Source: Macrocystis pyrifera (Eukaryota > Sar > Phaeophyceae > Laminariales > Laminariaceae). From it: 64,000 nucleotides of DNA. The stretch spans positions 11,512,774 to 11,576,773 of the forward strand of contig JASSKH010000015.1 in NCBI GenBank assembly GCA_031763025.1, in the 5' to 3' direction. The notes under the pieces were generated by a model. The model saw only the letters and a program-made list of their open reading frames with translations, was not told the origin of the DNA and made no database searches. Positions 1 through 64,000 of the stretch are shown one piece after another (the stretch's first letter is position 1; every line of letters starts with the position of its first letter). The translations under genes were made by a program, and so were the position numbers.

Positions 1-1370
1 CGTTGCTGCTTCTGCTGCTGCTGCTGCTGCTGTGCTGCTGCTCTGCTTTTAGTGCTGCCGCAATATTCACTGAATGTTTGTATGTACTCGGATAATTGTG
101 TTTCCTGGTCGTTTTGTGGCGCTGCTGCGTTGTTGCCGTGCATCATGCTGGACATGATTTGTGTGTTTATTACACTTAAACTTGTGCGTGTGTACATATT
201 TCTGTATCGTCAATGATTTTTTTTGTGGCGCTGCTGCGTTGTTGCCGTACATCATGCTGCACGTGATTTGTGTGTGTACTGTACTACACTTATGTGTGTA
301 CATATTTCTGTATCGTCAAGGAAATTACGTACTTTGCTGCTTCTGCTGCTGCTGCTGCTGCCGTCGTATAGCAAGCGATTACGTACTGCTGTTGTGCCGC
401 TGTAGAGTAGTACAAATAATGAACTCTGCCCCCCCCCCCCCCCCTCCCCCCTCCCCCGCCATTCCCTGCACGCCACTCCCGCCCCGCGCACCCTATATGT
501 TTACTTCGACCAGGTCCGTGGCAAGTGCTACAACTGCCGCCTGACGGACTCCACCATCAAAGACGGAGACATCATCATCAAGCGCAAAAAGACTCCATTC
601 CATTTCGCCTGCTCCAGGGCTTCGCGGAATTCCGAAGCAGTACGCCAAACAGATTGTCGCCATCCAAGACGAACGAAAGGAAACAATTTGTTTCCCACAT
701 TTCCCAAAATCACGATTATTTCTTCCTACACATATCCAACGGGTTCAACAGCGAACAGATCCACATTCTGGGCCTCCCGCCTCGTCACTACTGCATCCTG
801 GAAGACTATTTACATATCATGTCTCATCCAAACTCCTCTGCTGGCTACATCGAAATCGCGGCCGCCCAGCAACTATACAACATTTCCATAACCGTTGTCG
901 TTGCCGGCACTGCTGCTTTCTATCCTGTCCCAAACCTTCCTTTAAACAACAGCCTGTATGTTGTATATCATCCACATGCCAAGCACTACTCCACTCTCTC
1001 CCCACACTGATGAAAGATGTTATTCTTATTATTAGACGAATGTCATTCTTACTCTTGCGTCACCCGATCTTACGTTTCACATTACATTCATAAATAAACG
1101 CGATTATTATTTGTTCTCCCCGAATCCGGAAAAAAAATAATTATTTATATTATATTTCCAGTACGAGTGTGCCCGAAGACGGAAAATAAATAATTCTCTC
1201 TATTTCCAGTACGAAATAATTAAATTGAAATTGGGGTCACATCCTTCACCGTTTCTTACACAAATACATTTAGTTTGGTTGGCTTTGGGCTATGTCGCCA
1301 GTCGCCAATTAATTGCAGTTATATGTACACGAAACGACGGAATACCCACTCCGAAGGAAAGCCTTGTAGA
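1..1370 (+). repeat. Zinc-finger repeat unit, copy 1 (3' part only)
   Basis: This is the right-hand part of a 3.3 kb repeated unit whose full form is seen inverted at 4232-7535. The order is a CTG-rich intron-like tail (1-490, with a 16-nt poly-C run at 429-444), a terminal exon-like segment (514-1010), an AT-rich 3' part (1010-1220) and a closing segment ending in GAAAGCCTTGT near 1370. The window starts inside the unit. It joins copy 2 head to tail, where the next unit opens with ATACAACTATAATTACG. Confidence 0.8.
514..1010 (+). pseudogene. Terminal exon-like segment of zinc-finger gene, copy 1
   Basis: A pyrimidine-rich stretch ends in a plausible splice acceptor (TTACTTCGACCAG). The next bases in one frame encode VRGKCYNCRLTDSTIKDGD followed by a FHFAC motif, giving a C-x2-C...H-x2-C pattern that looks like a small zinc-binding finger, possibly PARP-like. 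That frame fails soon after FHFAC. A different frame then reads IPKQYAKQIVAIQDERKET, and a third stays open to 1010. The frame changes mark it as degenerate or as containing unrecognised introns. The same segment recurs at 4158 (truncated) and inverted at 4451-4956. The function of the gene is unknown. Confidence 0.5.
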
Positions 1371-1668
1371 TACAACTATAATTACGATTTTTGAGGTCGT
1401 TGTCACTTGCTAGCTCTTGGCAGACAGACCGACTGATAGACAGCTCTTCGCAAACAGCCCTTCTTCTTTGAAACAGCCGAACAGCCAAACAACCTTTCTT
1501 CCTTCTTTGAAACAGCCGAAATGCCAAACAACCTTTCTTCTTTCTTCTTCGCCAAACAGCCAAACAACCTTTTCTTCTTCTTCCGCAAACTGCCAACCAA
1601 TAGACAGCTCTTCGCACGGCGCCCAAAAGAGCCGTCTCGCCTTCGACGAACGGCATAGATAGGTGCAG

Positions 1669-2035
1669 CTGTCGCCGGCGGCCAAGCTGCTGCTGTCGGT
1701 GGCGAACCTGCTGGTGCTGCAACCCCCGCCTCTCCCTTCTCCACGCCCCCTAAGCTCACCTCCCCCTCGTCGAGAGGCGCGTGGTCCTCACCCTTTGGCA
1801 AGAGAGCGGCAACGACAAAGACCGACCTGGTGCCGGCTGTTGTTTGCGACCAGTGCACGGATCAGCACTTGGTCAAGAACTCCGCGCCTGTTGGCAAAAA
1901 CGTGGCCTTCGCCACCTGCAAGGATCTCACGTGCGTGGTGGCGGGATCATCCAGACAGGGCAACCGACTGCGAGTTCTGTGCTCGCCCGATCAAGGAAGG
2001 GACTGTCTCGTACTCCCTCGAGACTGCTGACGATG
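1669..2035 (+). pseudogene. 5' exon of zinc-finger gene, copy 2
   Basis: An acceptor-like AG precedes 1669 and a donor (GATG|GTGAGT) ends the segment at 2035. One frame encodes an Ala/Pro/Ser-rich stretch followed by VVCDQCTDQHLVKN and FATCKDLTCVV. After that the coding signal moves to another frame, which reads WRDHPDRATDCEFCARPIKEG up to the donor. There are Cys pairs on both sides of the shift, so this is probably one Cys-rich zinc-binding protein interrupted by a one-base frame change. The inverted copy 3 has the same shift, so it predates the duplication or is tolerated. There is no in-frame ATG, so an upstream exon would be needed. Confidence 0.45.
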
Positions 2036-2403
2036 GTGAGTGTCTTACGTCAATTGTGCATGCTGTATGTTGCCAGTACGTTTTTTTTGGGTTTTCAATT
2101 GCCTTTTTGCATACAATCCTACGTCAAAGCGTTTATTTTTTTTTTTTACTCATCCATGCTCGTTCTTTCCCTTTCGTGCGTTGCGTCGGCTCCTCTTACA
2201 CACAGTGCACGCGAACGCGCACATGCACAACTGTTTGCGGGACGCGAACGAAGCAACGGAGGATTCAGCTGTCGCCGTCACCGCTGCACCGAACGACGTG
2301 AGTGCTGCTGCTACTGTGGTGCATTTTCGGTACATGCACACGATTTCTGTGTGTACATGTTTTGGTGACCCCACGTACTCATTTTTTTCTCGTTTTCGGC
2401 TGC

Positions 2404-2436
<33 letters not shown>

Positions 2437-4157
2437 CAGCGCCACGCCATGAGTGCTGCTGCTGCTGTGCACCTGCTTCTCCTGTGCACTCGCTGCTGCT
2501 GTAGTGCTGCTGCGTTGTTGCCGTGCTGTGCACCTGCTGCTCCTGTGCAATTGCTGCTGCTGTATGTAGTGCTGCTGCGTTGTTGCCGTGCATGATGCTG
2601 GAAGCGTACATATTTTCGGATCGTCAATTCCGTAGGTTTTGCGATGGCGGCATACCAGGGTACATGCTTTTTTTCTTCCTTATTTTCATATCGTTGCTAT
2701 GCTGCTGCTGCTGCTGCCAACGCTGCCAACGCTGCCAACGCTGCGGCGATTCGTTGCAGCTTCTGCTGCTGCTAATGCTGTGGCTGCTTCTGCTGCTGCT
2801 GCTGCTAATGCTGCCGCAATATCCACTGAATGTTCGTATGTACTCGGATTACTGTTTTTCTTGGTCGTTTTTGTACCCAACCACCCTATTTATTATTATT
2901 GTAGTAATGATCTCACACTATAATTCCGTGAACAGTATAATAGTCTGTCCTCAAAAATATGTTGTGTTACTATTAATAGATGTCCATTAATAATAATTTC
3001 CGCAATAAGCAAATTGATTAAATTGTAAAATTAGGTAAAAATGGAATAGTTGTGATAAAACTAAATTATTTATTTTCCGGATTCGGGGAGAACAATGGTT
3101 CCTTTTGATACGTGAAAAAATATTTTTGCAGTTTTGCTCCTGCATTTTGCGTACGTACTGCAATTTCTCGTTTTTGGCTTGGTTGTTTTCATATATGTCG
3201 TTGCTATGCTGCTGCTGTGGTGCTGCTGCGTTGTTGCCCGACATCGTGCTGCACTTTTGTGTGTACATATTTCGGTATCGTCAATGAAATTCCGTAGGTT
3301 TTGCGATTGCGGCATACCAGGGTACATACTTTTTTTCTTCCTTATTTTCATATCGTTGCTACGTATACTGCTGCTGCCAACGCGGATTATTGTTTTTATT
3401 GGCCGTTTTTGTACCCAAATGGATTTTTTGATACGTAAAAAGAATATTTTGGTCGTTTTGCTCCTGCATTTTGCGTACGTGCTACTTTTTCTCGTATTTC
3501 GTGTTGTTGCTATCCTGCTGCTGCGTTGTTGCCGTACAGCATGCGGAGGTGGGTCTATAGTGAGGTACCAAAAATACTTTTCGGACGGCCTCGGGGTACA
3601 TACTTTTTATCTCCCTTCTTTTCATATCGTTGCTATGCTGCTGCTGCCAACGCTGTGGCGATCCGTTGCTGCTTCTGCTGCTGCTGCTGCTGCTGTGCTG
3701 CTGCTCTGCTTTTAGTGCTGCCGCAATATTCACTGAATGTTTGTATGTACTCGGATAATTGTGTTTCCTGGTCGTTTTGTGGCGCTGCTGCGTTGTTGCG
3801 GTACATCATGCTGGACATGATTTGTGTGTATATTACACTTAAACTTGTGCGTGTGTACATATTTCTGTATCGTCAATGATTTTTTTGTGGTGCTGATGCG
3901 TTGTTGCCGTACATCATGCTGGACGTGATTTGTGTGTGTACTGTACTACACTTGTGTGTCTACATATTTCTGTATCGTCAATGAAATTTCGTACTTGCTG
4001 CTTCTGCTGCTGCTGCTGCCGTCGTATAGCAACGGTTACGTGCTGCTGATGTGCCGCTGTAGAGTAGTACAAATAATGAACTCTGTCCCGCCCCCTCCCC
4101 CGCCATTCCCTGCACGCCACTCCCGCCCCGCGCACCCTATATGTTTACTTCGACCAG
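2036..4157 (+). other. Intron-like CTG-rich region with internal repeats
   Basis: About 2.1 kb lies between the donor at 2036 and the acceptor before 4158. It is full of (CTG)n runs (2403-2435, 2700-2715, 3670-3690). It also holds reiterated blocks: GTTGTTGCCGTACATCATGC, then TACATATTTCTGTATCGTCA, then TAGGTTTTGCGATGGCGGCA, then the CTG run, then TTCACTGAATGTTTGTATGT. Long open frames here are low-complexity Leu/Cys/Ala repeats and are not credible genes. Confidence 0.55.
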
Positions 4158-4217
4158 GTCCGTGGCAAGTGCTACAACTGCCGCCTGACGGACTCCACCA
4201 CCAAAGACGGAGACATC

Positions 4218-4231
4218 ATATATATATATTA
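4218..4231. other. AT-rich centre of the giant inverted repeat
   Basis: A short AT dinucleotide run lies exactly where forward copy 2 stops and inverted copy 3 begins. Because the forward arm is truncated in the terminal exon while the inverted arm is complete, the palindrome is asymmetric around this point. Confidence 0.7.
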
Positions 4232-4450
4232 CAAGGCTTTCCTTCGGAGTGGGTACTCCGTCGTTTCGTGTACATATAACTGCAATTAATTGGCGACATA
4301 CCCCAAAGCCAACCAAACTAAATGTATTTGTGTCAGAAACGGTGAAGGATGTAATAATCGCGTTTATTTATGAATGTAATGTGACACGTAAGATCGGGTG
4401 GCGCAAGAGTAAGAATGACATTCGTCTAATAATAAGAATAACATCTTCCA

Positions 4451-4956
4451 TCAGTGTGGGGAGAGAGTGGAGTAGTAGTGCTTGGCATGTGGATGATATA
4501 CAACATACAGGCTGTTGTTTAAAGGAAGGTTTTTGGGACAGGAGAGAAAGCAGCAGTGCCGGCAACGACAACGGTAATGGAAATGTTGTATAGTTGCTGG
4601 GCGGCCGCGATTTCGATGTAGCCAGCACAGGAGTTTGGATGAGACATGATATATATGTGAATAGCCTTCCAGGATGCTGTAGTAACGAGGCGGGAGGCCC
4701 AGAATGTGGATCTGTTCGCTGTTGAACCCGTTGGATATGTGTAGGAAGAAATAATCGTGATTTTGGGAAATGTGGGAAACAATTTGTTTCCTTTCGTTCG
4801 TCCTGGATTGCGACAATCTGCTTGGCGTACTGCTTCGGAATTCCGCGAAGCCCTGGAGCAGGCGAAATGGAAGGGAGTCTTTTTGCGCTTGATGATGATG
4901 TCTCCGTCTTTGATGGTGGAGTCCGTCAGGCGGCAGTTGTAGCACTTGCCATGGAC
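4451..4956 (-). pseudogene. Terminal exon-like segment of zinc-finger gene, copy 3
   Basis: This is the inverted counterpart of 514-1010, with the same acceptor context and the same C-x2-C...H-x2-C coding start. It carries the same frame changes after FHFAC. An overlapping minus-strand frame stays open from 5200 to 4451, but upstream of the exon it is only CTG-derived low-complexity sequence. Conservation between the copies appears at DNA level and not in one protein frame, which argues for a duplicated pseudogene. Confidence 0.45.
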
Positions 4957-6513
4957 CTGGTCGAAGTAAACATATAGGGTGCGCGGGGCGGGAGCGGCGT
5001 GCAGGGAATGGCGGGGGAGGGGGAAGGGGGGGGGGGGGGGGGGCAGAGTTCATTATTTGTACTACTCTACAGCGGCACAACAGCAGTACGTAACCGTTGC
5101 TATACGACGGCAGCAGCAGCAGAAGCAGAAGCAGCAAGTACGTAATTTCCTTGATGATACAGAAATATGTACATACACAAGTGTAGTACAGTACACACAC
5201 AAATCACGTGCAGCATGATGTACGGCAACAACGCAGCAGCACCACAAAAAAATCATTGACGATACAGAAATATGTACACACGCACAAGTTTAAGTGTGTA
5301 ATCATAGACACACAAATCATGTCCAGCATGATGTACGGCAACAACGCATCAGCGCCACAAAACGACCAGGAAACACAATTATCCGAGTACATACAAACAT
5401 TCAGTGAATATTGCGGCAGCACTAAAAGCAGAGCAGCAGCAGCAGCAGCAGCAGAAGCAGCAACGGATCGCCACAGCGTTGGCAGCAGCAGCATAGTAAC
5501 GATATGAAAAGAAGGGAGATAAAAAGTATGTACCCCGAGGCCGTCCGAAAAGTATTTTTGGTACCTCACTACAGACCCACCTCCGCATGCTGTACGGCAA
5601 CAACGCAGCAACAGCATAGCAACAATACGAAATACGAGAAAAAGTAGTACGTACGCAAAATGCAGGAGCAAAACGACCAAAATATTTTTTTTACGTATCA
5701 AAAAATCCATTTGGGTACAAAAACGGCCAATAAAAACAATAATCCGCGTTGGCAGCAGCAGCATAGCAACGATATGAAAATAAGGAAGAAAAAAAGTATG
5801 TACCCTGGTATGCCGCAATCGCAAAACCTACGGAATTTCATTGACGATACCGAAATATGCACATACACAAGTGCAGCATGATGTACGGCAACAACGCAGC
5901 AGCACCACAGCAGCAGCACAGCAACGATATACATGAAAATAACCAAGCCAAAAACGAGAAATTGCAGAACGTACGCAAAATGCAGGAGCAAAACGACAAA
6001 AATATTATTTCACGTATCAAAAGGAACCATTTGGGTACAAAAACGACCAAGAAAAACAGTAATCCGAGTACATACGAACATTCAGTGGATATTGCGGCAG
6101 CACTAGCAGCAGCAACAGCAGAAGCAGCCACAGCATTAGCAGCAGCAGATGCTGCAACGAATCGCCGTAGCGTTGGCAGCAACAGCAGCAGCAGCAGCAG
6201 CAGAAGCAGCATAGCAACGATATGAAAATAAGGAAGAAAAAAAGCATGTACCATGGTACACCGCCATCGCAAAACCTACGGAATTGACGATCCGAAAATA
6301 TGTACGCTTCCAGCATGATGCACGGCAACAACGCAGCAGCACTACATACAGCAGCAGCAATTGCACAGGAGCAGCAGGTGCACAGCACGGCAACGACGCA
6401 GCAGCACTACAGCAGCAGCGAGTGCAGGAGAAGCAGGTGCACAGCAGCAGCAGCACTCATCAGCAGCAGCAGCAGCAGCGGCAGCCGAAAACGAGCAAAA
6501 AATGAGTACGTGG

Positions 6514-6665
6514 GGTCAGCTGCGGCAAACCTTCCACGGCATACCACGGAATCTTCCACGGCATACCACGGAATAACCTAACCCCAACCCTAATGCCGTG
6601 GAAGGTTCTGCCGCAGGTCGTGCCACGGCATGCCACGGCAAAAAAAAAAGACAATAATGTACATC
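6514..6665. mobile_element. Short TGCCGTGG-palindrome insertion with telomere-like core
   Basis: Compared with copy 2 (around 2369), copy 3 carries roughly 150 extra bases here. They consist of CCACGGCA/TGCCGTGG palindromes around CCTAACCCCAACCCTAA. The segment next to it (CAGGGATGTACATTATTG on the minus strand) matches the left end of the larger element at 7942-8398, so both probably belong to one family. Exact ends are uncertain. Confidence 0.5.
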
Positions 6666-6900
6666 CCTGGGGGCCAAAACATGTACACACAGAAATCGTG
6701 TGCTTCACGTCCCGCAAACAGCAGTTGTGCATGTGCGCGTTCACGTGCACTGTGTGTAAGAGGAGCCGACCTAACGCACGAAGGGGAGAGTAAAAAAAAA
6801 ATAAACGCTTTGACGTAGGTTTATATGCAAAAAGGCAATTGAAAACCCCAAAAAACGTACTGGCAACATACAGCATGCACAATAGACATAAGACACTCAC

Positions 6901-7267
6901 CACCGTCAGCAGTCTCGAGGGAGTACGAGACAGTCCCTTCCTTGATCGGGCGAGCACAGAACTCGCAGTCGGTTGCCCTGTCAGGATGATCCCGCCACCA
7001 CGCACGTGAGATCCTTGCAGGTGGCGAAGGCCACGTTTTTGCCACCAGGCGCGGAGTTCTTGACCAAGTGCTGATCCGTGCACTGGTCGCAAACAACAGC
7101 CGGCACCAGGTCGGTCTTTGTCGTTGCCGCTCTCTTGCCAGAGGGCGAGGACCACGCGCCTCTCGACGAGGGGGAGGTGAGCTTAGGGGGCGTGGAGAAG
7201 GGAGAGGCGGGGGTTGCAGCACCAGCAGGTTCGCCACCGACAGCAGCAGCTTGGCCGCCGGCGACAG
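6901..7267 (-). pseudogene. 5' exon of zinc-finger gene, copy 3
   Basis: This is the inverted copy of 1669-2035. It shows the same Cys-rich segment, the same frame change between the CKDLTC and CEFCARP motifs, and the same GTGAGT donor. It has one substitution that creates a stop shortly after the first frame (a TGA in GGATCATCCTGA). An Ala/Pro/Ser-rich leader lies upstream with no in-frame start. It is a degenerate relative of an unrecognised zinc-binding protein gene. Confidence 0.45.
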
Positions 7268-7681
7268 CTGCACCTATCTATGCCGTTCGTCGAAGGCGAG
7301 ACGGCTCTTTTGGGCGCCGTGCGAAGAGCTGTCTATTGGTTGGCAGTTTGCGGAAGAAGAAAGAAGAAAGGTTGTCTGGCTGTTTGGCGAAGAAGAAAGA
7401 AGAAAGGTTGTTTGGCTGTTCGGCTGTTTCAAAGAAGAAGGGCTGTTTGCGAAGAGCTGTCTATCAGTCGGTCTGTCTGCCAAGAGCTAGCAAGTGACAA
7501 CGACCTCAAAAATCGTAATTATAGTTGTATTTAAATACGAACATATAAGCGCAAGGCCAATAGACACATATAAAACTCGAGAATATCGCGATATTTGACC
7601 TTTAGAGCCAAATTATGTGCCTGACGAGTTTTATACGGACGTCGGGTGTAGGTGATATTTTCGCTATACGTGGTCCGCAAC

Positions 7682-7729
7682 ACACAAATATATGCTTGGG
7701 GTATTTTTACCCCAAGCATATATTTGTGT
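7682..7729. repeat. Perfect 22-bp hairpin with TTTT loop
   Basis: The arms 7682-7703 and 7708-7729 are exact reverse complements (core ATATATGCTTGGGGTA) separated by four T. The surrounding 7536-7930 contains no recognisable gene. It shows only AT-rich stretches with several GAGTTTTATA/TATAAAACTC motifs, which recur at 8740-8870. Confidence 0.8.
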
Positions 7730-7941
7730 TCTCTTTTTTGTTGGTAGAGCCGAATTTTGTAGACAAGATTGGACACACCTCAGACACAGCCTGTCTCCTG
7801 TACTCGGTCATCCGATCATCACGACGCCGCCATGAGCAACAACAGCGGCGGTGGACGCGACGACTTGGTTGAATGCATAGGGCAGACAGGTTCTCCCGTG
7901 GTCGGGGACGGGCGGATGCCCGGGATGCCCGGGTTTAGCGA

Positions 7942-8398
7942 GGTATGTACATTATTGCCTTTTTTCGCGACATGCCGTGGCATGCCGTGGCACCACCTGC
8001 GGCAAAATCTTCCACGGCATCTTCCACGGCATACCACGGAACCCTCCACGGACCTCCACGGCATGCCATGGGACCCTAACCCTAACCCTAACCCTAACCC
8101 TAACCCTAACCCTAACCCTAACCCTAACCCCAACCTCAACCCTAACCTAGGTGCCGTGGGCATTGGGGTGCCGTGGGGGTTGCCATGACATGCCGTGGGG
8201 TTGCCATGAAGGGCCGTGGCGGTAGCCGCAGGGGTTGCCATGGTACTACCCATGGCATGCCACGGCAACCCCCACGGCGTACCATGGAATCCTATGCCAC
8301 GCCATGGGATGCCGTGGTGATGCCATGGTATGCCATGGTCGGTACCATGGCAAAATGCCACGGCATGCCCACGACAAGGTCAAATAGTGTATAACCCT
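7942..8398. mobile_element. TGCCGTGG-palindrome element with interstitial telomeric core
   Basis: A 457-bp segment is bounded by an 11-bp direct repeat, GGGTTTAGCGA, at 7931-7941 and 8399-8409. It begins GTATGTACATTATTG. Its right end, read inverted, is CAGGGTTATACACTATTTG, weakly similar. The interior is packed with CCATGG, TGCCGTGG and CCACGGCA palindromes around a (CCCTAA)n tract. It has no coding capacity. The 9-11 bp target duplications of Mutator-like elements would fit the flanking repeat, but class assignment is inference. Confidence 0.55.
8074..8131. repeat. Interstitial telomeric repeat (CCCTAA)n
   Basis: About nine or ten tandem CCCTAA units are followed by degenerate units (CCCCAACCTCAACCCTAACC) to about 8148. 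TTAGGG is the telomere repeat of many eukaryotes, including brown algae. Unrelated sequence continues on both sides, so this is an internal tract and not a chromosome end. Confidence 0.9.
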
Positions 8399-8409
8399 GG
8401 GTTTAGCGA

Positions 8410-9030
8410 CACCAGTCCAGAATCCAGTGTTCCGGCTAGGCGTCTCGACGATGGAGTCGCCCCAAATCCATGCCCCCAACAAGCCGTGCCACCCACCCTA
8501 TCCGGCAACAAGCGGGTAGCGGTCGGCGCGCCGGATGCCCGGACAGGAGGAGGAGCCGCTTGGCGGCCACTTCATGTCGGCGCCATCGCCGTAACATGGG
8601 TTCTGGTGTGAACTCTACCTACCACAGCAGCAGCAGCAGCAGCCATGTCCTCTAGCCCATGTGATGTACATACGTGCTTGACTTGCTGGAGGATGACGTG
8701 GACTGTCACCTAATTAATCAGACTCTTCATAATACACCCGAGTTTTATATCTCAGGTGCTTCTGGCAAAAAAGGCGATATTGAGTTTTATATCGAGGGAT
8801 TTGCCAATACGGAAATCGCGATATTGAATTTGACGTAAAGATTCGAAATATCGCCCTCTCTTGAGTTTTTTATATGTCTAATATATTGCATTTTTTGGAG
8901 TACCTGCTGGCACTGGGCCCCTGGCACTCGTTGCACGGGTTTGGTGGAGGTTTTCCCCGGCGTATGGCAGACAAATTAAAGCGTTTTAAATTTGAAATTC
9001 AATTTGGCGTGTATTTCAAATGTTTAAAAA
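8410..9030. other. No recognisable gene
   Basis: The only structures seen are a short CAG run (8622-8642) and three GAGTTTTATATC-like motifs with GCGATAT dyads (8740-8870), similar to motifs at 7560-7640. No coding frame with recognisable features was found. Confidence 0.5.
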
Positions 9031-9504
9031 TGGGTAGTGCTATTTGCGACACCAGTGTCGTAATTTCTTATTTGCGACACGGTGTCGCAAATAAGCGGCT
9101 TGTTTGCTACACCTCGTCACGTTCGCGGCACATACCTCAGATTGGCTCCGCACCGCCAAATATGTGTTGGCATGTTGCAGGGCCATCATTGAAGCCATAT
9201 CGCATGGCCGAAACGGGCCAGGACTCGAGGAGATATCTGGCCTCTTGGTGCACCCGCAAAAAGTTCAGACCGGTGTCGCAAATAAGCCTTATTCGCGACA
9301 CGCGTGTCGCAAATACCGTATTTGCAACACCGCGCCGTGGTTGCTGCACACGCTCCGGATCGGCAAAGCGCTACCAGTAGAGTCTCAGCATGGTGTAGGG
9401 CTACCATTGAAGTCATCGTGTAGCCACAATACGGGCCAGTACTCGAGGAGATATGGGGTATCCTGGTACAACCCGCAGAATCTTCTGGCTGGTGTCGCTG
9501 ATAA
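9031..9504. repeat. GTGTCGC-bounded repeat units 1-2
   Basis: Units of roughly 200-240 bp are separated by dyads of the form TTTGCGACAC...GTGTCGCAAATA (9043-9095, 9272-9335). They share an interior with GGGCCAGTACTCGAGGAGATAT and CACGCTCCGG. The third unit lies at 10268-10460, beyond an inserted element. Short open frames crossing the units are not conserved as protein. Confidence 0.65.
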
Positions 9505-10264
9505 GGGCCACTCCTAACGAACAAAAAAAATCACGATTCGTGAGATTTTTGTCGTGAATCGTGATTTTTTTGTCGTGAATCACGACAAAAAAAATCACGA
9601 TTCATGACGCCAATTTTTTTAGCTTTTCCCTAAAAAAAAACAAAATCATGATTCGTGACATTTGTCATGTCTCAAAATACGCCTGATCAAGGCACTACGC
9701 AACCCACGTGCACCAACGGTATCCGATGGTCGGCATAGGGGCATGGCAGACTTTGCTTCGTACGCCGCTTGTGGGCAACGGGCGGCTACCCAAAGACACC
9801 GCTGGGCGCGGGCTAACGAGGAGGTTGTGGCCTCGAAATTTCCAGGAGGAGGAGCCACTGCTGGAAGACAAACGCGAAAATGACCTGGGGATGTCACAGG
9901 CCAGGCCGGGCCGACGGCCTGCGAGATGGAATCTCGCGAAACGAGCTTGGCCGACGGCCGGTGAAGTTGGAATCTCGCAGGCTGGGTCAGGCTTCGGCCC
10001 GCAATTCGAATATGTCACGGGCTGGGCCAGGTGCGGACGGCCCAGCCCGGCCTGGCCGTGCCTCACTCTCGAGAGTTTGCTCCACACCCCCAAAAAACGT
10101 TGGGTTTGAAATATCAGAACTTTAACTATTTGAAAATATCACGAAACGCGACGTTTTTTTTTTTCGGCTTTTTTCGTTAGAACTGAAATGTCACGGATCG
10201 TGATCTTTTGGCATGCCTAAAAATCACGAATCGTGATTTTTTTTCGGTTCGTTAGGAACGGCCC
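9505..10264. mobile_element. Harbinger/Tourist-like non-autonomous element
   Basis: This 760-bp element has imperfect terminal inverted repeats, GGGCCACTCCTAACGAAC at the left and GGGCCGTTCCTAACGAAC (inverted) at the right. Each is followed by an A-tract and the palindrome TCACGATTCGTGA. It is flanked by the 3-bp duplication TAA (9502-9504, 10265-10267), as expected for the PIF/Harbinger superfamily. The sister repeat at 9280-9300 shows the empty-site arrangement. The interior has a GC-rich tandem segment with CTCGCGAAA motifs and no transposase. Confidence 0.75.
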
Positions 10265-10460
10265 TAAGGCTTCTTTGCGACACGCGTGTCGCAAATACCG
10301 TATTTGCGACACCACGCCATAGTTGCCGCACACGCTCCGGGTCGGCAACGCACTACCACTAGAGTCTCTGCATGGTGTAGGTCTACCATTGAAGCTATCG
10401 TGTAGCCAAAACGGGCCAGTACTCGAGGAGATATGGGGTATCCTAGTACACGGTCAGAAT
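10265..10460. repeat. GTGTCGC-bounded repeat unit 3
   Basis: This is the continuation of the repeat split by the Harbinger-like element. It opens with TTTGCGACACGCGTGTCGCAAA and then repeats the CACGCTCCGG...ACTCGAGGAGATATGG interior of unit 2 with about a dozen differences. Confidence 0.65.
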
Positions 10461-11200
10461 ATTCAACGTAGCTCTTCTACTATTAATACTACTGCTGCTG
10501 TGCTGCATACAACAGAGTAAACACACAAACACGATAGATAAGCTAGGAGTGCGAAAACTATGCATAACCCATCAGACTGCCTCGCCGACCAGGGCATCCA
10601 AAATAATCGGGAATTGACTGCGTAGCTGGACGAGGAGACTACGCATGATTTGAGTGGGGCAGGTCAGTGCGCACAATCTGCTGGAGTTGCGGGATGTTGG
10701 TGAGTCTTCCATAATGGTTGGGCTTCTCTCCGCAAACGTTCTGCCTAAACTTATGGAAAAACCTCCAACCCGCGCACCAGTGTGTGTGTACAGCATACAA
10801 CAGCACGGTGGCAACTCTACACAATACTGCAGGGCATCGAAGGACACCTTCCAAGCAGCCTACGAACTCCACGACCTTCTACACGCGTTACACATACCGA
10901 TTTCTTCGTCACCATGAACAAGGCGGTTAACCCCTCTGCCGCTTACATTGAACTCATGCAGTCCACTGTGGGTTTCTATTGTATGTTTCACAACCGTTAG
11001 AGATAAACATCGGGAATCCGTTTACAAACTACATGCTACGCATGTGCCCTATGTTAGACTATTAATATTAATAGTATATGTCAATACCTCAGCAGTGCGG
11101 ATACTGCTGTGGACTGCTGTTGGTGCAACAATGCGAAGCCGCTCGAAGACGTGATCACCACGCTGGGTGAGCCTTTAGTTTACTGCTGTGGTATATTTTT
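10461..11200. other. No recognisable gene; short open frames only
   Basis: Three overlapping plus-strand frames of 70-90 codons (10654-11000) exist. None shows a recognisable domain, and each stops within 300 bp. A frame-mixed remnant of a coding gene cannot be excluded. Confidence 0.4.
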
Positions 11201-11204
11201 TTAG

Positions 11205-12312
11205 ATGCTTCGTGTGAGCGCTGATCAAGGCCGCGATGAAGCCCGTCTTTGCTCCAGCGGCATATCGTGTACACAGGCTACACTTCGGTCTGCGTGTGGC
11301 GCTGACGCGCGCTCTCCCTACTTCGTGCAGCAGTTCTTCTCCGCGGCGTGTCCGAGGAGTTGGAGTTGAGCTGAAAAACACGTCGAAACGACGTCCAGTT
11401 CATGTCGCAGATTTTATACCTTGCTTTATTATGGTGGACACGAGAAATACATGCATGTAATTTTTAGATGCTTCGTGTGAGCGCTGCTGTCGGCCGATCA
11501 CGCCCGTCTTTGCTCCAGCGGCATATCGTGTACACAGGCTACACTTTGGTCTGCGTATGGTGCTGTCGCGCGCTCTCCCTACTGCGTGCAGCAGTTCTCT
11601 TCCGCGGCGTGTCCGAGGAGTAGGAGCTTAGCTGAAAAACACGTCGTTACGGCGTTGATCATGCAGAATTACTACCGTTTGCGACAGTTTTTGGTTGACA
11701 CAAAATAAAAAACATACCTTTTTTTGGATGCTGCGTGTGAGCGCTGTTCGCGGCCGATCAAGCCCGTCTTTGCTCCAGCGACACGGTGTGTACACAGGCT
11801 ACACTTTGGTCGGCGTGCGGCGCTGTCGCGCGCTCTCCCTACAGCGTGCAGCAGTTCTCTTCCGTGGTGTGTCCGAGGAGTTGGAGTTGAGCTTAAAAAA
11901 CACGTCGAAACGGCGTTCAGTTCATCTTGTAGATTTGGTGCCGTTTGCGACACTTTTTGGTGGACACGAAAAACTACACTACTTTTATTAATGCTTCGTG
12001 GGAGCTCTGCTCGCAGCCGATCAAGCCCGTCTTTGCTCCAGTGTCACATCGTGTACACAGGCTGCACTTTGGTGTGCGTGCGGCGCTGTAGTGTTCTCTC
12101 CCAACTTCGTGCAGCAGTTCTTCTCCGTAACGTCCCAGAGGAGTCAGAGTAGTTGGTCTCAAAAACCCGTCGATACGAGGTTCATCTTGCAGATTTAATA
12201 CCTTGCTTTATGGTGTAACGAAAAAAATATGTATTTTTCGATGCTTCGTGTGAGCGCTGCTCGCGGCCGATCAAGCACGTCTTTGTGCCAGCCGCACATC
12301 GTGTACACAGGC
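11205..12312. repeat. ~260-bp satellite array, left part
   Basis: Tandem units each begin near TTTAGATGCTTCGTGTGAGCG (about 11211, 11466, 11727, 11990, 12240). They contain GCCCGTCTTTGCTCCAGC, then GTGTACACAGGCTACACTTT, then a GCGCGCTCTCCCTAC block. Spacing is 250-264 bp. Small open frames recur in every unit but shift frame between units. The array continues at 16806-17390 and 18111-18360 after two insertions. Confidence 0.85.
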
Positions 12313-12507
12313 TGTTGATAAGTCCCAGGCGAAGAAAGATGATGTTTCAGGTTTTAGTATTATTCTCCCGGCAGAGTAGATACAGATGGAAGTGGCCCTG
12401 GTGGGGATCACGTACACCCACAGAAGTAACCACCAAATAATCTCATAATAAGCCAATATACCGAATAGTCATGAAACCGTCAAATACTGAACAAGCACAT
12501 TCGAACA
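12313..12507 (-). repeat. LTR of gag-only element 1 (3' LTR)
   Basis: The 195-bp direct repeat is nearly identical to 16611-16805, with termini TGTT...AACA. In element orientation this is the downstream LTR. Confidence 0.85.
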
Positions 12508-13364
12508 CACTCCCTGCTTTTTCAGCAAAACGGCAATGACAATTCAAGATAACAGAACAAAACTCATCTCCATGATCGAAAACCAACTAAAATATTTCAA
12601 GAGGAAACCTGTACCTTACAAGCAAAAACCTCTTCCTCCTGTATTAAACTATTGCAGATCTCCTTTGCAACAGCTCAATGCCGTAAAAACAAAACAATCA
12701 TAGAGATAGCTAAATGATAGAACTCGCGAGGAACCCCATTCCCCGAGACACACGTCTCCCTGTGCCCCCTACTCCCGCCACAAATTATCAGATCGTAGCT
12801 AACGCGAGATACCAAATATCTTTCCCCATAGAGTTTGCCCGGCGCTTACTATTCCCGAAACAATATCCGTTTTGTGTCAGAACCAAAAGAAAAACACTCC
12901 CTGTTTCTGGTTCAGTTCACTAGCTATCCTTGTTCCCTGAAATACTTCACCTTCCCACTCGTGAACCGAGATTTTCATCACCCTAAATCATGAAGAATCA
13001 TATCCACAATTTTTCATCTTCCAACTCGCGAACAAGATTTCAATCACCCATCGAGTTCGGAAATACAATATTGGTGGTAGAACAACCCATCAAGAACCCT
13101 CCCTTGTTCTGCAACCAATAGACCTCAGTACAAAGACAAACGCCTGCCAAACTCAATGAAATCAGTATCCACCAATACCGCTGCATCTGCAATACACCTC
13201 TCAAGGTGCACCACGTACTCTTAATTCGCCAATCCGTCAACTAATAAATATCCGTCCCACCAGTCACCTTCTGGTCCTGTCTATACCACAAAGACTGTTT
13301 GATTTGAACACGAAAATATATTTATTTCAAAACTCCAGGCAAAACAAAAGGCTACGTATACCGT

Positions 13365-13787
13365 CGAGTAGACGATAGTATACCTCCGTACCATTTGCGA
13401 CTTTCCCGGGATGAAAAAATATATTCCGTAACATTCAGAGATCCCTCATCAGTGGTAAACAATACATATCCCACATATCATCCACCACGTAGCCGACGGG
13501 AAGAACGATGACTACCACATAATTTTATCCCTAGCACGTCGCAAATGGTTTTTATCATATACGACTTAATAACCGGAACGAATCCACACCCAGTCGAAAA
13601 TGACACATCTCCATTTGACGAACCTACAGTAGACGATACTATACCTTCTTCGTACAATTCACGACTTTCCCGGGACACAAAATATAACGCACACCATTCA
13701 GATCTCCGTAACCAGTAATAAACGATACATACCCTATATATCATCCAGCACTTACCCGGAAAGAACGATAACTACCATATAATTTAG
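13365..13787. repeat. Tandem duplication inside gag-only element 1
   Basis: Two units of about 260 bp share TTTGCGACTTTCCCGGGA-like and CGGAACGAATCCA blocks. They start near 13365 and 13628, and the second continues at 14983-15070 beyond the hAT-like insertion. They provide an empty-site comparison for that insertion (ATAATTTTATCCCTAGCACG against the filled site). Confidence 0.65.
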
Positions 13788-14974
13788 CAAGGGTGTGTTC
13801 GGTACGGTACGGGTACGCTCGGTACCGGTATGGACATGGTACCGAACGTACCGAAATTCTCGGTAAGGGTATGGACATGGTACCGAACGTACCGAAATTC
13901 TCGGTACCGGTATGGGCATCGTACCGAATATACCGAGCTTCTCGGTATCGGTACGGTGTATCATACCGATACCGCCGGTAAGGGTACGGACATCGTGCCG
14001 AACGTACCGAAGTTTTCGGTAGGGTATAGAACTCCAGACCGAACGTACCGAAATTCTCGGTACGATTTAGAACTCCATACCGAACGTACCGAAATTCTCG
14101 GTACGGTATAGACCTCCATACCGGTACCGTACCGCAGATACCAGCGGTATTTGTCAAACCGAGCGTCGCTCCACAGCAGTACCATGGTATTGCCCATCAA
14201 GAATGTGTGTGTCTGCGACAGTTTTTTTTTTTTTTTTTTTTTGTCATCACATTCATTTCCAGAGTTCGATGGGCGCCTTACCACACCGGGTATTATTTGT
14301 CTTGCCTGAACGTCCACGACCTCTGCCTCGACAACGTCTGCCTCCGGAGGAGCTGGCGCCGGCGCTGGCGATGATGAGCTTTGGTCGCCAGCGGCGGGGT
14401 CATCATTGTCGTTGTTGCTGGGGGGGGGTGTTGTGGTGCTCATGAGGGCCGCTGTACCGATGAGGCAGGGTACGCTGCTGTGCTGCTGTGCTGCTGCGTG
14501 CTATGTGTGTGGCGGTACTGTACCGGCACCGGGTTGTCCCGAGCCTAACTTCCCGATTAGCCCGGGATCGGTACTCTCGGTAGGGTATAAGCTCGGTATC
14601 GGTACGTTGTGTCATACCGATACCGCCGGTACGATATGGACATGGTACCGAACGTACCGAGGTTCTCGGTAAGGGTATGGACATGGTACCGAACGTACCG
14701 AAATTCTCGGTACCGGTATGGGCATCGTACCGAACATACCGAGCTTCTCGGTATCGGTACGGTGTATCATACCGATACCGCCGGTAAGGGTACGGACATC
14801 GTGCCGAACGTACCGAAATGTTCGGTAGGGTATAGAACTCCAGACCGAACGTACCGAAATTGTCGGTACGGTATAGAACTCCAGACCGAACGTACCGAAT
14901 CCTCTCGGTACAGGTATACCGGCGGTATTTTACCGCCGGTAGGCCTCGGTAGTACCGTACCGAACACACCCTTG
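13788..14974. mobile_element. hAT-like non-autonomous element with GTACCGAA arrays
   Basis: This 1187-bp element has perfect terminal inverted repeats starting CAAGGGTGTGTTCGGTACGG. It is flanked by the 8-bp duplication TAATTTAG (13780-13787, 14975-14982). TIR sequence and duplication length fit the hAT superfamily. Both subterminal regions consist of tandem ACCGAACGTACCGAAATTC-type units in both orientations. The central 450 bp (14126-14575) is unrelated. It has an acidic and Pro/Ser-rich minus-strand frame (to 14443) with no transposase motif, possibly a leftover transposase 5' end or captured sequence. Confidence 0.85.
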
Positions 14975-15070
14975 TAATTTAGTATTCCCTAACACGTCGT
15001 AAACGGTATGTATCGACTTTCCTTTATCCGGAACGAATCCAAATCCGGTCGAAAAAGACATATCTCCATT

Positions 15071-16138
15071 TGTACGATCAAAAACGTATTTCGACCGACA
15101 GGTGTATCCAATCGCAAGAGAAAACTACTCCTCCGAATACCCACCAGAAGTACTAGACATAACCTCTCGCCCGCTAAGTAGCCGAATTACTGAAAAGCTC
15201 CAGCTGGCGAGATACCTGTCTGTCCACTTCACGACCTTCCCGCAACATAAATACACACTTGCCCACATACTCCCTCCAAACCTTTGAAATATGCGATATT
15301 AATGTATTGGTATTTGTCCAGTTGCTCTTCTGGCCTGCCGACATCGAACACGGAGCGCATCGAAGCGCAGTGGATGTCGTATTCGGCAGTAACATTTCTA
15401 ACCAAAACACGAAAATACGACTTTTCAACTACCAGGTGGGGGACGGGGGGGTACTCATCACGTATATCTTCCAGAAAAAGAAGTCCAAACAATACTTCCG
15501 TACGTACGTATCATCTAGATTTATCGCACATTTCATACGTACTCGTACGTACTACGAATCAATTCACGAAATTTCTACCCTCGTCGTGAAAAGAAACAAA
15601 CTTCACAAGGTAATAGTGGATCGAAGACCTACCATTACGAGTGCAGACGCTATCCCCTCGCCCCGCGTGTTGCTGGACCCATAAAAGGATCCAGCGGACG
15701 ATCCAACCACGCCTGCCCCATCCACGACCTCCCGCTGCTGCTGCTGCTGCTGCTGACCTTCCGCGGCTGCTGCTGCTGCTGTTCCTGACCTCCCGCTGCC
15801 GCTGCTCCTGCCGCTGCTGCTGTCGTCGTGTGCACGCGACTGCTGTGTCACGCGACTTGTTGCCGATGCAGACGTGCCCTCCTTCGTTACTAGTACTGCT
15901 GCAGCAGCACCCGATTCCCCCCACGTCCGCTCCCTCGACCACTTACACACCGTAGTCGAGTGCGCGTATCACGTACGCGGCTTTCCCGACCATGCCACAT
16001 GGGTGGCCGGGTGCACACGGCCTGGCTCACCTTGCGACTTCACGCGAAAATGTGCAGATATGTCTCCCATCCCCACAGCTCCCAGCCCCACCACAATCTC
16101 CCTGGGTGAGGTGCACACGTAAAGTTTCGCACGACTTG
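15071..16138. other. Untranslated interior of gag-only element 1
   Basis: About 1 kb separates the internal duplications and the gag frame. It contains a GCTG/CTG-rich stretch (15735-15835). Overlapping low-complexity frames occur on both strands. No domain is recognisable. Confidence 0.5.
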
Positions 16139-16576
16139 TTATCCTCCGTACGACTTGTTATCCTCCGTGCTACTCCCCACACGGAGGCGCCTACGGTTTT
16201 GTTGCTCCCACCGCAGGGCTTTTTCTTCTCCATTTAGCACGCCGTCGTATCTCCGGCCCACTCCAAGAGCACCAACACAGCTTCCGCTCCCTTTTCCACC
16301 GAGGTGGCCATCTTCCGCAGAAACGCGTTTACCCTCCCGGCTCCCGTTACCAACGTCGGAGTGTTCCGACGCTGGCGTTGAAGCATCTCTCCCTGCTCCA
16401 ACTGCAGTAGATAGCTGTTGCTGTCTACCGGACCCCATCTGTGCCATCATCTCGAGGATCTCGGCGTGATTCGCCTTTCGACGCTCCTCTGCGTCGGCGG
16501 CCGCCCGCTGCAGCCCCTCGAGGGCGAGGCCCTGCTCTAATACCATACCCCGAAGATCTTCTACTTCGTCACCCAT
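16139..16576 (-). CDS. gag: Short gag-like protein of gag-only element 1
   Basis: This 145-residue frame starts at an ATG 34 bp inside the upstream LTR. The first ~50 residues (MGDEVEDLRGMVLEQGLAL, then an Ala/Glu-rich segment with QRAAADAEERRK) form a predicted coiled coil. This closely resembles the N-terminus of the gag-like protein at 38649-39131 (MGDELDDLRAVVSEQGLA). The remainder is Gly/Ser-rich and basic. The CCHC knuckle seen in the second element is not recognisable here, so this copy may be decayed or a different subfamily. Structural or packaging role is inferred from position and similarity. Confidence 0.6.
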   Translation of the reverse strand: MGDEVEDLRGMVLEQGLALEGLQRAAADAEERRKANHAEILEMMAQMGSGRQQQLSTAVGAGRDASTPASEHSDVGNGSREGKRVSAEDGHLGGKGSGSCVGALGVGRRYDGVLNGEEKALRWEQQNRRRLRVGSSTEDNKSYGG

Positions 16577-16610
16577 GAGCCTAGGTTGCCAACGTTGAAA
16601 AACTCTAGAG

Positions 16611-16805
16611 TGTTGATAAGTCCCAGGCGAAGAAATATGATGTTTCAGGTTTTAGTATTATTCTCCCGGCAGAGTAGATACAGATGGAAGTGGCCCTGGT
16701 GGGGATCACGTACACCCACAGAAGTAACCACCAAATAATCTCATAATAAGCCAATATACCGAATAGTCATGAAACCGTCAAATACTGAACAAGCACATTC
16801 GAACA
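16611..16805 (-). repeat. LTR of gag-only element 1 (5' LTR)
   Basis: This LTR matches 12313-12507. In minus orientation it is followed at once by CTCTAGAG, a motif shared in form (CWCTAGWG) by all four Copia-type and gag-only elements of this window. Confidence 0.85.
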
Positions 16806-17390
16806 CAGGCTACACTTTGGTCTGCGTGCGGCGCTTTCGCGCGCTCTCCCTACTTCGCTCGGCAGCTCTTCTCCGTGGCGTGTCCGAGGAGTTGTAGCTG
16901 CGCTCAAATCAGTCGAAACGACGTTCATCTTGCAGAATTATTACCGTTTGCGACACACTTTTTGGTGGACACAAAAAAAAAAACATACCCTTTTTTAGAT
17001 GTTTCGTGTGAGCGCTGCTGTCGGCCGATCACGCCCGTGTTTGCGCCAGCGGCACGGGGTTTACACAGGCTACACTTTGGTCTGCGTGCGGGGCTGTCAC
17101 GCGCTCTCCCTAGTTCGTGCAGCAGTTGTTCTACGCGGCGTCTCCGAGGAGTTGGAGTTGAGCTCAAAAACCCGTCGAAACGAGGTTCATCTTGCAGAAA
17201 TATCACCGTTTTCGACAATTTTTAATTTTTGGTGCCTTGAAAAAAACTACATCTTTTTAGATGCTTCGTGTGAGCGCTGTTCGAGGCCAATCAAGCCCGT
17301 CTTTGCGCCAGCCGCACATCGTGTACTCAGGCTACACTTTGGTGTGCGTGTGGCGCTTTCGCGCGCTCTCTCTACTTCGCTCGGCAGCTC
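16806..17390. repeat. ~260-bp satellite array, middle part
   Basis: The array resumes exactly at the duplicated CAGGC with CTACACTTTGGTCTGCGTGC. It has units starting near 16998 and 17260, then is cut by the foldback element. Confidence 0.8.
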
Positions 17391-18110
17391 TGTCGCGAGT
17401 TAGGGGACCCCCCTAGTTAGGGGATCCCCTCTGCATTAGGGGATCCCCTCCTAGCTTAGGGGATTCCCTCCCAGCTTAGGGGATCCCCTCCCAGCTTAGG
17501 GGATCCCCTCCTAGCTTAGGGGATCCCCTCCCCAGCTTAGGGGATCCCTCACGAGCTTAGGGGATCCCCTTCGACCTTAGGGGAACCCCTCCTAGCTTAG
17601 GGATCCCCTAGGAGGTTAGGGGATGCCCAACGACTTTAGGGGACCCTTGTCATGTGTATACTGTGACATAGCGTCTCCATTCAGTTTATCCTTGACAAAT
17701 TATTGTGACAATTGGGGGATCCCCTAACACCATATGGATGATATCCCTATATCACAAATTATATAGGAGATACATCAAATCCCTAAGCCTGTTAGGGGAT
17801 ACCCAACAGGCTTAGGAGAGGTTAGGGGATCTCCTACTAGCTCAGGGGATCCCCTAGGATGTTAGGATGCCCTAACTCGCAACAGGGGGGGAGGAGATCC
17901 CCTAAGCTAGGAGGGGATCCCCTAAGCTGGGAGGGGATCTCCTAAGCTAGGAGGGGATCCCTTAAGCTAGGAGGGGATCCCCTAAGCTAAGAGGGGATCC
18001 CCTAAGCTAGGGGGGGATCCCCTAAGCTAAGAGGGGATCCCCTAAGCTGGGGGGGGATCCCCTAAGGCAAAAGGGATCCCCTAACTAGGGGGATCCCCTA
18101 ACTCGCAACA
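17391..18110. mobile_element. Foldback element built of TTAGGGGATCCCCT subrepeats
   Basis: A ~720-bp insertion splits a satellite unit. The host word CAGCTCT is present on both sides (17385-17391, 18111-18117), giving a 6-7 bp target duplication. The ends are inverted: TGTCGCGAGTTAGGGG at the left and TGTTGCGAGTTAGGGG at the right when reversed. Each arm is made of about ten ~20-bp subrepeats of the form TTAGGGGATCCCCTCCTAGC, themselves palindromic around GGGGATCCCC. The centre (17641-17880) is AT-richer with fewer subrepeats. There is no coding capacity. Confidence 0.8.
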
Positions 18111-18360
18111 CAGCTCTTCTCCGTGGCGTCTCTGAGGAGTTGTAGCTGCTCTCAAATCAGTCGAAACGACGTTCTTCTTGCATAATTATTACCGTTTGCG
18201 ACACTTTTTGAAGGCCAGAAAAGATGGCATTTTTTAGATGCTTCGTGCGAGCGCTGCTCATGGCCGATTGAGTTCATTTTTCGGCCAATACCTCGGGGTG
18301 GGTCCACATTACACTTTGGGATGCATGGGGCGCCGTCGGACGCTGTGTAGGGCGCGCTAG
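18111..18360. repeat. ~260-bp satellite array, right end
   Basis: This is the remainder of the interrupted unit, followed by one more degenerate unit starting near 18236. Similarity fades after about 18340. Confidence 0.7.
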
Positions 18361-19502
18361 AAGGTGTTGAGTGGGCGGCAGTGCTTGGAAAACCTGACAA
18401 TTCCGAACTTAATCGGATTAATTCCGAATAATGCAGGAACCTTTTTCTGTGGTCACAAAGCTACGCCACAGAGATCCTACGCTGCCACGTATGCAGTAAG
18501 CACAGTGGGCAATGCAATGCCATGTCATTATACTGGATACGACAGGCACGACATACACATTCCATGAACGAAACGAAACAAAGAAAAAAAAAGACAAATC
18601 GAAAGAGAGAAACAAGAAAAAAATATAAGAAACAAACTGTCGTGACCCCCCCTCGGAGGGAATGCGGCAGACGCTTGAAAAGAACGAGCTGGAAAAGAAA
18701 AGGAAAAAGAAGAAAAATAAGGACACCACTAGTCGTCGTCAACAGAGTAGGACTAAGAACCAAGGGAAACTAATAGGCAAACCACCAAAGTACAAAGCAT
18801 CCTCCAGGTTGCGGCAGCAGTTTGTGGTACGAGTAGCATAGCCAGGTTCTCCCTGCTTGTCCGCCTGGTACCTTGCTACCCTGTCTGCCGCCTCCCCGTC
18901 CAGCATTCGTCAACTATGCCCGGCCTCTCGGCGTCAGACAACAAGAAACAAGCCAAGCAGGCTCGTCATCCACCCACCCCACACGACTCCTTCAATAAGG
19001 CTTATCAATCGAAGCAAGGAAGAGAAAGCAATAAAATGAACACCACAGAAGATCAGCGCAAGAAATAATTGAAAAAGGAAGACAAAAGAAGACCACGGTC
19101 ACACCAGCTGCACCAGTTGGTGGTACGAGTAGTATAGACATCTTCTACTTCTTAGTCTGCCCGGTACCTTGCTACCCTGTCTGCCATCTCCTTCCTACTT
19201 TCGTCCACTGCAGTTTCCCTACTACTCCTGTCCCCCCCCCCCTCTCTCCGCATTCCCTCTGTCGGGTTTTCTTCCACACCTCCTTTCCCCCCCCCTCCCC
19301 CCATTCCCTTGGACATCACCCACGGCGGATGCGCGGCGCTGCCTACTCAGCTCAGCCTCAGCCTCGCTCTACTGCTGTAGTAGCACGGCCTTGAAGTCGA
19401 CTGCTTTGCGAGTGCTGCTGCTGGATTCTGTTGGTACTCCTCCTGGCACTGCTTCTCCTCTACGGCGTCTGAAGCCTGACACGGAGAGCTCTGACTGCCT
19501 GG

Positions 19503-19534
<32 letters not shown>

Positions 19535-19705
19535 GCTGCTGCTGCTGCTACTGCTCTTCTGCTGATGATGTGCTGGCGCCGCGAGCAAGGTGCCGCTCGT
19601 ACACGAAACTTGACAGTTAGTCCAGTGATTTCGGGGTGATTTCGGGGTGATTTCGGGGTGATTTCGGCCGCTTGGCCAATGTCATGCGCCGACTTCAACC
19701 CATTC
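18361..19705. other. No recognisable gene; CTG tract and 12-bp minisatellite
   Basis: The region has purine-rich A/G stretches (18570-18720) and pyrimidine-rich stretches (19150-19320). It also has a (CTG)n run at 19508-19532 and about three and a half copies of GGGTGATTTCGG at 19626-19668. Open frames are low complexity. Confidence 0.5.
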
Positions 19706-19780
19706 AGAACTGCGGTCCCGTTATGGGGACAAACCAGTCAAATTCCAAGCATTTCCCCCCCAAAACGGGACTGCGGTTCT
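19706..19780. mobile_element. Small foldback repeat with AGAACTGCGGTCCCG ends
   Basis: This 75-bp inverted repeat starts AGAACTGCGGTCCCGTTATG and ends with the inverted equivalent. Related ends occur at 43859-44330 and 60495-60550, so this is a dispersed short inverted-repeat family. Confidence 0.6.
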
Positions 19781-19832
19781 AAACGGGTACCTGGTATTGA
19801 GCATTGCGCCACATTCAATTGGTACTGCAATG

Positions 19833-20333
19833 TGTGATACGGAGCCCGCTCTAGGGTAGTGGTAAGGGTAGTGGCAAGGGACGCAGGTTGTTCTGGCAGC
19901 TGGAAAGCAGTGCTTCGCTTCTTCTGATTTAGATCTTCTTGTTGATGGCGAGAGCTGAGGAGGTGCTCTGGTAGAGAAGTGAGAGGTAGGGGGGTGGGAC
20001 TCGACGCCCAGATATACTCGTCCCACCCCACGCCACAAGCTCTCCTAAATTCATCTTATCTGATGTACGCCTACAGAACTTTCCTATGGCTACCGGTCGT
20101 TCTTCTGTTAATATAAGAACTTCTCACTTGGTAGTCCTATCTGCGTCAAGGAACATTACTCTCGTCTAACGGGCTATCCGCCCTAGGGAACATTCCTAAG
20201 AGAACGTTACTCTCGACTAACGGAATATCCGCTGGGTTAATCCATTCTTTGGATTATTCTCGTATTCGTGAGACTACAAGACTGCAACGTATTATCTATA
20301 TCTATAGCCCATGAACACTCTACTCATATCACA
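19833..20333 (-). repeat. Gypsy LTR (3' LTR in element orientation)
   Basis: This 501-bp copy is identical to 31473-31973. The first bases outside the inner end (minus: AGGGTGGGCTAA) are a weak purine tract that may prime plus-strand synthesis. Confidence 0.93.
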
Positions 20334-21899
20334 TTAGCCCACCCTGAATAGTCGTATATGCAGACCACAAGATGGTCGGAGGGTGATGACAAAGTTCATC
20401 CCGAACGGCCAGAAAAAGGTGGTCGAAGATGCGGCTATTCGAAACAAAAGAAATGAGGCTATAGATCCCCCCACACCTCGTAATAAAACCCAAACACTAC
20501 GAAGAGGGGGTGTTCGCTGCGAACAACGACGGAAAGGGAGACTAAAGGAGAGAGACACAGAACTCGTAGCAGAGGCAAAGGGGAAAATCACCCAAAATGA
20601 AAACAAAGAAAGACGAACGCAAAATGAGGCAGAAACCGAAAGCGAAGGCCGAAGAAGAAAACGAAGACCCAAATGAAGGCAAAAGAAAGACGTACAAGCG
20701 TTTCACTGGAGCCATTGTCTGGGGCCCAAGGAAGTACGAAAGGGTTGTTCGCTGAACCGGGTTGGCGAACGAGGAAACTCTAAAAAGAAGACAGCGATCA
20801 CAATTCAAAAACATATATATATATATATCCGCTAGGCCCCATGCCTTGTCTTGTGGCGAAGGTCCTAACATGGTAGTCATCATGCGAGACAGAAGGGACA
20901 CAGCTAGAGTGCTATGAGGGCTGCGTGTACTAGGGACTACTAAAACCGAGAGACGCAACAAGCAACGTGACGTCTCGGAGACCTGTCCGTGGTGTGAACA
21001 AAACCAGCAAACGTAGCAAGGTAGCCAACTCAACAAAAACAAACTCAAAGACGGTGGCGGCAAGAAAATCGCAAGAAAATCCGCAAGAAAATCGGCCTAA
21101 TGCGTGCAGTTTGAAGTTGTAGATAGCGCGGGGCCCAAAAACTAGCGTGTGCAACTCGGTCAACCGGGGCGACATTAAACGTGGTGTCGTTTGCCAGAGG
21201 ACAGAGGAGGTGTGCGGGATACCGGACAAGAAAGAAAGAAGAAGAAAAGGGAAAGAGAAAACGAAATACCATCGGGACCAGAAAACAGACAAAAAGCTGG
21301 ACACAGGTCAGGAGAGATCGATCGTGTCCGAACCGCATATGTATGGCCGATAACTCAGCGGCCTTCCGGGGCTGCAATGCTATCGGGACCCTACTTGTCA
21401 AACATGGAAGAAACACGGGTGAGCTGGAAGCTCGATATAGTCTTAGCTCGAGGACCGTCTGAAACACGGGTCGGCGGAAGTCGACTAAGGTCAGAGCACA
21501 GCTCAGGCTACAACACGATTTTACCTCGGCGTGATATCGCCGAGAATTGGCTGTAGGCTAGTGGAGTACAAACACAAATGCAAATGAAGGTATCGCTACG
21601 AGTCAGTGGCCTGAACGTAAGGAGGTTACACGGAGCCGTAGGCGATAAGAAGAAAAACAAACGGGGGGGGTGGGGGGGGGGGGACGATGATACTCCCAAA
21701 CACACCCAAAAAAAAGGAAACATACACGGCCTCGGATCGGTAGCCAACACGGGGTCGGTCAAGCGATACCGGTGGCGGTAGATGGAAACAAACACTCCCA
21801 AGAAGATGACTGCTGATGACTATTGAAGACTAACCCTGAAGAACTACTCTTAAGATATTGTAGACTAACCAGAACCAAATACCCAGAACTAACAAAAGA
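20334..21899 (-). other. Non-coding 3' region of the Gypsy element
   Basis: About 1.57 kb lies between the last recognisable coding segment and the 3' LTR. Short hydrophobic minus-strand frames (for example 20930-21467) show no known domain. An (AT)n run is at 20815-20828 and a G-rich run near 21662-21680. Confidence 0.6.
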
Positions 21900-22990
21900 C
21901 TAAACTAAGGCTAACCAGGGGGGGGGAGTGGAAACGGTGGGGGTTCCGCGGGACACATCAGAGTTCCGCAGCACCCCACGTGCTAGGCTCCCATTCCCAT
22001 GGCGTTGAAGACACCACGATCCGTATACGGCGTTCCGTGCTGTAGTGTAGCGGGCGGGTTGGAGGTCGATCTTGATCGGGCCGGGGTCGTCCAGGAACCG
22101 GACGATGTAGGAGCTTCCCGGTGAAGACTCCGGCGGAGTTCCCGAAGAGGCGTCAGGGGGTGAGCCGTGGGCGACCTTGCCCAGCCACCAAAGGCCGTCG
22201 CGCGCCTTGTACCATATGTGTGCTCCGGAGGGTAAGATGGTGGTGCTGAAGTTGTGGAGCCAAAGGCTGCGGGAGACCAAGGCGTAGCCTGGAGCGAGGA
22301 AGATTTGTCCTTGAGATCGGGCCAGTTCGCGGTGAGCGGCGCCGATGCGCATCTGGCGGTAGAGGCGGTTCGTCTGGCGGTGCTGGGTTGGTGATCGTGA
22401 CCAGTAAAGTAGGATGTGGCGCCGGAAGTGTTGAAGGTCCAGCTCGCGTTCCCACGAGGGGCTGAGAAGTCCAGTCCAGTGAGTCTCGTACAGAACGGCG
22501 ATGACCCCGCCGCGGCCGCGTACGAGTTGATGGCCAGTGATCTGCTCGACCTCGAGGCGTTCCGGTGGAGGAGTGACGTTGTCGACGGTGACGTGGTAAG
22601 GGGGGGACTTGGCGGCAGAAGCTATGAGCACGTATGTAGTAAGGTCCGCGGGCAGATGCTTGGGGATGTCGCTGGTGTCGTCGGGGTTCCGGCAAGGTTT
22701 GCATCGTTGGACGGAGACGCGTGGTTTGGAGTCCCGTCCCGGGAGGTCGGATGGAAGGTCGAGGAAAAATAGCTTGTCGTGAAGGGGGCGATTGTCGGGG
22801 GTGTTTGAGGCGGGCGTCGGCCCTACGGCGAGGACCTTGAAGGGGCCATTCCAGTTCAGGGAAAGCTTCGTCTTGAGGACGGTTGCGTCGGTGCCCTCTT
22901 TGACGCCTTGGCGGATGGTTGAGGCGGAGTTGTAGACCCAAACCCAGCCGCCTACGGTGAAGGGGGGGGGATGCTAGGAGGGCGGCCATG
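21900..22990 (-). CDS. pol: Integrase C-terminus, chromodomain and Tudor-like segment
   Basis: The frame is shifted relative to the integrase core by a poly-C tract near 22965. It opens with FTVGGWVWVYNSAS and KTKLSLNWNGPFKVL, the GPF/Y-type integrase tail. A chromodomain follows at about 22398-22556 (VEQITGHQL, then HWTGLLSPSWERELDLQHF and ILLYW), with aromatic residues at plausible cage positions. Chromodomains guide chromoviruses to marked chromatin. Further on, about 22017-22226 reads IWYKARDGLWWLGKV, later YIVRFLDDPGPIKIDL, resembling a small SH3/Tudor-type barrel. That second assignment is tentative. Confidence 0.75.
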
Positions 22991-23028
22991 ATGGGCGCAT
23001 TGCGGCGCTGAGGACGCGAGACGGTGAG

Positions 23029-24138
23029 TCAGTGTAGTTCGCGGACGAGGGAATAGGCGCGTCGTTGTCGGTCGGTGGCGAGGTTGATGTAAACCAGGTG
23101 ATCGCGGTCCAGGCTTTGGTGACCGCCGATATTGTCGGGTTCGAAGACTGAGAGCGGGAGGCGAGGAAGGCGGCCCATGTGGATTTCGTTAGGTGCAAGC
23201 CCTGTGGCGGCGTTCACGGAATTGTTGTAGGCCGACGACACGTGTGGGAGCAGCACGTCCCAGTCGGTCTGCTGTTCGTTGCCAACCATAGAGAGCATTT
23301 GGGCCAGTACGTGGTTGACGCGCTCGATGCCGCCGTTGGTGCAGGGGTGGTAGGAGCTGGTGTTGACCTTGTGGATGCCAAGGCGTTCGTAGACGATGTT
23401 CGCAAGCTTGGAGGTGAAGTGTAGTCCGTTGTCGGAGAGAAGTGTAACCGGGCACCCCCAGAGAGGGATGTACTCGTTCAGGAAGATGTCGGCAGTGCCG
23501 GCGGCCGTGAATTGCGCCGCTGAAACGGCATACATATCGGCGCGGCGGCTGAAGCGGTCTGTGAAGAGGAGGATGTGGACGTTCCCGCGCGGCGTGAGCG
23601 GCAGGGGCCCGAAGTAGTCGACGCTGACGGTGATGCCAGGCCCGTTGGGCAAAGGAAGAGAAAGGATGGGCCAACGAATGGTGTGCCGGGAGGTCTTCCG
23701 CGCCTGGCATTGAAGGCAACGGCGGATCCACCAGCGGACGGAAGCGTCCATGCCAATCCACCAAAAGAAATGTGCCAACATGCGAACCGTTCGGGTGACT
23801 CCCAGGTGTAGGGAGGTGGTGGCGTGGCATGTGTTCAGCACCCAGGGGCGCATTAACATTGGCACGTAGACGCGTGGGGCAGAGGGGGCGGGTGGTGGTA
23901 GGCTGTTCCCGGATGAGGTTGTGGGTGGTCGTTGGACCAGGAGGGCGGTGTCGTCGTCGGTACGGTGTAGCTTGCTTTTGGAGGCAAGAGTGAGGACGTC
24001 CGAAAGTTGTGGGCGCCGGGCCGGGGGGATGAAGTCCAGGAGGTCGTGCGGCGTGGGGCTGGGGGAGTCCAACGACAGGAAGCGGATGGTGGCGCAGCAC
24101 AGGGGCTCCGCGCGTTTTTCTCGCGCCCAGTTTTTTTT
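23029..24138 (-). CDS. pol: Gypsy integrase core
   Basis: The frame opens just after the TAA at 24139, which sits beside a 10-nt A-run. A Pro-rich linker precedes an HHCC-type zinc region (CHATTSLHLG, later CLQCQARK). The catalytic core has D in TVSVDYFGPL, D in LLSDNGLHFTS and E in GGIERVN, with exactly 35 residues between the last two (DD35E). The frame ends at an in-frame TGA at 23029, after which the same frame continues as credible integrase sequence until the poly-C frameshift. The enzyme joins retroelement cDNA to host DNA. This copy is interrupted but keeps all catalytic residues. Confidence 0.9.
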   Translation of the reverse strand, partial: KKNWAREKRAEPLCCATIRFLSLDSPSPTPHDLLDFIPPARRPQLSDVLTLASKSKLHRTDDDTALLVQRPPTTSSGNSLPPPAPSAPRVYVPMLMRPWVLNTCHATTSLHLGVTRTVRMLAHFFWWIGMDASVRWWIRRCLQCQARKTSRHTIRWPILSLPLPNGPGITVSVDYFGPLPLTPRGNVHILLFTDRFSRRADMYAVSAAQFTAAGTADIFLNEYIPLWGCPVTLLSDNGLHFTSKLANIVYERLGIHKVNTSSYHPCTNGGIERVNHVLAQMLSMVGNEQQTDWDVLLPHVSSAYNNSVNAATGLAPNEIHMGRLPRLPLSVFEPDNIGGHQSLDRDHLVYINLATDRQRRAYSLVRELH

Positions 24139-24866
24139 TTAGGTGTAGTGCTCGACGCAGGCGAGGAGGTAGGGGTCGTCATCGGGTTCGACGACGGGCT
24201 CAAGATGGGGCACTACCGGTGGTGTTGGTGCCGGCGGAGAGGGCATTGTTGAGGGTGTCGTTCTTTGCGTAGTGGGCGCCAATGGCTTGGGTGGCGGTCG
24301 GCGTCCTAACCGGTAGTCGGCTGTAGGCCGAGGGAGTCCCGCGGCAGCGGCGACGCGATGGCGGGTCCGAGAAGATATCAGACCTGGAAGGGCTGGTGTC
24401 GTGGCGCCAATGGTGGGCGGCGGAGAGACGACGGACGGCATGGAAGCCGAGCCTGGAGGAGCTCCGGTGTTCACGGCGGCATTCTCGGTGCCGGCAAGCT
24501 GTCCGGTGGTGGAGTCGCGGGTCGCAATAGGCCTGAGGAAGGTGTGGGTTGCGGGGGAAAGGGTGGGGTGCTCCGTACGTGGTCCGAGTAGGCGAAAGTC
24601 GCGGAAGTCGTCGTCGGTGAAGGGGAGCGGCTGGACGGTTGGGATGGGTCCGGAAGGGGGGGACACGAGCCCACCCAAGCCGATACCCGGGGTGGAAGGG
24701 TCGTTCGGCGCGAAGCCGCAGGGGCGGATGAGGTAGATGCCGACGGTGTCGGGGCCAGTGCGGCGGTTGCGTCCGGTGCGGTCGGCGTCGGTGGCTGGTT
24801 GGGGAAACAAGGAGAGAAAGTCGGCGTTGCCGTTGGCCGTGCCCTTCCGGTACTCCAGCGTGTAGG
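24139..24866 (-). pseudogene. pol: RNase H C-terminal tail and Pro-rich linker
   Basis: The first residues read YTLEYRKGTANGNADFLSLF, the end of a Gypsy RNase H domain (NADFLS is a hallmark). Next comes a linker with GIYLIRPCGF and a long Pro/Thr-rich stretch to the TAA at 24139. The RNase H catalytic residues are absent because the upstream part is deleted. The frame differs by one from the RT stub upstream, as expected across a deletion junction. Confidence 0.8.
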
Positions 24867-25252
24867 TGTACGCTGAAAGGAGCTCGAGCCGTTGGGCTGT
24901 CCGGGGGTACGGTGATCTTGAACGGCATGAGCGGGCACGAGCCGAACTCAGTCTTGGTGGTGGAGAAGACGTCCTGGAATTCGCAGAGGACGTTTCCCAG
25001 GTTGTTGATCACCGACGGGGTTCATCTAGAACCGTGCAGGTCGAAGTTGACGTCGCGTAGGTGTAACGGCAGACGTTCCCAGAGGTCGAGGAAGCTTTCC
25101 CGTTGGTCGGCGTTGAGGCGTGCAAGGAGTTGTGGGTACGGGGCTTTTGGTGCGGTAGGAGGGTCATCTGTCGATAGGCTCTGGTCGGCCACGGGAATGT
25201 TGTCGTGGAGGGCATGTACATCCGGAATTTGAGGGGGGTGGGGAGGGGCCAA
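24867..25252 (-). pseudogene. pol: RT N-terminal stub ending at a deletion junction
   Basis: The frame begins with the pre-RT linker (LNADQRESFLDLWERLPLHL), then meets a TGA at 25022. It continues with NVLCEFQDVFSTTKTEFGSC and LMPFKITVPPDSPTARAP, the conserved start of a Gypsy RT. Within the next 20 bp (about 24867-24884) the sequence jumps to the RNase H tail. The palm and the YxDD motif are missing, as is most of RNase H. A normal element would have roughly 1.2 kb more here (family knowledge). Confidence 0.85.
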
Positions 25253-26202
25253 GGAAGGGTGTCCAAGGGTGGAAAGTGGTACCTGTACCAGTGGGGAGTA
25301 GGAGGTTCCGAGGAGGTCGCCCGGCTCGAGATCGGTAGATCCAGATAGGGGGACCGTTTGGCATCCGTCGGAACGAAAATGGCCGTGTCGGAGAGTGGGT
25401 TCTCGCGGGGGAGCATGTTCACCATGTAGTTCCCGGTAAATGCTGGAGCGCCTGACTGGCGCGCCAGGTTGACCTTAACGAGCTTGGGGGTGGAGGAAAG
25501 CGATATAGCTTTGTTGCCGGCGAATCGGAGGTGGTAGACGTCGTCAGTGGAACGGTCGTCGGGAATGAATGCTGAGGCTCCGTTGGGGTCATGGTGGTTC
25601 AAGGAGAGCTCACCGCGGGTTCGCCGGGTAGGTTGGTGGGGGGGGGTGGGCTGTTGCTGGAGCGTGGTATACGAGCGTTGCTCGAAGCGCATCCAGCTGT
25701 CTCGTTTCAGAAGGATGGGGTGCTGCATGGTTCCTGCAGGAACTACGCAGGCCCATACTGCCAGGGCAGCAGTGGGGGACTGGAGGCGCATAAACTGGAT
25801 GCTTAAGCGGATGGAGACGGAGGTGGAGAGGGGGTCTGAAGTGCCGAAACCTCCCCATGAACGGGGGGAACTGTGCCGTTCGCACGTATCGGTGGCTGCC
25901 TGGGAAGCCTTCAGTTGTTCCACCGCGGTTGCGGTGATAAACGACTGGGGCGAGCCGGTATCGAGCAGTGCCACGAGTTCGCGGCGCGTAGTGGCGGTGG
26001 GGCCGCTGTGCACGAGTACTTCGTCGTGAACGACGCGTCGTCGACGGTAATGATGCCGCTTGTAAGGCATGGTCCGTGTTCCGGTATCGGCGGGCGGCGG
26101 GGGTAGGGAGGTGGCTGTGAGTTGCGGTGTTGATGGTGGACACTTGGGCAAAGTGGCTGCTGGGGTAGGCGTCGGGGGTGGACGGCGGTAGGAGTGGCCC
26201 AA
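25253..26202 (-). CDS. pol: Gypsy aspartic protease
   Basis: A basic Pro-rich leader precedes ELVALLDTGSPQSFIT, the D-T-G active site and flap-side context of a retropepsin, at about residues 75-90. The protease matures Gag-Pol. The open frame continues to 25009, but from about 25300 the coding signal passes to the frame of the RT stub. It overlaps the 3' half of the NADAR frame in a different register, so translation would need a frameshift or processing event between NADAR and protease. No in-frame ATG with good context was identified. Confidence 0.8.
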
Positions 26203-27223
26203 GTGGAGAGGTAGGCGGTTGCCATGGAGGGGTCGGGCTTGTTTCGTGGATGCCGTCGGCTGTGGGGGAGACCCGGGTGGAGTCGGTGGGGGTGGGTGTT
26301 GGCTCCGGGTCGTGAAGATGGGGAGGAAATGGAGGCTGGGTGGAGCAATTGGCGCCGAGGCTTTCTCGAACGTCCATCAGTATCCTGCCCAGCAAATTCC
26401 GACCACGCCAACGCGTCGGGTCACAGGCGTCCGGATGGTCGGCCTTGAAGCCTATGCCCCAGATGAGGTCGTGTGGGCTGGCCTCGGCGATGTGCTTGTC
26501 GCCGGTTGCCATTAGCTCCTCCCGTAGCTCCGGGTGTTGGCGGAACTTGGAGAAGTTAATGTAGAGGACGATGGTGTAGCGGTGTCGCTCCCAGACCATT
26601 TCGTCGAAGTCGGAAACGGTTCGCCCAAGTGCTTTTTGGCGGGCCGGGTCGCGGGTCGCTTTGATGCGGCGCTCAGTTGTGATGTTCCCGAAGAGCGCGG
26701 CCTTCTGCGCCATCATCGTCTGCTCAGCGCAGTTGTATGTGACGCCATCGTGTTCGATGTCGCACAGGTACCACTGCGAAAAGACCGAAGAGGAGTCCCA
26801 GAAGAAGTGGAAAGATGAGGCGGCCTCTGCGGTGACGTGTGCAGATGATGGCGTCTTTTGTGTTGGGGGTGGGGGGCGACGATAATCTTTCCTATCGCCG
26901 CCTGGCGTCGACGGAGGTAGAGTCAGCAACGATCGAGCGGTGCTGGCCGGAACCCTCGTGTTCGCGGGGGAATTGCTCGGCAAAGCCGAGGTACCGGGGC
27001 GGTCCTCGCCGGGGCTTATAAGCCGGGCGGGACGACCCACAAGCGCCCTATCGTCCAACTTTTGGAGAACAGGGGCATACTCGCTAGGGGATGCCACACC
27101 TGGGGTCCGTGTCCACGCTTTGCGCGAAGCAGGCGAGGAGGACGGGTCAGGGGGCTCAGGGCAGACCCTGGTCGACGTTGGTCGCGAGTCTTCCGTATTT
27201 AAAACGGGACTGTCCCTCGAGGC
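25610..27223 (-). CDS. NADAR (YbiA-like) domain encoded within a Gypsy element
   Basis: The frame is open from the TGA at 27224 to 25610. The credible part is the domain at 26357-26812. It starts FHFFWDSSSVFSQW, then YNCAEQTMMAQKAALFG, DEMVWERHR, KFRQHPELREELMATGD, EASPHDLIWGIG and WRGRNLLGRILMDVRESL. This matches the NADAR family end to end at about 150 residues. Residues corresponding to the Glu, Trp and Asp considered functionally important in YbiA are all present. NADAR enzymes hydrolyse ADP-ribose from guanine (known from DarT1/NADAR systems). A Pro/Ser-rich leader with no ATG lies upstream, so the domain is probably made as part of a Gag-Pol polyprotein. After about 26200 the frame is probably a shadow of protease. 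Confidence 0.9.
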   Translation of the reverse strand, partial: ASRDSPVLNTEDSRPTSTRVCPEPPDPSSSPASRKAWTRTPGVASPSEYAPVLQKLDDRALVGRPARLISPGEDRPGTSALPSNSPANTRVPASTARSLLTLPPSTPGGDRKDYRRPPPPTQKTPSSAHVTAEAASSFHFFWDSSSVFSQWYLCDIEHDGVTYNCAEQTMMAQKAALFGNITTERRIKATRDPARQKALGRTVSDFDEMVWERHRYTIVLYINFSKFRQHPELREELMATGDKHIAEASPHDLIWGIGFKADHPDACDPTRWRGRNLLGRILMDVRESLGANCSTQPPFPPHLHDPEPTPTPTDSTRVSPTADGIHETSPTPPWQPPTSPLGPLLPPSTPDAYPSSHFAQVSTINTATHSHLPTPAARRYRNTDHALQAASLPSTTRRSRRSTRAQRPHRHYAPRTRGTARYRLAPVVYHRNRGGTTEGFPGSHRYVRTAQFPPFMGRFRHFRPPLHLRLHPLKHPVYAPPVPHCCPGSMGLRSSCRNHAAPHPSETRQLDALRATLVYHAPATAHPPPPTYPANPR

Positions 27224-27243
27224 TCAGGGACAGCGGTGGTGTC

Positions 27244-28231
27244 AACACCGTGGCAGCTGGAGGAAGCCCGTCGTTCGCGGGTTCAACGCTGTCACAAGCG
27301 CGCATGCTGGAACATGCGCGTATGGAGCGGCCCAGTATGAGGCAGGCTCAGGGGGCGGTGGCCCGGTAGACGAAACACTAGTTTCGTGTGAACCGGAACC
27401 GCTGGTAGCCGTAATCGTCGAGACGTTTCCCAGGGTAGCAATGTCTGGGGTCTCGGCAACAGTCGGCAAGCAGCGTTGCTCACCGCCAGAAGACGCCGAG
27501 TGGAGCATCCCGGTGGGGCTCGGCGTCTTGGCCTCCTCCCGCCCACACCTCAAGGCAATCACTTGGGCAAGATGATCAGTGCTTGAACAAGTGGCTGTGA
27601 AATGGGCTGGGGTAGGGGGGGGGGGGGCATTGGAGGGCAGGGGTCGGGGAGGCGTGATGCACGTGATTTACTCGTGCGTCCTGGGAGCCTCGGGTGCTCG
27701 CAGTAGATGCTGTTGGTGGAGATGCGGCAGTTGCTCCACCATCGGCTTGTCGGTTGGTGCGGAAGGTTCCCGGCTGCCGTTGGTTCGGGTGGGTACCCGA
27801 GTTGGTGCTGCCCATCCGCATGTTCGCGGGGGCGGCAGGTGCGGAAGTATTGGTCGCAGGGGTATGTCAACGCGGAAGACGAGGGGGCAGGCTCGATGCG
27901 TTGTTGTTGGAACTGTTGCCCTGGCGACTGTCGGTTGCCGTTGTCGTATGACCGGCCGTTGTTGTGGCGCCAGTTGTCGGAGCGCCCGTTGTTGCCGCGG
28001 TAGTTGCGGGAGTGGTTCTGGTTGGAGCGGTTGCTGTTGTAGTTTCCGCTGCGGTTGTTGTTGTTGTTGCCTCGACGGTTGTTGTTGTCGTAGCGGTTGG
28101 AGTTTCGCTCCAGGTTGTGCTCGTAGTGTCCACGGCGATATAAGAGCATCCTCTGCTGCCATTGGCGCTAGGCGTGTCCAACTACCGGGCTGAGGATGCC
28201 GAACGTGTTGCGAAGCGCAGGGGGCAGGTCT
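27244..28231 (-). pseudogene. gag: Nucleocapsid-like basic Asn/Arg region and linker
   Basis: Just after the gag frame ends, shifting by one base completes a zinc knuckle: CPNCNGT is followed by H and KTC in the next register, giving C-x2-C-x4-H-x4-C. Further on, a frame open at 28149-27559 is a repetitive basic Asn/Arg/Gly-rich segment (RYDNNNRRGNNNNN), typical of RNA-binding nucleocapsid tails. Another frame is open at 27562-27242. Several frame changes and TGA codons (27242, 27224) separate this from the NADAR frame. Confidence 0.6.
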
Positions 28232-30347
28232 TCATACTATGTCCGTGCCATTGCAGTTGGGGCAGTGGTCACCGTGAGCTCGTAGGGCTTGGGCACGGGC
28301 CGAGCTCGTCAGGAGGGGTGTCAGGAGCGGTGGGGTCTGAGGGTCGAATGTGGTCGTGACCATGTATACCTCCTCGTAGTGTCGCAGCGGCCAGTCCGCC
28401 TCGTCCTCGCAGAACGGGTCGCGCCCCTGTTCGGCCACGTTCATGACGAACGGGTTGGAGGAAGACCCCCTTGTGTTGGTACCTGGGCCACGCGAAGTTT
28501 GCTGCCGCGCTGGGGTCGGTGGAGAGGAGGAGTACGTGACGAATCCGCCGGAGGAAGTCGCGTGGAAGCGGTGCCCGTTGATTGCCGGCGTCTTGTTGGT
28601 CGCCAGCACTTCGAAAGCTGCCCACATGTCGGCAACCGAGGAGAAGGGCTGCGGGGTGGTCATGAGGCGCCCCGGATAAAGCGTGGGCATGAGGGACGGG
28701 TATTGGCTGCCCGTAGTGCCGCGTACAATCTCGATGACCATGGCATCGCTCGGCTTGAAGACCCGTTCCGTGCCTTGTGCGACGGACACACGTTCTTTAA
28801 AGGCACGGACGAAGGTCGCGAAGTCCGTCAGATTTGGGACGCCGAAGGTGTGGAGCTGCTCGAAGGCGCGGCCCTGGTCGCCGTCGTCGAAGTGGTTCGT
28901 GAGTAGACGTAGGAGCTTCTTGAATGCCGACGGTCCGGTGTTGTCGATGGTGAGCTCCTGGCGCACCTGGACGAAGAAATCGTCGATGAGGCGAGGCAGT
29001 GGCGATGTCATGACCTGGGGGGACGAGAGCGCCTTGCGGAAACACCTTTGAAGTGGAGCATCCCATCCCACTACCCACGGAGGTGTTTCAAACGACTGCT
29101 TCTCCGAGTCGTCGCACACTATCAGGATCTCGCCGAGGACGAGTTTCACGCTGGCGAGGAGCATGCCCAGGTAGACGGCGGGTTCCACATTGTCCGGGCA
29201 TGGAAACCGCACGAGCGCAGTGAACTTGCGCATATCGACCCCGGCGTAGAGGCGCCGGACACTACGACGTTCCGCGTCCGTCATGGGCTCCGTAGTGGCT
29301 TCTGTCCTCAGGCTAAGTGCTCGTGCGGGGGGGGGCGCTGTCGTCGTCGTGGGAGTTGTCGAGGTGGAGTGGGACGGTATCGCCGGCGGCGTCTCCGTCG
29401 TGGGGCGGGTGGTTGGGGGTGTCGGGAGAGTGGGTCGAGGCTCGGTTGGGTTCCACACGTAGCCGCGGCCGGCGTTGGAGTGGAAATACCGTAGCTCGAG
29501 TAAAAGGGTGTGGGCGGCCCCGATGAACTCGGACGAGGCACCCTCGGTGGCGGCGCGGGCCAGAACGAGGGTGATCGACGGGTCGCAGTCGGGTGTGAAC
29601 AGGCGCCAGACGCGATGTGCCGCTATCGAGACATCCGAGGCTATCGGGTCGCGTGTACTCTGCATCCAGCGGAGCTTGGCGTCCAGGAAAACCCAGTCAT
29701 TGGACTCGAAACCGAACGTCTGCGGTTGCCTGTGCCCAGTGGGCATGGGGGCTGGCGAGGGTTGGGTCGGAAATGGTGCCTGGGACATTGTGGTCCCAGT
29801 TTGGTTTTGGGGAGGCTGGTGGGTGGTGGTCCTAGACACCGCGGCGGACGTAAAGGGTGGGTCCGGGTGCGGAGCGAGCGGCTGCGATTGCGTTGTGGTG
29901 GTCGCGGTCACAGCTGTAGTCTCGTAGGTGGGGTCGAAAGGGTTCGAAGAGGGAGTGGGGGGGGGATGGCGGTAGCACGAGTAGGAGGTCAGCGCTCTCT
30001 TTCGCGAGAAGGAGGAGCTGCTCGTGGTGGGCTTTGAGGGCCGCACGGCGCTCACGGAGGGCCGTGGGATCGCCTTGGTAACGCCCCGGATGGAGAGCAA
30101 GGGTGGAGGCTTCCTGTGCGGAGACCTCCGGTTTTATGGTAGGCACGGCACTGGTCGTACCTGCTCCCAGTGGAGAGGATCCCGGTGTGGTGGGGTGTAG
30201 CGTGAGGTCGCTCAGAATGGTTTCGAAGCCGGGGGTGTTGTCGTCCGTAGCGCGAGAGGCCCTTGCGGCATACCTCGCCTCGCGGGGGTTGGTGGCGTCG
30301 GGGGAGTGGGCGCCGGGCATGTTGGTGGAGGAAGCTTTCTCGGCCAT
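28232..30347 (-). pseudogene. gag: Gypsy gag, interrupted by a frameshift
   Basis: The start is MAEKASSTNMPGAH at 30347. This frame holds an acidic N-terminus and a helical segment (ALRERRAALKAHHEQLLLLA) and closes at 29832. The signal passes to a second frame near the G9 run at 29957-29965 and continues to 28232. There it includes a large helical capsid-like region (FKKLLRLLTNHFDDGDQGRAF, then FATFVRAFKERV). It ends at the first half of a zinc knuckle. Gag would form the particle that packages element RNA. No close family is recognised by eye; identity comes from position and composition. Confidence 0.75.
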
Positions 30348-31452
30348 GTTTAGGCGGGTGGAGCGCTTGTACTGGGGCGGGAAGAGGTTTGGTGGAGGAT
30401 GGAGAGGGCGGGTGGATCCAGGCTTGGATCAGGGTAGGCGGCTACAATACCAACAAACCGATCTAGGGGAGAGAAAGGAGCGCCGGTAAGGACGTACAGT
30501 AAGGACGTACGATAGGGGGTGGGGAAAAAAAAGGGGGTGTGCCACGATTTTAGTGCCCGTCGGGGGATATTTGTATAGTTGCGGGCATCTAACTAGCGTC
30601 AGGCGCCTCGCGTTTGATTGACGGTAGTCGCGCCGGGGTCACTCAAGTGATATCAGTTGAACAGAATTGAACATAACTCCGTCTGAAATGCCCAATGTTC
30701 GTAATGATAACAGGGCGTGACGCTTACTGAGCGTGGGCAGTGCAAGACCTTTCGTTGGGATAAAAATAAGAGTACCCGTAAAGAAAATGTGAAGGTCGAG
30801 TCGGGGCAAAAAAAAATGCAGCATGCCGGCACTATTTAGTAGCTGCACAGAATATCGGGCGATTCCCTAAACGGTGGGCAGCTTGTCGTTCCGTGGCAAA
30901 ACAGACAGCAACCGGTGCATTTCGGGGCGTCGTGAGGTCCGAAACGATGTGAGATACGTAGGGTATCGTAGAGGCAACACAAGTGGAAAACAAAAAAAAT
31001 AAATAAATAGACCCCGGTACGTAAAAATGTGGAAAAGGGTATCATTCGGCTCCTGTGGGGAGGTCCAATACTCTAATCCGCCGCGAAAAATTGTATATTA
31101 TTTTGTTTAATTTGGCCAGCATTTAGTTCATCTCTTTGGAACTGATCACTGCCCGGGCCACAGTTATTATGTTCCATATATGAGCAGCAGGCAGCTGCTG
31201 GTTTTGTGAGAAGCTGGACAAACAAGGGATAACCAGATGATATGTTACTCGTTTGTGTAGCCTTTGTAATGTTACAGTTCTAGGCAGCGTGTACCCTGCA
31301 TATTTGTAAAAGCGGGTGGGGATGGGATGCGCTGGAAAATAACACCTGTAACAAACTTGAACAGTGTCTACCCTGCTTTGGCTTAAAAGTCGGGAAAAAA
31401 AAACAAAAAATAAAAAACAAAAGTCGAAAGCGAAACGGGAAAGGGAGGGAAA
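30348..31452 (-). other. 5' leader of the Gypsy element
   Basis: About 1.1 kb separates the primer-binding site and gag. No coding frame with recognisable features is present. It is expected to hold packaging signals, but none can be read from sequence alone. Confidence 0.5.
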
Positions 31453-31470
31453 ACAAACACGACGACGCCA
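31453..31470 (-). promoter_or_regulatory. Gypsy primer-binding site
   Basis: Two bases inside the 5' LTR the minus strand reads TGGCGTCGTCGTGTTTGT. Starting with TGG, it can pair with the CCA end of a tRNA, as is usual for Ty3/Gypsy. The specific tRNA was not determined. Confidence 0.7.
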
Positions 31471-31472
31471 GA

Positions 31473-31973
31473 TGTGATACGGAGCCCGCTCTAGGGTAGT
31501 GGTAAGGGTAGTGGCAAGGGACGCAGGTTGTTCTGGCAGCTGGAAAGCAGTGCTTCGCTTCTTCTGATTTAGATCTTCTTGTTGATGGCGAGAGCTGAGG
31601 AGGTGCTCTGGTAGAGAAGTGAGAGGTAGGGGGGTGGGACTCGACGCCCAGATATACTCGTCCCACCCCACGCCACAAGCTCTCCTAAATTCATCTTATC
31701 TGATGTACGCCTACAGAACTTTCCTATGGCTACCGGTCGTTCTTCTGTTAATATAAGAACTTCTCACTTGGTAGTCCTATCTGCGTCAAGGAACATTACT
31801 CTCGTCTAACGGGCTATCCGCCCTAGGGAACATTCCTAAGAGAACGTTACTCTCGACTAACGGAATATCCGCTGGGTTAATCCATTCTTTGGATTATTCT
31901 CGTATTCGTGAGACTACAAGACTGCAACGTATTATCTATATCTATAGCCCATGAACACTCTACTCATATCACA
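31473..31973 (-). repeat. Gypsy LTR (5' LTR in element orientation)
   Basis: This 501-bp copy is identical to 19833-20333, indicating very recent insertion, gene conversion or an assembly duplicate. Confidence 0.93.
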
Positions 31974-34556
31974 AATGCCCATTGTCCATTATATTTTCCT
32001 AAATATTGTCCTCGGGTGTGTATGTTTTCTGCTTCTCCGTTTCTTCCTTATTTCCATTCTTTTCAAGTTAGTTATTTCTTCCTTTTTTCTTTCTTTTTCC
32101 TTGTTGTGTGAGTTGGAGGGTACACAGGTGGCCACTGGAGTACCTTGAGAGCGTACTCTCGTGGACCTGAAGCAAACACCTTGAGCCACAAATCTCAAGG
32201 TCGATCATTGCCTAACGTGAACATTCACAACGTCCCTGGATTGTCGAATGTACGCGTCACAATGTACTCAGGTTCGGAAACGTACCAGGTCAAGGTGCTG
32301 TGTTTTTTGTTACACAGCTGACAGCACAACAAAAATCGAAATCGAATCGAGAAACAAACCACAAAATGAAAAACGACGAAAACAAAGCAAAATCATGAAA
32401 TCCGGGCAAAAAAAACGAAACACGAAAAAATACCAAAATTGTTGGAGAAAACTGATATGTACACGAAAAAAAGTACAATGAAAGTGGAGAAGACAACAAC
32501 ATAGACCAAGTGCAGTGCATAGGCCCACAGCAACACATGTTACAACAACTTACGACAAGTCTTGTTGTATGGTTGACAACGTGATGTTTTCCCCTGTATA
32601 TATACATTTTGTTGTTTTATCTTTCGAATTGGGTTGTTATTCTTTTTCTCTGAGACGTGGGAGGGAGTTTTCCATTGTTCGGCATGCAACCGACGTCACT
32701 GACGGTTTTCCATGTTCATACCGACACCCTGTTACTCCGTGTAACAGCCTCTATTACTCCATGTAATAGTCCTTTCTAATACTCCATGTAATAGTCTTCT
32801 TTATTACTCCATGTAGTAGTCCTCTCTATTACTCCATGTAGTAGTCCTATTACTCCCTCCCTTGGGCCCCCTCGACTGGGGCCTATTACTTTGAGGTCTC
32901 GGACGACCGAGTACCCCAAATGGTCATTCGACCATTCCAACTCCTGACAGTATTCAGATTAACAGAATGTTGTTACTTCGTAGCAACTCCTTTCCTCCAC
33001 CTTCGAAAGAAAAGGGGTGGGTGGGCGGGAGAAACTACGGAAATTCTGGTAGATTGACCTTCAAATTTTTCAGGAAGGTTTTGCTCTTTATCACGTAGTT
33101 CACTGGTCAGCTGAGGTCGCGCGCTTCCCGTTTTGAGATTGCTGTGCTTGTCGAACTGTGTGAGAATGATTTCGTGTGCGAGCTCTCTTCTTGTTCACCA
33201 GGTATCTAAATATTGGACTCATCAATTACATCGTATTTTTTTTTTCGACGTCCGCTTAAACTGCTCAAGCTTAGTTTCGTTTCGGCTAGTCCCTTACCTC
33301 CTCAGGGATACACATAAAGTATGTGCGTTGGTTTTCGCTTATCAATCATAGAATATTTCAACCTCTAAATTTACAATTCGCCCGTTCACAACAAAACACG
33401 GATTGTTTCTCGATCTGTTCCAGAGTCTCCTCACAAGCCTTCCCTTTCTGGTCTCCCTCGCTGTTTTACACTGCACAAAACCGACATTATATGCGGCACA
33501 TGAGCTACACGCAAAAATCACCCTACACGTACGTTAAAATTAAGCAAAACGTGAAACCTCGGTACATAGGACGTTCGGGTTTGGTACTAATTTTCATAGT
33601 TCTAAAAATAATTCCGGGTCTGTTCTGCAACAAACGAAACGTTGCCAAAAATAACACTACAAAATATTTTGATAAAAAGATGCGATCGACGCAAAACTCA
33701 CGTCTTGCACGATGCAAACATCATTATTGCACATACATACCTGGTAGACGGCAAGTCGCAGTTTAACTACCCATTGCCAACTTCATGCCCCTCTTCCCCG
33801 TCCCCCTTCCTTCTTCTCAATCATGCCAACGATTCAGTACCCCTCCGCAAGCCCCAAATTTCCTTCGTTCAATATTCCATGTTATATTTCGTCAATATAT
33901 CATACATACAACAACATAGTATCATACATCCAAACAACAAGCAGTATACAGTTAATAAAAAAATGTGTCATGGGGTGTTGGAGAAAAAAAAACTCAAACA
34001 ATCGATGCAAGAACATCCACAAACCTAACGACGCCGTCACATGTAACTAAAAGTTCACGACAGGACGTCTCACAATCGAGGTGCACTTGTTACGTTACGC
34101 AAGCGTTGCGGTACACGTTTTTCCTGTCGCCGCAACGTGCTAAGGTTGTGGTTTCGCCACAACGTCCCGCAAAACGTATACCCAAATGGCCACCTGTGTA
34201 GACAACAAAACGTCGAAAAGGGCCAGCGAAACTTCGTTCCAAACGTGGGTGAAGTCTGAGATGCTATGTTCAGAGGCTCGGGACGAACGCGAAGTTACCC
34301 CAAGCAGTACTTGATGTGCATATATATATATGTAGTTTTTATATATAAATGCACAAATAAACCGATGCTGTGGAATAGAAAATTATCAGATTTTATGTAC
34401 TGCTGTGTACTGAAATTATTAATACGTCGTAGGTGTTTTTCGAAGCACGAGTCGAAACCGTGTCCTCGACATCGTAAAAAATGTTCATTTGTTACTTCGC
34501 ATTCCCACAGATAGTAATGTACTGCCAGGGTAGACGAGTTGTATACATCACTATTA
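31974..34556. other. No recognisable gene; hairpin minisatellite
   Basis: The region is AT-rich with low-complexity purine tracts. At 32731-32848, about four imperfect ~31-bp units carry CTATTACTCCATGTAATAG, each able to fold as a small hairpin. An open frame at 33323-33766 has no recognisable domain and unlikely composition. Confidence 0.5.
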
Positions 34557-34662
34557 TTACGGGGCACCATAGTAAATAGGACCAAATATCGTCAGTAAAA
34601 ATAGGTAAATATATAGATTTTTCTTCAGTACCGTAGGTCCTATTAACTATGGTCCCCCGTAA
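34557..34662. mobile_element. Stowaway-like MITE copy 1
   Basis: This 106-bp element has inverted ends TTACGGGGCACCATAGTAAA and, inverted, TTACGGGGGACCATAGTTAA. TA precedes it but the right TA is lost. It belongs to the same family as 35467, 42963, 43972 and 44089. Confidence 0.8.
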
Positions 34663-34722
34663 AACTAACCGGTACCGGTATTGCGGAACTGCCGGAGTTG
34701 AAAAATCACCAACTACGAAGTA

Positions 34723-35184
34723 CTACATACCTGTAGTATTTATGGTGTATCCTGTCCAGGGGGGAGCAAAACACAACCCGTCTTGACCCAACTCGCTCAC
34801 TAAAACTTGCTGCAACTGTTTTCTTTTTGGGCTGCCCCTTCTGCGCTGCAGCATTTCAAAGCCTCCTTTACAAAAGCTGAGGCGGACTGGCTGGATTGTC
34901 GCCGCTGGACACAAGCACAAGAAAACATAATAATTAAAAACTGGACACGGGGCGCACTCGCTAGCTAGCGGGCTTGACAACCCCGGAGAAGACATCTTAC
35001 GCGCTTGTTGCTGCTCCAACTTTCGAACGCCCCTCTTCACAGACGTTGTCGTGGGGAGCTGGCTGTGGGCACAATCACTTCGGCTGCAGAGACGACGAAG
35101 CAGGAGAGAGTGGGTGTACGAGGCTGGAGGACTTGGAAGCCTCAAAGAACACGAAAAACACACGGAGTCGCCTTGCCTTACCAC
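34723..35184 (-). other. Open frame of unknown nature (153 codons)
   Basis: A Ser/Leu/Cys-rich frame includes KLEQQQARKMSSPGLSSPLA and ECAPCPVFNYYVFLCL. It has no identifiable domain, and the composition is unlike a typical structured protein. It could be part of a dispersed repeat or an unrecognised gene. The neighbouring 35185-35460 has only overlapping frames. Confidence 0.3.
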
Positions 35185-35466
35185 TTACTTCCTTTGCTCT
35201 GCTCTACCTCTTGAAGGTCTCTGTTTATTGAGGCTGAGGGGGGCTGCACATAGGCACCCCGAAAGTGGAAACATACTGGGTACAGGAGAGGCGGGGGCGT
35301 CCAGGAAGTCCAAGAAAACACGAAGGGCGCGGGCGCGGAAAGGGGCCTTCCTTTAGCTTCGGCTCGAATCGTGGTTCTTGCATGAGGTCTTCTTCAGGAC
35401 GATGTGTCGGTGAGAGCAACAACCCCGACTGGTTATCGACGAATGTAGTGTTTACCGTACTCGATA

Positions 35467-35571
35467 TTACGGTGGTCCATAGTTAATAGGACCTATGGTA
35501 TACACAAAAACCTGTATATTTAACTATTTTTTCTCGCAAAATTTGGTCCTATTTACTATGGTCCCCCGTAA
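35467..35571. mobile_element. Stowaway-like MITE copy 2
   Basis: This 105-bp element is flanked by TA on both sides (35465-35466, 35572-35573). Its ends are TTACGGTGGTCCATAGTTAA and, inverted, TTACGGGGGACCATAGTAAA. Confidence 0.85.
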
Positions 35572-35573
35572 TA

Positions 35574-36084
35574 GCTGGGATTGCTACCGCACGACAACAC
35601 TACTGGGAATGCTTTCTTCGAATTCGACGGGCGACTGAAGTTGTGCCAAGTACAACTAACTACAGCAGTAGTACTACATACAGCCGCATCGTGTGTGTGT
35701 TCTTCACATCATTGTTTTTCGTTTTCTACCCGTCGACATCCAGCATACGTACCCTGTGTCCGTGCTGATTCCTCAGCCTAGAGAGATACAAGCTCTTCTT
35801 ACAGACTGCTGTGGTCCCAAACTACTACGGAAGGTGGTTGTTACTAGTAATTGGTGGTAATGAGGCGCGACCTCAGCAATACCTGCAGTAGTCATATCTG
35901 CGATGCATCATGCACAACATTTGTGCTCAACCAACACGAACGAACTTCTACTACTGCTGCTGCTGTACCTACTACCTATACGCCGTCGTTGGTGGATCTC
36001 ATAACCGTAAATATTCTTGGCATCATATATATCCTGCTCTTGAAAAACACAGACAGCACAGCAGTAGTACGGACACACCTGTTA
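35574..36084. other. No recognisable gene
   Basis: Short overlapping frames only, with scattered CTACTACTG motifs related to the tandem repeat that starts further right. Confidence 0.4.
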
Positions 36085-36496
36085 TAAATACCAGGTACTG
36101 GATTTTGTCGTGTGTATCAGGTATCCTGGTATTTCCACCTCGAAATCCGGCATATTAATTTGACGACGAAAATATGTACTACTGCTGTGTGACCACAGAA
36201 CTGGATGTCGACGGGTGGAAAGACAAGACGACAAATAGACACACATGATATATATTTTTTCTTTTTCTGTTTTTCCAACAGCAAGTGGTTTCTGGTTGAA
36301 ATTCGGCATAATTAATTTGAACACGAAAAATCTGCATCTGAAAATATTTGTCCAACAGCAGGCGCTTCTTTCTCGTAGCAGGTGCCACCACTACTTACTT
36401 GTACTGATGTACGACATCTACATACAGCAGCTGTGTTTCTCCAGCAACAAAAACAGCAGCAGCAGCAGTAGCAGTGGGACGCACGAGGCCAGGGTC
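36085..36496. repeat. CAG-rich tandem repeat, left part
   Basis: Diverged units contain AATTCGGCATAATTAATTTG, then ACGAAAAATCTGCA, then TCTCGTAGCAGGTGCCACC, then ATGTACGACATCTACA, then CAG runs and GACGCACGAGGCCAGGGTC. The array is interrupted here by gag-only element 2 and continues at 39389. Confidence 0.6.
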
Positions 36497-36713
36497 TGTT
36501 CGTCAGCCCCAAGCACAGGTAGTCAAGACACCCAGACAATCGATGAGTTGATGATTTAGGTCGTTTATTATTGTCTCCCAGCAGTGGTAGGGACAGCAGA
36601 AGTGACATTGTGCGTCATCCCATAACACCCAGATGTCAAGAATCACATAATGCACAATATGCCAATATCCCGAACCGGCACGTAACTGTCAAGCTAAAGA
36701 GGCACAACGAACA
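36497..36713 (-). repeat. LTR of gag-only element 2 (3' LTR)
   Basis: This 217-bp direct repeat matches 39167-39383 apart from two substitutions. A purine-rich tract adjoins its inner edge in minus orientation. Confidence 0.88.
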
Positions 36714-37390
36714 CCCTCCCTGACTCTTTACGTAACAGTTACGGACCGAGACAACAACACACAACTCCATGACCTAAACCACCCACAAACAAAAAAATCG
36801 AAAAGAAAGAGGAAACCCACCCCTGTGAGCAAAAACCTCTCACTCTCCCCACAGAGAAATATTGCAATTGTAGACGATATTACAATATATCCACGCCGAA
36901 AAAATAATAAAAACTAAGGTGAAAAGTGCAATGCCAGAGATCGCGGAGAACCCCGTTCCCCCGGACAAAAGTCTCCTTTTGCCCCCTACTCCCGTCATAA
37001 ATTCTCAGATCGTAACGGTAATGCGAGATAGCATACGTCCTTTTTCACTTGTAAAATTAGAATTTATCTGGCGCTAAAGTTACCCGAAAAATAATAGTCG
37101 CTACCCAGTAGCTCCTAATAATCGAATAAAGATACAATAAAATGCCGCTACTGCTGTCGACACGAACAGCTTAAGCCCTCCCAGCTACGAAAACTATTCG
37201 ATCGTTCGCAGAAAATATTTTATGTTCCACTTTTCGCCGATGCGAACAAGTATTCGCAAAATGATACTGTTGGCAGAACAACCAATCAACCATGAATATG
37301 CTCACCCTCCTTTATTTTGCAGGCAGTAGTCTACTGCCAAAAATAAAAGATACCCGCAAAATTCAATATGATCAGTAGCCACCGCCAATA

Positions 37391-37980
37391 CTATCTACGG
37401 TTTCTCCACCCTTGCAATATAATCAGTAGCCACCGCCAATACCAGCAATACACCTCACCTCTCTTTGGTGTATCAGCGTACCCTTATTTCTCCGTACCGC
37501 TACGAGTATGCATTTCATTTCTACCAGGCCCCATCTGGTCCTGTCTACACCAGAAAAACACTACAAGTTTTTCGGATTTACAAAGACTGTTTGATTTGAA
37601 CACGAGAATACATTTCGAAGCTACCAGGCGAAAAAGGCTACGTATACCACCCAGAACGAATCCCAGATGATACATCGTCTACTATCTACGGTTTCTCCAC
37701 CCTTGCAATATAATCAGTAGCCACCGCCAATACCAGCAATACACCTCACCTCTCTTTGGTGTATCAGCGTACCCTTATTTCTCCGTACCGCTACGAGTAT
37801 GCATTTCATTTCTACCAGGCCCCATCTGGTCCTGTCTACACCAGAAAAACACTACAAGTTTTTCGGATTTACAAAGACTGTTTGATTTGAACATGAGAAT
37901 ACATTTCGAAGCTACCAGGCGAAAAAGGCTACGTATACCACCCAGAACGAAGAATCCCAGATGATACATCGTCTACTATC
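37391..37980. repeat. Two-copy ~292-bp tandem repeat inside gag-only element 2
   Basis: Units beginning CTATCTACGGTTTCTCCACC start at 37391 and 37682, and the start of a third is at 37976. They are almost identical, so the duplication is recent. A 63-residue frame repeats in both units but has no known domain. Confidence 0.8.
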
Positions 37981-38648
37981 TACGGTTTCTCCACCCTGGC
38001 CGCAAATAAATAGACCTCACGTTCGACCAAAAAATAATAATTTCGATCGACAGGTGTATCCATCGTAAAATTAAATTCACCATTCATTCCTACGAAATCA
38101 CACCATGATGACCAAAATAATAATTTCGATCGACAGGTGTATCCATCGTAAAATTAAATTCACCATTCATTCCTACGAAATCACACCACCATGATGACCA
38201 GACCTGCCCCCTCCGCCCCGCGATGTTGCCGGACCTTGCATGAAGCTCCGGCTGACGAAATACCCAGATCTGCTCGCTTGTTGCCACCCGGACGAAACCC
38301 CATCGTTATTTGGTACTGCTGCAGACAGTCCACGATTACCCCACGCCCGTTTCCTGCCACCGCTTTTTAACAGCAGCAGAATGCACGCAGCTCTTATGCC
38401 GCGCGACTTTGCCCCACCTAACACCCCCCGGTAGGGTTGCACACGGCTGGCGGCCGTGCGGCTTCTCGCGGGATTCGCATGCAGACATGTACCCTCGCTG
38501 AGCGATAACCCCATATCTGCTGCCTCCATAACCTCTGAAGTGGAGTGCGTACGGCAAATAAATGTCGTACGACTTGAAGTCCCCCGCTATCAACACACGG
38601 CGGAGGTGCCTACGGTTGTCCGCCGTAGGGCTTTTAGCTGCAGTGCCC

Positions 38649-39131
38649 CTAAAACGCCGTCGTCTCCACCTCATCATCTCCGGGATCCCCCACAATCGCA
38701 AACACGGCCTCCGCCGGCGATCCATCCATGTCCGCCGGCGATGCGCACTTGCTGCTCTCGTGTCCTCTCCCACCACACCTTTCGCAGAGCTTTGCAGTGC
38801 AACTAGTTGCTGTAGTGGCCCGCAGCCTTGCACCGGAAACACCCCCCCTTCGCTTTCCCGGCTCCACCGTGCCATCGTCGGAGCGATCCAACGATGGCGA
38901 CACAGCATCCCTCCCTGCTGTATCTACGGCAGGTAGCCCCTGCTCCCTGCCGGACTTCCGCTGTGCCTTACTCTCTCGACTCGTTCTCAATAGAGTCGCC
39001 ATCATCTCAAGCAGCTCAGTATGATATGATTTTTGACGCTCCTCCGCGTCTGCGGCTGCTTGTTGTAGAACTTGGGGAGCAAGGCCCTGCTCCGAGACTA
39101 CGGCTCTAAGATCATCAAGTTCATCCCCCAT
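38649..39131 (-). CDS. gag: Gag-like protein with CCHC zinc knuckle
   Basis: This 160-residue frame starts at the ATG at 39131, 36 bp inside the 5' LTR. The N-terminal ~60 residues (MGDELDDLRAVVSEQGLA, then QQAAADAEERQKSYHTELL) are a likely coiled coil for multimerisation. A basic middle leads to LCERCGGRGHESSKC, a perfect C-x2-C-x4-H-x4-C nucleocapsid knuckle for RNA binding, and an acidic tail. It is related to the frame at 16139-16576, and its layout resembles the coiled-coil Gag starts of the two Copia elements. No protease or polymerase follows. Confidence 0.8.
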   Translation of the reverse strand: MGDELDDLRAVVSEQGLAPQVLQQAAADAEERQKSYHTELLEMMATLLRTSRESKAQRKSGREQGLPAVDTAGRDAVSPSLDRSDDGTVEPGKRRGGVSGARLRATTATSCTAKLCERCGGRGHESSKCASPADMDGSPAEAVFAIVGDPGDDEVETTAF

Positions 39132-39166
39132 GATGAGGCTGCGTCGGTACCAACGACTCTCTAGAG

Positions 39167-39383
39167 TGTTCGTCAGCCCCAAGCACAGGTAGTCAAGACA
39201 CCCAGACAATCGCTGAGTTGATGATTTAGGTCGTTTATTATTATCTCCCAGCAGTGGTAGGGACAGCAGAAGTGACATTGTGCGTCATCCCATAACACCC
39301 AGATGTCAAGAATCACATAATGCACAATATGCCAATATCCCGAACCGGCACGTAACTGTCAAGCTAAAGAGGCACAACGAACA
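39167..39383 (-). repeat. LTR of gag-only element 2 (5' LTR)
   Basis: This is the partner of 36497-36713. It is followed outside by the duplicated GGGTC and then the continuing CAG-rich tandem repeat. Confidence 0.88.
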
Positions 39384-39388
39384 GGGTC

Positions 39389-39925
39389 AGCGTCGCTGTA
39401 CGCTCGGCGGCTCGGCTTGTCAATCTAACCCTTGAACCCTTTGTACACATCTACAGCAGCAGCAGTGTTTCTCCAGCAACAAAACAGCAGCAGCAGTAGT
39501 AGTAGGACACACGACGCCAGGGTCAGCGTCGCTGTACGCTCGGCTTGTCAATCTAAACCCTTGAACCCTTTGTACACGTACTCGATTTTGTCCTGTGTTG
39601 GTTTTGAACTCGAAATTCGGCATAATAATTTCAAGACGAAAAATCTGCACTCGACGTGCTCTGTTCAAGAGAGAAATTCTCGTAGCAGGTAGCAGGTGCC
39701 ACCGCTACTACTGATGATGTACGACATCTACAGCAGAGCTTCTCCAGCAGCAAAACAGCAGCAGCAGTAGGACACACGAGGCCAGGTCAGCGTCGCTGTA
39801 CGCTCGGCTTGTGTGTGAACCCTTCGTACATGTGTTTCCTGGTCCCGAACTCATAATTTGAAGACGAAAAATCTGCAATCTGACGTGTGTCCAGCAGAGC
39901 TTCTTCTAGCCGTGCCACCACTACT
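39389..39925. repeat. CAG-rich tandem repeat, right part
   Basis: Two further units start near 39434 and 39720. They share GTTTCTCCAGCAACAAAACAG, CAGCGTCGCTGTACGCTCGG, CTTGTCAATCTAACCCTTGA and ACGAAAAATCTGCA. They contain no credible coding frame. Confidence 0.65.
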
Positions 39926-40395
39926 ACTACTACTGCTGTACAACAACTATTATACAGCAGATACTCTCCTGCTTCTCAGTCCCCTCATCAGCAGGAGGGT
40001 GGGCCTGCAGCATGTCTCGGGGACATGGCCCGAACGCTCGTTGCTGTGGACAGGCACAGTCTGCCTACCTACGAGTACTCGTAGAGCTAGCTGGGTTTCA
40101 AAATATAATGTGTTGTTGGTTCTGTGTTTTTTCAACATGGCCCAGCACCATCAACATGTGCCTACGCACGTTGCCACACCTAGCTCGACCTGCTGTGAAC
40201 GACTTACCACCGCACCAGCACCAGGAGGTCTGTTTTTGTGTGTGCGCGTCCACAGAGCCCGCCGGGACTGGAATTGGTGCGGTGTGCGTCGAGGGCGGTG
40301 GTCAAACGTTGCCCAAAAAAATGTTGAATCACACACACACACATACAGAAAAACTCAAAACAAGGCACCCCACGCTCGTATCCGAGCCGCTATGA

Positions 40396-40438
40396 AGAGG
40401 CTTTTTTTTTCTTGGAAAATTCCAAGAAAAAAAAGGCT
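40396..40438. repeat. Palindrome around TTGGAAAATTCCAA
   Basis: GGCTTTTTTTTTTCTTGG is followed by AAAATT and then CCAAGAAAAAAAAGGC, a long near-perfect hairpin with A/T arms. No gene adjoins it. Confidence 0.7.
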
Positions 40439-40576
40439 CGCCCGCTTTTTGCGCGCTTCGCGCGCCTCATTATTATCATTATTAATATTAATAGCAAGTT
40501 TTTTTTTTCACCGTTTTTTGCGTTTTTTATAAAACTACTATCGTTGTAAACACCAAAACATCTTTTACAAGTCGGC

Positions 40577-40668
40577 GTCCCCGGTAGCTTGGTAGGTGGT
40601 CCGCGTGCCTACCAAGATCAATTTCGTGGGTTCGAGTCTCACCGAGTGCATGCTCGTAGGGACTTTTT
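40577..40668 (+). ncRNA. tRNA-like / Pol III-type sequence (possible SINE head)
   Basis: TAGCTTGGTAGG (40585-40596) resembles an A box and GGTTCGAGTCT (40629-40639) a B box, at tRNA-like spacing. The B box sits in a T-arm-like stem (GTGGG/CTCAC). A perfect 9-bp stem, CTTGGTAGG with CCTACCAAG, lies between. Five T (40664-40668) could terminate Pol III. The acceptor arms do not pair, so this is not a functional tRNA. It may be a tRNA-derived SINE start or a tRNA relic. Confidence 0.4.
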
Positions 40669-42237
40669 CTTGCATAAAAAATTGATTAGCGGAAAGCGCG
40701 AGAGCGTGAGTTAGCTACATTCGATGAAAATCGACGAGCAGTGGGAATGCTGAACCCTATGCGCGACAAAAAATAAAGGCACTTACCGGGGGGGAGAAGG
40801 GACGAAGTGACCACGGCTTGTCCAGAACATGGCTGAGGGTAAAACCTCCTACGACAGTTAGGCTGGAAAGTAAAAGTGATGATTAAATAAAAAAAGAAAC
40901 AAGAAAAAAAGTCTACTGCTCGTACGGCCGAACTACTACTGTAATACTACGATACAGAGAAAGTAGATCGCAACGCAGTACTCGCAAGCCGATTAGGCAA
41001 CGCATTGCGGTGCCATCGTCCTGTGTACGACGAGCACACCGCACACACGCCAGCAACCTACAGTAACTGAACCTGGAAACACCTTTTGTCGCCACCAGGG
41101 CCGACCCTGTCATCGCGCAAAATCATCGAAGTTGATAAAAACAAATATCGCGTTGGATCAGTGTTCCCTACAACAGCAGTAGCTCTCTCTCCTTTTTTCC
41201 CGTCGGGACATCCATTACACCCAGTGTTCGTGCTTATTCAACAGGTATCACGGTGACAGAGGTATAGCCTAAGCTGTGTGGTGACAAAACTACGGGGCAC
41301 AGAGCAGTACTGAGAGTAGACAATGCAATGCCTCACCATCGTACTGGATACGACTAGCCCAAAATACACATGACGTCAACCCGTTATAGACACACTCGAC
41401 GAGAGAAAAAACGAAAGACAAAATAAAGGAAATTAAGAAGTACGACGAGCAGCAGCTCGTACCAGGAAAATGGGTAAATTTCCACCTTCGGGCAGTATAC
41501 TAAAGAACGGACTAAGTTGTTTTGTCCGACTGCAAATATATCCACATGACCGCATAAACAAGAGGGGAGCACATACTGCTATTGTGGGCGAGGGTGTCAA
41601 TAGCCTGCGAGTTGTAGTTCGTGATATATGGAGATTGCTCGTATTATTTCGACAGGCGTTTTCTTTCGCAGGGACATCATTTTCCTGTGGTAAAGGCCTT
41701 ATATTTTATAGCCAGACTATGTATCACTCAATACCCAGAGTAAATCGACTAAACCACTATTAATAGGCGTGATAAAACAATCACATCAACGAGGAGAAGA
41801 CGCCCATGGCACTCGTTTTAGTCTGCGAGCCGTACGATACTGCTACTGCTGTTGTAAGAAAAGCTTGGTAAGGAACACTGCTACTATATTAAGCTTTTTG
41901 GAAACGCTAATAACAGGAAATAATTTACTCTCAACGCAAAATCATTTTTCCACGTTGATTCGTTTTTCGAGAGGAGGAAAAAATGATTTTTTTTCGTCCT
42001 TGAGAACAATACGAAAAAACCCTTGGCTCGACGTGTTTGAAAAAAATATTGTTCCTCCATTAGGGAGGGTAAAAATTTCAGAACCATAATAATACAAAAA
42101 AATGGAGACAAGATACCTACTACTGCTGTACCTACATATATCTATGCAGTAAGAAAAACAGGATATTCCTCAGGATTTTTCCCGCGGGATTTATACTCTG
42201 TGCGGGATTCGGAATAAACCCGTGATCCCGTGATGAA
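40669..42237. other. No recognisable gene
   Basis: AT-rich sequence with short, unconserved frames. A segment at 41320-41420 resembles 18495-18570 (AATGCAATGCC...TACTGGATACGAC), suggesting a diverged dispersed repeat. Confidence 0.45.
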
Positions 42238-42710
42238 AGTGAAATCCCGTGCCAGCACAATCGCGTCCCGCACAAATTCTAGTAGACCGCTCCCGCGGCA
42301 CGGAAGAGGGTAGATCCTATACAGCTAGCAAATCCCGTTCCCGCACAAATGCGTCCCGCCCAAATTGCAATATCCCGTTCCCGCACACAAACGTTCCGCG
42401 GAAAGAGAGACAAAATACCAACCCCCAACTGACCGTTTTCGCCTTGTTTGCGGACAGCTACAACTCCCCACAAGAGCCCATAACGAACGACGTTGGGTCA
42501 CGTTCCTTGCGAGGTTTGTGAAGGCGTTGGATGCACCAAACCACACAGCAGTCGAAGCCGGCCAGAAATCCCACGGTCCCGTGGTAAATGTAAAATCCCG
42601 TATCCGCACAAACGCGTCCCGAACAAATTATGATATATTTTCCAGCTCCCGCGCCAAGGAAAAGTGTAAATCCCGTTCCCGAACAAGCACGTCCCGCGAT
42701 GGCCACAACC
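42238..42710. repeat. Dispersed CCCGTTCCCGCACAAA repeat cluster
   Basis: At least five imperfect copies of AAATCCCGTTCCCGCACAAA followed by CGTCCCGC lie at about 42244, 42330, 42373, 42590 and 42668. Spacing is irregular. Frames crossing them are not credible proteins. Confidence 0.55.
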
Positions 42711-42962
42711 CACCAGAGCAACCGTAACCTTGACCCTATGTCAACCAGACAGACCAAACAAAGCTCGATTAAGACGTAAGCTCTACGGGCAGAAGCCAAC
42801 ATACATAAGGTGTGGGCTCTGTCCGCAGCTATTAATAACTCTATGTCCGGGTTCAGTTGGGAGGGCTTAGGTCCGGATGAGACCAGATCGGCGTGGGACT
42901 AATGCGCCTCTCCTCCGATCCCACGTAAAGCGCGTTGCATTGATCTTCAGCAGATGGGATTA

Positions 42963-43067
42963 TTACGGAGGACCACAGTAAATGGGACCAAATTTTGTTA
43001 GTAAATACAGGGAAAAATATAGGTTTCTGTGTGTACCGTAGGTGCTATTTACTATGGTCCTCCGTAA
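42963..43067. mobile_element. Stowaway-like MITE copy 3
   Basis: This 105-bp element is flanked by TA (42961-42962, 43068-43069). Its ends are TTACGGAGGACCACAGTAAA and, inverted, TTACGGAGGACCATAGTAAA. Confidence 0.85.
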
Positions 43068-43858
43068 TAATATTATTTTGTTTGTTTTTGGTCTTTTTAG
43101 CGGGTTATTTTGTTTTTTTTCCCCGCTCGACTTCCGGAGATGACCCGTCATCAATTATCAGTGATACTCGTATTTTAGTGACCATAATGGTTGATATTCA
43201 CCTTGATCAGCGATATAGATATCCCAAAGCACCTGCCATTTTTTTCGTTTTTTTTCGTTTTTTTTTTATTGGTCTTGGTACATTTTGTCTATAGAAGATC
43301 GAACGGAGGAAATCTGGGGTTTGTGGAGAGGTATTGTATCGTTGGCATGCTTGGACAGAGGGGATGGGCAAGATGTGCATAGAGGTGATGACGTGTGCAG
43401 TTAGTGGAACTAGGGAGACAGTCTGGGAAGGGTTGACACAGCAGTGACGAAGAAGACCAGTGAGGAAAAGACTTGGGGGGGGGGGGGGGGGGGGTAAGGT
43501 ATATGGTAGGTGTCATGCACAAGTTAGCAGTCTATATCGGGTGTGTGTTATATATGCTACTGTAGGTTAAGTGTGGATAAAATCCAGCACTTACTAATAA
43601 TAATCTTAGATTCAAGAGCAAAACAAACGGTTTAATGTGAAGAACACACACAGACTACTCCTGAATAACAATGCTGTCAATAAATAGATAACAGCGCGCA
43701 GTCGGTTTTCGTTCGTTATTACTAGTAATAATACCTGGGTTTATCTCAACACCTGAAAAATACTTCAAACACTATTATTCGATTCCCCCCCACCCCCCGT
43801 CCCCCTGTGAATAGGTTGATTTTTTGTTTTTCGTTTGGTGCTGTGTGGTTAACCCTCT
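43068..43858. other. No recognisable gene; 20-nt poly-G run
   Basis: The region contains a homopolymer of 20 G at 43475-43494 and T-rich stretches at 43230-43270. No coding signal was seen. Confidence 0.5.
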
Positions 43859-43971
43859 TAGAGCTGCAGTCCCGTTTTGGGGACAGCCCAGTCAAATTCT
43901 AAGTAGTTTGTCCCCAAGCCTGGACTGCGGTTCTAAATTTCGCACAGCAGTCCCGGTTTAGGGACACACTA

Positions 43972-44080
43972 TTACGGGGGGCCATAGTAAATAGGACCAA
44001 ATATTGTTGGTAAAAATAGGTAAATGTATAGGTTTTTATGTGTGTACCATAGGTCCTATATTAACCATGGACCCCAGTAA
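43972..44080. mobile_element. Stowaway-like MITE copy 4
   Basis: A 109-bp family member with TA on both sides and ends TTACGGGGGGCCATAGTAAA and, inverted, TTACTGGGGTCCATGGTTAA. It lies 8 bp from copy 5. Confidence 0.8.
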
Positions 44081-44088
44081 TATTAATA

Positions 44089-44191
44089 TTACGGAGGACC
44101 ATAGTAAAGAGCACCTACGGTACACACAAGCCCATATATCTCCCTATTAATACTATAACAATTAGGGCCCGTTTACTATGGTCCCCCGTAA
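44089..44191. mobile_element. Stowaway-like MITE copy 5
   Basis: A 103-bp family member with TA on both sides and ends TTACGGAGGACCATAGTAAA and, inverted, TTACGGGGGACCATAGTAAA. Confidence 0.8.
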
Positions 44192-44424
44192 TACTTGGAC
44201 TTTGCGAAAGAAACGGGACTGCAGTGCTAAAAGCTGTCTGTGGTTTACCAGGTCTGATTGTAGTCCCGGTTTAGGGACACACTACTTGGAATTTGAGTAG
44301 CTGTGTCCCCGAAACGGGACTGCCGTACTGAAAGCTGTCTGTGGTTTACCAGGTATGATTAACCCGTTCTACGATAGAGGTAGCACATTTCCGCTGAGCG
44401 GTTTTTTCTGAATGAAGGGGGTTC

Positions 44425-44720
44425 CTTGGAGCCCATCTTAACGGGGAACACTAAATTTCGTTCAATCAGATGTAAATTAAATTAAAAAAACAAAATCTAG
44501 TCAAATTGAAAGAACCGAAAGTCCTCGATAAGATGGACCCTTAAATTAGATTAGAAAAAAATCAAGTCAAATTGAAAGAGCCGAAAGTCCCCGTTAAGAT
44601 GGGCCCTTACCCCAAAATCGTTGGAATGCCAATCTTGTTTCGAAAAATGACGTTGTTTATTGTTGGGCCGTGGGATTAGAGCCCATCTTAACGGGGAACA
44701 CCAAGTTTCATTATTTTGAT
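44425..44720. repeat. CCCATCTTAACGGGG short inverted-repeat family
   Basis: GAGCCCATCTTAACGGGGAA occurs at about 44430 and 44680, and the inverse GTTAAGATGGGCCCTTA at about 44594. A diverged block with GATAAGATGGGCCC recurs at 58240-58340. These are probably fragments of a small inverted-repeat element. Confidence 0.55.
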
Positions 44721-44939
44721 TTTTTTTTTTCAATTTCAATGAATTTTAATTTGATTTCGAAAAACAACGTGTTTGTATCCTATCGAGAAACGGCGCACTC
44801 GTTGTCACACCAAAAGGAAACCGAAACAACCTTGAATAACGCAGCGCGTCACACAACACCCAGCCGACAAACAGTGACAAGCGTAGACGAGAGCGAAGGT
44901 TCGCGTTGTCGCGTGCGCGCCGCCGCCAGCATCTTGTTC

Positions 44940-45216
44940 TGTTGATTGATCTCTAAAGGTATAGGCGCAGCTGGCACGGGAACGCGTGGTTGACTCCAGG
45001 CAGTAACACGGAACTCCTCTTATATTATATCCGAGCTGTCGAGTGACAGCACATGCATCGTATGCAGGTTATTTTCCAACAGGTTGCGGAATAAACCTCC
45101 CGTTTATCCCCCCGAATATCCGACTAATTATCCCTGTCCTATAACCCCGTATCAATATATGGAACTCCCTAATATTAGATATAACGTCTCCGTCGTGTTT
45201 CTGAGCACAATCAATA
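44940..45216 (-). repeat. Outer Copia LTR (3' LTR)
   Basis: This repeat differs from 57453-57730 at about ten positions. The inner edge (minus) is preceded by GAGCAGGGGGGA, a likely polypurine tract. Confidence 0.85.
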
Positions 45217-45856
45217 TCCCCCCTGCTCATTATACACGACCATACTTTAATATCCCCCCAGCCCTGTACACTGCAATGTACGACTCCGCTGGGTGGAAAC
45301 ATCTCAATATTATGACCAACTCATATGAAATTCAGAAACATAATTTCACTCAGAACCAAAAACACTATCCAAACCCTCCGACTCTGAAAACATTTACTAT
45401 GGACCGCACACGCCCCCAGCGCTTCAAAGTCTCTCTTCAACCTTACCCAAAAACTTCTCCCTCTATTTCATGAGGAATTAATGGAAATCATGTAAAAAAT
45501 CACAGTAGTCATACTCATCGAAATAAAAATTAAGCCAAGAAAATAAATGCCAGAGATCGCAAGGAACCCCGTTCCCCCGGACAAGAGTCTCCCCTTGTCC
45601 CCTACTCCCGCCATAGATACACAGATCGCGACGGTAATGCGAGATATCATACGTTTCTTCACTTGAATTTTACTTGACGTTGAAACTACTACAAAACACC
45701 AAAAACTCTCGAAATCCATCACCAGGAACGAAATGGTATCATCCTCGGAATTAGCCAGGGAAAAAAAAAACGGCAGCATCTTCGGATTTGTACGTAGTTC
45801 CGACAAATCCTTCACTCTAAAATAACATTAAAACCTTCTACCTCGGAAAAACCGCG
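45217..45856 (-). other. 3' untranslated region of outer Copia
   Basis: AT-rich sequence between the RNase H stop and the LTR. Short frames have no recognisable domain. Confidence 0.6.
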
Positions 45857-46884
45857 TCAAATATTCATCAGAAAATCCCGGTGGTAACAAAACACCGTGT
45901 TGTTGAGCGGCTTTGTCAAGAAGTCTGCATGCTGTTTCTCCGACTCTACATGGGTAATAACAAACTCCCCCTTAAAAATAAGCTCCCGCAAAAAGTGGTG
46001 TCGTATGTCGATGTGCGCCGAATTCGACGTGCACACTGGATTTTTTGCCAGATGCCTTGCCCCCTCGTTATCCTCGAAAACCGTAATGCATCTCTCCCCA
46101 AACCACGGAAAGATAAACTCCATACATAGCGCATGAACATTGCTTCCTTGATAGTGTCTGCCAGTGGTACATATTCGGCCTCAGTGGTTGAGAGTGTGAC
46201 GCATTTCTGCGTCCTAGAAAACCAGCACACACACGCCCCAGCACACATGATAGCCCCACCGGAAACTGATCTCCTGTCAGTGGCTTTGTTGGCATAGTCT
46301 GCATCTGCAAAAGCTACCAGCTCAAGCCCGCTACCCTTCTGGAACGTAATGCCGAAATCACTCGAAAAAAATACGTACTCTAATATACCGACTGCTGTCC
46401 TCCAGGGTACTTCCCTCGGCCTATTCGTGTACCTCGCTACCGCCCTCACCGCGTTCGCAATATCCGGTTGTGTTTGGTTCGCAAGCCACATCAAGCACCC
46501 CACCAACTCGCGCAAAGGCCAATCACCCACGGGTTCATCCTCGTCAAACTCCTCGAGCTTCACACCAGTCGAAAGCGCGTTATTCTTCCCAGAACTAACA
46601 CCAAACCTCGCCGCGGTATTTTCAGCGAACGCCTGCTGCGAAATCGTTAAAGTACCAGCATCTCAATCCCTCGAAAAATAACAACCAGCATACCACCGCA
46701 ACTCGGCCAGATTGTTGATCGGCACAAGGTTGTTCAGGTCTTCACAGAACTGATCGCATCTAGCCTTGAGTCCTACAGCAAAAATATCATCCACATGAAC
46801 TACCGTTACACGGTACGAGCCCGACTCGACCAACCTCATTACACACGCATCAGCGGGGCTCTGCTCAAATCCTAGACTCTTCAT
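45857..46884 (-). pseudogene. pol: Outer Copia RT end and RNase H
   Basis: From the insertion point the RT continues with SLGFEQSPADACVMRL and the catalytic VVHVDDIFAVG (46663-46884). A frame change leads to QPDIANAVRAVARY and the RNase H domain with FADADYANKATDRRSVSG and STTEAEY. A further frame (45857-46123) has FEDNEGARHLAKNP and HIDIRHHFLRE. All Copia RNase H acidic residues are visible but spread over three frames, so the gene is broken. Confidence 0.85.
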
Positions 46885-47152
46885 TGTTCGTAGAGTCCAA
46901 GCCTGGATGCCCTGACCACCACGTGGTCTGATGAGTTGCTTTATAATCGTTGTATTATAGGACAGAGGAGGGGAGAGAGAGCGGAGCCTAGCTCGTAGCT
47001 CGGAGCAGAGAACGGAGCAGAGAACGGAGCAGAGAACGGAGTGCTCAAACTCTCCTCGTGAACACACGGCATAATTCATAATAACGCCTGCGAAGATATA
47101 CACAACCCTCTACAACTTGTAACCGTCGCTGCTGGAACGATCCAAACGAACA
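46885..47152 (-). repeat. Inner Copia LTR (3' LTR)
   Basis: The LTR is 268 bp with three GAGAACGGAGCA-type units. The adjacent minus-strand sequence AGCCAGGGAGGGTG is a polypurine tract closely similar to that of gag-only element 2. Confidence 0.9.
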
Positions 47153-47465
47153 CCCTCCCTGGCTCTTCACAGCAGTGACGAGACCGAAAAGACATTCAAG
47201 ACTTGCTAGGACCTAAGAACAGCCAACGACAGTCCCCCAGGAGGAAACCCGGCCACCGGGTCAAAACCCCCTGTATAACACATATACTCCAAACCATTGC
47301 AATTGAAACAACGGCCGCATTCCAAACGATGACCATGGCCAGAAAATAAAATGCCAAGCGGTGCCCTACTCCCCCATGCCCCCAGAGTAGCGCAGGGTTG
47401 GCGACCTGACAAATTATTCCTCGCATCACTCAAACATGGTACTCATCGAATAATGCTCATACCCC

Positions 47466-48315
47466 TCACTCGCCCTCCAAAGGCAGATTCAACAAGAACC
47501 TACGATGAGACTTAAAAGGGGTCGCAGCAAGGGATTTCGTCAAAATATCCGCGTGCTGCTCTTCCGAAGCTACGAACTGAATGTCGATCTTCTTAGCACG
47601 AAGTAGCTCTCTGACAAAATGAAACCGCACGTCGATATGCTTACTCCGAGCAGAACTAAGAGGGTTTTCAGCCAACGCTATGGCCCCCTGGTTATCCTCG
47701 AAAACCCGGACACATGATCCGCTTAGCTCAGGACAGACAAACGACAACACCGCGCCCGTAAACAAAGCCTTCACCCAGGGCGACATACTCTGCTTCTGCT
47801 GTCGACAACGTAACACACCTCTGCGTGCTACTTGCCCAACTGACGGCCGCACCCCCTAGGGTAATTACCGTCCCCGATACCGAGCGCCTATCGTTCGACT
47901 TATCCGCATAATCAGCATCACTATACGCAGTCAAATCCAAACCCGAGCCCCGTACAAAAGTCAATCCCATAAACCTGGTCCCGTGGAGGTAAGCCATAAT
48001 CTTCAAAACTGCCTTCCAGTGCCTCTCCGTTGGGTTGTGGGAGTGGCGCGCCACAGCACGCACAGCGTTCGAGATGTCCGGCCTCGTCATGGTCGACAGC
48101 CACATCAAGCTGCCCACAGCCTCCCTGTACGGCCAGTCTCCTCCAAGTTCGCCCTCCTCTCTTGGACCTAGTTCCACACCGGGGGTCGCGGGGATATCAG
48201 AGGATGAGTTAACACCAAAACGATTCAGCATGTTCTCAATGAACGCCTTCTGCGTAGTCTCCAATGTCCCCAGTTCCCAGTCGCGTTTGAAAGCACAACC
48301 AGTGTACAAAGTCAA
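47466..48315 (-). pseudogene. pol: Inner Copia RT end and RNase H
   Basis: The first frame (48315-47728) reads LYTGCAFKRDWELGTLETTQ, then the RNase H markers AYSDADYADKSNDRRSVSG and STAEAEYVAL. The second (47852-47466) carries FEDNQGAIALAENP and HIDVRFHFVRE and ends the polyprotein. RNase H would remove the RNA template. Catalytic residues are intact, but a frameshift near 47760 separates them. Confidence 0.85.
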
Positions 48316-48862
48316 TTCGCCAAGGTTATATTCGTGGGAAATTTCATAGCTAGCGCGGCATGGAAATCTCTACATGTCTCATCCGATCCTGCGATCACGA
48401 TGTCATCTACATGAACGGCCATGATCCGTTCTACCTTGCCGTCCACAACCATGCGAAACACACACGGGTCAGACCTACACTGCTCCATTCCGTACTCTAC
48501 CACGGTCTCTACCAATAATCCGGCCCACTGCCGTCCGCTCTGCTTTAGACCATACAGTGATCTGTTTAGGCGGACGATCTTTCCTGACATGTCACCACAC
48601 CCACCGGGCAGTTTCATGTATATCTCGGCGTCGAGTTTCGCGTGAACAAAAGCTTGTGCGACGTCTAGATGAAAAATCTTTAAACCATGTTCATTTGCAA
48701 CAGCCGCCAGAATTTTAACTGACGCTGACGAGGGAGTCGGTGCAAACGTTTGAAAATAATCTACATCCTGCACCTGGCTAAAACCCTTAGCCACAAGTCT
48801 GGCCTTTGTCTTTACTATCAAGCCATCCTTATCCGTCTTGTAGGTAAACACCCACTTCGCAC
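48312..48862 (-). CDS. pol: Inner Copia reverse transcriptase core
   Basis: One frame carries KTKARLVAKGFSQVQDVDYF, HLDVAQAFVHAKLD, LNRSLYGLKQSGRQW and the catalytic AVHVDDIVIAG. This covers fingers and palm of a Copia RT, including the metal-binding Asp of HLDV and the two of VDD. It is separated by a frameshift at about 48855 from the upstream hinge and at about 48313 from the downstream RT end. Confidence 0.9.
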
Positions 48863-49651
48863 CTACAGGTTTCCGCCCTTTTGGCGGTGTCGCGGCTTCG
48901 TACGTACCGGTCGTTTTGTGCCGTCCAACTCAATTTTCATGGCCTCGTGCCACGCCGCTTTGCATTCAAAACGCTCTACATCTGCTACGGACTGTGGGGG
49001 CCGTTCTACGTCTTCCGGGAAACCATTCGGCATGCACACGCTCAACTCCCCTTTGTTCTCCACGGCAGGTCTTCCGGCCATCAAAGCCACTGCGTCCTCC
49101 GTCGTCCAGGGCGTACGATCCAGCATACTCCCAGGCTTCGTCCACGACTCGTACGCTGCCGCAAGCAGCGCGTCTGCGGTCCTTTCATCCATCCTTACCT
49201 GGTGCACAGCAGGTTCACCCTCCAGGCGTTGGCTTTGACCCCGGGTCCGGCCCCGTACAGTCGGGGGGAGCCGGCCCCAGCTGCTGAGCTCGTGTGCTGG
49301 CCTCCCGGACAGGACCGCGGGGGGATCCTCACCGTCCCCTTGCCCGGTGTCGGAGGCTGATGCTGCGCCCGAGTCGCTTCCGGCCCTCCCTGCCGGGACC
49401 GAGGAGGCGTCCACGGCGCCCCCTTGAGACGAATCCATCGTCTCGGCTGTTTCGGCCCTCCCTGTCGGGACCGAGGAGGCGTCCACGGCGCCCCCTAGAG
49501 ACGAACCCATCGTCTCGGGTGTTTCGCCGCCGGCCTCGCCGGCGGCAGGTGCCTGCTGTGCGCGCTCCTGCATAAACGCGTCCAGGTCAAAACCCCACGT
49601 CACGTCGAGGTCGTTCAAGTGAGCCAGACCGTTGTCCAGCTCATCCACCAC
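48863..49651 (-). pseudogene. pol: Inner Copia integrase-RT hinge
   Basis: An acidic, Ala/Gly-rich linker contains two direct ~30-residue repeats (each with GGAVDASSVPTGRAE-type sequence). It ends in FECKAAWHEAMKIELDGTK, the conserved lead-in to Copia RT. The frame is shifted relative to both neighbours. Confidence 0.75.
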
Positions 49652-50958
49652 CCCCCCCCACCACCTCGATCCGACGTGCTCACGTCGTCTGCCTCTGACC
49701 CCCCCTTTTCCGTAGACAGGGAGTCATTCGCCTGGGCAGGTACAGGTGGTGCAGGCGACACGCGTTGCCAGGTGACATTGCGCGTTATTAGCACAGTGCG
49801 GTTCTTTGTCAGCACTCGTACTGAATCTCCGGGGTAGTTTGTTGCCGGGCCGAGGTAAAAGCACTCTTGCGCTTTCGCCTGTGACTTGTTTTCCCTCTTC
49901 ACCTTGTAATAGCCAGGCTTGAGGAAGGGCAGTAGTACTACCGGGGGGGGGTTACCATGCCACATCTCATGCGGCGACTTGCTCTGCGGGTTACCTGTTG
50001 TTGCTGTGCGGTTCAAGGCGTCACACGCCCAGTGGGACGCTTCCGTCCACAACGACGTCGTGGCCGGGAGTTTCGCGCCAGGAAAAAGCTCTTGAGCCTG
50101 GATTCGGCCCGCCATTGCGGCGGTCTCTATCAAACCTAGCGCGCGCTCTGCTACTCCAATGAATTGGGGACTGTCGGCCGTCGTGAATTCCTGCTTGATC
50201 CCTCGTGATCTACACAGGTCGCCAAACTTTCCCCCGCGGAATTCACCACCCCCATCAGATCGGACGATTACCACCGTAGAAGGGACACCGTCTGCACGAG
50301 AATCCGCAAGGAACAGCTCGAACATTTCCGCGGCGTCCGACTTGTGGCGCATAAAGTACACCCTCGTATATCGTGAAAAATCGTCGCGCACGATGAGAGT
50401 ATACCGCTTCCGCCCGAGAGACTCTACCACCTTTGGTCCACTCAAATCCACAAAAACCCTCCCGAGCTTCTTATCTGCTCGTATGTGTGTGGACTGCTTG
50501 ATACCTCTGCGGAGACCCTTTGCCATGGAGCAGCCTTTGCACTTCAGCAGCTTTCCCTCGAGGACAATCCCTTGCTGCTCCGCGGTCTTGCGAAGTAGTG
50601 CCTCGTGGGAGTGTCCAGCAGCGCAGTGGAAATCGTTGATGTTGATTGCAGACTTGTTGGGCAGTTGTCCCGGGGCGAGTACAGCACAGGCGTTTTCCCC
50701 ACAACTGCGGTCGAACCGGTAGCCGTATAGGCTGTAGAGAGTCCCACTCAACGGCAACACGATCGAACGCTCCGACTTGAGCCTGATTACAACCCCCGTG
50801 GGGCGCCCTTCGAAAGTATGGCCGTTTTTGACCAGAGTGGGCAGCGAAAATAAGTGGTAGCGGAGATCCGGCACGTGCGCAACGTTCGTAAGCAGCACTT
50901 GCACGGGACCGTTTCCGGACCGAAAGACAACACTCACGTCACCGTAACCTTCGATCGC
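49615..50958 (-). CDS. pol: Inner Copia integrase
   Basis: GAG-pre-integrase sequence follows the TGA at 50959 (GYGDVSVVFRSGN, then HVPDLRYHLFSLPTL). The HHCC zinc region is HCAAGHSHEALLRK with CKGCSMAKG. The DDE core has D in VFVDLSGP, D in VIVRSDGGGEFRGG and E in GVAERALGL. The C-terminal part (MWHGNPPPVVLLPFLKPGYY, CFYLGPATNYPGDSV) fits Copia. All catalytic residues are intact. Confidence 0.9.
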   Translation of the reverse strand, partial: AIEGYGDVSVVFRSGNGPVQVLLTNVAHVPDLRYHLFSLPTLVKNGHTFEGRPTGVVIRLKSERSIVLPLSGTLYSLYGYRFDRSCGENACAVLAPGQLPNKSAININDFHCAAGHSHEALLRKTAEQQGIVLEGKLLKCKGCSMAKGLRRGIKQSTHIRADKKLGRVFVDLSGPKVVESLGRKRYTLIVRDDFSRYTRVYFMRHKSDAAEMFELFLADSRADGVPSTVVIVRSDGGGEFRGGKFGDLCRSRGIKQEFTTADSPQFIGVAERALGLIETAAMAGRIQAQELFPGAKLPATTSLWTEASHWACDALNRTATTGNPQSKSPHEMWHGNPPPVVLLPFLKPGYYKVKRENKSQAKAQECFYLGPATNYPGDSVRVLTKNRTVLITRNVTWQRVSPAPPVPAQANDSLSTEKGGSEADDVSTSDRGGGGGWWMSWTTVWLT

Positions 50959-51795
50959 TCAGGTGGATCCGTCAGCGATTCGGAGAGTCAAGTAGCATTC
51001 TCTATAATTGACCATGCAGTCAGCGGAGGGCGTCATGTGAGTAGACGCACCACTATCACATATCCAAGCCTCGTATCCTACCTGCCAAGCAGACTCCCCT
51101 TCACCCGAACCATCGCTCCACTTGCCTGTCTCTTCGGCCTTGAAAGCTGAGGCCTGGACCGTACCTTTTTCCGGGTCGTCGTCCCTTGCCCCATCCTTAC
51201 TCGTCACCGCCATGACAGCTTCTTCTTTCGATGAGGGGCAGACATCAGCAGCGTGCCCCAGCCCGTTGCATCGACTGCATCGATCCGTGGACATGGGACA
51301 GGCATCGGCAGAGTGCCCGCGTCCCTGGCATCGACTGCATAGCTTCGCCGTACACTCGCTCCTCCAATGGCCCTTCTTGCCACACCTATGACACTTGACC
51401 ACTGGATTACTTCCGCTGGCGGCTTTGGCGTCGTTACCATTGCCACCAGCAGCCGCGGCCGAGCCACCACCGTTCTCGTTGGAGCATCTACCGCCTCGTC
51501 CGTGACCCCGTCGTCCACCTTTTTCCTTGCCATTTCCTCCACCTTTCCGTCGACCACCGCCACCGCCGCCGCCGCCGCCGTACATAGCATGGCCTGCGTG
51601 GCCAGCGTTGGACCCCTTTTTCCTGTTTCCAGAAAGTCGGGGATGCCGTTCTCGAACAGCCTTGAAGATGTCATCACGGCCGATGCTGTCACGTGATTCC
51701 AGGTTCCGAGCCTCCACTTCGTATTCGGCAGGCAGAGCGTCAATAAAGATGGTGTACAGCATGTGGTCGTCTACTGACGTTCCTGCTGTTCGCAT
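50959..51795 (-). CDS. gag-pol: Inner Copia Gag C-terminus, zinc knuckles and protease
   Basis: The frame begins with the end of the UBN2-type capsid (LYTIFIDALPAEYEVEARNL). It continues through a Gly/Arg-rich segment to three consecutive knuckles, CHRCGKKGHWRSEC, CSRCQGRGHSADAC and CSRCNGLGHAADVC, at about residues 134-190. Protease follows with WICDSGASTHMTPS near residue 245. The frame ends at an in-frame TGA (50959-50961) inside protease, and integrase sequence continues in the same register. The TGA is a nonsense mutation or, less likely, a readthrough site. Confidence 0.88.
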   Translation of the reverse strand: MRTAGTSVDDHMLYTIFIDALPAEYEVEARNLESRDSIGRDDIFKAVRERHPRLSGNRKKGSNAGHAGHAMYGGGGGGGGGRRKGGGNGKEKGGRRGHGRGGRCSNENGGGSAAAAGGNGNDAKAASGSNPVVKCHRCGKKGHWRSECTAKLCSRCQGRGHSADACPMSTDRCSRCNGLGHAADVCPSSKEEAVMAVTSKDGARDDDPEKGTVQASAFKAEETGKWSDGSGEGESAWQVGYEAWICDSGASTHMTPSADCMVNYRECYLTLRIADGST

Positions 51796-52668
51796 TTCCG
51801 CGGCAAGATCCTCGATCCTGCCATCTCCTCGAGCGGGTTGCTCCCCGGCGCCATCTTAAAACTGTTAAGGCGTCGGGAGAGGTCTGATTTGGCCCCCGTC
51901 GTCTAAGGGCCGTACCACGCAAGGAGAGCGTCCCACGCTTGCCTCGGCGAGGTACACCGGTGCAAAATGCTTTTATCGCTCTTGCTCTTGAGGGCCGTCG
52001 ACAGGAAATTCCATGCCAGTGTATGCCTGTGCACACTTTCGCGGCTAAACCCCCTAGCGCCAAGCATCGAGTTTTCGGTGTCTAATTCCCCTACGGGAAT
52101 GTACTGTGGTGGATCCGACACGAAAGCAGACAAGAAACCAACTCCTTTGGCGTAATACCGAGCATCTCTTGTCCAGGGGTTGAACTCAGATTTTAGCCCA
52201 CTAAACGAAGGCACAGGAGTGTGTTTGAAGGCCAAATGGCGCGATAGAGGCAGATCAAATCCACCACCCAACTCACCGCCAGGGTACGCACCCCATCCTC
52301 CTGTCCTCCCATCCTGGTCTGGATGACCCCTCGGTGGGCCAACCTCGATAGGCAACGCAGTTCCTCCGCGTCCAGTTGCTCCCAAATCTGGCGAGGCGCC
52401 CTCACGCAAAATTTGTCTCTTGTTCTGTTGCAATCTCTCTTACAGCAGTGGGTACTGCCCCTTGTGGGCTCTCCCCTACAGCAGCGCTACTCACAGCGCT
52501 GCCGGACTCCGATCGGCCGTTGTTCCTCATAAACTCGGCCATCATGTCCCTCATGGCGTTCAGCATCGACGCCTCTCTGTTCTCCATCGCCAACTTGATC
52601 TCGCGTCCCAGCGTTTCAACGTCACTTGGGGAGTCGCGCTCTTCTTGAGCCGATCCCTTCGAGGGCAT
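51796..52668 (-). pseudogene. gag: Inner Copia Gag N-terminal half
   Basis: The start is MPSKGSAQEERDSPSDVETL at 52668, with a helical segment MENREASMLNAMRDMMAEF likely to be a coiled coil. A frameshift near 52420 leads to a second frame (52433-51903) with a Gly-rich stretch and a capsid-like part (SFSGLKSEFNPWTRDARYYA, LAWNFLSTALKSKSDKSIL). Another shift joins the zinc-knuckle frame. Confidence 0.75.
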
Positions 52669-52713
52669 CGTGGGCTTCTGGTACCAGACCTCAAACGTTC
52701 AAGTACACTAGTG

Positions 52714-52969
52714 TGTTCGTAGAGTCCAAGCCTGGATGCCCTGACCACCACGTGGTCTGATGAGTTGCTTTATAATCGTTGTATTAGAGGACAGAGGAAG
52801 GGAGAGAGAGCGGAGCCTAGCTCGTAGCTCGGAGCAGAGAACGGAGCAGAGAACGGAGTGCTCAAACTCTCCTCGTGAACACACGGCATAATTCATAATA
52901 ACGCCTGCGAAGATATACGCAACCCTCTACAACTTGTAACCGTCGCTGCTGGAACGATCCAAACGAACT
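52714..52969 (-). repeat. Inner Copia LTR (5' LTR)
   Basis: The LTR is 256 bp. In minus orientation the internal region opens with CACTAGTG directly at its edge. The terminal base is T where A is expected, yet TTCAT follows, fixing the boundary. Confidence 0.9.
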
Positions 52970-52974
52970 TTCAT

Positions 52975-54207
52975 GTGAGTGAGAAGGTGGTTGTGCCACG
53001 ACCTCGACGCTTGCTTCAAGCCGTAGAGACTGCGATTCAACCTGGCTACCTTACCAGACATTTCGCCGCAGTCAGGAGTTAGTCGCATGAGTACATCCTC
53101 ATCCAAACTCGACTGCACGAAGGCCTGCTCAGCATCAAAATGACACAAATCCAAACCCAACTCGCACGCAATATCACCCAACAAACGGAAACAAGACGCT
53201 GCAGGCGTCGGAGCAAAAGTCACAAAGAAATCAATACCCTCACGCTGCTTGAAACCTCGTGCCACCAGCCTTGCTTTCGCCCGCACCACGTCACCATGCG
53301 CGTTGGACTTCCAGGCGAATACCCACTTCGCCGAGATGACGTTGAGCCCCTCTGGTTGCTACGTCGCTCCAACCGTCCCCGCGTCCGCCAGCCCATGGTA
53401 CTCCGTGTCCATCGCCTGTCTCCAGATGGCCGAATACTCGTCCGCACACGCTTCAACATACGAGTTCGGCGTCGAAAGCTCGCTCACCGGGCGTGCGGGA
53501 AGGAGAGGGTTCTCGCGCGGTGGGGCTTGGTGGAAACGTACATGGCCTATACCTTCCCGCGCTGCCATCAACCCCAGCAGCCCATGCCCCATAGTCTCGC
53601 GGTTCCGCGCAGTCTCCCCTCTTGTCCGCCCCCTCAGCACATCTCCACCTTCCGGGTGTCGCCCAGCTTCCCCCCTGGCCCGATTACCCTGCACACCACC
53701 ACCACCCTCCTGGTGTCGTGCGGTCTCCCCCCTAGTCCGCCCTCCCTGCACAGCGCCACCGCTCTCCTGGTGTCGTGCGGTCTCCCCCCTTGTCCACCCC
53801 CTCAGCACATCGCCATCCTCCGGGCCCGGGATATAAGAAGCCAGTGCCCGGGCAGCACGCTGCGAAAGCTGTGGCTGCGGTGACTGCTGTGGCGGCGACG
53901 GCGATGATAACGGCGGCGACGGCGGCGGCGGTGACGGTGGCTGTAGCAGCGGCGGTGACGATGACGGCGGCAGCGACGGCCACGGTGACGGTGGTGGCGG
54001 CGGCGACGGCGACGGCGGCTGCGGTAGCAGCGGTGATGACGGCGGTTGCGGCGGCAGCAGTGGAGATGGGGGCGGTGGCTCGGGCCATACGTCGGGACCC
54101 CTCAGAGGCTCCGGCGCACCCGGCGGCGGTGGCGACGGCGACAGCGGCGGCGGGGAGCTCTCCTCCTCCGAAGACAGTACACATACGGTTTCCTCGGGTG
54201 TTGCCAA
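52975..54207 (-). pseudogene. pol: Outer Copia hinge and RT N-terminal part
   Basis: A very Pro/Ser-rich hinge (54207-53600) leads to EYSAIWRQAMDTEYHGL. A TAG follows at 53359, then in the same frame VISAKWVFAWKSN, KARLVARGFKQREGIDFF, HFDAEQAFVQ and LNRSLYGLKQASRSWHNHL. The RT stops at the TTCAT duplication of the inner element and resumes at 46884. Apart from the TAG this stretch would be one frame. Confidence 0.85.
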
Positions 54208-54475
54208 GTGACGTCACGGGAGAACGACCTCCGGCCAGACATCAGCAGGATCTTGCTGCAGTCAGCTGCGTGGTAGTTGCCGCCGTTGAGGTAGAAACAA
54301 GCCTCCGCCTTCGGCTCGGTCTTCAGGGCCCTCCTGACGTGGTGGAAGCCCGGCTTCAGAAACGGGAGCAACCGCGCAAACGGTGGTCTCCCGTAGAATA
54401 TTTCGGTACGGCGAGTGCATTTCCGGCTTGTCCCTTACCCTCGCCGTCATGTTGATCACATCGCTCGCGTACACG
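54102..54475 (-). pseudogene. pol: Outer Copia integrase C-terminal segment
   Basis: LLPFLKPGFHHVRRALKTEP, CFYLNGGNYHAADCSKIL and RRSFSRDVTWQHP match the post-catalytic part of Copia integrases. The 54102-54371 frame differs from that of the catalytic core, implying a frameshift near 54390. Confidence 0.75.
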
Positions 54476-54495
54476 CATGACTCAGCCCAGAGGGG

Positions 54496-55483
54496 CTAAG
54501 TCGCCGGCATCCTCGCATCGCCGAACAGGCGAGTGGCCTCCAAGCGGGACGCCGTTGCAAGCTCCAGCGTCATGGCAATCCGTCGCTCGACCACCCCGTC
54601 ATGCTTCGGAGAATCGACGGGCGTGTACTCGCGGCGGATGCCGTGGTGGTTGAGCAACTCCACGAACTCCGCCTTGGTGAACTCGGTGCCGTTGTCCGAG
54701 CGAAGGCACTCCACGATGGACGGCACACCCTTTGCGTTGATGTCGGCCAGGAAACCAGCGAAGACCTTCGGGACGTCGGACTTCCGCGTCAAGAAATACG
54801 GCCACCCCAGTCGTGAGTAGTCGTCGACGATCATCATCAAGTACTGCGCACCGCCAGCAGACGTAGGCTGTTGTCCCGACAGATCCACGAACAGATGCTC
54901 CAGAGGCCTGGTAGAACGGCGCTCGGTCGTCCGGCACCGCCATCCTCCTCCCTTTCGCCTCAGAACACGCAGCACACGGAACCAACTCCCCAACAACCTT
55001 AATGCCCATCTGGCGTGCCGTCTCACGGAGAGTGTCAGCATGGGAGTGGGCAAGGGCAACGTGAAGGTCGTTAATATCAATCCTCCTCATTTTTCCAGGA
55101 GCCAAAACAGCGGCAGCAATCGGGGTCTCTACAATCCGCGTGGCGTCTACGTATGAACTCGCGTCCCTACGCACGAACGACAGCTGCCCATTCAACGTGC
55201 GAGCTCCCTGAGCATCAAGTGTCACCGCGAATTTCAACATTACTGCATGAAGCGAAAATAGGTTGAAGCGAACACCGGGTACGTATGCTACGTCCATTAG
55301 CCTAACTTGAACGTCGCCCTGAGAGCTGTGCATCACAATTGGAATCTGGCCGAAGTACTCTATCTTCAGTGACATCATGTCACCGACCACCAAACTGCTC
55401 TTACCAGGGGGAGGGGGAGTACAGTCTACCATACCAAAAGGGTTACCAGTCACTGAAAGGTTGCTCCCGAATCCGCTACCCAC
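54496..55483 (-). pseudogene. pol: Outer Copia protease end and integrase core
   Basis: The protease site EEWVADSGATFQ lies at about 55448-55490 in one register. The next register continues VTGNPFGMVDCTPPPPG and DVAYVPGVRFNLFSLH. The HHCC region is HVALAHSHADTLRETA with CAACSEAKG. A frameshift near 54990 precedes the catalytic core: D in LFVDLSGQQPTS, D in LRSDNGTEFTKAEF and E in GVVERRIAM. Residues are intact but the gene is broken by frame changes. Confidence 0.85.
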
Positions 55484-55506
55484 TCTTCTCTCCCATTAAC
55501 CCAAAA

Positions 55507-55980
55507 CTAGTCATCAGTCGCCTTGCCTTGGTGCGCAAACTGCGCGGTGAGGAAGTGCGGATCGAACTTAGGTGAAGGGTTGCCGTTGTTCGCTGGGCCA
55601 GGGGAGGAGGAAGTGCTGAAGGAGGGTTGTTGTGGCGGGGAAGCTCTGGCCGAAGTATACCCACCACTGCCGTAGGGCGTCTCCTGCAGCCAGCCACCTC
55701 CGTAGTATGTTTGTTGGGCGGGTTGAGGAGAAGCGGCACCCGGGATAGCGACGTTTATTTGCGCGGGAGCTACCTGGCATTCCGCGGCGTGGTGGCCCGG
55801 TCTGCCGCACCGGAAGCAGGGCGCTTGCGCCTCCATGACGTGCTGTTCGGTGGGGGACCCCAGCCAGCCGGAGTCGCTACGGGCGGCGGGGGCATCGGCG
55901 GCAAAGTCCCTGGTGGTGGGTCGGTAGGTACCCAACCCATGGCGGGGACTACTCCGCCCGTACCGAAGGGGTCTGGGTCT
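55507..55980 (-). CDS. gag: Outer Copia Gag C-terminus with zinc knuckle
   Basis: CFRCGRPGHHAAEC is a perfect C-x2-C-x4-H-x4-C knuckle. It is followed by a Gly/Ser/Pro-rich tail (TYYGGGWLQETPYGSGGY) that ends at 55507 just before the protease site. It would bind element RNA. The upstream part, rich in Pro (PPPGTLPPMPPPPVATPAGW), lies in a neighbouring frame. Confidence 0.75.
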   Translation of the reverse strand, partial: RPRPLRYGRSSPRHGLGTYRPTTRDFAADAPAARSDSGWLGSPTEQHVMEAQAPCFRCGRPGHHAAECQVAPAQINVAIPGAASPQPAQQTYYGGGWLQETPYGSGGYTSARASPPQQPSFSTSSSPGPANNGNPSPKFDPHFLTAQFAHQGKATDD

Positions 55981-56035
55981 GAGTCATCCCAACGGTACCT
56001 GCAGGCCACGGAATCCCAACGATATTTGGGGCCGG

Positions 56036-56310
56036 TTATCCCCCCCGACGAAGCTCCTCCCCGGTTGCCACGTTGCTGATGGGGACGGTGCTGCTGCTGC
56101 TGTTGCTGGGGCTGCTGCTGCTGCCGTTGATGCTGCTGCTGCTGCTGGGGTTGCTGCTGCTGATACTGCTGCTGCTGCTGCTGCTGATACGGTCGCTGAA
56201 GCTGCTGCTGTTGCTGCTGCTGATACTGTCGCTGAAGCTGCTGCTGCTGCTGCTGCTGCTGATACTGCCACCGCTGCTGCTGCTGCTGCTGCTGCTGCTG
56301 ATACTGCCAC

Positions 56311-56350
<40 letters not shown>

Positions 56351-57377
56351 CGTCCTTGAACTCCCGCCTCTCCTGTTCCTCCTTCCCCCTCTTGGACCCG
56401 CGCCTCCGCCACCGGCAGGCTGCGCACCTCCGGGGTACAAGGCATGCTGATCTACCACTCCCTGCACGCCCAACGCCCTAGAAACCATCTCCTTCTCTAC
56501 CTTGTCGTTTGCATACGCGTCACGGATGATCTCATCGATCTCGGAACGGGGGATGGAAGGGCGGGAAATAATTGACTTGCTTTGAATAGTATACAAAGAT
56601 GAGAGGTTGGTAACTATGTGACGGTTCACTTCCTCTGCACTCTTACCACATGCCAACATCGCCAGCACATCTGCTGCCTTGTCCACCCTTCCTAGGAACA
56701 GCAAGGGGTTCTCGTCCTCAGCCATTCGGATGGTATCAGACTATCTCCTTAATCTCTGTGTTGCTGCTATCGTCTTAGGCATGTAATAATCCTCCAACTC
56801 CTTCCAAGCACCACTCGGGGACATTGCCTTCTGCATCCTGAACTCTGCCATATCGTATCCTGTCATGGCCTCCATCATCAATCCATACACCAATCGCGCG
56901 TCCCTAATCTCCTAGGGGGAATGTCTGGAGGCTAATTCCTCCGGCGAAACCCTCATGTCGCCTACCATAATTGGGTTTGCTGTGCTACTGAGTACATGCA
57001 AGCACCCAAGCGATGATGGGTATGCCAAAAACTTGCTACGCCACATGTTAAAGTGGGCCTCTACACTATCGAACTTCGGGGGTCTCGACTGGGACAAACT
57101 TGGGCGGTACAAAGAAGGTAATGCCATGCCTGATTGGGCCTCCAGCCCAGATGTCGGCACAGTCGACGCTGCTTGTTGTCTTCTAGGAGTTCCTTCTCCT
57201 CTCGTCCCCCCACCGCCCCCCCCCTTCCGTTCCTGCTCCCTGCGGGTCCCTCTCGGCGCGCAGTCTCTGTTCCTCCATCGTCCTTTCCAGGACCTCTATT
57301 TTCTTCCTCATCTCTTCTATAATCTTTTCACTCTCCACGCTGGCTTCTTGACTGGGCACATCCTCGAAACTAGGCAT
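56036..57377 (-). pseudogene. gag: Outer Copia Gag N-terminal and capsid region with CAG tract
   Basis: The start is MPSFEDVPSQEASVESEKII at 57377, followed by a clear coiled coil (EEMRKKIEVLERTMEEQRL). A frame change leads to PPKFDSVEAHFNMWRSKFLA and then a UBN2-type capsid segment (FLGRVDKAADVLAMLACGKS, NRHIVTNLSSLYTI). From about 56355 to 56090 long CAG/CTG tracts encode poly-Gln in one frame or poly-Ser and poly-Ala in the others. The frame there is uncertain because of the repeats. It ends with an Arg/Gly basic segment. Confidence 0.75.
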
Positions 57378-57452
57378 GCTTAAGCAGGTTCCCACCTCTC
57401 TAGGTTGGCCTTGGCCACGCTTGCCAATAGAAGATCACCGGACTCACTAGTG

Positions 57453-57730
57453 TGTTGATTGGTCTCTAAAGGTATAGGCGCAGCTCGCACGGGAACGCGT
57501 GGTTGACTCCAGACAGTAACACGGAACTCCTCTTATATTATATCCGAGCTGTCGAGTGACAGCACATGCATCGTATGCAGGTTATTATCCAACAGGTTGC
57601 GGGAATAAATCTCCCGTTTATCCCCCCGAATATCCGACTAAATATCCCTGTCCTACAATCCCGTATCAATGTATGGAACTCCCTAATATTAGATGTAACG
57701 TCTCCGTCGTGTTTCTGAGCACAATCAATA
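57453..57730 (-). repeat. Outer Copia LTR (5' LTR)
   Basis: This is the partner of 44940-45216. In minus orientation it is followed directly by CACTAGTG, as in the inner element. Confidence 0.85.
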
Positions 57731-59354
57731 TTTTCGTTTTGGTGGCGCAGGATAGGAAGCTATCACTCTCAGGATGTCTTGGGTGGGCGGAGGGAGCCCT
57801 CAAGCGCCACGTGCGGAACAACAACGGTGGTGCAGCTATCGAGGTCTCGAGCTTATCTTCTGTTTTTTTGCTCGTTTGCTCGGTTTTCGTGATGGTTGGC
57901 CGATCGCGCAGGCCGAAAAATTGGGCTTGCGGCCGTCATGATTTCTTTTGAGGCGCCACCGCCGGGGTACGATGTGCTATGGTCTGTGGCCGTAGGCGCG
58001 GCTATTGCTCCGGTCGCCAGTCGTTGAGGTTCGTGTTTTATCGCCTCGACGGTGGTCACCGAAGCGGCCAAGAATCACCCCAGACTCCACCGGGGGTGTT
58101 GACCCACCATGAAGATGCTACATCAAGGCTGATCAACTCCCAAATTCGAAACTGAAATTAGAAAAATCACACGAGAAAAGTCCCAAAAGACTTTCCACTC
58201 AAATTGATTTGTTCTAATTTGCCCCTACGAATTTTGCCTGGTCGTTACTCTCCGGCCAATCAGATGCAAACTAAATAAGAAAAAAAAATCGAACCAAATT
58301 GAAAGGACCAAAAGTCCTCGATAAGATGGGCCCTTATTCATGGAGATGCCATTTGATTTTTGCTGAAGTTAGTTTCCGGGTGAGGTATGTTGCTCCTTAA
58401 GGTCAAGTGAGGCGCCTCAGAAAATGTAGGGTGAACGCCTATCGTAGAACGCCTCGATTTTTGTCCGCACTCGGTGATGTTGTATGTTGAGGATCATTTC
58501 CCTCTGCCACCCCACTACAATATTGATCGTTGTTAATGTATGTTGTTATTTTTTTTCACTTGATTGATGTGTGTTCTTGGCTATTTCCCTCCGCCCTCCC
58601 GCCATTTGTTGATGTGTGTGGTTTTTGACTACTAATATGTACATGTACCTGTATTAACATGCGTGTTCGTCCTCATCATGGTCTTATCATTTCTGTTTTT
58701 CCCTTGATACGGTTATGAGAGCATTAATTGATTGTACCGGTACACACCGCTCCCTCCCCGTCCACCCACCCACCATGCAAGGTTTTTGCGGTGACGCGCA
58801 TCGCTTAACATGGAAACGTTGGTGGTGGGTGATGTTGGTCATCATGGTGTGGGACCAACCAGCCACCCCACGCACCGACCGCCGCACCCAGCAGCCCGCC
58901 TACTTACCCACCAACCCACACCAACTCATACCAACCCAGCCACCATACAAGAGTTTTGCGCTGACCCGCACGGGTACAACCTCAATACTTTTGTCGGAGC
59001 ACAGAAAAAATAGAAGAACCGCAAACGCAGAAACTTTATGCAGTTCGGAGTTTGACCACTTCTAGGAGCCAGTCGCGTTCGTTCTTCCCACCGTTATTGT
59101 GAGCGTTAGGGGTTGGTACATGCATATCATAAGAGGAATCACAGTACCATTCTCTTGCGTGCTGGGTTAATCCTTCCGTGAGCGTATATCGTGTGCGCGT
59201 TTTTTGTTCTACGGCAGGAGAGTTTGTTACTTTATGTTTTCCTCTCTTTGCTATAGAGAAATATGAGCTACGTACTAAAACACACTGGTATTAACTTCAC
59301 CCGCACATTTCGGTCATCGGTTCCGCGGCACTATTCGTACCCTAGATTATTTTA
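57731..59354. other. No recognisable gene
   Basis: A GC-richer stretch (57740-58075) has short frames without domains. Next comes a diverged copy of the GATAAGATGGGCCC repeat (58240-58340) and pyrimidine-rich CACCAACCCA-type sequence (58860-58960). Confidence 0.5.
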
Positions 59355-59855
59355 CGGGTGTGTTCGGTAGGGTATGTTGGTAAGTGGGATATTTCTGGTG
59401 GGCGTACCCTGCTTACCGCAATGTCGGGCACCGGTATCGAGGTCGTACCGAACCTACTGAAACGGGTCCGGTACCTGCAATGACGTCGTACCGAACTCAC
59501 GGAAGTGTTGGGTGACGGTATCGAGGTCGTACCGAACTTGAAGAAGTGTAGGGTGCTGGTAAGGATTAGTACCAGAGTCGTCTGTAGGATTCTGAAGCCG
59601 TACCGAACCACTTCGGTAGGGTAACTACCGCCGGTTTACCCTTACCGAAATTATCCGATACCAGTATTAAGGGTGTTCTGAACCCACCGAAGATTCGGGT
59701 ACCGGTATCGAGTTCGTACCGAACCTCACCGAAGTGTTTGGTAGGATATTCAGGCCGTACCTCCGCCTTACAGAGAGCGCCAGTGGAGTACGTGTTGACC
59801 GAGCAGCAACGAAACCAGTATACTTTTGGAGCGTACTCTAACCGAACAAACACAC
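59355..59855. mobile_element. Degenerate relative of the hAT-like element
   Basis: The left end CGGGTGTGTTCGGTAGGGTA and the inverted right end CAAGGGTGTGTTTGTTCGGT resemble the TIR of 13788-14974. The interior is full of GTACCGAAC-type words. No 8-bp duplication is visible, so the copy is old or rearranged. Confidence 0.6.
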
Positions 59856-61995
59856 CCTTGAAGTATCTATCTATATATTTCGCCCCCATTTGTGCTAGTG
59901 GTGGTAACATGTTGTGTTCCCTTACTGTACATTTACGAGACGATATGGTAACATTGCTACTATGGCTTTGCCTTCTCTGCTGGTGTTGGCGTTGTCGTGA
60001 TCTTAGACGGGTTCGGCCGAGGCCTTGACGCGCGTGTTTTCTTTCCTAGGAGAGGCAAGGAAGTTCCTCCACAAAATTCTCCCTCGCTTCTCGCGACGAG
60101 AGATTTCATTGGGTAGAGAGATAGAGTAGAAGTGGGGGTGGTTCTCGTAGAGGAGGACTTTTCCCTCCCTGGTACGTACTCGTAGCGCTCTGGATTTGTA
60201 TTCCCGAACGTCAATCAATATGAATGCCATTCATGATGTCGGGTCGCGTAGACCAGACGATGATTAACGTATCTTCAAGGTTGGTATGTGTGATTGGGTA
60301 TTGACGGCATCCACGTGCCCATCTACGTGCCCTGTTCTCCAAAGTATAACCAGTATCATACCGCCATTTTCGTAACGTCGTCATTTTTATACCGTCTTTC
60401 GATGATTCAAGGACAGCAGTATGGGTGATAGGTATAAGTATCAATACTAATATTACCCGTTAGCATCGACAATTACGTAATGTAGATCCTTCTAGAACCA
60501 CAGTCCCGTTTTGGAGACAAACCACTCAGATTTGAAGTAGTTTGTCGCCCAACCGGCACGGCCTTCCTAGGATGGTTAATAGCAACGAAACGAAGCCCCC
60601 CCTCCCTGTGCGTGTACGTACGTATCTGTACAGTCCTAGCTTTCCTGGTTCTAAGCCAACATGGTCACTGTCAAACGTACATACATCGTGCTTTGGTACA
60701 AAAAACAACGGCGTGCTCCTTCAGCCTGCACGCGACGAACACAGGAACAGCTCCAGCTTCGGAGCCCTACTAGCTCTACCCTTGGAGGATTCGGTTCTAT
60801 TTGATGTAGCTGGGAGACTCTGCGTCTATGGTTTCGGAGTAGATCTGTGTTCCTGGAGTTCTCGAAGCGCGCAATCACCGGTTCTGTACCGCTACCGTGT
60901 CTATGGCACATGAGGTACATGCTTCACCTCTTTAGTTCCGACCGGAAATTTCCCTCGCAGTTCAAGCACTTGTGATGATCAAGCTAGACTAACTTCGCAC
61001 GGATTTCGGCGCGAGCAGAGAAAAATGCCTCCATAGACACGCCGTCGGTGTCCAAAAAGGCGGTGCTTTGGCAGCGCGCGAGGCACGAAGGTCACCGAAC
61101 GGGCGGACGGAGAGACGGGGAGAAACTCACAACCGGTTAATATTTGTGCCCTCTGCCCGAATTTTCTGGGAAGTCTCCTTGCACCCCACAGTCGTCCACG
61201 GTGCATAGGCGACCCTCTATCTTACGTAGACAGGGAAACCAGAACGAGCTCTCGGGTTTCCCTCTGGCTCCTCATTACAAGCCAAAACATGAAGCAAAAT
61301 GTCCATGAATGTTCACGGCGCTGTGTTTTCTTACGGCGCGGCGCGATTCGGTGTGATACGGCTGTCAAATACTAATCTCAGCACCGCACCTCACCGTACG
61401 ATTTCTGAAAACAGGATTGCCAACACCATGGTCAGGTGCTACACTACGAAAATACTTGAAAGTAACCGTGGTAATATGCGTACACCCGGAAATCCCAGAA
61501 TAGACGAGCAACGAAGGGAATACTGGAAACCCAAAAAGATAGTTATACCTCAGGCCCAATCTTCGAAGACAAAAGCCGTAAGTCAGACTTACAAACCGAG
61601 CGTATATAGCGAGGAATAAACGGGCCACAGGCCAATTGGTTTTGGAGTAAGACGTGCGAAGCTCATTGGTCTTGATTATTTTTTTACGTCTTAGCACGTC
61701 TTACATTCCCTGTAGCCCGTTATGCATTCGTCTTAAACGTTTTAGACGGATGTAAGACGGGCTAAGGCGACGTAAGACGCGCAAAGACGAGCGCAAGACG
61801 CTTTACAACGTGTTTAGACAAGCCTTAGACGTGCCAAGACGAATCTGAGACGTTCTAACCCTACAAAATCGGAACAGTACGGCTATTTACCCAGCATATA
61901 TACCAGCAGTACACATGTAGGTCGTAAATCCTACAATAGTACAACGGTGGTAACCCTAGCGAACACTTCCTCAATGTCCCTGATTTTTCACGTAC
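59856..61995. other. No recognised gene; short open frames and AAGACG-rich stretch
   Basis: Frames at 60542-60913 and 61299-61619 exceed 100 codons but show no domain. The second is hydrophilic, starts at an ATG and could be a small gene. At 60495-60550 a fragment of the CAGTCCCGTTTTGG repeat is present. From 61680 to 61850 the motif AAGACG (or CGTCTT) recurs about a dozen times. Confidence 0.4.
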
Positions 61996-63024
61996 ATGCT
62001 ATGCTCGATGCACCTCCGGCTTGTTTTCTGTGCAGAAAACCCAAACCCCGTACGAAGAAGCTTTTCAAGGAACAACGTCTACCCGACGGCACCGGACACA
62101 TCCCTGAATCGTGCGCAGGATGTGCGTGTGGCTGCGTTCACAAATCTTGCCCCACCAAGCGATGCTGAGCATATGCCATCGTCCGCTAGGGATGCAGAGC
62201 AGGCCGGACGGAGAGAGGGAAGGAAAATGGAGCCAGAGCTTCGTCAGACCAGATGGGCGACGTTCGTAGTCGGGAATATGGTCTCCACCGCTGTCGTCAT
62301 CTACGAGATGACTCAGCTGACCGTGTGTTTCGATGCATTCGTCGGTGAGCTCGACGACGAGCAGCGAAACAGCGCTGATATAGCGGACCAGGTAGCGTTC
62401 GAGGCTGTGCTCACCCGCGACATTGTGATGTTCACCCTGGGGTTCAGCGTGCTGGTCGAAGTCGTTACCGCGATCGTCCTGTCCGTGACGTACGAGTCAC
62501 CCCTAGATATGAAATCCGTGCACAAAATACCCCCCGATGATTTGCGGAAGTGCTACGCAAGTATGATTATGTTCTTCTTGGCCCCTTTTTCGTGGGCGTT
62601 GATTTATTTGCTCGGGGGTATTGCGAGCATATTCTACTCGTTGAATTCATCCTGCGAGGGTAAAGGGGGGGCCAGTCTAGAGACGTACCTGCAAGTCTCG
62701 GGAGTTATTATGGTGTTTGGCGGCCTTGCATTCCTAGCAGTCTCAATATTTAGTGTTTGGTTATCTTGTGAGCCTTGCACGACGCGTGCCGACATGCGTT
62801 GCAGCACCGCTAGGGAGGCAATGAACAAGTACATCTTGTCGAAAGGCTTGTTCATCGATACGTTTTGGATGCTGCAAGGTGTGGTGTGGTCGTACCGAAC
62901 AGGGTCTTTAAACCAGGATGTATCCGTTATGTTGGGCTTTTTCAGTGTTTTTGGGGAAGGGTTGGCAGCCTTTGGCAGCGTCGCACTAGGCGTCGCCGAT
63001 TGTTGTGGCGGGCTTCTGCAGTAA
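61996..63024 (+). CDS. Multi-pass membrane protein of unknown function
   Basis: This is an intact 342-codon frame without visible introns. The first ATG gives an N-terminus with low-complexity features. The ATG at 62227 (residue 78, context GGAAAATGG) is the better start, giving about 265 residues. Hydrophobic segments at roughly residues 87-112, 143-166, 188-216, 231-257, 280-300 and 311-333 predict four to six transmembrane helices. A short acidic loop (GELDDEQRNSADIADQ) follows the first. Cys pairs (CEPC, CC) lie in loops. The architecture resembles small integral membrane proteins, but no family is recognised. No transposon frame adjoins it, making this the best candidate host gene in the window. 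Confidence 0.7.
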   Translation: MLCSMHLRLVFCAENPNPVRRSFSRNNVYPTAPDTSLNRAQDVRVAAFTNLAPPSDAEHMPSSARDAEQAGRREGRKMEPELRQTRWATFVVGNMVSTAVVIYEMTQLTVCFDAFVGELDDEQRNSADIADQVAFEAVLTRDIVMFTLGFSVLVEVVTAIVLSVTYESPLDMKSVHKIPPDDLRKCYASMIMFFLAPFSWALIYLLGGIASIFYSLNSSCEGKGGASLETYLQVSGVIMVFGGLAFLAVSIFSVWLSCEPCTTRADMRCSTAREAMNKYILSKGLFIDTFWMLQGVVWSYRTGSLNQDVSVMLGFFSVFGEGLAAFGSVALGVADCCGGLLQ

Positions 63025-64000
63025 GAGGCGGGCGCTGCGATATAAGGGTAGCACCCATTTTGTTTCGTTCTGAGCCTCCCTGCTTGAGGAGCTCCAGACG
63101 ACCAGCAAGTCGAAACTGACATCGAGAAAATACGCTGCATCCGACAAACACACTCATAAGCCTATGAAGTAAGTAGTACATCGCGAAAGATTCTGCTATA
63201 ATTCCATTTGCCATTTGATAATGTGCAGCGTTCGTTCCAATCACACCATCCACGGACAGAAGGACAGCTACAGTACAGCAAAGTCTAACCACGTAATACA
63301 CACACGGAAGGGGCTCTCAATCCCATGACCTCTTAAAAGCTCTTACCGAAACAGTGCACAACACAAAAGGGATACTTTGTAGTCCCTACGTTCAAGAGCT
63401 CCGTCGGTCAGAACAACCGGCCCAAAAGTACGCCCATTGTCGCTCCCGCCAGGATCACCGTCGACCTCTTCCGCGTCTTGTCTATATCGCTCAACGCTCT
63501 TTAACTCATAGAATTGTGTGATATTCATTCGTCTCTCTGATATACGTTTGGCCAAGCTTCCGCTTCAAAGTTGTCGGGTCGGGCCGTGTCATCCCCTCTG
63601 TGTTGAATCAGGATACAGTCGTACTTGCGGTGGGATACAGCATCACGGTTGGTCGAGCCTACACAGTTTGGGAATCTCGTGACAGATGCGCAGACAATTT
63701 GTTGACACGGAGCGTTTCGGTAGTTATTGCTCATGTGTACTTCGTACATACAGAGCGTATTCGTGCCACCATTTCGTTTTGGGGGACATGCTCGTCCACA
63801 GCAGTGTTACGACGCTATTGTTGCGTGTGCTCGCCATGGAAGCTTCAGAGCACGGACAAATGCCGAGAGGTCTTTACTCTTGTGTTGACCAAGAGCACCA
63901 ATGCCTGCTTACAATCTGCCTGCCTGTCGGACTGTAGGCATTCATTTTCTCACAGTATAATCAGTACAACAGTAAAAACACACGAGTATCCACGCGCAGG
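63025..64000. other. No recognisable gene downstream of the membrane protein
   Basis: Several frames of 60-120 codons overlap on both strands without recognisable features. The first ~150 bp may be the 3' untranslated region of the membrane protein gene. Confidence 0.45.

What the first reader, a model, noticed from the sequence alone, without database searches (positions are those of the whole stretch)
26357..26812. A complete NADAR (ADP-ribosyl-guanine hydrolase type) domain inside a Gypsy retrotransposon
Seen directly: a ~150-residue minus-strand segment matches the NADAR family along its whole length, with the putative functional Glu (YNCAEQ), Trp (DEMVWERHR) and Asp (EASPHDLIWG) present. 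It sits between the nucleocapsid region and protease of an LTR element with identical LTRs. Known: NADAR proteins partner DarT1-like toxins and remove ADP-ribose from guanine in nucleic acid. Inference: the element may encode an antidote that repairs or protects its RNA or cDNA from a host ADP-ribosyltransferase defence, or uses the fold to bind modified nucleic acid in the particle. I am not aware of a described NADAR-bearing chromovirus.
Basis: partly seen in the sequence, partly recalled or inferred. Interest (0 to 1): 0.92.

Follow-up and report, generated by a model that had tools for sequence, protein, structure and literature searches.

The report
NADAR domain in kelp Gypsy retrotransposon
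A multi-copy jumping gene in what appears to be the giant kelp genome carries an intact enzyme domain of a family that strips ADP-ribose from guanine in DNA, an arrangement already reported in a related brown alga; most copies typed here have lost their own copying enzyme but still carry this domain.

Summary
Window 26357-26812 (minus) is a complete NADAR domain (PF08719, 170.5 bits; AlphaFold pLDDT 97.9; only significant PDB fold matches NADAR 8bau and YbiA 2b3w) with the named catalytic residues kept. It lies between a broken Gag zinc knuckle and the DTGS protease of a Ty3/Gypsy element with identical 501-bp LTRs and a 4-bp target duplication.

It is not new in kind. [quoted passage not shown] The window's genome (537,376,219 bases, 223 contigs, largest 26.5 Mb) fits the published giant kelp (Macrocystis pyrifera) assembly, also a brown alga. 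150 copies of the domain were scored there, 117 of 150 without a stop.

New here: the window copy lost reverse transcriptase and RNase H by a deletion whose junction is shared by 28 of 40 typed copies (10 lack it, 2 unclear). It belongs to an amplified RT-less subfamily, presumably moved in trans. Constraint on NADAR is weak to moderate, like protease and integrase.

Most likely role: a Gag-Pol-packaged N-glycosidase removing ADP-ribose from guanine in the element's RNA or cDNA; inferred, untested. It is YbiA-type, not DarT1-antitoxin-type.

The parts
31473..31973 (-). 5' LTR (501 bp) of the element
   Evidence: 100% identical to 19833-20333 over 501 bp, TG...CA ends, 4-bp duplication AATG outside
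28235..30133 (-). Gag reading frame (633 codons open), ending in the first half of a zinc knuckle
   Evidence: open frame; CPNCNGTD at 28241-28267 continues as HSMKTCPLRF in another frame at 28212-28241; no Pfam hit
26357..26812 (-). NADAR domain, complete, YbiA-type active site
   Evidence: PF08719 170.5 bits; model pLDDT 97.9; 8bau and 2b3w fold matches; active-site residues
25610..27223 (-). 537-aa open frame that holds the NADAR domain in this copy
   Evidence: a 537-aa open frame is also reported for the copy L090
25936..25968 (-). aspartic protease motif LLDTGSPQSFI, in a different frame from NADAR in this copy
   Evidence: weak PF13650 and PF12384 hits, E 0.15 and 0.18, below cut-off; same frame as NADAR in copies L163, L164, L165
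24811..24943 (-). junction of the RT/RNase H deletion (about 1.17 kb missing between the RT start and the RNase H end)
   Evidence: three undeleted copies hold RVT_1 and RT_RNaseH there
23029..24138 (-). integrase: H2C2 zinc domain and catalytic core with D-D(35)E
   Evidence: PF17921 E 7e-16; PF00665 E 1.4e-6, slightly below its cut-off; D-E spacing 35
22401..22856 (-). GPF motif and chromodomain-like segment after integrase
   Evidence: motifs; PF00385 E 0.071, below cut-off
22062..22238 (-). C-terminal tail with a WYKARDGLWWLGK / RFLDDPG pattern, perhaps Tudor-like (guess)
   Evidence: sequence only; single-sequence model pLDDT 31.9, uninformative
19833..20333 (-). 3' LTR (501 bp)

Best explanation
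Shown: this is a copy of a multi-copy Ty3/Gypsy element, in a genome that fits giant kelp, whose Pol begins with a YbiA-type NADAR domain in front of the protease. The window copy shares one deletion of reverse transcriptase and RNase H with many other copies, so it belongs to an amplified RT-less subfamily that must have been copied with RT made by other elements (inference from the anatomy). Inferred: NADAR is translated as part of Gag-Pol, carried into the particle, and acts there as an N-glycosidase that removes ADP-ribose from guanine in the element's RNA or nascent single-stranded cDNA, so that ADP-ribosylation by a host or by a competing element does not block reverse transcription. RT-less copies keep it because the protein acts on the particle that carries its own RNA, or because they are too young to have lost it. 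My probabilities: identity and architecture 0.97; RT-less subfamily 0.93; catalytically active domain 0.75; guanine-ADP-ribose in nucleic acid as the main substrate 0.45.
For: Domain and fold. Residues named in PMC11543638 are kept: E30, K37 and E110 (P. nicotianae E43, K50, E125), also K60, R64, W74, R78, D115 and W118; Y84 and D86 correspond to F69 and E71. In 34 bacterial or archaeal relatives eight of these eleven are invariant, F69 is in 33 of 34, R78 in 21 and E71 in 12, each the commonest residue there; E110, D115 and W118 lie in the pattern by which those relatives were fetched, but they are invariant as well in 9 phage and plasmid relatives found without it. P0001 departs at 3 of 41 columns that are at least 90% conserved in the 34. 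150 copies scored, 117 of 150 without a stop. Protease-region DNA 300-400 nt downstream in 20 of 20 wide copies. NADAR, the DTGS motif and RT/RNase H in one open frame in L163 and L165; NADAR and DTGS in one frame in RT-less L164. Same deletion junction in 28 of 40 typed copies. Spacing of 71 integrase-NADAR pairs is bimodal: 56 at 2296-3132 nt, 15 at 3575-3875 nt. Stop changes in NADAR of 20 wide copies: 1 against 8.3 expected. Literature: NADARs, a eukaryotic one included, hydrolyse guanine-ADP-ribose (PMC11543638); eukaryotic RNA viruses carry NADAR in polyproteins with the polymerase, and phages are inferred to package it (PMC9503650, passages).
Against: No activity, expression or packaging data. 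No host guanine ADP-ribosyltransferase was identified; the one search for the DarT family did not complete. Tested YbiA-type NADARs act on guanine-ADP-ribose in vitro but do not all protect cells, and NADAR proteins are also implicated in cleaning riboflavin intermediates (PMC11125620). Constraint within the copies is weak: N/S is 0.85 of neutral in 20 wide copies (p 0.33); the stronger 0.39 (p 0.002) comes from copies ranked by NADAR similarity, which biases it down; the GPF-chromodomain stretch is far more constrained (0.27, 7 of 20 copies covered). Changes shared by two or more copies are no more constrained than private ones (0.60 and 0.61 of neutral), although selection on transposing lineages should make them so. 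3 of 20 wide copies have a frame-breaking indel inside NADAR.
Confidence: 0.45

Rival explanations
1. NADAR cleans small ADP-ribose or NAD-derived signals, or riboflavin-pathway intermediates, for the element or its cell, not the nucleic acid itself.
For: Best curated NCBI model is TIGR02464, riboflavin biosynthesis intermediates N-glycosidase. PMC9503650 (passages) argues that phage NADARs mainly target small ADP-ribose derivatives.
Against: The same paper proposes macromolecular targets for NADAR inside polyproteins of eukaryotic RNA viruses, the context most like this one. A particle-bound domain is poorly placed for bulk metabolites (inference).
Confidence: 0.2
2. NADAR takes part in processing the element's RNA (as suggested in PMC12477816), for example acting on RNA ends or caps.
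For: PMC12477816 proposes processing of RNA intermediates. [quoted passage not shown]
Against: No RNA-end activity of a NADAR domain was described in the passages read here.
Confidence: 0.15
3. The domain works as a binding module (ADP-ribose or modified nucleic acid) and catalysis is not used.
For: Position beside the nucleocapsid region. Binding and catalysis use the same pocket.
Against: The full catalytic set is kept; a pure binding module need not keep both E30 and E110 (inference).
Confidence: 0.1
4. A passenger captured once from bacteria and merely carried along by amplification.
For: Closest non-element relatives found are bacterial and phage, about 43-56% identity in the rows listed. 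Weak constraint in the wide sample, and shared changes no more constrained than private ones.
Against: The same kind of domain sits at the same place in Ectocarpus elements and is called highly conserved there (PMC12477816). Stop changes are depleted (1 against 8.3; binomial p 0.012). N/S (0.85 of neutral) resembles protease (0.82) and integrase (0.77) and is below the adjacent spacer (1.48; Fisher p 0.077).
Confidence: 0.1

Closest known systems
Gypsy-12_Ec32 lineage of Ectocarpus sp. 7 (PMC12477816, Genome Biology 2025)
   Same: [quoted passage not shown] almost exclusively bacterial hits for the domain outside Ectocarpus.
   Different: Its sequences are not held here, so orthology was not tested. 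An RT-less subfamily is not mentioned in the passages and section part of that paper that I read; its supplements were not read.
NADAR of Phytophthora nicotianae (PDB 8bau) and E. coli YbiA (2b3w)
   Same: Fold (TMq 0.86 and 0.80); active-site residues mapped on 8bau.
   Different: Free-standing proteins; 32% and 28% identity in the Foldseek alignments.
DarT1-NADAR toxin-antitoxin systems (PMC11543638)
   Same: Same superfamily; possibly the same reaction on guanine-ADP-ribose.
   Different: Those NADARs use an aspartate where this one has the YbiA-type glutamate; no DarT-like Pfam hit appeared in the element frames scanned.
Tx1 LINE ORF1 of Crassostrea gigas with NADAR (reported in PMC12477816)
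   Same: Another retrotransposon with a NADAR domain.
   Different: Non-LTR element, domain in ORF1, described as divergent; not examined here.
NADAR domains in polyproteins of eukaryotic RNA viruses (PMC9503650)
   Same: NADAR embedded in a polyprotein with the polymerase.
   Different: RNA viruses without LTRs or integrase.

Membership tests
NADAR superfamily (PF08719) | Full-length profile match above the curated cut-off and YbiA fold | tested here: met
   170.5 bits against 35.1; fold matches 8bau and 2b3w
NADAR superfamily (PF08719) | Catalytic Glu and Lys (E43, K50 of P. nicotianae) | tested here: met
   E30 and K37, invariant in 34 of 34 relatives and in 9 of 9 phage and plasmid relatives
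YbiA-type NADAR | Glutamate in the last strand (E125) | tested here: met
   E110, end of strand 108-110
DarT1-associated (BC4488) NADAR | Aspartate in that position | tested here: not met
   E110 (criterion from PMC11543638 and PMC11125620)
NADAR superfamily (PF08719) | ADP-ribosyl-guanine hydrolase activity | not testable with these tools
   needs an assay
Ty3/Gypsy LTR retrotransposon | LTRs, target duplication, Gag knuckle, protease, and DDE integrase after RT | tested here: met
   window; order NADAR-PR-RT-RNase H-IN in undeleted relatives
Autonomous Gypsy element (this copy) | Reverse transcriptase and RNase H present | tested here: not met
   deletion junction within 24811-24943; no RVT hit in the frames scanned
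[quoted passage not shown]
   Position matches and host fits giant kelp; chromodomain hit below cut-off; no RT tree or direct sequence comparison was possible
Chromovirus | RT phylogeny within the chromovirus clade | not tested
   no RT reference set used; PMC12477816 says Ectocarpus chromodomain lineages are outside chromoviruses

The most novel reading that the evidence does not exclude
NADAR acts in cis for the copy that encodes it: it repairs ADP-ribosylated guanine in the RNA or cDNA of its own particle against a brown-algal ADP-ribosyltransferase defence. It would therefore be an enzymatic function that non-autonomous, RT-less copies must still supply themselves, while RT can be borrowed.
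Probability: 0.12. Interest if true: 0.9.

Novelty: new member of a known kind. Interest (0 to 1): 0.5.

Why it matters
It extends NADAR-bearing Gypsy elements from Ectocarpus to a genome that fits the giant kelp, in large numbers, and shows an amplified subfamily that has lost reverse transcriptase but still carries the domain. If the domain is active in particles, ADP-ribosylation of nucleic acid would be a plausible weapon against retroelements in brown algae, and the domain gives a direct handle to test it.

Tried and rejected
Host-fragment insertion as a one-off: rejected, 150 scored copies with the same downstream neighbour in 20 of 20 wide copies. NADAR-less sister elements: not shown either way. 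40 of 111 scored integrase copies had no scored NADAR within 9 kb upstream, but only 150 of 1259 NADAR candidates were scored; of 6 of these 40 looked at, one holds a frameshifted NADAR, one is truncated inside it, one has RT-type spacing (its NADAR position was not fetched), and three gave no match in the 801-nt stretch. Tudor-like tail: not confirmed, the model is too poor. IMG/VR gave no relatives for single-protein queries with NADAR, integrase or a flanking ORF. Rfam and tRNA scans of the window gave nothing. My 'PR' values and 'post-PR' were read in the wrong frame and are replaced (still shows where that DNA lies); the frame-breaking counts include end-of-segment gaps and are not used. 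In one search one of 55 distinct sequences (L147) was dropped as misaligned, and one place was fetched twice (L116 and L140). Copies of other length (L142 to L145) were left out, and L165, L172 and L173 out. The protein search of the 5.8-billion set was switched off, so relatives in other brown algae could not be sought.

Full report
OBSERVATION. The minus-strand segment 26357-26812 translates to 152 residues without a stop and matches Pfam NADAR over the whole profile at 170.5 bits, TIGR02464 at 152 bits and phage family phrog_1017 at 165.1 bits. An AlphaFold2 model on an alignment with 34 bacterial and archaeal relatives (34 of the 80 loci, picked by me) has mean pLDDT 97.9. Foldseek gives two PDB matches at E<=0.001, the Phytophthora nicotianae NADAR with ADP-ribose (8bau, TMq 0.86) and E. 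coli YbiA (2b3w, 0.80); the remaining 28 of 30 rows are at E 2.7 or worse.

ACTIVE SITE. PMC11543638 (section on the molecular basis of hydrolysis read) shows roles for E43, K50 and E125 of the Phytophthora enzyme or their equivalents, and lists K75, R79, Y84, D86, W89, R93, D130 and W133 around the ligand. By the alignment these correspond to E30, K37, E110 and K60, R64, F69, E71, W74, R78, D115, W118 here (mapping done by me from that alignment). E30, K37, K60, R64, W74, E110, D115 and W118 are identical in 34 of 34 relatives, F69 in 33, R78 in 21 and E71 in 12 of 34. Those relatives were fetched with the pattern EASPxDx[IV]WG, so E110, D115 and W118 are invariant there by construction; they are also invariant in the 9 phage and plasmid relatives, which were found without it. 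A glutamate at that place marks the YbiA family, while DarT association seems exclusive to the aspartate-type BC4488 family (PMC11125620, introduction read).

ELEMENT. The LTRs are 501 bp and identical (19833-20333, 31473-31973), with TG...CA ends and a 4-bp duplication AATG, so the element is 12141 bp on the minus strand. In order follow a 633-codon Gag frame ending in a zinc knuckle that is split between two frames, a low-complexity spacer, NADAR, a linker, the protease motif LLDTGSPQSFI, the start of RT, a junction straight into the end of RNase H, integrase with D-D(35)E, a GPF motif, a chromodomain-like segment and a tail. Codon-position G+C of NADAR (0.58, 0.42, 0.78) shows the third-position excess seen in Gag (0.76) and integrase (0.76) and not in the spacer (0.61). 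The copy is recent by its LTRs, yet broken in its frames, so it was probably copied from an already defective template with enzymes supplied by other elements (inference).

HOST. The genome search reports the window's genome as 537,376,219 bases in 223 contigs, with contig C189 of 26,510,325 bases. The giant kelp paper PMC10498591 lists 537 Mb, 223 contigs and a largest contig of 26 Mb (passages read).

PRECEDENT. PMC12477816 (section 5, part 1 of 2, and passages read; no supplements) describes a Gypsy lineage in Ectocarpus sp. [quoted passage not shown] It suggests a role in processing RNA intermediates. It was the only paper in the library holding both 'YbiA' and 'retrotransposon' as whole words; the capped listings showed me no other NADAR-Gypsy report. 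The architecture is therefore known. This report adds a second genome and the points below.

COPIES. With the domain as query, 1259 first-look candidates were found and 150 scored, all at E<=1.2e-63, identity 75-100%, 117 of 150 without an internal stop, in open frames up to 1644 codons (stop count by my reading of its rows). Of 20 copies fetched with wide flanks (chosen by me for long open frames, divergence or identity), 20 of 20 have DNA homologous to the window's protease region 300-400 nt downstream (the query was not in the protease frame). One search looked at 5 of these 20: in L163 and L165 NADAR, the DTGS motif and RT/RNase H stand in one open frame, in RT-less L164 NADAR and DTGS do so, in L171 no DTGS motif was found, and L170 gave no output. 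In L165 part of the protease after the motif reads out of register. RVT_1 and RT_RNaseH are confirmed by Pfam in L163, L165 and L174. Relative to the window, 17 of 19 wide copies carry a frame-breaking difference in the protease stretch, so the frame break between NADAR and protease is most likely a defect of the window copy and not a programmed shift.

RT-LESS SUBFAMILY. A 200-nt probe over the window's deletion junction matches across it in 12 of 20 wide copies; 7 of 20 match as two pieces about 1.17 kb apart; 1 of 20 (L176) has no match. In 20 further copies, the best-ranked not yet typed, 16 span it, 3 match only up to the junction within the 601 nt fetched and are counted as undeleted, and 1 (L184) is unclear; two of those three also have the long integrase spacing. 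Together that is 28, 10 and 2 of 40, the window copy not counted. Independently, of 111 scored integrase copies 71 have a scored NADAR upstream, at 2296-3132 nt in 56 and at 3575-3875 nt in 15; these overlap with the 40 typed. One deletion, then amplification to many places, is the simple reading. The NADAR sample is ranked by similarity to the window copy, so the genome-wide share of RT-less copies is not known.

SELECTION. Pairwise dN/dS over 54 distinct full-length NADAR sequences is 0.56; the 49 open ones give 0.58, and 1.29 and 0.79 when read in the two wrong frames. Within RT-less copies it is 0.51, within RT-bearing copies 0.50. Set against the observed base-change spectrum, changes shared by two or more copies (0.60 of neutral) are no more constrained than private ones (0.61), which speaks against strong selection on the transposing lineages. 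Counting changes once per column in 20 wide copies, NADAR has N/S 0.85 of neutral (p 0.33), protease 0.82 (19 of 20 covered), integrase 0.77 (12 of 20), the GPF-chromodomain stretch 0.27 (7 of 20, p 0.003) and the adjacent spacer 1.48; NADAR against spacer has Fisher p 0.077. Stop changes in NADAR are 1 against 8.3 expected, binomial p 0.012. In the 30 nearest copies NADAR has 0.39 (p 0.002), but those were ranked by NADAR similarity. The fair summary is weak to moderate constraint, like protease and integrase, seen through much neutral decay.

ORIGIN. The best relatives outside the element found here are bacterial, up to 56% identity (the 80 best of at least 592 kept), with listed phage and plasmid rows at 42.8-50.0% (25 of 716 and 25 of 78 records listed). 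The oomycete structure 8bau scores 71 bits and YbiA 34 bits. Since no eukaryote collection was searchable, this agrees with but does not prove the horizontal transfer proposed in PMC12477816.

MECHANISM. Shown: a complete set of active-site residues in a domain at the N-terminal part of Pol. From literature: NADARs remove ADP-ribose from guanine, a eukaryotic one included (PMC11543638); tested E. coli and phage NADARs retain the activity in vitro but differ in protection (PMC11125620, passages and introduction); related domains sit in RNA-virus polyproteins (PMC9503650, passages). Inferred: packaging with Gag-Pol and protection of the element's RNA or cDNA. That RT-less copies keep an open NADAR (28 of 29, from a list ranked by NADAR similarity) fits a function in cis, but youth of the copies and the ranking would explain it as well.

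Noticed in passing
window 1-7533: A nest of long inverted repeats (arms up to 533 nt, 91-99% complementary, 18 pairs listed for 1-16500) with near-identical direct copies of 1-223 and 218-334 at 3664-3886 and 3880-3996; looks like a palindromic or foldback transposon cluster.
   Followed up: partly
window 45946-56740: Copia-type frames: RVT_2 at 48315-48929, integrase core matches in 49618-50958 (just under cut-off) and 54499-55086, zinc knuckle in 50962-51855.
   Followed up: partly
window 38649-39284 and 16139-16651: Two related Gag-like frames holding MGDE(L/V)(D/E)DLR, one with a weak zinc-knuckle match; possibly Gag-only elements.
   Followed up: no
window 21900-22400: Tail after the chromodomain-like segment (WYKARDGLWWLGK ... 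RFLDDPGPIKI) that may be a second chromatin-reader fold; the single-sequence model was uninformative.
   Followed up: partly
window 13741-14978 and 11199-12313: Local repeat arrays: a 268-nt family with copies 41 nt and 765 nt apart, and a roughly 260-nt tandem array.
   Followed up: no
window 34527-35601: Inverted repeat, 96-nt arms, 77% complementary, 883 nt apart; perhaps a small DNA transposon.
   Followed up: no
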